Source of the DNA: Salvelinus alpinus
Taxonomy: Eukaryota > Chordata > Actinopteri > Salmoniformes > Salmonidae
Assembly (NCBI RefSeq): GCF_045679555.1
Contig: NC_092094.1
Span: forward strand, 15,204,612 to 15,268,611
Length of the DNA stretch: 64,000 nucleotides
Reading direction: 5' to 3'
The translations under genes and the position numbers were made by a program. Shown piece after piece: positions 1 to 64,000 of this stretch. Every line of letters starts with the position of its first letter. Positions within the stretch are counted from its first letter, which is position 1. Below the pieces are notes generated by a model. The model was given only the letters and a program-made list of their open reading frames with translations. It did not search any database and was not told the origin of the DNA.

Positions 1-149
1 GGCAGTACTCATTTTGGGTGCCGGTACTGTTTATATTTAGGTGCAGGAGCTCCACAATATTTTTGAGCTAATATTCTATAAGAGGCACAGGAGCTCAATC
101 AGTAGAAATTTGAGGTGCCAGTACTCAGCTCCGGTGAGCTCCTGCCCAA

Positions 150-390
150 GTCAAGCACGGCTCCTGAACTTATTTAGGCTTGCCATAACAAAGGGATGGA
201 ATACTTATTGACTCCCAATACATTTCATTTTTTATTTATTTATAAAAATGTCTAAAATCATAATTCCACTTTGGGTATTGTGTGTCAGCTAGTGACAAAA
301 AAATCTAAATGTAATACATGTTCATTTCAGGCTGTAACACAACAAACTGTGCAAAAAGTCAAGGGGTGTGAATACTTTCTGAAGGCACTG
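150..390 (+). mobile_element. Tc1-like transposon end (remnant)
   Basis: The stretch ends in a Tc1-type terminal repeat (gaaggcactg) followed by TA at 391-392. The interior resembles the 3' flank typical of salmonid Tc1-like elements. No matching left terminus is visible, so this is a truncated copy. Bases 1-150 hold another short repeat rich in GAGCTCC/GGTGCCGGTACT motifs that I cannot assign. Confidence 0.55.
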
Positions 391-1164
391 TAAGTAAGTA
401 AGCCTTGTCCGAGCCAGAACTGCCCACAGTTTTACTGTACTGCTCAATAAAACGATTGATATGAGGTAAAACTAATTAAATGAATATACATTTAGGTTCA
501 TCAAACAATGTCAGCAAAGAGTTGAGCCTAATCTTTTTCATTTGAAATTTTTACATTATGACATTGTATAGACCTAGTATACTGTATGTATATTCATATG
601 ATATGAGTCATTAGCCAAACTATGCATTTTTGTGATAAGCAGTCACAACTGTTTGCCCTTTACTGTGACAGACTTGACTGCGCAACACTATGGAAGTCAG
701 TTAATCTGCGACTTCAAGTTGTGTCTTGAATGTTGGCTCATGCTGTATATTTCATATACATAATATAATATTAAAAAAATCAGATCAACAGATCAACAAT
801 ATAATATGGCTCAAGGGGGGACATTGGCTCAAGAGGACATTTCTGTACAATATTAACTATTATTGGAACCAATTAGACCCTTCTGACACATCCAGAAAAT
901 ACTTGGATGTTGCTGTAAATGTCAGTGTGAAGCCAAAGGCTCAGAACCACACGACAATAACTTTTCTATTCTATAGAATTGGGACATTTGAGTTTACTAA
1001 ATCACTATTATTTGTGAAATATTTTTTAATCATAAAACTAGCTATACCTAGTATTATTTTTCTTATTTTACTGTAGCTAAATTAATAGGTCTTATGTTTT
1101 ATAAGAGCCAGAGAGGTTCTCTCTGAAGAAGCTGGCTAATTCAGCTTTACTCAATGCGGGGAAG
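391..1164 (+). promoter_or_regulatory. Upstream and promoter region of nup160
   Basis: This is the non-coding sequence between the Tc1 remnant and the nup160 start codon. It is AT-rich with no convincing TATA box near the gene. The only recognisable motif is the YY1-like site over the start codon. No other gene is seen; the short open frames here have no recognisable content. Confidence 0.4.
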
Positions 1165-1172
1165 ATGGCGGC
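1162..1172 (+). promoter_or_regulatory. YY1-like site overlapping the nup160 start codon
   Basis: AAGATGGCGGC matches the vertebrate YY1 consensus (AANATGGCGGC) and contains the nup160 initiation codon at 1165. YY1 sites at or just after the transcription start, often over the ATG, are common in housekeeping genes, which fits a nucleoporin. Occupancy is inferred. Confidence 0.5.
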
Positions 1173-2170
1173 GGTTTTAGAAAGGAGTTTCATAGAAATA
1201 CGTGGGTTTGAGAGGGAAACCCTACCAACATTCCGGGGGGAAATAACTGTAAACCTAGGTACATCTTCATGGATATTAAAATAATGATCCGCTCTTTATT
1301 TGCTCATATGAAGGGTTTATGTAAAAAACTGTGTATAGAATGTGGTCGTGAGTGACTCACCATGCATGCGAGCATGCTAACTATTGACATCATGTAGCTG
1401 GCGTGTGGCTAACAAGCTAACGTTATATTGCTAGTTAGTATGATAACGGTGTCCTCTGCTGGTGAATTTTGTTACCCCGAGCGCCAACCTAAACCAAAGT
1501 TAGCCAACCGTACTGTACTCTGCTTTTGCTACACCTTACGCCGAAATCATTCTCAAGTATCAGTATCCTGGTGCATGAGTTTGTTAGCAGCTTTCCACAG
1601 TCTGCGCGTTTTACAGCGTAGCATGAGTAGCGTTAGCTTCCAGTTCATGAAAGTCAATGCTAGACACTTGGTTTTATAGTGACATGCTTTCTAACACATC
1701 CGATTTTCCTCATTTATTGACAGCTGTCTTTTAGTTATCGGGCAAAGAGAGCGTTGTGATGGTGCAAACCTAACAAGTGGTCAACCACCTGTCAGACCTA
1801 AACAGTTTGAGACTGTCAACAAGCCAAGCCACCATGTGAAAGTTTCTATTGGAACTGACCAGAGGTCATGTGTGGTTTCTCGACAGGTCTGAATGCTCTT
1901 CCTGGCAGTGTGATATACCCAGACAGCGCAGGAGGCTTTCACTATGAGGAAAGTGGAAAACTCATGTCCATCACTAGCAACAGATTCATACACTGGTGAG
2001 TTTTTTATTTAACTAGGCAAGTCAGTTAATTTAAGAACAAATTCTTATTTTCACTGACAGCCTGGGGCCGGAACTACAGATTTTTACATTGTCAGCCTGG
2101 GGATTCGATCTTGCAACCTTTCGGTTACTAGCCCAACACTCTAACCACTAGGCTACCTGCAAGTTGTGCC

Positions 2171-2206
<36 letters not shown>

Positions 2207-5200
2207 GTCTATCTGTCTATCCATCCAGACACCTGCACATTGAACATCTGATTCCAGATTCATGGGCATTATTCTGGGAAGGCTTTCCACTATATGTGGA
2301 ACATTGCTGTGGGGACTTGCTTCCATTCAGCCGCGAGGATTAGTGAGGTCGGGCACTGATGTTGGGCGATTAGGCCTGGCTCGCAGTCGGTGTAACCAAT
2401 TCATCCCAAAGGTGTTCGATGAGGTTGAGGTCAGGGCTCTGTGCAGGCCAGGCAAGTTCTTCCACACCAATCTAGACAATCCATTTCTGTGTGGACCTCA
2501 CTTTGTGCACAGGGAAGGGCCTTCCCGAAACTGTTGCTACAAAGTTGGAAGCACAGAATCGTTTAGAATAGTGGTTCCCAAACTTTTTAAAGTCCCGTAC
2601 CCCTTCAAACACTCAACCTTCAGCTGCGTACCCCCTCTTGCACCAGGGTCAGCGCACTCTCAAATTTAGTTTTTTGCCATCATTGTAAGCCTGCCACACA
2701 CACACTATACGATACATTTATTAAACATAAGAATGAGTGTGTTTTTGTCACAACCTGGCTCGTGGGAAGTGACAGAGCTCCTATAGGACCAGGGCACAAA
2801 TAATAATATAAAAGTAATCAATCATTTTGCTCTTTATTTAACCATCTTACATATAACATCTTATTTGTTCATCGAAAATTGTGAATAACTCACCACAGGT
2901 TAATGAGAAGGGTGTGCTTGAAAGGATGCACATAACTCTGCAATGTTGGGTTGTATTGGAGAGAGTCTGTCTTAAATCATTTTCCACACACAGTCTAGTC
3001 TGTGCCTGTAATTAGTTTTCATGCTAGTGACGGCAGAGAATCCACTCTCACATAGGTACGTGGTTGCAAGGGCATCAGTGTCTTAACAGCGCGATTTGCC
3101 AAGGCAGGATACTCTGAGCACAGCCCAATCCAGAAATCTGGCAGTGGCTTCTGATTCAATTAAATTTTCACAGAACCACTTGTCGCAATTTCGATGAGGC
3201 TCACTTGTTCAGATATCGGTAAGTGGACTGGAGGTAGGGCATGAAAGGAATAACGAATCCAGTTGTTTATGTAATCCGTCTCGGGAAAGTACCTGCGTAA
3301 TTGCACACCCAACTCACCCAACTCAGGTGCTTCGCTATATCACATTTGACATTGTCTGTCAACTTAAGTTCATTTGCACACAAAAAAAGCATACAATGAT
3401 GGAGACTAGAGGTCGACCGATTATGATTTTTCGCCGCCGATACTGATTTACTGGAGGACCAAAAAAAGCCGATACCGATTAATCAGTCGATTTTTATATA
3501 TATATGTATATATATATATGTATTTGTAATAATGACAATTACAACAATACTGAATGAACAATGAACACTTTTATTTTAACTTAACATAATACATCAATAA
3601 AATCAATTTAGTCTCAAATAAATAATGAAACATGTTCAATTTGGTTTAAATAATGCAAAAACAAAGTGTTGGAGAAAGTAAAAGTGCAATATATGCCATG
3701 TAAAAAAGCTAACGTTTAAGTTCCTTGCTCAGAACATGAGAACATATGAAAGCTGGTGGTTCCTTTTAACATGAGTCTTCAATATTCCCAGGTAAGAAGT
3801 TTTAGGTTGTAGTTATTATAGGACTATTTCTCTCTCTACCATTTGTATTTCATATACCTTTGACTATTGGATGTTCTAATAGGTACTTTAGTATTGCCAG
3901 CCTAATCTCGGGAGTTGATAGGCTTGAAGTCATAAACAGCGCAATGCTTGAAGCATTGCGAAGAGCTGCTTGTGAACGCAGTAAAGTGCTGTTTGAATGA
4001 ATGCTTACGAGCCTGCTGCTGCCTACCACCGCTCAGTCAGACTGCTCTATCAAATCATAGAGTTAATTATAATATATTAACACACAGAAATACAAGCCGT
4101 AGGTCATTAATATTTTCAAATCCCGAAACTATCATTTCGAAAACAAAACGTTTATTCTTTCAGCAAAATACAGAACCGTTATGGATTTTATCTAACGGGT
4201 GGCATCCATAAGTCAAAATATTGCTGTTACATTGCACAACCTTCAATGTTATGTCATAATTACGTAAAATTCTGGCAAGTTAGTTCGCAACGAGCCAGGC
4301 GGCCCAAACTGTTGCATATACCCTGACTCTGCGTGCAATGAACGCAAGAGAAGTGACACAATTTCCCTAGTTTAATATTGCCTGCTAACCTGAATTTCTT
4401 TTACAGTTTTTTTGGATTGCTTACACACTAAAATTAAAAGTAGTACACTATTAGCAAAACCTTACACTCAAGAAGCAAAACATCAGCCCATATTTGCACA
4501 ACTATAAGCACATTGTCAACCTCACACTTGTTGCAAAACTCTACACACAGTGATTTGCAAAACACTAAACACACTTAACATACATTACACACAAAAATCT
4601 ATCATGAAGTCACGTCCTTGCAATACCAAAGCACTGACTGTCAAATTACCACACCGTCCAACCAATTGGTTCAACACAGTCATCAGGTGTGCAAACACTT
4701 GTTTGCTTAATTGTAGACACACCAATCAGGTGTATAAGCACTATAAAAAGCAGCAGGTGAGTTCATCAGTCTTCAAGGACAATGGAAAGAGTCAGAGAAA
4801 GAGTAAGACGAGGAGGAGGAGGAGGACGAGGAGGAGGACGACGAGGAGAACGAGGAGGACGAGGAGGAGGACGACGAGGAGAACGAGGAGGACGAGGAGA
4901 AGGAGGAGGACGAGGAGGAGAACGAGGAGGACGAGGAGGAGGAGGAAGGGGAGGAAGAGAAAGAGGAAGACAAGAAGGTGCTCAAAGAGGACCGAATCTG
5001 ACAAATGAGATCCGCGCAACACTGGTTGACCACGTTGTCAACCACGGCCTGACGCTGAGGGAGGCTGGACTGCGAGTACAGCCAAATCTAAGCCGATATA
5101 CAGTGGCAAGTGTGATGAGAACATTTCGACTGGAAAATAGGTATTGTAAAAATATCATCATATCAAAAACATCTGCACGGTTTCAGTAACTGCTTACAGT

Positions 5201-8200
5201 ACTGTATTCTATGCACTATCAGCACTTCTGTTACCTTTTCCTGTGAAATTACTGTACTATTGTATACTGTTTTTTTTCTACATAGGATTGAGGGTCAGGG
5301 ATGACAAGGGGGAAGGCCTCCTATGTTCACAGAACAGCAAGAGAGGGAGATAGTAAACATGGTTTTGGCCAACAATGCTATAACACTCAAGCAGCTCCAA
5401 GCTAACATTGTCAATAACCACGTCATTTTCAACGATATCCATCAGGTCTCAACATCAACACTGGCACGCATCCTAAAAAAAAAACATATTCAAATGAAGC
5501 AAATTTATTGAGTGCCTTTCGAGCGCAATTCCGAAAGGGTGAAACGACTGCGGCATGATTATGCAGAGGTATGTATTCACTTTAGCAGTGTGATCTTGCA
5601 TACTGTCTCATAATCTTTTACTGTACTGTAATATGTATACTAGATCTACACTGAACTACACAATTTTGCCTGACACTGTTTTTCAGAGAGTTTTACGAAT
5701 GGATGGAAAGGAGATCCAGCATGAGTTCATTTACGTAGATGAGGCTGGGTTCAACCTGATGAGAACACGAAGGAAGGGAAGAAACATCATTGGCCACAGG
5801 GCTATAGTCAATGTCCCAGGGCAACGTGGGGGTAATATAACACTCTGTGCAGCCATTACACAGAATGGGGTCCTCCACCGCCATGCCCATATGGGCCCTT
5901 ACAACACAGGACTCATACTTACATTCTTGGACCAATTGCACAACATAACAGCAGCAAATCAAATCGATCATATGCAATACATTGTTGTCTGGGACAATGT
6001 GTCTTTCCACCGCTCTGCTCTGGTTCAGAACTGGTTTCAGCAACATCCACATTTCACCGTTCTATATCTTCCACCATACTCTCCCTTCCTCAACCCCATA
6101 GAAGAGTTTTTCTCTGCATGGAGGTGGAAGGTATATGATCTCTGTCTCCAGGCTGAGGTACCCCTCATCCAAGCCATGGAGGAGGCCTGTGACCAGATGG
6201 AGGTAGCAGCAATGCAAGGATGGATTCGTCATTCAAGACGTTTCTTTCCAAGGTGTCTTGCTAATGACAACTTTGCCTGCGTGGTTTGATGAAATTCTCT
6301 GGCCAGATCCAGCTAGGCGAAGAGACATTGTCTAGTTATTTTTTTTTTTTAAATTTTGAACTTACAATACGTAAAGTGACGTTTGGTCAACTTTGTTGAT
6401 AGTAGCCTACTCTAATCACAGGGAAGTAGAAGTGCTAAAAGTGTTTTAGGTTTATCACAGCAGAGTGTAACTCGTGCAAACAGAGTATAGTAATGTGAAA
6501 CGTGTGTGTTTCATATGGTAACAAAGTGTGGTTTTTAAAAAGAAGTGTATAGTTTTTACAAGAGTGTTTAATTTTGCAAAGGATCTGTAGTGTTTTGCTA
6601 ATTGGGTGTGTGGTTGTGCTAATTGTGTGTAGTGTTTTGAAAACACGGGCCCTGTTTTGAAAATCGTGCTTAAGCAATCAAAAAAAACTGTAACTAAATG
6701 TGCAGGTTTTAAAAAATATACTTCTGTGTATTGATTTTAAGAAAGGCATTGATGTTTATGGTTAGGTACATTCGTGCAACGGTTGTGCTTTTTTCGCGAA
6801 TGCGCTTTTGTTAAATCATCCCCCGTTTGGCGAAGTTGGCTGTATTTGTTAGGAAGAAATAGTCTTCACACAGTTCGCAACAAGCCAGGCGGCCAAAACT
6901 GCTGCATATACCCTGACTCTGTTGCACAGAATGCAAGAGAAGTGACAGAATTTCCCTAGTTAAAAGAAATTCATGTTAGCAGGCAATATTAACTAAATAT
7001 GCAGGTTTAAAAATATATACTTGTGCATTGATTTTAAGGAATGCGTTGATGTTTATGATTAGGTACAAATTGGTGCAGCGACAGTGCTTTTTTCACGAAT
7101 GCGCTTGTGAAATCACCCGTTTGGCAAAGTAGGCTATGATTCAATGATAAATTAACAGGCACCGCATCGATTATATGCAACGCAGGACAAGCTAGATAAA
7201 CTAGTAATATCATCAACCATGTGTAGTTAACTAGTGATTATGTTAAGATTGATTGTTTTTTATAAGATACGTTTAATGCTAGCTAGCACCTTACCATGGC
7301 TCCTTGCTGCACTCGCATAACAGGTAGTCAGCCTGCCACGCAGTCCCCTTGTGGAGTGCAATGTAATCGGCCATGATCGGTGTCCAAAAATGTCGATTAC
7401 CGGTTGTTATGAAAACTTGAAATCGGCCCTAATTCATCGGCCATTCCGATTAATCGGTCGACCTCTAATGGGAGACCTGTGTTGTCCTTGTTAATGCAGA
7501 CAGAGAAGAGCTCGAACTTCTTAATCATAGCCTCAATTTTATCCCGCACATTGAATATAGTTGCGGAGAGTCCCTGTAATCCTAGATTCTGATCATTTGG
7601 GTGAGAAAAAATCCTTACCCAGATAGGCCAGTCGTGTGAGAAACTCATCATGCAAGCGGTCAGACAAGTGCAATTATGGTCAGTATTTGTATTTATTTTT
7701 TATTGAACCTTTATTTACTTAGGCAAGTCAGTTTAGAACAAATTCTTATTTACAATGACGGCCTACCAAAATGCAAAAGACCTGCTTTGGGGACGGGGCT
7801 GGGATAAAAAATTATATATATACATACATGCATGCATGCATACATACATACGTCTAGCTGCTCGAGAGCACCCTTACCTGCTGATCTATAAATTGTCTCC
7901 GTAATCTAGCATGGGTAGGATGGTCATCTGAATTAGGGTTAGTTTGGCAGCTGGGGTGAAAGAGGAGCGATTACAATAGAGGAAACCAAGTCTAGATTTA
8001 ACTTTAGCCTGCAGCTTTGATATGTGCTGAGAGAAGGACAGTGTACTGTCTAGCCATACTCCCAAGTACTTGTATGAGGTGACTACCTCAAGCTCTAAAC
8101 CCTCAGAGGTAGTAATCACACCGGTGGGGAGAGGGGCATTCTTCTTACCAAACCACATGACCTTTGTTTTGGAGGTGTTTAGAGCAAGGTTAAGGGCAGA

Positions 8201-11200
8201 GAAAGCTTATTGGACACTAAGAAAGCTTTGTTGTAGAGCGTTCAACGCAAAATCCAGGGAGGGGCCAGCTGAGTGTAAGACTATCGTCTGCATATAAATG
8301 GATGAGAGAGCTTCCTACTGCCTGAGCTATGTTGTTGATGTAAATTGAGAAGAGCGTGGGGCCTAGGGTTGATCCTTGGGGTACTCCCTTGGGGTACTCC
8401 CTTGGTGACAGGCAGTGGCTGAGACAGCAGATTTTCTGACTTTATACCCTGCACTCTTTGAGAGAGGTAGTTAGCAAACCAGTTCAAAGACCCCTCAGAG
8501 ATACCAATACTCCTTAGCCGGTCCACAAGAATGGAATGGTCTACCGTATCAAAAGCTTTGGCGACATTGCTTAGAATCAAGGGCAATGGTGACATCATTA
8601 AGGACCTTTAAGGTTGCAGTGACACATCCATAACCTGAGTGGAAACCAGATTGCATACCAGAAAGAATACTATAGACATCAAGAAAGCCAGTCCGTTGAT
8701 CATTGACAAGTTATTCCAACACTTTTGATAAACAGGGCAAAATAGAAATAGGTCTATAACAGTTAGGATCAGCTTGATCTCCCCCTAAAAATAAAGGACG
8801 AACCGTGGCTGCCTTCCAAGCAATGGGAACCTCCCCAGAAAGGAGAGAGAGGTTAAAAAGGTCGGAGATAGGCTGGGCGATGATAGGGGCAGAAACCCTA
8901 AAGAAGGGTCTAAACCATCTGACCCAGAGTTTTTTTGGGGGTCAAGTTTCAGGAGTTCCTCTAGCACTTCGGACTCAGTGACTGCCTGCAGGGAGACACT
9001 TTGTTGCGGGGCAGGGGGAAAGAGGGAGAAGCATCGGGGATAGTCACATTAGAAGGGGTGGGAGATGAGGAGATGTTGGACTGGCAAGCAGGCATGTCTG
9101 AGTCAAATAGGAATCCTGACTTAATGAAGTGGTGATTAAAGAGCTCAGCCATGTGCTTCTTGTCAGTAACAACCACATCAACTTTAAGGGACATGGGCAG
9201 CTGTGAGGAGAGGGTTTATTCTCCAGGTCTTTAACCGTTTTCCAGAACTTCTTGGGGTTAGACCCACAGAGAGAGAACTGCTCCTTAAAGTAACTAACTT
9301 TGGCCTTCCGGATAACCTGAGTGCACTTATTTCTCATTTGCCTGAAAGAGAGCCAGTTAACCACGTCTCAGTAATGACCAACACATCTGGATTGGAGCTG
9401 TGAACCAACACTTTCAATTGAATCAATTTTAGGTAATAAGCTTCTAGTGTTAACTTCCAGTAAACCCAGGCTTTTACGGGAACAGAAATCAGTGAAGCAG
9501 ATATCAGAGCACAAGTCAGAATTGGGGCTAGCAACAGTAGATGGGCAGGGTGTGCATGCACATTTCCAGATATCATCAACAGTAATACAATCAAGGGCAT
9601 AGGACAGGGAGATCTCTGCAGTGCTGATTTTATGACATATGAATGTGCATCAGATGGCAACAAGATCATATTGTACAGCAATTTCATCAGGTAACATGAA
9701 TACAAAGCCGGCGAGAGGTGTTTAGAAGAGGATGGGAGGACAAAAGTCCATGTAACCAATAGAGAGTCAGAGTCCCGAGTGTGGGAACAAACATACTGTC
9801 CCACGGTTGGGTAAAGAAAGTTCGTAGTTAACAAAGCATGCAGGAGTCATGAGGCAAATGACAAAATGCACAATAATTTTTTTAAATGTTTAACGACTTG
9901 GCTAGCAATTGTAAGTTCAGAGTCACTCGCCCCAACAGTACATGTGTGCTGGAGGCGAGGGAAAGCTCGGAAGAGAGGGGAGGGGGCTTCAAGTCCTCTG
10001 GATCTGGGTGGGGTAGCCTGCCATTTGTTGGGCTCAAAGGCTTCGACACCTCTCGCTTCGCACGTCAGTGCTAATTGAAGATGTAACTCTTAGTCCTAGC
10101 AAAGCTTGGTAGCCTGAGCATTCAGTCCTTTATTAAGTAAAATATATCATTGTTATTGGCTTTTGAAAGTAAAAAAATTGCTTCAGACTAATAAGCATTA
10201 CTCACTCAGCTCCAGGTTGGATGGTGTTTTCAGGTCTCTGCTTGTTTGGGAATAATAATCCTTGAGTGTAGGAAGCATTCCAAGTAAATTCCATCCAAAA
10301 ATCAGGTTGTAGGTTTCGATTTGGAGTGAATGTTATGTTTAGGGTAGCATCCTGAATATGTCCCTCCCCAAAATTTATATTTTTAAAAACATGCTGAACA
10401 ATTTGCTCATGACCTCTGTCTGTCTGTCTAAAGTAAACTTTAAGCTCGTCTCTCAATAAAAATAAAAAAACGTGTCAATACTTTGCCCCTTGATAATCAG
10501 CGCACTTCTGTATGTTGTGAAAGCGTTACATGGTCGCTGCCCATATCATTGCATAGTGCAGAAAATACACGAGAGTTCAGGGGCCTTGCTTTAACTAAGT
10601 AAGCCATTTTCACTATAGTGTCTAAAACATATTTCAAGCTGTCAGGCATTCCCTTGGCAGCAAGAGCCTCTCGGTGGATGCTGCAGTGTACCCAAGTGAT
10701 GTCGGGATCGACTGCTTGCACGCGCGTTACCACTCCACTCCACTCCACTCCACTCCACCTGGACTAGTCTTGAGGGACCACTGCTTTGAAGTAAACTGCT
10801 TAGCGATTTCGACATCTGCCTCGAGGCTCCGGTATCAAACGTAACATCACTAGGTACTGTTAGGTTCTAATTCTGAGTAAAACACTCAACGGACATTATG
10901 AAAGCTGAACCAAGTTTATTCTTCCCAGAGGATCAATACAGCTGCATTAGACAAAACGTGTTTCCACCAACACAAGTGTACATACTCCAATATAGGCCCT
11001 CCTCCTCCTCTCCAATCCTTACATCAATTATGGTTTGACAGGAAGAGGGTAATAAACCATAATTTCTCCCTTAAGGGGATCTGACCTGACCTCAACCCCT
11101 CATTTGCTTAATCCACAGATGTACACCCGTATCCCCTATAGCAATCCTGTGACTTCCTCCCGTCCACTCAGCACATCCCAAAGCCATCTACGTCTTCTCT

Positions 11201-14200
11201 CCAGGTCTACCTCCGGGGACACAGTGCAGCTGGTGGAGCAGTCTCTGGACACCAACCTACTGAACAATGCTGTTAAACTCAAGATCACACACTGCCCTCT
11301 GCTGCCCGGAGGCGTACACGTCCAGGAGACTCTCAACAATGTCACCATCCTCATCGTCACCAACCAGACTGTGCACCGGCTGGTGCTGCCACACCCCACA
11401 CGCATGTACCGCAGCGTAAGTCCCTCTTTAGGATGCTTCTAAACCAAAATGCATGAATCATATGTCCGACGCAGTGGAGTGGGGAGAAATGATTTGTGTG
11501 AAACATTCTGTTTTTAATTGGTTGACGTAATCAATGTTCTTACTTTTCTGACAGACAGAGCAACACAACCTTTTCCTAGCACACTGTGCTGTATACAAAT
11601 ATACTTTTTTTTCTCCCTTACCTCCTACAGGAGCTGGTGACAGAGCTCCAGATGCAGTCCATATTTACAGACGTGGGGAAAATGAGTCTGCAGGACCCTG
11701 CCCACAGCGCAGTCATCCCCAGCACTGTGGGCCAGACAGTAGGCCCCACCGCCTCAGCAGTCTGGCTCAGCCACCAGGGAGAGGCCCATTACGCCCTTGC
11801 TTCACCTGCAGGGGGTATCCTGGTCGTCACACTGCCCCCACACGACACACAGGCCAGCTTGACCATTCTGGAGCTGAAGACAAGCTCTGTGATGCAGAGA
11901 CTGGCTGGCTGGATGCCAACTGCCATCAGGTTAGAAGACATGTTTTTTACCTCTTTAATAGATTGAGTCTGGGTCCGTGTTATCGCCCCATTGTGTAAAC
12001 CAACCCTGGTTCTTTTGTTCGTGTGTATGTGTAACCCTCCGTGTGTGTCCTGTCCAGAGGTGAGCAGAGCCCTGGGGACCTGGCCCTGAGTCTGGCAGTA
12101 AGGGAACTGGAGGACGACACCTTCATCTTGGCTCTGTGTCAGGACCATAAACTACGCATGTGGTCCTATAGGGTCAGTCCCATAAAGAGATTGTTCTATT
12201 GAATTCTGTGGTCAGAAGCATGACATTTTGGGGTCCCGAGTGGCGCATTCATCTCAGTGCTAGAGGCGTCACTAAAGACCCTGGTTCGATTCCAAGCTGT
12301 ATTACAACCGGCCGTGATTGGGAGTCCCATAGGGTTGTCCGGGTTAAGCTTTTGCCGGGGCAGGCCGTCATTGTAAATAAGAATTTGTCTTAATTGACTT
12401 GCCTAGTTAAATGAAGGTTAAATAAAATAAACATCCTGTTAATGCTGAGATCTGTGAAACAGTGCCACTGGTCTCCCCAAGAAACATAGAACAAAATAAA
12501 TGGTAGTACATACATACTCTGCCGTTCTATCCCATGTGCAATGATTGCCGAGGGAATAAGTGTTATTTTTTGTTAAAGTGACGTCTGTTGTAATATCGCA
12601 AATGGACATAGCAGTTTCACCCCAACGGATTGCAACTTTATGTCCTTTAGAGGAAGGATGTTGAACTTTTTCATTTGGATCTAAAAGTAGGCCTAATTGA
12701 TTAAATGATGAGAAATATTAACCTGGATATCAACAAAATAAAAAAAATCAACAAAAAATTATAACATAAATCGTTTTTGCTAACATGGGAAGGCCCTTCC
12801 TCATCCTACAGGACCAGGCATGTCTGATGGAGGCTGACATGTTGGAATACATGCCAGCGTGCCGGGGGGTGAAGCGTTCCCCAGGACAGGGCCATCGGCT
12901 ACGGCTAGCCTTCTCCTCCACGGGGCTGTGTCTGGCCATCTACCTGGCCGTACCTTCCAGGGGACAGTTCACTGTGCTGCAGCTGGTGGCCACAGACAAC
13001 AACCGCTACAGCCTGGACCACATCTCCTCACTGTTTGCCACACAGGTAACTGAAGGAGAGGTGTGGAGGGTGTGTGTGAGAGTGGGTAGGGGTTGTCTTT
13101 GCGGAAGAATATGTGTCGGTTTGGAATGGGTCTGGAATTTTGATATTATGTGTTAGTTAATGGAAAGTCTCATCTCAGTAATATGTTTTGTCAGCCTGAC
13201 TCCTCTCCTGTGTGTCCTGGTGTGATTAGGAGACACTGGTGGACTTTGCTCTCACTTCTACGGACATCTGGGGCCTGTGGCTGGACGATACCAACCAAAC
13301 CGTGGTGAAATACATCAACTTTGAACAGTGAGTGTGACATGTTTCGATTATCCTTTGGATAGTGTAATGGACTTGTATGCCTATATATCAAGAGATGATC
13401 TCTGTAACATTGTGAATTTAGTTTTCTGGGGGGAAATGAATATAATTTGGAGTGCTGTCCATTTCCTACTCTGCTTACCTCCATTGTGACGTCACAGTTC
13501 CATGGCAGGTCAGTGGAACCAGGTGTTTGTGCAGCCTGGCCCTGAGGAAGAGGTCCACATCGGAGCAGACCAGGACCCCAGGGTAAGACAACACCACATC
13601 ATTCATCACTGATATCAAATGGGATTTGAATTAATTAATCTGATTTCATTTATTAAATTAACTGATTAATCAGAACCTGATTTGATGACATCACGCTCTG
13701 TCCAAACATCATTGCAATTTATCAGTATCCTCCTATTCCATATTGTCACTATTGTGCCTACACACATAAAAAAAAAAATACATTTTTTAATCAAGCTAAT
13801 TTGTCCTATCTATTGTGTTATGACAGGAGACCTACCTGGATGTGCTCTTCTCCCCCCTGAGATTCACTGCCTCTGCTATAGTCAAAGCCCTACAGATTTA
13901 CAGGAGAGGCACAGAGCGAATCACTGATCTCCCCTGGGAGACCCTCAAGAAAGAGGTGACGGTGGCTGTGGAGAAGGAGGTAAGCTAGACCAGGCTCCCT
14001 GCTTTCTGCGTATTCTCTCCATCTGACTCACACACCGTCTCCTGACTTTTTTCTCAGCTTGTTTCTGCTGCATTTCCTACATGTATGACTCTCTCCCTCT
14101 CTAGCTGCAGAGCAGTGTAACAGAGTTTGAGTTCAGCCAGGAGGAGTACAGGCAGCTACAGGTGGAGTTCTGGTCCAAGTTCTATGCCTGCTGTCTACAG

Positions 14201-17200
14201 TACCAGGAGGCTCTGGCCACACCACTGGGCCTGCTGCTCAACCCACATACACACATGGTCTGTGTGCTGAAGAAGGTACAGATTGGAAGAGAGACTACAT
14301 TACACTACATTCTTGCATATGTTTAGTTGATTTGGGACCATGTGACCCAAAAGGGGACGAAGGAAACCTGGTCATTTAAAACATAGTTTTTTCATGTTTC
14401 ATATTAAAATAATTTTGCTGGATTGCAGTCAATAAGTGACTGTGTTTGATCCAGGGCTTTGTGTCATTCCTGGTGCCCTGCTTTGCTGTGGAGCACCTGT
14501 ACCTGTCTTTTGATGAGTACCTGTTCTCAGAGGAAGAGACACCCGTGACTGAGGGTAAAGACAAGACCTCTCTCGTTCATCTGTGTCTACTGAGAATGTA
14601 TAGTAGCCATTTTAGATCCAGAGAGCTCTTTACCTACTGGGTTTTTGTCAAGTGTAGCCATTCACACTTTAAGTGGTTCAATATGAATTTGTTTCTCCTT
14701 GTTGAAAAGGTAGACATTGTTTGCCAGTTTGGCTCTGCGGGACTCCCAGTTTCTCCTCGTACCATGTTTCCCTATGTCCAGACCCGGAGGTTTGTTGTGA
14801 CGTGCTGCAGCTGGTGCAGTGTCTGAGGCTGGTGAGTGACGCGGTGCCGGGGGACATGGCCTACGAGATGGAGAAAGCCCTGGAACATCTCCAGTCACCT
14901 GAGAGGGCTGCGGAGATGGTGCTGGAGAACTTACTGGCCAACGACAAGTCAGTACGCACACACCTCAACAGTTTTTGAAAATTACTATGTACTGTTTATG
15001 GAGGCCAGTTGAAAGTCAATTAATGAATTGGGAAAAAATTGTCATAGGAAAAATAATTTCAACCAACAAATGTTGTTGACCTCCTATGGGTCATTCACAT
15101 GCCGGCATTGCCGTGCTATGTGGGGTTTCGTGACTGACTGTTATGCTTCTTTCATTCCCATCGTAGTGAGAATGTGATAGAGGACATCCATAACAAACTA
15201 CACGACGTCCGTAACCCTTTGGCAGCCATGGCTGTGCTGATCAGAGAGATGGACCTGGAGACTGACTCGGAGCCAGTTGGAGAGGGGTCTCTCACCATAG
15301 GTAAGACCTATATAATATTATACCATGCTATACCTACCACACTATACCATGGCTAATATACAGTACCAGTCAAAAGTTGACACACCTACTCATTCCATGG
15401 TTTGTAAAATGTTCTACATTGTAGAATAATAGTGAAAACATAAACTATGAAATAACACATGGAATCATGTATTAAGCAAAAAAGGTGTTAAAACAAATCA
15501 AAATATATTTTATATTTGAGATTTTTCTAATTCTCCACCCTTTACTTTGATGACAGCTTTGCACACTCTTGGCATTCTCTCAACCAGCTTCATGAGATAA
15601 GCACCTGGAATGCATTTCAATGAATAGGTGTGCCTTGTTAAAAGTTAATTTGTGGAATTTCTTTACTTAATGCATTTGGGCCAATCAGTTGTGAAGTTAG
15701 CCCTTTTTTGGTAAAAGACCAAGTCCATATTATGGCAAGAACAGCTCAAAAAAACAAAGAGAAATGACAGACCATCATTACTTTAAGACATGAAGGTCAG
15801 TCAATACGGAACATTTCAAGAACTTTGAAAGTTTCTTCAAGTACATTTGCAAAAACCATCAAGCGCTTTGATGAAGCTGGCTCTCATGAGGACCACCACA
15901 GGAAAGGAAGACCCAGAGTTACCTCTGCTGCAGAGGATACGTTCATTGGCGTTACAAGCTTCAGAAATTACAGCCCAAATAAATGCTTCAGAGTTCAAGT
16001 AACAGAAACATCTCAACATCAACTGTTCAGAGGAGACTGTGTGAATAAGGCCTTCGTGGTTGAATTGCTGCAAAGAAACCACTACTAAAGAACACCAATA
16101 AGAAGGAGAGACTTGCTTGGGCCAAGAAACACAAGCAATGGACATTAGACCGGTGGAAATCTGTCCTTTGGTCTGGAGACCAAATGTGAGATTTTTGGTT
16201 CCAACCGCCGTGTCTTTGTGAGACGCAGTGTGGGTGAATGGATGATCTCTGCATGTGTATTTCCCACCGTAAAGCATGGAGGAGGAGGTGTTATGGTGTG
16301 GGGGTGCTTTGCTGGTGACACTGTCAGTGATTTTATTTAGAATTCAAGGCACACTTAACCAGCATGGCTACCACAGCATTCTGCAGCGATACGCCATCCC
16401 ATCTGGTTTGGGCTTAGTGGTATTATCATTTGTTTTTCAACAGGACAATGAGCCAAAACACACCTCCAGGCTGTGTAAGGGCTATTTGACCAAGAAGGAG
16501 AGTGATGGAGTGCTGCATCAGATGACCTGGCCTCCACAATCCCCCGGCCTCAACCCATTCATGTACATTCTACCTCAATTGGGCCGACCAACCAGTGCTC
16601 CGCACATTGGCTAACCGGCCTATCTGCATTGTGTCCCGCCATCCCCCACCCGCCAACCCCTCTTTAACGCTACTGCTACTCTCTGTTCATCATACATGCA
16701 TAGTTGCTTTAACCATATTTACATGTATATACTACCTCAATCATCCTGACTAACCGGTGTCTGTATGTAGCCTCGCTACTGTATGTAGCCTCGCTACTTT
16801 TATAGCCTCGCTACTGTTTTTCACTGTCTTTTTACTATTGTTTTTATTTCTTTACTTACCTATTGTTCACCTAATACCTTTTTTGCACTATTTTTCGCTA
16901 CTTTTATAGCCTCGCTACTGTTTTTCACTGTCTTTTTACTGTTGTTTTATTTCTTTACTTACCTATTGGTTAGAGCCACGTGACAAATACATTTAGATTT
17001 ATTTGAATTGGGATGAGTTGGACCGCAGAGTGAAGAAAAAACAGCCAACAAGTGCTCAGCATATGTGGGAACTCCTTCAAGACTGTTGGAAAAGCATTAC
17101 AGGTGAAGCTGGTTGAGAGAATGCCAAGAGTGCCTGACAGCTTTGCACAAAGGGTTTCTTCTTTGAAGAATCTAAAATTATATTTTGATTTGTTTAACAC

Positions 17201-20200
17201 TATTTGCTTACCTCATGATTCCATATGTTATTTCATAGTTTTGATGTCTTCACTATTATTCTACAATGTAGAAAAAGTAGGTGTGTCCAAACTTATGACT
17301 GGTACTGTATATCAACACAGATTAGCCCTAGATAATTCTATATGGTGTCATTTATTGACCGGTAAGTTTAGTTTTTATTATTATTTGAGTAGGAACTTAA
17401 ACTGAATGTTTGAGCTCAGTCTGTGTGAAAATGGACCGGTTTAAACTGATGTGTGTGCCCCAGCAGGCCAGTCCCTGTCGTGGCAGATCAGTCTGTCCCA
17501 GCTGTATGGTAGCAGTGTGGCGGTGGCTGTGGTGTGTCAGGCTGTCTGTCAGATGGCCATGACCAGAACCCTGTTCTGTAGGGACCTGCTCATACTGCAG
17601 CAGCTCTACCTACGTCTAGGAGAGAATGTAAGTAGTAGTACATACACACTGAGACAGAAATACAAACGCATCACACTAGGGCTGACCCCAACAAAAACAA
17701 ATCTTGGTTGACTGAGAGGAGACTGTTCTTTCGACCAATCGGAATTGTAAAACTTATTTTTGTAGACACAGCCTGTGTGTTTTAATCAAATCAACTATAT
17801 GCACTGAGCTTGTCTAATTCTAAGCACACTGTTTGAAATAATTAAGACACATTAATGACCAGAGAGAGACTGACCGCAATTGCAGACTTGCTATGCTGTG
17901 TTAAAAGAATTAGTGAGTGACCGTGTGGCTAGCACCCATTGTCTCTCTCCTCCATGCTGCAGCGAACACTACAAAACTTCAAGTGTTTATCACGCTGTCC
18001 ATGTTGCTGAAGCTGCAACATAATTAAAGCCATTTATGACTGAATTTTTGTTACCGAAATCCCTCATTTCTTTAGGAAAAGCATTCCCTATTCCCTCAAC
18101 CTTTGCTCTCTTTACTTTTTTATTTTATTTATTTTACCGTTATTTTACCAGGTAAGTTGACTGAGAACACGTTCTCATTTGCAGCAACGACCTGGGGAAT
18201 AGTTACAGGGGAGAGGAGGGGGATGAATGAGCCAATTGTAAACTTGACACACGTATGCATTGCATGCACGGAACCAATGGGGCCTGACCTATAGCATATC
18301 ATAATCGCATTAATAAATTGGTTATAACAAACTCGGAACACATGTGACAGCAAAATGAATACAAAGAACGTGACGGACCAACACGAAACGGGGGAATTTT
18401 TACTGGTTGTTCAGGAGGTAAAGGGAAAGTCGGATGTGTGGAATAAATGACTAGTTGTGGAAAATACTGGATAAAGAAGGTAAGGAGCAAGCACTGTATG
18501 CATATTATGTGTGCCAAACAGGTTCTGTTAGATTACAATATAATTTTTCTGACCATTTGGAACAATGTAAACACAAAATAAATGATTAGCATACCAGTCT
18601 AAAGTTTTTGTAAAGCCTTTATTACAGCTAAGACTAAAAACAGTCTCATTCATTCGTGAATGCAATTTCCGAAATGGAACGGTTTATTTATTGTTTACGC
18701 TAATTATTCATGTTGCTTTATTTTATTTTAAAACAAATTCTTGATTGCATTTAATCTCTTGAATGACTCATGCTGTGTGATGACATGAATGATTGATACA
18801 GTAGCCTATATAAGCATTGAAATTAGGGATGCATGATATATCGGTGAACATATCGGAATTGATGAGCAAAACTGATGTCAAAGCTGACGTGCATACCTAT
18901 ATAACATATGTACATGACGTAATGACCCTACATAAAATTATGCGCTACACGTGCAACACAGCATTCCTAACTTGGCCCACAATGTCTGCTGTGTGGATCG
19001 AGCAGTCATTTGAAAGAGTAAGAACATTTTAGCGAGACAACTCAAAAGGCGAAATCCATTAACGCCAAGATAATGGAATACATTGTCCTTGACAATCAAC
19101 CGTTCTCTGTCGTGGGTGATGTTGGCTTTCGCCATCTGGTCGAGAACCGGTACACACTACCAAGTGTGCTATTTTTCAGACGTTGCTCTACCGGAGTTGC
19201 CCAGTAATAGCGTCACTGCTATTACCTTCACGACATACATACTATGGAATGCCATTTGGGTCTTTGCATGCCAAAAAAAGATACAGTAGCACTGTCAAAG
19301 CTGTATAAAAAAGTCTGCAAACACCGGCCACGAACAATGTGTTTTCAATACCGCGTTGGTAATAAAGCATCATTTGTTTGACCAACTTCTGGGGTAGCTA
19401 GCTTTAGCTTGGTACCTAGCTAGCACCAATACAACCAGCCTGAAAACAATGACCAGTAGAAACTGCAGTCATTTTCATTATTCTTAGCAATGATTTAGGA
19501 ATGCTTGTGAGTATGTATTAGATGGGTTGCCACTTGTTGTTTGCCTATTGAAATTGAACTTCAGTTCATGAAAATAAATAGCTAGCCAGCTACTTAACCC
19601 TGTTGCCCAAAGCTAATGTTATAAGCAGCCAGCAAGCGTCATCTGGCTAGTGAGGCTCGACCGGACCGGGTTATGTGTTGTGAAGCTAGCCACAATAAGG
19701 ATTAGGCACAATAGTGGACTTTGCGGTTAGCCTTCAAAATAAAAGTGTCATTGACAGTGATGCAAATTAATACAAAATAGTTGGATTATGCCATACATTT
19801 ATTTTGAAGGCTACGCGCAAATTCCACTATTGTGGCTAATCCTTATTGTGGCTAGCTTCACATAGATGGGTCCGACCACCATTAAATCAAATAAGAACTC
19901 TTATTGATTAGGGTTATTTTAGATGAGACCTAGCTATATAGTTAGCTAGCTACTGAAACAGATTGTCGTTTTGATATGTTTTTGGGGAAGAACATTGTTT
20001 GCATTCATGAGCTAGCTAATTTTCTTTTTATGACCAGCACTATAGGTGCGCAAGACAACTTTAACAGCATCATAGCATACATATCGATGAATCGTTGTGA
20101 CATATGAAATACGAGTGATTGTGTAATAACTACGTACATTTTTTTATGAAAGAGTTAAATTGTGACGTGCATATTCAGGTCCTGATTGGTCAACAAGCTT

Positions 20201-23200
20201 AATTGACACACAAACACCCAAACGACATTCCATAGCAAAGATCCAAACAGCGTTCCATAGAAATCCTGGTTGAGAATGAAACGACTGAACAATGAAACAG
20301 CACAGCAAGTAAGTGAAAGAACAAGGTTTTGATTATGTTTTACTGGTAATGGGGACATGCGTAAATGCCAACAAAATAACTGTGTGTGTGTGTAACCTTT
20401 ATTTAACTAGGCAAGTCAGTTAAGAACAAATTCTTATTTACAATGACTGCCAAACCCGGACGACGCTGGGCCAATTGTGCGCCGCCCTATGGGACTCCCA
20501 ATCACGACCGGATGTGATAGACTGGATTTGAACCAGGGACTGTAGTGACGCCTCTTGCAATGAGATGCAGTGCCTTAGACCACTGAGTCCGTGTTAACTA
20601 TTTAACTGTACTAGAATACTTAAAAGGCCGCTAAAATATTAAGTATCGGTATCAGGGTTTTTTTGGCAAGGAAAATATCGGTGCATCACTAATTGAAATA
20701 CATACCTAAGTTACAGTATTAAGACTAAACAGGATGCGCTCTTTGGCCTACAGCTCGATGGTTGTCATACAAGGCTGCTATACAAAGCCTATTGATGATA
20801 ATTATATTACTTATTATAATGATGACAATGACAATAATATCAAGAAAACGGAGGGTTATTACAAATATATATTTTTTCTGACAATTTGGAAGTGTAAACA
20901 ACACTAAATAAATGTAAAGTAATACTAGAGGCTGTTCTAATGGAAAAAAGTGTAAAGCCTTTATTACAGCATTTAAAAACAGCCACATTTGTGAAATTGT
21001 TTGACCGACATGTAGTGGCTGAGGCTTGGTGCTCACGGAATCAGTAGGCTATTAAACAAATACACAAAACAGTCTTATTTCTGTTTATATGTACGATTTA
21101 TAAAGCCAGGCGCATTTAAGTTAAGCTATTCATTATAGACCTAATTAAGTTGGTGTTTCCTCTCACTTTTCTTCGAAAATTAAGGCAAGTGCTTTTTTTC
21201 TCTTCTGCTAACTCCAACTGCTGCCTCCGCCGCATTGTTCTCAATACCAATATGCTGGTTAACTTTGCTATTATGCACATAGCAACATGGTCTAGGAAAA
21301 GGCGCCAATTCAACAGCGCATTGATGTTTCAGAACCGTGGACAGCGACCGCTATCCAACGCGGGAGAAAGTGCATTTGTTATAAAATATTTGTATTAGTG
21401 TTGCACCATTGTTCTTAGGTAATATAACCTAAGATATATATACAATTTCAATAGCGCATGTCTTAGTGATGTACTGCCATCCTCACGGCCTCCACAATGG
21501 ATTAGTCCACACAGACAGGCGCACAATCAGACAGGTGTCTTGTACACAATTAAATATTTTTTTTGTTACTGCTCGACTGAAGAAATCTTGGTCGACCAAC
21601 AAACAATTGACCAGTCGACTAAATATGGTCCGCCCTACATCACACACAGTCTGCTCTTCTGACTTAATTGTGTGTGTTCTCCAGGTGTTCCCGGGTGGAG
21701 GGCCTCAGCTGCTCCAGCTACAACAGGACCTGATCCCCCGCTCCTCTCAGCTTCTCTCCTCCTACTATCTCCTCAAACACATCACCCAGAGCCTGACCAC
21801 CACCGTGCCTCTTGACATCATGTACGCACACAAACACACACAACAGACACACACTCCAACGCAACACAACACACAGTATTGAATTCAGTGAATTCTACCT
21901 AGTTGACATTGTGTTCTCCCTCCAGAGATGCCAACCTGCAGCACCTGTCAGTCCTGGAGCTGTCTGATTCTCCAGCTATGGCCAGCAACAGATCAGGTCA
22001 GGTGCTATGTGTAGCCTCCGTGTTGACTTCAAGCCTCTCTCTAAGCGATTACTTTTTTTTCCTGTTTTAATCAGGAATTCCTGCTTTTCTGACATTGCCC
22101 TCTATTCATACATCATTGCAATATGCCTAGCTAACCCAAACCAATATCATACTTTTGTCTGAATTTTCCTGATTGTCTATTGTCCTGATCACATCCCTGT
22201 ATCCAACTCCGTTTTCTTTCCCCCTCAGTCCGGAGCCCCCAGACGGTGGTGGAGCTGTTCTACCAGAACGTAGCGCGGAAGGCCATCATTACACAAATCT
22301 ACTCCAAGCAGCACAGCCCCGCCCCGGGCACAGCCCTGCTCCACTGGCCCCACATGGTCTCCAGCGTGGTCACCCTGCTGGCTCAGCAACTGTATCTTAC
22401 CACACCTACACACACACACGACTGTGCTTGGCTAAGCAAAAGTTGATGTTTCCCTAGGAAAGGTTATCTACACAGCTGGCATATTTTTAAGCAATGTTAT
22501 TTCTGTCCTCATACACTGCTAGGCTAGTCGAGGCTAGAGTTAATATTCTTTACGCAAGGTTATTACACACCACATGGCTAGCACATGCTATGCTATTAAA
22601 GCGAGGCAAAGCTAAACTTGATGTGCTTTAGGCAGCGATTTGACTATTAGCCTTAGAGGGTTGCAATGAGGTGCACTGTAAATAATGTCAAGGTTGACCC
22701 TTAACACTATCTCTATAGCTGGCCCAACAACCTTAGCTTCCAGTTCCCTGAGTGTCTGATGGGCAACTGCCAGTATGCACAACTACAGGTGAGACGCTTC
22801 TCACGGACTCTACAACCCTCTCACACACTTATTTGTGTTGCATCATGTTTTTTTTTTTACCTTGACTGCATAACCAATGTCCTAATTGGGGCAATAAATA
22901 TGTATTTATTGATTGAAGCAGATTTAATTAAAAAGCCAACTGATGCATTTTTAAATAGAATATTTTCTTAAGCTCTCCTTTTCTCTCTCTTCAGGAGTAT
23001 GTGCGTCTCATTGGGCCGTGGTGTCAGGTTAACGTGGGCTCCTGCCGCTTCATGCTGGGCCAATGTTACCTGGCCAACGGAGAGGGACAGAAGGTGTGTT
23101 TTAAAGTGGAACTGACAGCGTTTTAACATCTTTTCACATATGGAACAAACAGACAATCATATCAGTCAAAAATATCAAATTCCCAATTTATGCGACAAAA

Positions 23201-26200
23201 CTTTGAGATAAAAACAACAAAAGAAAGGTTCTATTTGCCTCAACATTCCATAGGTGGGCCTAGGAGGGCATAGACCCATCCACTTGGGAGCCAGGCCCAG
23301 CCAATCAGGAGTTTTTCCCCACGAAAGGGATTTATTACAGACAGAAATACTGTTTTATCAGCTGTCCGGGTGGCTGGTCTCAGACGATCCCGCAGGTAAA
23401 GAATCCAGATGTGGAGGTCCTGGGCTGGCTTGGTTACACGTGGTCTTCGGTTGTGAGGCCGGTTCAACGTACTGCCAAATTCTCAAACTACATTGGATGC
23501 AGCTTATGGTAGAGAAATTCATATTAATTTCTTTACAACTTTAGAAATCTGTGGCATTGTTGTGACAACTGCACATTTTAGTGGCCTTTTATTGCCCCCA
23601 GCACAAGGAGCACCAGTGTAATGATCATGCAGTTTAATCAGCTTCTTGATATGCCACACCTGTCAGGTGGATGCATTTTCTTGGCAAAGGAGAAATGCTC
23701 ACTAACAGGGATGTAAACCCATTTGTGCACAAAATTTGGGAGAAATATTTTTTGTGCGTATGGAACATTTCTGGGATCTTTTATTTCAGCTCATGAAACA
23801 TGGGACCAACACTACATGTTGTGTGTTATTTTTGTTCAGTGTATATAATTCACCAGTACATTTCTTGGTAGTCAAAAATGATTGCTATCAGGTAAATCAC
23901 AGCTGGCCTGGTTCAATGTTTGCTGCCTTCATTCAGGGATGCACTGTTTCAATGGCTCATAATTTTGTACAAAAACAGATGAATGTAACAAAGGCTGAGA
24001 ATGACAATACAATCAAACTAACAAGGGCGATGATCACAAGTCGGTCATAATGTGGCTAATAGGCTATCGTAGCAAGCTAAAAACACGGAGCCAACGTTAG
24101 CTAGCTGCTAGGAAGATGTCATGTCATTGGAGATGTGGGTCGAATGACTTTTTCCCCTCATATCATTTTCCGGTGGCTATACACACCTAGAGATGCAGGT
24201 GTCATTTGGTTAGCTAGCAAGAACTTGAACGACTGTTATCCAGTTAGCATATCTCTTGCGTTCGCAAATTCACTCTGGCTATCTACTCCAATTTCAGAGC
24301 ACTCTCATCTGAGTATGCCAGAGCTCAGAATAACTGATGAATTTACGAACATCAACACCTGCTGAATGTGGCTGGTGTCAGTAAACGTAGGCAAAGAAAG
24401 TAAGTTGGTCATGAACGCTCTGGATAACATGTAAACAGCCTAACCAGCTCTGTTAGGTTGAGTAAAATGGTCAGAGTAAGGCGTTCTCTCATTTGTCTGG
24501 AGGTAGCTAGCTAGCAAGCTAGCCAAACTATTGCTATCAGGTTGTAAATCACAGCTGTCCTGGTACAATGTTTGCTGCCTACATTCGGGATGCACTGTTT
24601 CAGTTTCAAAGGCTCAATATTTTGGATAAAAAAACGGACGAATGTAACAAAGGCTGGGAATGACAACACAATCGGTTAGCTTTGGGTGCTTGGTTGGGAC
24701 AAGCATGCGTTGTTAGCAGGTAAGCTGCAGAAGAACGAAAAGGCTACAATTCCCTATCATTTATCAGTACAACTAGTTGAAGTTTTGGTTTATCTACTGT
24801 TCCTTCGTTAGATGTTAGCTCATCTTTCTCTGGCTAGCATTAGTTGTTGATGTCCATAACTGAGGGAGAGAGAGCCTACCTTTTCATGTTTGTTTGATCA
24901 ATAGGACTGTAAAATTCCCAAACGTAAGAGGACTCCCAAGTGGTATTGACATATTTGCAGAAATCCATGCAGGTGTATTTTGAGGCTTTTGGCGACTGCG
25001 TTCTAATGATCAAAAGTCGTACTGTTGTAATTGCCTGTAAACACACAGTCCAGTTCAAAGTGGCCTGTGGCAAATAAAGGCCTACTGTAGCTCCGATTGG
25101 CTATGGCGCACCGGTCTGCGTAGACGCTGGTTCTGGATGAGAGAGATGTTATATTTACTGCAGTTAATTGTTCAAACGCATTGCTGCTTTTCCACTCTAT
25201 ATTGCTATAGAACTTTCACAAATGCCTTAGTATACGTAAACTTGAAAATGACCATATCTAAGTGCTCGCTTGTCAGAAAATGTTTTAAAAAAGTGTCATG
25301 CTTCCTGGGGGTTCACATTAACATATTTAAGATGTTTTGTTGTTCAAATGCAGTCAGTTCCACTTTAAGGGTTGCGGTTGCATTTCAAAGTGCCATTATG
25401 ACTATGGGAAGAGTTGTTGCGGTAGTACAGAAGGTGTAGTGGCTGAAAGCATGAAATATGTCATATTTCTCTGAGTTGTTGCTTCACAGGTGTGACAGAG
25501 CAACACCAGTAGCTGTTTTTTTACCCCCATTTGTGGCATGTGTCCAGGCACTGCAGTGTTTCCAGGAGGCGGCGGTGGAGGTGGAGAGGGAGGAGTTTCT
25601 TCTGAGATTGACAGGAGCCGAGGAGGAAGCTGCGGCTGCACCGAGACTACAGTACTACAACAAGGTTACTATGGGAACCCGTTCTTTAAATAATATATTA
25701 TTATTGGATTATTTATTAAATGTAGTCGGGTGCTCGTGCCCTACAAACCCTTTCAAACACAATCTGGATGCGTGTGAGTGGAATGAGTAAAAAAAAAAAA
25801 ATGGTACAGTGTTTTTACTTATTCTTAAGTGTGTGTTAGGTGCTGCGGTTGCTGGAGGACGTTGGTCTGCCAGAGCTGGTCATCCATCTAGCCACTCTGG
25901 CTATCACGGAGGCCGTCAATGACCCCAGGAGTCAGGCTGCCCTGTGGACCCGCATCTTCAAGCATCACCTGGACTTAGGACACAACAGCCAAGCCTACGA
26001 AGCCCTCACACAGAACCCTGACTCCAGCAGCCAGTTAGACTGTTTGCGTCAGCTTGTTGTGGTTCTGTGTGAGCGTTCTCAACTTCAGGACCTGGTCCAG
26101 TTCTCCTACGTCAACCTGCACGATGAGGTAGACACACATACAGTTGTGGCCAAAAGTTTTGAGAATGACACAAATATTAATTTTCAAAGTCTGCTGCCTC

Positions 26201-29200
26201 AGTTTGTATGATGGCAATTTGCATATACTCCAGAATGTAATTAATTGCAATTCATCTGATCACTCTTCATAACAAAGTCCCTCTTTGCCATGCAAATGAG
26301 CTGAATCCCCCAAAAACATTTCCATTGCATTTCAGCCCTGCCACAAAAGAACCAGCTGACACGTCAGTGATTCTCTCGTTAACACAGGTGTGAGTGTTGA
26401 CGAGGACAAGGCTGGAGATCACTCTGTCATGCTGATTGAGTTCGAATAACAGACTGGAAGCTTCAAAAGGAGGGTGGTGCTTGGAATCATTGTTCTTCCT
26501 CTGTCAACCATGGTTACCTGCATGGAAACACGTGCCGTCATCATTGCTTTGCACAAAAAGGGCTTCACAGGCAAGGATATTGCTGCCAGTAAGATTGCAC
26601 CTAAATCAACCATTTATCGGATCATCAAGAACTTCAAGGAGAGCGGTTCAGTTGTTGTGAAGGCTTCAGGGCACCCAAGAAAGTCCAGCAAGCTCCAGGA
26701 CCGTCTCCTAAAGTTGATTCAGCTGCGGGAACGGGGCACCAGCAGTACAGAGCTTGCTCGGGAATGGCAGCAGGCAGGTGTGAGTGCATCTGCACGCACA
26801 GTGAGTCGAAGACTTTTGGAGGATGGCCTGGTGTCAAGAAGGGCAGCAAAGAAGCCACTTCTCTCCAGGAAAAACATCAGGGACAGACCTATATTCTGCA
26901 AAAGGTACAGGGATTGGACTGGGGTAAAGTCATTTTCTCTGATGAATCCCCTTTCTGATTGTTTGGGGCATCTGGAGAAAAGCTTGTCTGGAGAAGACAA
27001 TGTGAGTGCTACCATCAGTCCTGTGTCATGCCAACAGTAAAGCATCCTGAGACCATTCATGTGTGGGGTTGCTTCACAGCCAAGGGAGTGGGCTCACTCA
27101 CAATTTTGCCTAAGAACACAGCCATGAATAAAGAATGGTACCAACACATCCTCCGAGAGCAACTTCTCCCAACCATCCAGGAACAGTTTGGTGACAAACA
27201 ATGCCTTTTCCAGCATGATGGAGCACCTTGCCATAAGGCAAAAGTGATAACTAAGTGGCTCGGGGAACAAAACATCAATATTTTGGGTCCATGGCCAGGA
27301 AACTCCCCAGACCTTAATCCCATTGAGAATTTGTGGTCAATCCTCAAGAGGCGGGTGGACAAACAAAAACCCACAAACTCCAAGCATTGATTATGCAAGA
27401 ATGGGCTGCCATCAGTCAGGATGTGGCCCAGAAGTTAATTGACAGCATGCCAGGGCGGATTGCAGAGGTCTTGAAAAAGAAGGGTCAACACTGCAAATAT
27501 TGACTTTGCATCAACTTCATGTAATTGTCAATAAAAGCCTTTGACACTTATGAAATGCTTGTAATCATACTTCAGTTTTCCATAGTAACATCTGACAAAA
27601 ATATCTAGACACTGAAGCAGCAAACGTTGTGGAAATTAATATTTGTCATTCTCAAAACTTTTGGCCACGACTGTACATTCTCTTTACATTTGGTTAGAGC
27701 GCATTATGGACTATATAAATGTATTAGATTCATCAGATCAAGTGTTTGACCTTCTTTTCTGGCTGCAGGTGGTCAGCATCATAGAGTCCAGAGCCAGAGC
27801 AGTGGACCTGATGTTCCACAACTACTACGAGCTGCTCTACGCCTTCCACATCAACAGACACAACTACAGGAAAGGTGAGAGGAACCTGGGACTCTGTCAG
27901 ATATTAGCACTCTGTTTATAAATGAGGCTGGTGGTATTTCTTTTAACTCACTCTCCATTTTGTGTGTGTTTTATTTTGATGTGTTTGGCCCTATCTGTGT
28001 CCTCCAGCGGGTACGGTGATGTTTGAGTACGGCATGCGTCTGGGCCGGGAGGTGAGGACACAGCTGGGTCTACAGAAACAGGTCAACTGTTGCCTGGCCT
28101 CCCTCAACTGTCTACGGCTCATCAGATCTGACTATGCCTGGATTGTCCAACCCACCTCTGGAGTGGTGTATGAGAGGCCCGCTGCATCACCAAAGAGGAA
28201 CTACGATGGAGAGTTTACTACTGGTCCAGGTGAGATACTATAGGCATAGATAACGATTTGTGATTATTATAATTACCGCGATAAATGTTCCTTTTTGGTC
28301 ATTACTATCTTTACACCACTATGTTTGGGACATGGTGGGAAATGTGTTTGATGACATGCTCTTTAAATTCTACAGTATTGTAATTGTTTGTCCATTGTTA
28401 AGTTCATGTTTTAAGTTTCTCTATATTTCTGTTATTACGGGGCTATTACTCTGTTATTAGTGCGCCTGCGCCGGTGTCTCGTAGTTGATGATCCTGGCCT
28501 GAGTGCAACCGCGTATTGTGCTAATACTGTTGCGTAAACGTTGTTAAACTGGAACCTTGTCGTTGTGTCATTTTGAGTTAACATCCGTGTCCCTGCAGTG
28601 AGTGGTCAGATGGACATCCTGGAGCTGAAGGACCTTCAGAAGGAGTACGCCCTTGCCCGTAGCCGCCTCATCCTGGCTCAGCATCACCCACCCTCCGCTG
28701 CCATTGCAGGTATAAACAACACTGATAACATATTCCCAAAAGTGAATGGAAAGTGACTTGTCAGTAAGCCATCACCAATGATGTTTTGCCTTGATACCTC
28801 TTAATGTGATCATTTAGAGGGGGGAACATTATTCCTGTAAGGAAACAAAACCCTTAATCGAACACCAGAAATGTAACAGTTCTGTGTGTGGTGTTGCAGG
28901 CAGCGCCTCTGCAGTGGAGATGGTGTCCCTACTGGTCCAATCTGGACTGTTCGACTGTGCCCTCTCTCTCTGCCAGACCTTCAAACTCTCCCTCACTTCA
29001 GTCTTCGAGGGACTTGCCTTCAAGTAAGTAACGGGCAGAGTCAACTGCATGGAGTGACTTGAATTTATACGCATATCTCTCGTTGACAATGCATGATTTA
29101 CGTGAATTTCCTAGTTATGCATGCAGTTGGTATTCAGCCTGTAGTGATCACATCAAAGTAATCGGTCTTGCTTTGTCTGAACTAACATGTAGATATAGGG

Positions 29201-30922
29201 GTTTCCTTCGTGTGGTTTGATAGTGGTGTGGTGATGCTTGCAGTTTGTATTTCCAGGTGTATAAAGTTACAGTACGGTGGAGAGGAGAATCAGAATGAAG
29301 CCTGGAACTGGCTGGCTGCCAATCAGCTGTGTACCATCACAACCAAAGAATCAAGGTTGGTTAAATGTATGAACTGGTACAAATTGGCTAGTTAATACCA
29401 CATTGTCCACCTTGTGGTGCAGTTGGGAATATTAAAAAGGTCAACTTGAACAATAAAAATAAAGTGAAATCATGTAAAACATTTAAAAAATGACTTTCCG
29501 CCAGTGCGACAGATGAGGCGTGGCGACTTCTGGCCTCTTACCTGGAGAAGCATCCTACTCAGAATGCTCAGCACCATCGCTGTGTCATCAACAGGCTGCT
29601 GTCACACGGTGTACCGCTGCCCGACTGGCTGGTCAACGCCTACAAGGTAAGAGAGCGCACTATTTGTGCATGTATTTATATTGCCCTAAATGCAGGACAT
29701 ATTTTCTGAGAAGGACCCCTAGATATGAATTAAATGGAAGAGTCCATAAATGTACCTTTTTGTAGTTGTATTTGCTCCCCATGTATGATAAAACAAGCTT
29801 GTTTTGTTTAGGGGGTGGATGCTGCAGCGTTGTTACGGCTCTACCTGAACTACGACCTGCTGGAGGCAGGAGCTGAGCTGGTGTTGGAGTATGTAGATGC
29901 CCTCCTGGGGAAGGGACACCAGTACTTTGGCATCGAGGTACACTATACACTGAGTGTACAAAAAATTAGGAACACCTGCTCTTTACATGACAGACTGACC
30001 AGGTGAAAGCTATGATCCCTTATTGATGTCACTTGTTAAATCCACTTCAATCATTGTAGATGAAGGGGAGGCGACAGGTTAAAGAAGGATTGTTAAGCCT
30101 TGAGACATGGAATATTTGTGTCCCATTCAGCGGGTGACTGGGCAGGACAAAAGAACGGTATGGTAGTAGGTGTCAGGTGCACCTGTTTGTGTCAATAACT
30201 AAAACGCTGCTGGGTTTTTAACACAACAGTTTCCTGTGTATCAAGAATGGTCCACCACCCAAATGACATCCTGCCAACTTTACACAACTGTGGGAAGCAT
30301 TGGAGTCAACATGGACCAGCATCCCTGTGGAATGCTTTCGACACCCCAACGAATTGAGGCTGTTGTGAGGGCAAAAGGGGATGCGGCTCAATATTAGGAA
30401 GGTGTTCCGAATGTTTTGTACACTCGGTGTACGTCACTTCTCATGTTTATGATGCATGGTTGTTTTACCCATTGTAGTTGAACACACTTGATTCTTATCT
30501 CTAGAGAAGGGTCTAAAATGTCAATATAATGGATTGATAAGAACAGATTGAAAAGTCAAATGTTTGTCCTTTAAAAAAATCTCTCTGGTAATGGTGTGTT
30601 GTACAGAGGCCCCTCTCAGCCACAGCGCCGTTGGTGTGGCTCCCATACACGTCCATCGACCAACTCCTCCAGTCGCTCAACGAGACCCAGACCAACGCCA
30701 GAGTAAGTTGATTCGAAATACTATTTTTGAAATCGGTTTGCCAACCTGTGCTGACTGACATGAAACCTGACATGACTCCTCAGTTTAAAAGTTAACATGC
30801 ACCACCACGCTCCTCATTACTTGTCCTCTCCATCTCAGATGTACAAGAAACTGCAGGACAAGCTGAATGACTACCACAAACTGGTGGACCAGACGACGAG
30901 GAGAAAGCTCCAGGCCCAGTAG
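1165..30922 (+). CDS. nup160: Nuclear pore complex protein Nup160, complete, 30 coding exons
   Basis: Nup160 is a scaffold subunit of the Nup107-160 (Y) complex, needed for pore assembly and mRNA export. Coding exons: 1165-1258, 1887-1995, 11205-11415, 11631-11929, 12058-12172, 12812-13045, 13230-13327, 13498-13582, 13827-13979, 14105-14275, 14455-14554, 14782-14947, 15167-15300, 17467-17627, 21685-21821, 21926-21996, 22229-22391, 22719-22788, 22995-23093, 25548-25664, 25840-26127, 27769-27874, 28008-28229, 28599-28709, 28900-29023, 29257-29355, 29505-29646, 29812-29937, 30607-30702, 30839-30922. All junctions are GT/AG and in phase, giving 4185 bases and 1394 residues (human about 1436). Conserved blocks include MAAVLERSF at the start, [60 protein letters not shown] and [10 protein letters not shown]. 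The N-terminal third is the beta-propeller and the rest is alpha-helical. No coding exon is broken; introns hold many transposons. Confidence 0.97.
2003..2160 (-). repeat. tRNA-like SINE fragment
   Basis: The plus strand begins with the shared salmonid tail (actaggcaagtcagtt ... aacaaattctta). It ends in a tRNA-like segment (gattcgatcttgcaacc ... ctaaccactaggctacc) that resembles a reversed B box and anticodon arm. It starts about 8 bases after the nup160 exon 2 donor. The family is not assigned. Confidence 0.6.
2168..2225. repeat. (ATCT)n microsatellite
   Basis: About a dozen tandem ATCT/GTCT/ATCC units lie in nup160 intron 2. Confidence 0.9.
2255..2565 (-). mobile_element. Tc1-like transposase remnant
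   Basis: The plus strand carries the reverse of the conserved Tc1 3' transposase region (tgaggttgaggtcagggctct), the complement of the region coding for the SPDLN-type catalytic block. Only a part of an element remains and neither terminus is clear. Confidence 0.6.
4404..6690 (+). mobile_element. IS630/Tc1-mariner superfamily transposon with split transposase
   Basis: The terminal inverted repeats are CAGTTTTTTTGGATTGCTTA at the left and a matching copy (gcaatcaaaaaaaactg) at the right. They are flanked by TA at 4402-4403 and 6691-6692, the expected target site. The element lies inside the hAT element at 3407-7467. It encodes a DDE transposase in three exon-like blocks (see next entry). Confidence 0.8.
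4782..6289 (+). pseudogene. DD35E transposase with RGG-rich N-terminus, two introns, disabled
   Basis: Block 1 (4782-5140) starts with a long Arg/Gly-rich tail made of RGG-type repeats (roughly residues 8-65), then a helix-turn-helix-like region ([19 protein letters not shown]). Block 2 (5286-5568) continues the DNA-binding region ([19 protein letters not shown]). Block 3 (5687-6289) holds the catalytic core: [21 protein letters not shown] and [13 protein letters not shown]. Thirty-five residues separate the second Asp from the Glu of NPIE, hence DD35E. Intervening segments 5141-5285 and 5569-5686 begin with GT and end with AG. Block 2 has a frame error near its start and an in-frame TGA at about 5511 where Arg (CGA) is expected, a likely CpG decay. 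The family is DDE_3; the exact subgroup is not certain. Confidence 0.7.
7690..10080 (-). mobile_element. Degraded L2-type LINE
   Basis: Minus-strand fragments of a non-LTR retrotransposon polyprotein are visible. They include an endonuclease start ([20 protein letters not shown]-like, in a shifted frame near 9400-9500), ETWLTGS, the reverse transcriptase block [15 protein letters not shown]...VPQGS (8281-8598), and the C-terminal [14 protein letters not shown] block (7886-8158). Frameshifts and stops break the frame many times. The 3' tail at 7690-7790 is the same actag/ttaggcaagtcag sequence that ends the HpaI-like SINEs. The 5' limit is approximate. It interrupts the ZBED/hAT relic. Confidence 0.75.
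7813..7852. repeat. (CATA/CATG)n simple repeat
   Basis: Alternating TATA, CATA and CATG units lie near the 3' end of the LINE. Confidence 0.8.
12230..12432 (+). repeat. HpaI-like tRNA-derived SINE
   Basis: The tRNA-like head (GGGTCCCGAGTGGCGC ... GGTTCGATTCC, a B box) is followed by CGGCCGTGATTGGGAGTCCC and the tail TTGCCTAGTTAAAT. HpaI SINEs are known only from salmonids, so this supports the taxonomic call. It lies in nup160 intron 5. Confidence 0.85.
15361..17307 (+). mobile_element. Tc1-like transposon interrupted by a LINE fragment
   Basis: The terminal repeats are CAGTACCAGTCAAAAGTT at the left and ACTTATGACTGGTACTG at the right, flanked by TA at 15359-15360 and 17308-17309. A decayed plus-strand transposase is visible: [18 protein letters not shown] near 15830, [14 protein letters not shown] near 16435 and QSPGLNP near 16540. 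It is broken by stops and frameshifts. A 5'-truncated LINE (16562-17007) is inserted right after the NP codons. The element starts 60 bases after the nup160 exon 13 donor. Confidence 0.85.
16562..17007 (+). mobile_element. 5'-truncated L2-type LINE 3' end
   Basis: Sequence typical of the salmonid L2 3' untranslated region (ggccgaccaaccagtgc, TATGTAGCCTCGCTACT repeats, GTGACAAATACATTTAGATTT tail). It sits inside the Tc1-like element, whose transposase sequence resumes at about 17008 (gggatgagttggaccgcag). Internal TAGCCTCGCTACT units are repeated. Confidence 0.7.
18120..18244 (-). repeat. 5S-derived SINE 3' fragment
   Basis: The reverse complement matches the 3' part of the fuller 5S-derived SINE at 39951-40432: GGCTCATTCATCCCCCTCC, GTAACTATTCCCCAGGTCG, ACGTGTTCTCAGTCAACTT and CTGGTAAAATAACGG. 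The 5S-like head is missing. Confidence 0.75.
18824..20691. mobile_element. Second hAT-type element nested in the first
   Basis: The ends TAGGGATGCATGATATATCGG and CCGATATTTTC-type/GGTGCATCACTA are inverted relatives. The flanking 8-bp duplication ATTGAAAT is perfect (18816-18823 and 20692-20699). Length is 1868 bp. No transposase is recognised. An HpaI-like SINE lies near its right end. Confidence 0.85.
20393..20592 (-). repeat. HpaI-like tRNA-derived SINE
   Basis: In reverse orientation it shows the tail (TAACCTTTATTTAACTAGG), CCCAATCACGACCGG and the tRNA-like head (TTTGAACCAGGGACTGTAG). It is nested inside the 18824-20691 hAT element. Confidence 0.85.
23105..25364. mobile_element. TTAA-targeting DNA transposon (piggyBac- or Kolobok-type)
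   Basis: The terminal repeats AGTGGAACTGAC/GTCAGTTCCACT are flanked by TTAA at 23101-23104 and 25365-25368. Length is 2260 bp. No transposase is recognised. A segment of about 140 bp at 23880-24015 is repeated directly at 24531-24675. A Tc1-type remnant (about 23250-23847) is nested inside. The insertion begins 7 bases after the end of nup160 exon 19, immediately behind the donor GTGTGTT. Confidence 0.75.
23250..23847. mobile_element. Tc1-like MITE remnant
   Basis: It ends in TTTTTGTTCAGTG followed by TA, a salmonid Tc1-like terminal repeat. The interior (gccaggcccagccaatcagga, catgaaacatgggaccaac) is typical of that family. The left terminus is not identified. Confidence 0.55.
26141..27673 (+). 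mobile_element. Tc1-like transposon, near full length
   Basis: The terminal repeats CAGTTGTGGCCAAAAGTTTT and AAAACTTTTGGCCACGACTG are flanked by TA (26139-26140, 27674-27675). Length is 1533 bp, the usual Tc1 size. It starts 13 bases after the nup160 exon 21 donor. Confidence 0.9.
26509..27503 (+). pseudogene. Tc1 DD34E transposase, frameshifted
   Basis: The N-terminal paired-like helix-turn-helix region ([31 protein letters not shown]) and second HTH ([19 protein letters not shown]) are in frame with the start. A frame change near 26915-26930 moves the catalytic block IFSDESP to another frame, and a stop TGA follows at about 26956. The rest ([36 protein letters not shown]) reads in the 26959-27390 frame. 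A further frame change near 27388 precedes the tail ending at 27503. Only a few lesions separate it from an open frame, so it is a fairly young copy. Confidence 0.8.
29948..30429 (+). mobile_element. Tc1-type MITE
   Basis: The terminal repeats CACTGAGTGTACAAAA / TTTTGTACACTCGGTG are flanked by TA (29946-29947, 30430-30431). Length is 482 bp. A related copy lies at 37252-37786. It starts 10 bases after the nup160 exon 28 donor. Confidence 0.85.
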
Positions 30923-31238
30923 AAGCACCGTCTGTCAGTCAAAACACAGTACTGCTTGCATCCAGATTCTACTCTGCTACCAAAGTGTGCACTTGCACAC
31001 TCAGTCATGGATTTCAAAGCATTGGATTGGTGTAAGAATTGGCTGGGGGATGTTTCCGCCATTGCTAATTCCATGACGGGGAAGATGGAGGTGCACACTT
31101 TAGGAGGTGGGTGGAGAATCGGGTACAGCCTGGCCCCACTGCCCCTCCAGGTGCTGTCTCACTATGGCCATGACTCTCTGGAACACAAAACAGACTGAAT
31201 GGATGAAGGGAAATACATGCATTTTTGTATAAGGGTAA

Positions 31239-31244
31239 ATTAAA
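31239..31244 (+). terminator. Candidate nup160 poly(A) signal (ATTAAA)
   Basis: ATTAAA lies 317 bases after the nup160 stop codon and is the first good polyadenylation hexamer downstream. The 923-31250 interval otherwise reads as plain 3' untranslated sequence with no repeat. Use is inferred. Confidence 0.45.
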
Positions 31245-31405
31245 CTGACTTATTCATATGCACTTCGCCAGATTGTTTTGTGCCAGACATTTTGTGTTGT
31301 CTAATTTCAGGCTAACATTGAGAGTGAGGGCTCAAGAATATGGAAAAGAGGAATGGGGGAAAAGTGTCCGTCTTACCTGCTTGTTGCATTTACATCTACT
31401 GTATA

Positions 31406-32236
31406 CACTCACTGGCCAGTTTACTAGGTACACCCATCTAGTACTGGGTCAGACCACTCTTTGCATCCAGAACAGCCTGAATTCTTTGGACATGGATTCT
31501 ACAAGGTTTCAAATGTTTGTTGCTCAGTTGGTATCAAGGGACCTAACGTGTGCCAGGAAAACATTCCCCACACTAGTACACCACTGCCAGCAGGATGGGT
31601 CCATGGATTAATACTGTTTACGCCAAATCTTGACTGCCGTCAGCATGATGCAACGGGAACCAGGATTTTTTTTAGTGCCCAGTTGATAGGAGTGGGCGTC
31701 TGCTGCAATAGCCCACCTGTGACTAGAATCGACGAGTCGTGCGTTCCGAGATGCGACGTTATGTCTGTTTGTGGCCCTCCTGTTAGCTTGCACGATTCTT
31801 GCCATTCTCCTTCGACATGTCTCATCAACAAACTGTTTTTCACCCACAGGCAGGACTGCTGCTGACTGGATGCTTTTTTGTTTGTTGCACCATTCTCGGT
31901 AAACCCTAGACCCTGTCGTGTGTGAAAAGCCCAGGAGGTTGGCAGGTACTGAGATACTGGATCCGGCATGCCTGGAGGCCTAAAATTGTTAGTTGAACTC
32001 ATAATCTAGTGATCAAGTGACCTAGGTGACTGAGCGTAGTATGACCATTGCACCAATGGTCATACTACGCTCAGTCACCTAGGTCACTTGTTTTGCCCAT
32101 TCTAACGTTAAATCGAACAGTAACTGAATGCGTTGATGCCTCTGTGCCTGCTTAATATAGCAAGTCACGTGACTGGCTTTAGGAGCCATCCATTTTTGTG
32201 AACGGGTGGTGTACCTAATAAACTGGCCGTTGAGTG
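31406..32236. mobile_element. Tc1-type MITE with internal rearrangement
   Basis: The ends CACTCACTGGCCAG / CTGGCCGTTGAGTG are flanked by TA (31404-31405, 32237-32238). The interior holds a perfect 37-bp-arm palindrome (32014-32090) and one arm of a 34-bp inverted repeat whose partner lies just outside the element. Confidence 0.75.
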
Positions 32237-32271
32237 TAGATTATGAGTTCAACTAACAATTTTAGGCCTCC
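31974..32271. repeat. 34-bp inverted repeat pair
   Basis: Bases 31974-32007 are the exact reverse complement of 32238-32271. The left arm is inside the Tc1-type MITE. The right arm starts at its flanking TA and runs into a SINE head. The palindrome at 32014-32090 lies between them. Confidence 0.9.
32014..32090. repeat. Perfect palindrome, 37-bp arms, 3-base loop
   Basis: The arm 32014-32050 (CAAGTGACC ... GACCATTG) is the exact reverse complement of 32054-32090. Only CAC at 32051-32053 is unpaired. There is no mismatch in either arm. Confidence 0.95.
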
Positions 32272-32345
32272 CGGGTGGCGCAGTGGTCTAGGGCACTGCA
32301 TCGCAGCGCTAGCTGTGCCACCAGAGACACTGGTGGCACAGGTTA
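32262..32345 (+). repeat. tRNA-derived SINE head fragment
   Basis: CCTCCCGGGTGGCGCAGTGG ... CGCAGCGCTAGCTGTGCCACCAG matches the head of the longer SINE at 50999-51477. The body is missing. Confidence 0.75.
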
Positions 32346-32869
32346 ACCTACCCTTATCAAGCCGGGTATTTTTTTATGCAACTTTTCACATTTACCTGTT
32401 GTTGACGAAGCCGTCTGTGTCAGAGGCCTTATGATGGCGTGTCCTTTTCATTGGAGTCGAGGGATACAACGGAGGTGTCACAAGGGTACTTGTGAGGTAT
32501 TCTGAGGTCGTAACTGACAACCTTTGAAAATAGCAAGTGAAGGAAATTGTTTTTGGCGGTCACTAAACCATTGCTGGACATTTTATGATACTATATTTTC
32601 TCCTTCTGGTAGGTCCCGGCATCTGTTCATAACCAGGCGATCAGTCTGGCACTTTGTCTTAAATAAAAACTTGGTCAACAATTGTCATTTAGGTTTAAGG
32701 TTGAATTGATTTGCATCAAAAATAAACTGTGTGCAGGTGATAGAAGCCCAAGAGCTGATATAAACACCTCACCACAAAAAAAACTAGATGCAATAAGTAC
32801 AAAAATAAAAGGTTAGTTAAAATGACCTAATAAACATATGTTTTGTTTAAATGTGTGTGAGAGTTGGGC

Positions 32870-33115
32870 TATATGGACGAGATTACTGAGTAGTTTGGTT
32901 CAACAGGCTGACCCAGTCTTCGCTTGAAGTTATTGAGGGATGATGAGGTTTTGGCAATGTTAAGATAAGAATTCCAGAGTATGGTACCCCCAGTGTCTGA
33001 TTAGAGAATTGACTACGTGAGGTGCGGCAGTAGGGAGGGTGAATGTTATAGCAGTGTCTTGTGTTATATAGGGAATGGAAATGTCCCTTAATGTAATCCA
33101 CCAACCCTCAATTAT
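32870..33115 (-). mobile_element. LINE C-terminal coding fragment
   Basis: The minus strand reads YNTRHCYNIHPPYCRTS ... NQTLGV, a block typical of the C-terminal region after the reverse transcriptase in fish LINEs. No other part of the element is present. Confidence 0.5.
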
Positions 33116-33119
33116 AAAC

Positions 33120-34740
33120 ATAGCTCGAGAAATAACGTAATCTCATTTGGAAGCTAGACTGATTGGCTCCAGATTGGATTTGATTCAGACCGGTGACGCC
33201 GTTACACTATGCAACCAACTGTGACATGTATTGAGTTTGTTGCTGCTAGTTAGTACACTGTTGTAGTCATACGTTAGCTAGTACCACCAGCTGCATCCAA
33301 TAGTTATTTGTGCCCTAGACATGGATTGCACCTCGGAGGATAATGTAATAGTGGCATGGAAATACGATGACACTGCTAAATAATTAGTTTGAAACAACTT
33401 TGCCATATTATGTCAAATTTACTTTAGAGAAGTTGCCATTCACGTTACTGTTACTAGCAAAGTAAATAAAAAAAATAGCTAGCAATGCTAATGTTAGCTA
33501 GCTAAAATATTGTGGTCCCCTCAATTTTAGTAAACTGGGTAAAGTTATAATGCATCTAAAGTCAATCTGGCAACATCACAATCACACCAAAAGGGTGTCC
33601 TACTAATGATTTGCCGTCTTTTGAAACGTCTAGCTACATGTATACAGTACTCAACCACCACTGGGGACCAACGAACTCAAATATTCCATGTCTCAAGGCT
33701 TGACAATCATTCTTTAACCTGTCGCCTCCCCTTCATCTACAACGAACAACCACATATTCCGCATGGTAGCTTCCTTCGCAGGGCACTCAAACTAGTGGTG
33801 CGCGGGTCAGCTGTTTGTTCACCTACACCCGCGCGCAATTGCTAATAATGAGAGGTCCGGCGGTGTGTCCCAAACTCCGTTTTAGAGGAGACTGACTGTC
33901 AAAAATAATCCCAGTTACAATTTTGACACTATAGTACATGTTTCTGACTCGTTTAGATGCCACATGGGTCGTTTTCAAATGGATTAGTTGGTTTTTAGGG
34001 GCAGCAATGTAAAGGTCATTTCCAATTGAGCAGACAGATGCAGCATTAACCTTAAAATGCAGAAACATTGCTTTGAAGTTTCAATCACACTAAAGTCGAA
34101 CTTCATCGATACAGATCGAATAGAGCACTAAACAATATTGCCGAGTCTACCTTTTGTAAAAAAATATATATTTAAAAAAGGCACCCTGTTGTGCCTAGCT
34201 CTTTCACTATTGGTGACATCTTGACCAATTAGTTGGCTAGTGAGTTGACTGGCTCAATTTTTTTGTGATGGGACAGCTCCACTATGAATACCCACAAAAA
34301 GAACCTTGTCGCTAGAAGAATATCATAAATTGAAGGGCTGACAGCCAAATTAGAACTGCACGGATATCAGATGGCATAATCTGATTTGTTCCAATAGAAT
34401 TAACAAGAGGGATATCGAACCACATCCTGTCATTTACACATTGAGTCATACCCAATACCAAGTCTCAAAACTGCATCAAAACCTTGGTTGCGTTCCCCGC
34501 TCAGACGCTGCATGCATCAACCAATGGTGGCGTGCCACGTCATCTACCGTGCCGTCGTGCACCAGATTGTTAGAACCTATGTGGTTTACCAATATGTAAA
34601 ATACCTATCCAGGCGTTATAAGATCTGGCATGCGTCAGCAATGCCTAGACAGAGGAACATGCCCTATGACATGCCATATATTCATATCTAGTTTAGTGCT
34701 AGGTCATCTAGGACTAGAGTTGGGGGGGGGGGGGCATTGA
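33120..34740. other. Intergenic, no gene recognised
   Basis: This is AT-rich sequence between nup160 and frs2 with GCTAGC-rich stretches. Bases 33680-33740 contain a short reversed piece of the Tc1-type MITE family (tctcaaggcttgacaatc ... cctgtcgcctccccttcat). G-runs occur at about 34723-34734 and 34925-34941. No open frame has recognisable content. Confidence 0.5.
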
Positions 34741-34770
34741 TTGGTTGAAAACATAAAAACAGAACAGACA

Positions 34771-34776
34771 TTTATT
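34771..34776 (-). terminator. Candidate frs2 poly(A) signal
   Basis: TTTATT on the plus strand is AATAAA on the minus strand, about 510 bases beyond the frs2 stop codon. The stretch 34777-35281 would then be the 3' untranslated region. Confidence 0.4.
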
Positions 34777-35281
34777 GTGCCAAAATCTAGTGTACATTGT
34801 CAGAAACATGTAGTGTACCATGTAATCCTCAGATACTGAAATTACAGCAGCAATGCATGTAGTGAATCATATCATTCAAAAATGCTAAATGGAATGCTTT
34901 GTTCAGTAATACTGATTTGTACCGGAGGGGGGGGGGGGGGGTTGGGTGAGGAGGAATGCAGTCCAGTCTTATTAACATAATAAACAACCCAAATGCACTG
35001 TAGAATGAGTGAAGGAGAAGAGGTATTATATTACCATAGGAATAAATTGGTATATCGCAAGTAAGTACCTACTTTGGTAACCAACCACACACAACAGAAA
35101 GTCTGTTTAAATCTCATTTAAGACCGATTTCTGGAGTCTCTTTGAATACATTTCCAATGTCTCCATGGCCTGTGTTTCTCTGTCTTTGTGTTTATTAAGA
35201 AAGTCCCCTGTGTAGACTGCCTTCACATGTTTTTTCTAAAGGGGTTCATAGTAGAAAAAGGTGCCAGAAGGATCTGTTCAG

Positions 35282-38200
35282 TCAGACAGTGCTTTTGGTG
35301 GGCAGCTCCGTACTATTGTGCCGCGTTTTCCTCGATGTTCCGTCGTCGCGCGGCCGAGCCTTCTGTAGGCTTGACATGGCGGCGGTGCGCTCGATGTCTA
35401 TGAAGGCATAGAGCTCGGTACGGCGTGTGGGGGTGGTAGGCGGCAGCGGCGAGGTGGGGGTGCGGGGCGTGTGGGGGTTGCTGGTGTCCGAGGAGGCACC
35501 CTTGGCAGCTGCGGATGAAGAGGTGGTGGTAGATTCCATCTCCAACTCGATGTAGTTGAGCGTCTTGGGAGGCTCCTGACACAGCAGCCCCAACGGCCGG
35601 CGGAAGTCAAAGTTGAAGATGGTGTGGCGGCGTACCATGTCGGGGGCACAGCGAGCGCTGAGAGGAGCCGTCACATTCTCTGTGTTGACGTAGTTGTGGG
35701 AGGGTTCCATGGCCGAATGAGGGGGGTAGGCTGACAGGGGGTGGGAGTAGGAGTGGTGGTTGTAGCCGTTGAGGGATGGCGTCTTCAGCCCCCCCTGGCC
35801 GCCTCCATTGTTCTCCACCTGCTCGTTGCTGGGCTTGCGGGTCTCCCAGACGGGCGGCAGGGCCGGGAGGTTCTCATAGTCCAAGAGGGCCGTGCGTCGC
35901 TGGGCTGAGTTGTTGACATTCTGCAGGGTGTCGGGGGGCGTGCGGTGGAGGCGGGGGGCTGTTACTGGGGCAGTAACCCCGACAGAGGTGCCGTTGGAGT
36001 GTGTGTGGGGCGGCTGAGGCTGGCCCTCCAGTAGGGCTGGGGCCTCTGTGGCACAGTGTGTGTCCGTCTGGCTGTTAGTCTCCTCCTCTCCAAGATCCGG
36101 GGACTCTGGGTCCTCCCCTGCCTCCTCTCCATCTCCACCCCCAGTAGACTGCTTCCCCTTGGCCATCTTCTTCTGTACAGGGGTGGGTCCCAGCACAAAG
36201 CGCAACCCCAGGGGCTCCAGCAGTACCTGGGGCTCTTCCTGGAGCTGGGGCATGGGGGGCAGAGGCTCTGGTCTGGCTACCCGTGGAGGGGGAGGTGTAG
36301 GGGGACACTGGGACTGGCCTGAGTCGGGGCTGTCCAGAGGGGCTGGAACAGTCAGAGGGCTAGGCTGGTCATCCAGCAGACCTGTGGTGTTCACATAGGT
36401 GTGGATCTGTAGACGGATCAGGAGACGGGGTTAATATAACATCGTCATCACACCAACTCGGCAGCTTTTACATTAACTCATTATTACCCATCAATGTCAC
36501 AAGTGGCACAGTGGATGTTCTCTTTAGTCTAGGACAGGGTTCTCAATTTAAATGAATATTATTTTGGCCAAGGGATCCATGGAATAAGTTTAGAGGGTGT
36601 AATACAACACAATGTAATCAGAGTCCAACATTATGGCTGGGGCCAGTAAAAACAATAACCAGTAACTTCTCCGCGCATTTTAACATTCCAGTTCCACATT
36701 TACCTGCTGTCGCAGTCCACCATTGAAGACTAGACTACACACGAAAAAGTCATGCTATTTGTATTTTAACAATATGATTGGCCATTCATTGAAGCACCAC
36801 CACGCTCCCACGAGTCACAACTTCTCAAACAGTACATGAGTTGATTCCTTGACACAGCACACGAGAACAAAAAGTAGTGGCTTTAAAATATCAGCTTTAA
36901 ATCTGCAACAACAAAAAATGTCTCTGCCCCATGACAAAATGTATAGAATGCAGGAAATAGCTTAGCTTGAAAACAGATTAATTTTTTTATGCTCTGGTGC
37001 AGGCCTTTAAAATGTTCCTTCCCAAGGCCCGTGCTTTGGTTCGTCCAGCCATGCACTGCCGGAGTAATAGTAAAACTCCTTATATGCCATTTTTATCTGT
37101 GTTCTGATTTTGAGAGGGTCCCTGTTGAATTTTCTTTCACAAAAAGGTGCCCCCAGACACAAAAGGTTTGAGAACCCCTGGTCTAGGAGACCTCAAAATG
37201 TGCTCTGCCAGACAACTCAAACATTTATATTGAGAGGTCTTGTTTCATCTACACTGTGTACAAAACATTAGGAACATCAGTTCTTTCCATGACAGACTGA
37301 CCAGGGGAATCCAGGTGAAAACTATGATCCCTTATTGATGTCACTTGTTAAATCCACTTCAATCAGTGTAGACGAAGGGGAGGAGACAGGTTAAAGAAGG
37401 ATTTGTAAGACTTGAGACAATTGAGACATGGATTGTGTGTATGCCATTCAGAGGGGAATGGGCCAGACAAAATATTTAAGTGCCTTTGCACGGGGTATGG
37501 TAGTAGGTGCCAAGCGCACCGGTTTGAGTGTGTCAAGAACTTCAACACAGCTGGGTTTTTCACGCTCAACAGTTTCCCATGTGTATCAAGAATGGTCCAC
37601 CACCCAAAGGACATCCAACCAACTTGACACAACTGTGGGAAGCATTGGAATCAACATGGGCCAGCATCCCTGTGGAACACTTGACACCATGTAGAGTCCA
37701 TGCCCCAACGAATTGAGACTGTTGTGAGGGCAAAAGGGGGTGCAACTCAATATTAGGAAGATGTTCCTAATGTTTTGTACACTCAGTATATAAAGCTATA
37801 GGGGCTGGAGTATTTCAGTGTGCTGGCCTTATTCTATTCCCTCAGATGTTAATGTGTTTGAAGGGAGTTTTCTGCCATTACATTTTTTGTGCGGGCTGCC
37901 TAAGCGTTATTTCAAGTCGCTTAAGTCCAAACAGTGTAACAAAAATAATAAATCAACGACTAAATCCAGTTATAAAGTATGCAGAAAGATAATTAACCTA
38001 TATATTTTTTATAATATCTTTGAGAATAAAAAGGTGCTCCCGAGTGGAGCAGCGGTGTAAGGCACTACAGACCCTGGATCGATTCCAGACTGTATCACAC
38101 CCGGCTGAGATTGGCCCAACGTCGTTAGGGTTCATTAGTTGTTGTTTTTTAAAGTATTTTTTTAATTTAACCTTTATTTAACCAGGTAGGCCAGTTGAGA

Positions 38201-40222
38201 ACAAGTTCTCATTTACAACTGCAACCTGGCCAAGATAAAGCAAAGCAGTGCGACAAAAACAACAGAGTTACACATGGGATAAACAGACAAACAGTCAATA
38301 ACACAATAGAAAAATCTATATACAGTGTGTGCAAATGTAGTAAGATTACGGAGATAAGGCAATAAATAGGCCATAGTGGCGAAATAATTACAATTTAGCA
38401 TTGACACTGGAATGATAGATATGCAAGTAGAGATACTGGGGTACAAAAGAGCAAAAATACATAACAATATGGGGATGAGGTAGTTGGGTGGGCTTTTTAC
38501 AGATGGGCTGTGTACAGGTGCAGTGATCGGTAAACTGCTCTGACAGCTGACTATTGAAGTTGGTGAGGGAGATAAGTCTCCAGCTTCAGCGATTTTTGCA
38601 ATTCGTTCCAGTCATTGGCAGCAGAGAACCGGAAGGAAAGGCGGCCAAAGTAGGAGTTGGGGATGACCAGTGAAGTAAACCTGCTGGAGCGCGTGCTACG
38701 GGTGGGTGTTGCTATGGTGACCAGTGAGCTGAGATAAGGCGGAGCTTTACCTAGCAAAGACTTATAGATGACCTGGAGTCTGTGGGTTTGGCGACGAATA
38801 TGAAGTGAGGGCCAGCCAACGAGAGTATACAAGTCGCAGTGGTGGGTAGTATATAGGGCTTTGGTGACAAAACAGATGGCACTGTGATAAACTACATCCA
38901 ATTTGCTGAGTAGAGTGTTGGAGGCTTTTTTGTAAATGACATCGCTGAAGTCAAGGATCGGTAGGATAGTCAGTTTTACGAGGGTAGCAGCAGCAGCAAG
39001 AGCGACATCATTGATATATACAGAGAAAAGAGTCAGCCCGAGAATTTAACCCTGCGGCACCCCCATAGAGACTGCCAGAGGTCCGGGAAAACAGGCCCTC
39101 CGATTCGACACACTGAACTCTGAGAAGTAGTTGGTGAACAAGGCGAAGCAGTCATTTGAGAAACCAAGGCTGTTGAGTCTGCCGATAAGAATGCAGTGAT
39201 TGACAGAGTCGAAAGCCTTGGCCAGGTCGATGAATACGGCTGCACAGTATTGTCTTTTATCGATGGCGGTAATGATATCATTTAGGACCTTGAGCGTAGC
39301 TTAGGTGCACCCATGACCAGCTCGGAAACCCGATTGCATAGCGGAGAAGGTACAGTGGGATTCGAAATGGTCGGTGATCTGTTATGTTAACTTGGCTTTC
39401 GAAGACTTTAGAAAGGCAGGGCAGGATGGATATACAGTTAAAGTCGGAAGTTTACATACACCTTAGCCAAATACATTTAAACTCAGTTTTTCACAATTCC
39501 TGACATTTAATCAGAGTAAAAATTCCCTGTCTTAGGTCAGTTAGGATCACCACTTATTTTAAGAATGTGAAAAGAATAATAGTACAGAGAATGATTTATT
39601 TCAGCTTTTATTTCTTTCACCACATTCCCAGTGGGTCAGAAGTTTACATACCAAAAACGAATTGAGTGTAGCATTGCCTTTAAAATTGCTTAACTTGGGT
39701 CAAATGTTTCAGGTAGCCTTCCACAAGCTTCCCAATTTTGGCCCATTATTCCTGACAGAGCTGGTGTAACTGAGTCAGGTTTGTAGGCCTCCTTGCTCGC
39801 ACACACTTTTTCAGTTCTGCCCACAAATGTTCTATGGGATTGAGGTCAGGGCTTTGTGATGGCCACTCCAATACCTTGACTTTGTTGTCCTTAAGCCATT
39901 TTGCCACAACTTTGGAAGTATGCTTGGGGTCATTGTCCATTTGGAAGACCCAAGCATACCACCCTGCATACCACTGCTGGCTTGCTTCTGAAGCTAAGCA
40001 GGGTTGGTCCTGGTCAGTCCCTGGATGGGAGACCAGGTGCTGCTGGAAGTGGTGTTGGAGGGCCAGTAGGAGGCACTCTTTCCTCTGGTCTAAACAAAGA
40101 TCCCAATGCCCCAGGGCAGTGATTGGGGACACTGCTCTGTGTAGGGTGCTGTCTTTCGGATGGGACGTTAAACGGGTGTCCTGACTCTCTGAGGTCATTA
40201 AAGATCCCATGGCACTTATCGT

Positions 40223-40256
<34 letters not shown>

Positions 40257-43200
40257 AATTCCCAATCTGGCCCTCAACCATCAAGGTCACCTAATAATCC
40301 CCATACAATTGGCTCATTCATCCCCCTCCTCTCCCCTGTAACTATTCCCCAGGTCGTTGCTGCAAATGAGAACGTGTTCTCAGTCAACTTACCTGGTAAA
40401 ATAACGGTAAAAAAAAAATTAAAAATTAAAAATTTGCGACCAAGCTTTAACTTCCTGACTGATGTCTTGAGATGTTGCTTCAATATATCCACATAACTTT
40501 CCTCCCTCATGATGGCATCTATTTTGTGAAGTACACCAGTCCCTCCTGCAGCAAAGCACCCCCACAACATGATGCTGCCACCCCCGTGCTTCACAGTTGA
40601 GATGGTGTTCTTCGGCTTGCAAGCGTCCCCCTTTTTCCTCCAAACATAACGATGGTCATTATGGCCAAACAATTCTATTTTTGTTTCATCAGACCAGAGG
40701 ACATTTCTCAAAAGTACGATCCTTGTCCAAATGTGCAGTTGCAAACCGTAGTTTGGCTTTTTTATATCGGTTTTGGAGCAGTGGCTTCTTCCTTGCTGAG
40801 CGGCCTTTCAGATTATGTCGATATAGGACTTGTATACTGTGGATATAGATACTTTTGTACCCGTTTCCTCCAGCATCTTCACAAGGGCCTTTGCTGATGT
40901 TCTGGGATTGATTTGCATTTTTCACACTAAAGTACGTTCATCTCTAGGAGACAGAACGCGTCTCCTTCCTGAGCGGTATGACTGCTGCGTGGTCCCATGG
41001 TGTTTATACTTGCGTACTATTGTTTGTACAGATGGACGTGGTACCTTCAGGCGTTTGGAAATTGCTCCCAAGGATGAACCAGACTTGGAGGTCTACAATT
41101 TTTTTTCTGAGGTCTTGGCTGATTTCTTTTGATTTTCCCATGATGTCAAGCAAAGAGGCACTGAGTTTGAAGGTAGGCCTTGAAATACATCAACAGGTAC
41201 ACCTCCAATTGACTTAAATGATGTCAATTCGCCTATCAGAAGCTTCTAAAGCCATGACATAATTTTCTGGAATTTTCCAAGCTGTTTAAAGGCACAGTCA
41301 ACTTAATGTATGTAAACTTCTGACCCACTGGAATTGTGATACAGTGAATTATAAGTGAAATAATCTCTCTGTAAACAATTGTTGGGAAAATTACTTGTGT
41401 CATGCACAAAGTAGATTTGCCAAAACTATATTTTGTTCACAAAAAATTTGTGGAGTGGTTGAAAAACTAGTTTTAATAACTCCAACCTAAGTGTATGTAA
41501 ACTTCCGACTTCAACTGTAGGTCTATAACAGTTTGGGTCTAGAGTGTCTCCCCCTTTGAAGAGGGGGATGACCGCGGCAGCTTTCCAATCTCTAGGGATC
41601 TCAGACGATACGAAAGTGAGGTTGAACAGGCTAGTAATTGCGGTTGCAACAATTGTGGCGGATCATTTTAGAAAGAGAGGGTCCAGATTGTCTAGCCCAG
41701 ATGATTTGTATGGGTCAACATTTTGCAGCTCTTTCAGAACATCTGCTATCTGGATTTGGGTGAAGGAGAAGCGATTGGGGGCTTGTGCAAGTTGCTGCGG
41801 GGGGTGCAGAGCTGTTGGCCGGGGTAGGGGTAGCCAGGTGGAAAGCATGGCCAGCCGATTATCGTGGATTTATCGGTGGTGACATTGCTTCCTAGCCTCA
41901 GTGCAGTGGGCAGCTGGGAGGAGGTGCTCTTATTCTCCATGGACTTTACAGTGTCCCAGAACATGTTGGAGTTTGTGCTGCAGGATGCAAATTTCTGTTT
42001 AGAAAAGCTAGCCTTAGCTTTCCTAACTGATTGTGTATATTGGTTCCTAACGTCCCTGAAAAGTTGCATATCACGGGGGTTATTCGATGCTAATGCAGTA
42101 CGCCACAGGATGTTTTTGTGCTGGTCAAGGGCAGTCAGGTCTGGAGTGAACCAAGGGCTATATCTGTTCTTAGTTCTACATTTTTTGAATGGGGCATGCT
42201 TATTGAAGATGGTGATGAAAGCACTTTTAAAGAATAACCAGGCATCCTCCACTGACGGGATGAGGTCAATATCCTTCCAGGATACCCAGGTCGATTAGAA
42301 AGGCCTGCTCGCTGAAGTGTTTTAGGGAGCGTTTGACAGTGATGAGGGGTGGTCGTTTGACCGCAGACCCATTACGGACGCAGGCAATGAGGCTGAGATC
42401 CTGGTTGAAGACAGCAGAGGTGTATTTAGAGGGCAGGTTGGTCAGGATGATATCTATGAGGGTGCCCGTGTTTACAGATTTGGTGTTGTACCTGGTAGGT
42501 TCATTGATCATTTGTGTGAGATTGAGGGCATCTAGCTTAGATTGTAGGACGGCCGGGGTGTTAAGCATATCCCAGTTTAGGTCACCTAACAGTACGAACT
42601 CTGAAGATAAATGGGGGGCAATCAATTCGCATATGGAGTCCAGGGCACAACTGGGGGCTGAGGGGGGTCTATAACAAGCGGCAACGGTGAGAGACTTACT
42701 TCTGGAAAGGAGGATTTTTAGAAGTAGAAGCTCGAACTGTTTGGGCACAGACCTGGATAGCATGACAGAACTCTGCAGGCTATCTCTGCAGTAGATTGCC
42801 ACCCCGCCCCCTTTGGCAGTTCTATCTTGGCAGAAAATGTTATAGTTAGGGATGGAAATTTCAGGATATTTGGTGGCCTTTCTAAGGATTCAGACACGAC
42901 TAGGACATCGGGTTGGCGGAGTGTGCTAAAGCAGTGAGTAAAACAAACTTAGGGAGGAGGCTTCTGATGTTAACATGCATGAAACCAAGGCTTTTACGGT
43001 TACAGAAGTCAACAAATGATAGCGCCTGGGGAATAGGTGTGGTACTGGGGTCTACAGGGCCTGGGTTAACCTCTACATCACCAGAGGAACAGAGGAGGAG
43101 TAGGATAAGGATACGACTAAAGGCTATAAGAACTGGTCGTCTAATGAGTTGGGAACAGAGAATAAAAGGAGCAGATTTTTGGGCGCGGTAAAATAGATTC

Positions 43201-46200
43201 AGGGCATAATGTACAGACAAGGGTATGGTAGGATGTGAGTACAGTGGAGATAAACCTAGGCATTGAGTGACAATGAGAGAGGTTTAATCTCTGGTGGGAC
43301 CAGTTAGGCCTGGTGAGGTCTCCGCATGTGTGGGTGGTGGGACAAAAGAGCTATCTAAGGCAAGGTGAGCAGGACTGAGGGCTCTACAGTGAAATAAAAC
43401 AAATAAGGACTAGCCGAGACAGCAGTAGACAAGGCATATTGACATTAGAGAGGGGCATATTGACATTAGAGAGAGGCTTAAAGCAGTCACAGGTGTTGAT
43501 CAGGAGAACTAAGACAACAATGGGTAAATGGCGATGAATGGGCAGAGCGGGTCAGTTATGGACATACAGGACCTGAGTTCGAGGCTGGGGCCGACAGATA
43601 AACAAAATGGGGTACCATGAAGATGGGTCTTTGGCGACATCGCAAAGGAAAAGCCCGTTGAGACCACGTCAGCAGACGAGTCGTGATGGATCGGCGGGAC
43701 TCCGCGTCGACAACAAAGGGTCCAGGACAATTGGCAAAAGAGGGATTGTTGCCCTAGAATTAGCTGGTATATGGGCCTAGCTCGTGGCTAGCTCAGGGCT
43801 AACTGGTGCTTGCTTCGGGACAGAGGCATTAGCTAACAGTAGCCACTCGGTAGCAGCTAGCTAGATGCGATGATCCGGTGTAATGATCCAGAGCAGCAGG
43901 AATCCGGTGATGTGGTAGGGAGAAGCAGTCCGATATGCTCTGGGTTGATATCGCACTGTGCAGACTGGCATGTATTGTCCCAGCTAAAGCTGGTGGTGTC
44001 CGAGCTAAAAGGTGAAGACCACTAGCCGTGGCTAACAAAGAATAGTAGCTAGTTAGCTGACGGAGGTTTCAGTTATAAGGAATAAAAATAGCAGATCCGT
44101 ACCACATTGGGTAAGGCGGGTTGCAGGAAAGTATATTTTGTTCATAGATAGAAAGTGAGATTAAAATGTATACAAGAAAAAAAAGAGGCTATTTACACGG
44201 GATAAGACAAAGACAATAACAACACACGACCGACTGCTACGCCATCTTGGAATGTAGAATTGTGAATAAGAATTTGTTCTTAACTGATTTGCCTAGTTAA
44301 ATAAAAGGTACAAAATAAAAAAAGATGTGAAAATTCCCAAAACAATTAATTTAGCAGTACAGATTTAGTTATGTTTGATCAAAAGAACACAGCATTAGCC
44401 ATGGCAAAATGCATAGAATTGCAGGAAATGAGCTTACAAATGCAATAATGTATCTACACAGCCAAGATGGGGGCGTCTAAAATGTTCCTTAAAATTCAGC
44501 CACGTCTGCCAAGCCCCCGACCTCCACCCAAGCCCCCTTTTATCCAGAAAAAAACTCTAGTTTGGTTTTGAGTTGCTCTCTCACCGCATCATCAGCCACT
44601 AGCAGGGGGTGTGAGGACTCCTCTCCCACCGAGGGCAGGCGGGTGCTGGCCACAGACGGGTGGCGCGTGGAGGGGGTGTCGCCCACCGAAGGGATCCGGG
44701 TGACACCATTGGGCATGGTGGGGACAGAGTAGCCCAGAGCTAGATTGACATAGAGAAGGGAAGAACTGGGGGGGGTCAGTGGGGACAATGTCCCAGAGTC
44801 TATTTGGAATAGGCCATTTCCTTCTCGATAAGCTAAACTATATATAGAATAGGTAGCCTAAACTTTTCAACTATAGTAGATTGACATATGCTAGTGATTG
44901 GCTGAGGAAAAGTAAACGTGGACAGTTATTCTAACATGTTCAAAGAGCACATCAGAATTCGGTAAGGACCGCACATTGTTGCATCCTCGACTTGCATGTT
45001 CTGTTAATATGAATTACCATATTCTAAATGTGATTTCTGTCATTCTGAGAACTGGGGGGAAATGCTCTAATCAGGTTACGCACCCAATGCAGGTCCAGTA
45101 CGTTTCTCAAATGTCCGGCAACACGGAAATCATATATATTTCCGTGTTGTATATATATGGCAATGGGCATTTCGGGTCATTGCAAGTATGGGAAGAAGTA
45201 TTCATAATTGGGCCAGTTCTAGTTGTAGGATGAATAAGGTCTTACCAGTCTGGTGGTTGGCCTCCAGCACGGCCTCCTCCACCACACTGATGCTGTGGCT
45301 GTGCATTACCTCCTGCAGTATATTGAAGATCTCCTCTGCCCGCGCACACTTGAAGGCAAAGATCCCTAAAGACACACAAACAAACGCAAAGACAAGAAAC
45401 AAATAAAACACAGTCAAACTGCAGTCAAAACAGTCAAATTGCAGTAAAAAAACAACTCAGGAATCACATATGTGCGCACGACCGCAATACAGACAATTGA
45501 GACGCACAACCATTATCAGAACTGCTTAGACCTTCATGTTTACAAAAGGTTTGTACATTTATCGGGTCTTCGAACCTATGCCCTTGTCTACCTTGTGATC
45601 ACTGATCTAAATGGACTGGGTAGGGGAAGGCAACAGAACGGTAGAGATAAAGGACAAGGAAAAGATAGCAAAATATCAAGAAGGAACACATTAGGAACTA
45701 CCATAAGTACAGCATAACAATAGTGACAAACTAACTAACACTGCATAATGCACAAAGAGAAAACACAAAACACACAGCTATGCTCTACTTGTGCAAAAAA
45801 AAAAAAAAAAAAATCCCAGTCAAACACAGCACAACACAGAGTCAGACACAGGCATCAATACTGTAACCACAGAAACAGAATCACTAAAATGGACATCCAA
45901 TCCATACTTAAGTCAATGATGCCATAATAATTATATTTCTGACTAATATTTCTGGTAATCACAGTATTATGTCATTCATCATCACAACATGAGGTGGGAA
46001 CACAATGAGCCTGACTTACCATAGTAAGCCAACCCATAGCCAACCCCTAGTAACCACCCCCCCTGTCCCAACCCCCATCTCTCCCGCCACCAGACCTCAT
46101 CCTTTTGAAAGCATGGATGGAGTCCAAAAATAACCACACAGACATTTTTGTTATTGGCATTGCAGCATAATCAATGACCGGTCCAAGTCAATATATCAAC

Positions 46201-46977
46201 AACAAGCTGATGTTGTTGGGGCCTAATGACCTAGTTGCAGATGTGATTCAATGTATACTGATGTTTACCATGGTTCATGTTAGATCCACAACACTGTGTA
46301 TAAAATTTTCAACATTATTACACCTTTGTATGTATAGTCCTGCCCAGGCAGCTGAGGCACCACATACGTTAGTTAGCTTTGGAGTGACATAAGCTGAGAA
46401 TGGTACTTGAAAATGACAAAATCAACTAATAAAATAGGTTAAAACAATAATTGTGTGGAATGGAAATCTCAATTAGTTGACCTGGTCCCGTCTTGCAGCG
46501 GTGGCCGCTCTCGAAGGAGAAGAGGTTGGAGTCGTAGCCATAGCGACGCAGGCACATGTAAGGCCACCTAACATCGTCACGGCGATGGGTGTGGAGGACC
46601 AGCTCTGCCTCCGTCAGCTCCATCACGCCCGAGCCCAGCTCGTTCCCATCGTCATCCACGTTTATCACCTGGCAACAGAACAATAACTTTAGACAACAGT
46701 CACTCTGTGTCAGTCAATACAAACATGTCTACACTGCAATGCACTGAAGATGGTATTCATTGTGAAACCAATATTTCCCATTAATTTAATTCAGGTGGGA
46801 AGTCTACAGATTGTTTTTTACGAAACCTGTCATACCTAGAATTTGGGTTGACTCAGCTTGGCAATGGCCCACCATTGAAGTAGGATTGTTGTAACAGATC
46901 AAGAGACCAACCTTAAATTTGGTTTGATGATTATCTGGGATTGACTCCTTCTCTGGACAGCTCAAGCAGCTTCCCAT
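35282..46977 (-). CDS. frs2: FGF receptor substrate 2-type docking adaptor, complete, 5 coding exons
   Basis: A membrane-anchored adaptor that links FGF and neurotrophin receptors to GRB2 and SHP2. Coding exons in order are 46977-46912, 46668-46482, 45365-45246, 44739-44585 and 36406-35282. All have GT/AG junctions and consistent phase, giving 550 residues (human FRS2 508). It starts MGSCLSC, an N-myristoylation and palmitoylation signal. The PTB domain covers about residues 14-120 ([46 protein letters not shown]). Docking tyrosines are visible at Y180 (YVNTTG), Y353 (YENLP) and Y415 (YVNTEN) for GRB2, and at Y461 (YIELEM) and Y509 (YAFIDI) for SHP2. The C-terminus has [14 protein letters not shown] non-coding exon ends at 47154 and splices to 47003. 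Some residues ([14 protein letters not shown]) resemble FRS3, but linkage to ptprb favours an frs2 paralogue (frs2a/b unresolved). Confidence 0.92.
36535..37180. mobile_element. hAT-type MITE with perfect 8-bp duplication
   Basis: The ends CAGGGTTCTCAA and TTGAGAACCCCTG are inverted repeats flanked by GTCTAGGA on both sides (36527-36534 and 37181-37188). Length is 646 bp. It lies in frs2 intron 4. Confidence 0.9.
37252..37786 (+). mobile_element. Tc1-type MITE, second copy
   Basis: Same family and orientation as 29948-30429: CACTGTGTACAAAACATTAGG at the left and TGTTTTGTACACTCAG at the right, with TA flanks (37250-37251, 37787-37788). It retains more internal sequence than the other copy, with degraded Tc1 transposase start motifs ([17 protein letters not shown] near 37520). 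Confidence 0.85.
38035..38125 (+). repeat. HpaI-like SINE, 5' half (split)
   Basis: GCTCCCGAGTGGAGCAGCGG ... GATCGATTCCAGACTG ... CCAACGTCG is the head of an HpaI-like SINE. Its tail is found 6 kb away at 44262-44312 in the same orientation. A LINE separates them. Confidence 0.8.
39655..41141 (-). pseudogene. Sleeping-Beauty-type Tc1 transposase, interrupted
   Basis: The likely start is ATG at 41141. Recognisable blocks are [18 protein letters not shown] (about 40790), [14 protein letters not shown] (40660), [19 protein letters not shown] (40560), [13 protein letters not shown] (40450), and after the [21 protein letters not shown] and [11 protein letters not shown] (39830-39960). The 5S-derived SINE lies between the GRK block and QMDND. 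There are also several frame errors in the first third. Confidence 0.8.
39951..40432 (+). repeat. 5S rRNA-derived SINE
   Basis: The head contains 5S rRNA internal-promoter sequence: GAAGCTAAGCAGGGT, CCTGGTCAGTCCCTGG and ATGGGAGACCAGGTGCTG. The middle has GATGGGACGTTAAACGGGTG and GATCCCATGGCACTTATCG. The end GTAAAATAACGGTAAAA is A-rich. This is the salmonid SINE3/OS-SINE1 type. It is inserted in the Tc1 transposase. Confidence 0.9.
43056..43082 (-). other. 2A-like ribosome-skipping motif in LINE ORF
   Basis: The minus strand reads G-D-V-E-V-N-P-G-P, an exact match to the D(V/I)ExNPGP consensus of 2A peptides. A hydrophobic leucine-rich stretch precedes it and the endonuclease start follows about 25 residues later. 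The predicted break is between Gly (43059-43061) and Pro (43056-43058). Confidence 0.8.
44241..44250 (-). promoter_or_regulatory. YY1-like site at the LINE 5' end
   Basis: CCAAGATGGC on the minus strand marks the first bases of the LINE. It matches the YY1 consensus seen at the 5' end of mammalian L1, where it directs start-site choice. A role here is inferred. Confidence 0.45.
44262..44312 (+). repeat. HpaI-like SINE, 3' half (split)
   Basis: AATTGTGAATAAGAATTTG and TTGCCTAGTTAAATAAAAGG are the tail of the SINE whose head is at 38035-38125. Confidence 0.8.
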
Positions 46978-48280
46978 GGCTTCTTCAGAGCACCATCTGA
47001 TGTCTGGGGGATAAGGTATGTGAAACCATAAGAGCCAATACAGTGTCAGTGTGTGAATGCACATCATGGAATTGTAGTTAGCTACATTTGATTGATGTGA
47101 AAGAGACAAACTGACCTTACAAACTCTTTATTAACAGAGGGTTTCTTTCTTACCTAGATCCAGCCACCAGTATCCCTGGTTCTTTCCTCCGAGGCTGAGG
47201 AGGAGCAGTCATGATGCTTTATCTGCTATGCCAACATAAAATGTGGGCCTGCCCTGCACACATTTAGTTTACTGTCAGCCAAGTTAGGTAGCTAGCTGGA
47301 CGAATACATTTGACAACTGATGATCTAGCAAGCTAGTTTGTGATACAATTGGAGTTAGTTAGCTAGTTAGCCTTTGTGTCTTCCAAGTTAAAACATTTAA
47401 CGTTCGCTAGTTAGGAAAGCTAAATAGCTAGCTACGGTGGCTAACTCCATTGTAGTAGCATGGGCCAAAGCTTTTTTTAAATGAGATCAGATTACAAGGT
47501 TTTGACTCAGTTACATTATTGATATGAAACGGTATGACTAATAAAATAGTTCATTTAGCGTTCGTATCTTCATCTATTGGTAAGACGTGGTGTGGACAAA
47601 CTAGCGTAGCACCTTCATGTGTAGCTTTCTGGCTAACTAGTTAGCTAGCTCTCCGCACTCGTGAAGTCTGTGGTTAAGTCCTAACTTTACTAGCCAAGAT
47701 AACTAACGTTAGCTAGCTAATTAGTAATTGGTCAAAAACAAATCTAAATCAAATGCATCTCTTTGCTAATACATTAACGGATACCCACGAGTCCCTGGCA
47801 AATGGATGGGGTAGTTCTTCCAAACGTTTCAGACACAAACGATCGCAACCAAGCTAGCTAGCTCTGCTGTCGCATATTAAGCTAGCGTTAGCCTGTTGTG
47901 TTAGCTCAACTCCACCATCCTTCCTCTGGGTTGCTAAAGCGCCAAAAAAAACAATCACAACTTCTTCCAAAGGTGGCTACCATTCTTGTTTTCGAACGCA
48001 AATTGATGTAATCCCATGTATAATCTTTTATGTCTCGATATAGAGTGGAACAATAAAATAAGCTATTTTACCTTAGTCGCACCGTCTTTTAGCTAACGTT
48101 ATGTATGTAGCTAGCTAGCTGGCCAGCTACATCACAGCAACTTGGCTAAACTTCCGAGAGTTTGAGGCAATCGAGGTTTGTGACTCTTGTGGCCTCCCAC
48201 CAAATCATGACTCCAGCATACATCAATATTGACAATGAATCATAGATAAATTAATAATATGAATAAAAAATGATATCAAT
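46978..48280 (-). other. frs2 5' region, untranslated exon and promoter
   Basis: The segment 46978-47003 is the untranslated start of the first coding exon, after acceptor CCCCCAG. A donor (CTAG|GTAAG) at 47154/47153 ends an upstream non-coding exon of unknown length. The remainder is rich in GCTAGCTA and GTTAGCTAGC. No protein-coding content is seen. ptprb transcription should end just to the right. Confidence 0.45.
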
Positions 48281-48305
48281 TATATTTTTCCAGTTATGTA
48301 AGTAT

Positions 48306-48311
48306 TTTATT
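48306..48311 (-). terminator. Candidate ptprb poly(A) signal
   Basis: TTTATT on the plus strand gives AATAAA on the minus strand, about 890 bases beyond the ptprb stop. The stretch 48312-49200 is AT-rich, repeat-free and without coding content, consistent with a 3' untranslated region. Confidence 0.45.
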
Positions 48312-49200
48312 GAAACACTTGAAGAATATATTAATTCCCTCATCTTGATATGATTACAGGCTTACATTGATTGCAACATGGGAAAACTACATACAGTAAC
48401 TACTATCATTTGTGTAACGATTCACAGAATCCAATCACTCACTCATATGATTACAGTCATGTTGACAATGTAGGGTTGTGGATTTTCAGATGTGTGATTT
48501 GTAGTTCCATGACATGATGATAAAATACATCATTCTTATTTTACATAGCCTACACACAAATGTGGATCGCACAACATACACGGTGTGCTTTCATAACGCA
48601 TATGATAATCCTTTTTTATATTCAAGCGATATATCACACTTATACAATATCTACAAATACATGTATAATGTGTTCATCTACATACATATATCATATATTT
48701 ATGTATGTCCTCAGTGCTTATGAAAATAAGTGTAACTTCAAACAGAAATCATTTTTGTCTAACATTTTAGAAAAGTGACTTGTGAATGTTACAGTAGCCT
48801 ATACACTTATTGAATATGTGAATACTGTTATAGGAATTTGATTTATGTATTATCAGATTTTTTACAGTTTTTGGTGTATAATGTTTTTTGGTCTGTGCCA
48901 CATAATAATGTGGAAATGATAGCTTAACAAAAAAAAAGAAAAAACTGTGTACAAATGCCAATAATGCAAATGTATAGCATATACACAAACACACAGATAT
49001 AAGACATGTATATACAATTCAGTTAAACTTCATATTATATGATATAATTAAATAGCTATACATTTTACTATATAATATCTGGAAAGAACAATCAACAAAA
49101 ATAGTAGAAAAATAAAATTGCCACGTATCCCTGCAGTGCTATACTTGTGAAAGTACAAACTGCTTTCTTTTTCTCTCTCCTTCAGTAGTCCTTACAATCT

Positions 49201-61975
<12,775 letters not shown>

Positions 61976-62150
61976 CTGAGGAGGCGGAGCAGACAATTGG
62001 ACAGTGTCAAATCATGATGTAAAGTCAGTGAGACATACAGTTCAGTTAGTTCTCTAGTTAGTTCTTTGTTACCACGTCATTTCTGTGAGAGAAACACATT
62101 ATGCGTTATGTTTTGAGGACATTCAGTAGTGATCCAAATCAATTTCTCAA

Positions 62151-64000
62151 GTACCCACCAACCCTTATCATACCCCTGCCCACAGCATCTCAGTACCCCC
62201 CAACCCATCTCATACCCCTGCCCACAGCATCTCAGTACCCACCAACCCTTATCATACCCCTGCCCACAGCATCTCAGTACCCCCCAACCCTTATCATACC
62301 CCTGCCCACAGCATCTCAGTACCCCCCAACCCATCTCATACCCCTGCCCACAGCATCTCAGTACCCCCCAACCCATCTCATACCCCTGCCCACAGCATCT
62401 CAGTACCCCCCAACCCATCTCATACCCCTGCCCACAGCATCTCAGTACCCCCCAACCCATCTCATACCCCTGCCCACAGCATCTCAGTACCCACCAACCC
62501 TTATCATACCCCTGCCCACAGCATCTCAGTACCCCCCAACCCTTATCATACCCCTGCCCACAGCATCTCAGTACCCCCCAACCCATCTCATACCCCTGCC
62601 CACAGCATCTCAGTACCCCCCAACCCATCTCATACCCCTGCCCACAGCATCTCAGTACCCCCCAACCCATCTCATACCCCTGCCCACAGCATCTCAGTAC
62701 CCCCCAACCCATCTCATACCCCTGCCCACAGCATCTCAGTACCCCCCAACCCATCTCATACCCCTGCCCACAGCATCTCAGTACCACCCAACCCATCTCA
62801 TACCCCTGCCCACAGCATCTCAGTACCCCCCAACCCATCTCATACCCCTGCCCACAGCATCTCAGTACCCACCAACCCTTATCATACCCCTGCCCACAGC
62901 ATCTCAGTACCCCCCAACCCATCTCATACCCCTGCCCACAGCATCTCAGTACCCACCAACCCTTATCATACCCCTGCCCACAGCATCTCAGTACCCCCCA
63001 ACCCATCTCATACCCCTGCCCACAGCATCTCAGTACCCCCCAACCCATCTCATACCCCTGCCCACAGCATCTCAGTACCCCCCAACCCATCTCATACCAC
63101 TGCCCACAGCATCTCAGTACCCCCCAACCCTTCTCATACCCCTGCCCACAGCATCTCAGTACCCACCAACCCTTCTCATACCCCTGCCCACAGCATCTCA
63201 GTACCCCCCAACCCATCTCATACCCCTGCCCACAGCATCTCAGTACCCCCCAACCCATCTCATACCCCTGCCCACAGCATCTCAGTACCCACCAACCCTT
63301 CTCATACCCCTGCCCACAGCATCTCAGTACCCCCCAACCCATCTCATACCCCTGCCCACAGCATCTCAGTACCCCCCAACCCATCTCATACCCCTGCCCA
63401 CAGCATCTCAGTACCCCCCAACCCTTATCATACCCCTGCCCACAGCATCTCAGTACCCCCCAACCCATCTCATACCCCTGCCCACAGCATCTCAGTACCC
63501 CCCAACCCATCTCATACCCCTGCCCACAGCATCTCAGTACCCCCCAACCCATCTCATACCCCTGCCCACAGCATCTCAGTACCCCCCAACCCATCTCATA
63601 CCCCTGCCCACAGCATCTCAGTACCCACCAACCCTTATCATACCCCTGCCCACAGCATCTCAGTACCCCCCAACCCTTATCATACCCCTGCCCACAGCAT
63701 CTCAGTACCCCCCAACCCATCTCATACCCCTGCCCACAGCATCTCAGTACCCCCCAACCCATCTCATACCCCTGCCCACAGCATCTCAGTACCCCCCAAC
63801 CCATCTCATACCCCTGCCCACAGCATCTCAGTACCCCCCAACCCATCTCATACCCCTGCCCACAGCATCTCAGTACCCCCCAACCCATCTCATACCCCTG
63901 CCCACAGCATCTCAGTACCCCCCAACCCATCTCATACCCCTGCCCACAGCATCTCAGTACCCACCAACCCTTATCATACCCCTGCCCACAGCATCTCAGT
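62151..64000. repeat. 42-bp minisatellite, about 44 copies, continuing past the edge
   Basis: The unit has the form GTACCCMCCAACCC followed by WTMTCATACCCC and TGCCCACAGCATCTCA. Two main variants alternate: one with ACCAACCCTTATC and one with CCCAACCCATCTC. Because 42 is a multiple of three and no unit carries a stop on the minus strand, a 617-codon open frame results; it is not a gene. It lies in a ptprb intron upstream of the exon at 61975. Confidence 0.97.

Follow-up and report, generated by a model that had tools for sequence, protein, structure and literature searches.

A putative 2A/StopGo motif between a hydrophobic leader and the endonuclease in a single-ORF LINE family of Salvelinus alpinus

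A decayed LINE copy and its surroundings

The window that we analyzed, a stretch of 64,000 nucleotides from the genome of Salvelinus alpinus, carries on its minus strand a LINE that is split into two parts. The 5' part spans 41518..44252, and its 5' end was placed at about 44252; homology begins at 44250-44255 in 16 of 57 loci, extends further in 3 and starts further inside in 38. A Tc1/Sleeping Beauty-like transposon (39435..41517, minus strand), bordered by TA on both sides, interrupts the LINE in its reverse transcriptase (RT) region, and one reading frame of this transposon matches the structure of the Sleeping Beauty transposase (SB100X; E-value 7.3e-55). The 3' part of the LINE (38155..39434, minus strand, end approximate) comprises the remaining RT sequence, with an RVT_1 match at 39049-39300 that falls under its cut-off (4.7e-6), and the 3' tail at 38171-38202.

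The leader region of the LINE (43083..43480, minus strand, upstream limit approximate) is no longer open in this copy, owing to a TAA at 43284-43286 and a frameshift. It contains a block of 26 residues in the family majority as read from 29 loci (43191..43268, minus strand) and ends in a leucine-rich stretch of 20 residues (43083..43142, minus strand) whose hydropathy reaches up to 2.8 over 15 residues. Directly behind this stretch, GDVEVNPGP is encoded (43082-43056, minus strand), followed by 36 further residues that can be read; the motif and the APE-like endonuclease are in the same frame. The endonuclease part (42266..43022, minus strand) is disrupted by a frameshift in this copy; its Exo_endo_phos match (4.4e-5) lies slightly under the curated cut-off, and a search of the PDB with this broken piece gave no match. 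The first-pass annotation had pointed to GDVEVNPGP as an in-frame fit to the 2A consensus on the minus strand, and had called the copy dead; the former is confirmed by our analysis, and the latter is borne out by the TAA codon, the frameshifts and the Tc1 insertion.

DVEVNPGP conforms to the core (D/G/C/N)(V/I)ExNPGP of 2A/StopGo sequences, whose predicted skip lies between the last G and P. The GDVEVNPGP site is the only place in the window that matches the degenerate DNA pattern without a mismatch, and D[VI]ExNPGP occurs a single time in the six frames of the window, where a first-order Markov chain leads one to expect 7e-5 occurrences by chance. The residues ahead of the core, LLCSSG, provide a leucine-rich context that ends in SG and places a G (p11) immediately before the D, a context that we compared by eye with the description given in PMC12846837 rather than with the motif models of that study. 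The hexamer differs from the most typical LLLLSG, which weighs against the StopGo reading.

Four related LINE-like tails, at 38165-38235, 7695-7760 and 20390-20450 on the minus strand and at about 44240-44330 on the plus strand, all carry the inverted repeat AGAAYTTGTTCT, a short sequence that precedes an end of the TAAATAAA type. This repeat is possibly a hairpin for recognition by the RT. An RNA-family search of 38120-38300 did not retrieve a LINE tail family up to an E-value of 10, and no Rfam model reached its gathering score. A further LINE at 53659-56637 (minus strand), with an open frame of 992 aa and an RVT_1 match (1e-33), resides between exons of a receptor-type phosphatase; it has a hydrophobic N-terminus but neither a 2A core nor leader similarity to the 2A-carrying LINE or to the sister LINE at 7690-10080 described below. 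Tyrosine phosphatase and fibronectin III domains found at 52733-53050, 60642-61028 and 61129-61494 (all minus strand) are probably exons of one receptor-type phosphatase gene. Nup160-like pieces are present on the plus strand at 11580-11966 (beta-propeller, 4.6e-6, under cut-off) and at 25840-26211 (middle TPR, 3.2e-40).

Conservation of the motif among genomic copies

We searched the window's own genome (2,367,770,401 bases; 2.37 Gb) with the pattern GAYNTNGARNNNAAYCCNGGNCC, which specifies D, one of F/L/I/M/V, E, any residue and NPGP. It gave 5,364 exact matches, whereas the reversed-pattern control gave 9. All 28 places that were sampled proved to belong to this LINE as judged by leader or endonuclease sequence; they form a non-random set from the first approximately 100 listed, all on one contig (C1), 8 of them taken by default and 20 picked for rare codon variants. 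The start of the endonuclease follows in frame in 25 of the 28, and a stop codon, a frameshift or a sequence change is found in the other three. Some sampled loci are not independent of each other, since L003/L004 and L006/L007 are each 99.7% identical across the whole loci. The near-identical L006 and L007 (G000:C1, about 5.13-5.15 Mb) have repetitive upstream sequence and a leader start unlike that of other copies.

A search with the 127-aa leader-motif-endonuclease segment returned 10,495 first-look candidates, and 150 of them, including the window itself, were scored (84-100% identity). From the 149 besides the window we fetched 89 loci, namely the top 29 and 60 taken at even steps down the list. 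GDVEVNPGP is exact in 64 of these 89 copies (and in 25 of the top 29), GDIEVNPGP occurs in one, and 24 show scattered decay in which no variant core is present more than twice. The family consensus, on which the first-pass annotation had let its proposal depend, thus retains DVEVNPGP with no rival variant held in common. Because a ranking by similarity to a motif-holding query favors intact copies, the 72% of exact motifs should be taken as an upper guide. Relatives of the LINE were also sought in collections of viral contigs, genome contigs, plasmids and phages, and none were found there.

The 89 loci reveal sharp differences in constraint along the leader. Per codon, nonsynonymous departures from the majority amount to 0.048 in the leader block at 43191-43268 and to 0.197 in the spacer that follows it; the hydrophobic leucine-rich stretch has 0.052, GDVEVNPGP 0.037, the linker behind the motif 0.199 and the first part of the endonuclease 0.041. 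Hence, the motif is conserved about as strongly as the start of the enzyme and has sharp edges, and both the leader block and the leucine-rich stretch are nearly as constrained. Variation rises just after the final P: in 29 loci, it is 44% at the first codon beyond it and 34% at the second. The nine motif codons deviate from the majority codon by 30 nonsynonymous and 62 synonymous departures, part of the latter being one AAC/AAT difference common to copies, and the upstream spacer by 281 nonsynonymous and 81 synonymous ones. Among the 119 windows of nine codons the motif ranks 24th and is not the most conserved, which weighs against the StopGo reading. Numbered backwards from the final P, position 13 is a leucine in the window and in 86 of 89 loci, and position 14 is a leucine in the window and in 79 of 86.

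Seven longer copies, chosen for their long open frames, were compared by the Nei-Gojobori method (19 of 21 pairs covered); all seven were required to match D.E.NPGP, and L059-L062 were taken from the list of motif-pattern matches. In the 14 of 14 covered pairs that do not involve L060, the core shows no amino-acid change alongside 1-4 synonymous differences; L060 reads DLEVNPGP, and there is one core amino-acid change in each of its 5 covered pairs. Since these copies were selected for a matching core, the absence of change at D, E, N, P, G and P is circular and does not count as evidence. The flanking dN values are unaffected by this selection: between L059 and L062 they are 0.37 for the leader, 0.05 for the hydrophobic stretch, 0.22 for the linker after the motif and 0.05 for the endonuclease. 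Together with the 89 loci, these flanking values delineate some 28 conserved residues that end in NPGP and are embedded in a faster-changing leader. The length of this block is close to the roughly 30 aa which, according to PMC2885027, are needed for full 2A activity.

Reading frames of open copies and of a sister family

In three of the seven longer copies (L059, L060 and L061), a single uninterrupted ORF runs from the leader through the motif to a common stop codon; the frames of L063-L065 end 452-486 aa past the start of the core, and L062, whose sequence is partial, was left out of this verdict. Measured from the preceding stop, the three open ORFs are 1,112-1,137 aa long, of which 141-166 aa precede the core; their stop codon lies at the identical place, 971 aa from the D of the motif. 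They therefore code in frame on both sides of the motif, as is demanded of a 2A/StopGo sequence. That one of these three, L060, has DLEVNPGP as its core counts against the StopGo reading. L059 and L060, both of which were scanned, carry endonuclease and RT domains (L059: Exo_endo_phos 7.5e-8, RVT_1 1.2e-32; L060 alike), and L059 matches the LINE-1 ORF2p structure in the PDB (5.9e-13). An AP-like endonuclease and an RT in one ORF identify the element as an APE-type non-LTR retrotransposon. The first-pass annotation had called the family salmonid and L2-type; both labels are tentative, with the Sleeping Beauty-like transposon being no more than suggestive of the former. That the motif should share its frame with the enzyme was another point raised by the first-pass annotation, and natural copies with a single ORF bear it out for both the endonuclease and the RT.

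Counted from the first Met codons common to several copies, the leader is approximately 118-132 aa long; L061 lacks these common Met codons, and its first Met is found 80 aa before the core. The leader contains two hydrophobic segments, one near its start (MPCPLLFWLVFIGLFHC in L059) and one that ends at the 2A. Within 750 nt upstream of the leader, no ORF of more than 69 aa beginning with ATG is present in 14 loci, whose copies are partly decayed; hence no ORF1 was found, and in these 14 loci the family has the layout of the one-ORF (ORF1-less) subgroup. Further homology upstream of the leader was looked for and not found.

The sister LINE at 7690-10080 is homologous to the 2A-carrying element in its leader frame, its endonuclease start and the position of its motif. 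When the leaders of the two families are compared, only one of the 9 frame pairs aligns, the one that runs into the motif; its score of 54 was reached by 1 of 500 shuffles, and by 5 of 1,000 when the leucine stretch was left out. The first-pass annotation had read CACTPCP at this position; we rejected this reading because it lies in another frame around the loss of one base, and the homologous reading in the window is SGNVHAHP(G)P (9542..9567, minus strand). The sister family is numerous too (909 first-look candidates, of which 40 were scored), and this, together with its non-canonical core, weighs against the StopGo reading. Among the 16 best sister copies after the window's own, 15 have GNVHVHPGP in frame with the start of the endonuclease, preceded by LIVLLLMIS or close variants, and the 16th is frameshifted. 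One codon string at the motif is common to 14 of the 15, and such near-identity provides little independent evidence of selection. NVHVHPGP lies outside the core (D/G/C/N)(V/I)ExNPGP, and it is in these letters that the sister family differs from the canonical DVEVNPGP family. The earlier suggestion that the motif might be lineage-specific consequently applies to the canonical letters and not to the position, which both families share.

Predicted ribosome skipping and alternative explanations

2A-like sequences in APE-type non-LTR retrotransposons were reportedly described by Odon et al. 2013 (Mol Biol Evol 30:1955), in elements that are said to represent the Rex1, Crack, L2, L2A, CR1 and Ingi clades, to be active in several cases and to be linked with a one-ORF organization. 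The occurrence of 2As in non-LTR elements is already in print (PMC4981915, citing Odon et al. 2013), and the LINE studied here shares with those of Odon et al. 2013 the presence of a 2A in the ORF of an animal non-LTR element. Among the literature matches listed, judged by title and the start of the abstract, there was no report of a salmonid LINE with a 2A. We regard the LINE 2A as a well-supported further instance of a mechanism that is already known, with an altered version in the sister family.

Skipping of the bond between G and P depends on the upstream context (PMC12846837; PMC4981915); leucine-rich 2A contexts that end in (A/S/C)G are described in these studies, as is dual targeting where a 2A ends a signal sequence, and the leader of this LINE appears to fit that picture. 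With the upstream motifs 2 and 6 of viral StopGo sequences (PMC12846837) it has in common a D at p12, a G at p11, A/S/C at p10 and leucines further upstream; the viral motifs, in contrast, stem from RNA viruses, prefer S at p15 where V is found here, and read LLLLSG in place of LLCSSG. The 2As of sea urchin NLR proteins likewise terminate a hydrophobic N-terminal segment for which a dual-targeting model has been put forward, and mutation of leucines 13 and 14 of SpNLR2A6 cuts recoding (PMC4981915); we infer that the numbering of SpNLR2A6 runs back from the last P. Unlike these host proteins with their N-terminal sequence of 26 aa, the LINE has its 2A at the end of a retrotransposon leader of ~120-130 aa that has another hydrophobic segment close to its beginning.

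We put at roughly 77% the probability that the motif functions as a StopGo/2A and thereby detaches the endonuclease-RT protein from the hydrophobic leader in this single-ORF non-LTR family. The reading frame, the conservation among the sampled copies, the preponderance of synonymous over nonsynonymous change in the motif and the layout of the ORF are observed directly; that the ribosome skips here, how efficiently it does so and what becomes of the leader is what we infer. In living copies, the ribosome would first translate the leader, about 120-130 aa that include two hydrophobic segments, and at the end of the 2A the last glycine would, in most passages, not be joined to the next proline. 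The leader would then be released, and translation would continue, giving an endonuclease-RT protein with proline as its first residue. Whenever skipping failed, the endonuclease-RT would remain joined to the hydrophobic leader and might in that form end up at membranes.

Alternatively, there might be no ribosome skipping at all, and the segment might serve as a hydrophobic signal or anchor, its end being conserved for the sake of membrane insertion or of leader cleavage by a protease. The strong hydrophobic stretch, the small residues before the core and the second hydrophobic segment near the start would all suit such a role, and 2As of S. purpuratus double as signal sequences (PMC4981915). 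However, neither a signal nor a protease site needs D, E, N, P, G and P at fixed places, and in the LINE these residues are constrained while the next two vary freely; we consider this explanation unlikely. Still another possibility, to which we assign a low probability, below one in ten, is that an ancestral 2A has persisted only as a piece of the endonuclease's structural linker and that its skipping is weak or absent. The sister family, with the position retained and three core residues changed, speaks in its favor, as does earlier work noted by PMC12846837 in which D12N and N16H showed no more than modest activity when placed in foreign contexts. Against it stand the natural variants with N at p12, H at p14 or H at p16, each of which is active when it occurs alone (PMC12846837), and the finding that variant cores of the canonical family are common to at most 2 of 89 copies. 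Chance might have come to mind for a motif that was noticed from a single, decayed copy, but it is refuted by the low expectation for the window, by the genome-wide counts of 5,364 versus 9 and by the exact motif in most of the family copies, and we give it practically no credence.

More tentatively, and with a probability that we judge to be clearly below even, the sibling families may use one recoding position with different cores, DVEVNPGP and an NVHVHPGP that still skips; the passages of PMC12846837 drawn upon here contain no report on the activity of the triple variant N12/H14/H16. If this were true, the StopGo core would be wider than the published motif, allowing three positions to depart from the consensus simultaneously, and the retrotransposons concerned would tune the amount of endonuclease-RT that is freed from a membrane-directing leader. 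Activity of the three-residue core variant of the sister family would tell which contacts with the ribosome exit tunnel matter.

This vertebrate LINE family, whose genome holds thousands of exact motif matches, allows a 2A to be investigated as something that is conserved and not as a single sighting. The role of recoding in LINE biology thereby becomes testable, including the function of the leader and the reason why one-ORF elements keep a 2A.
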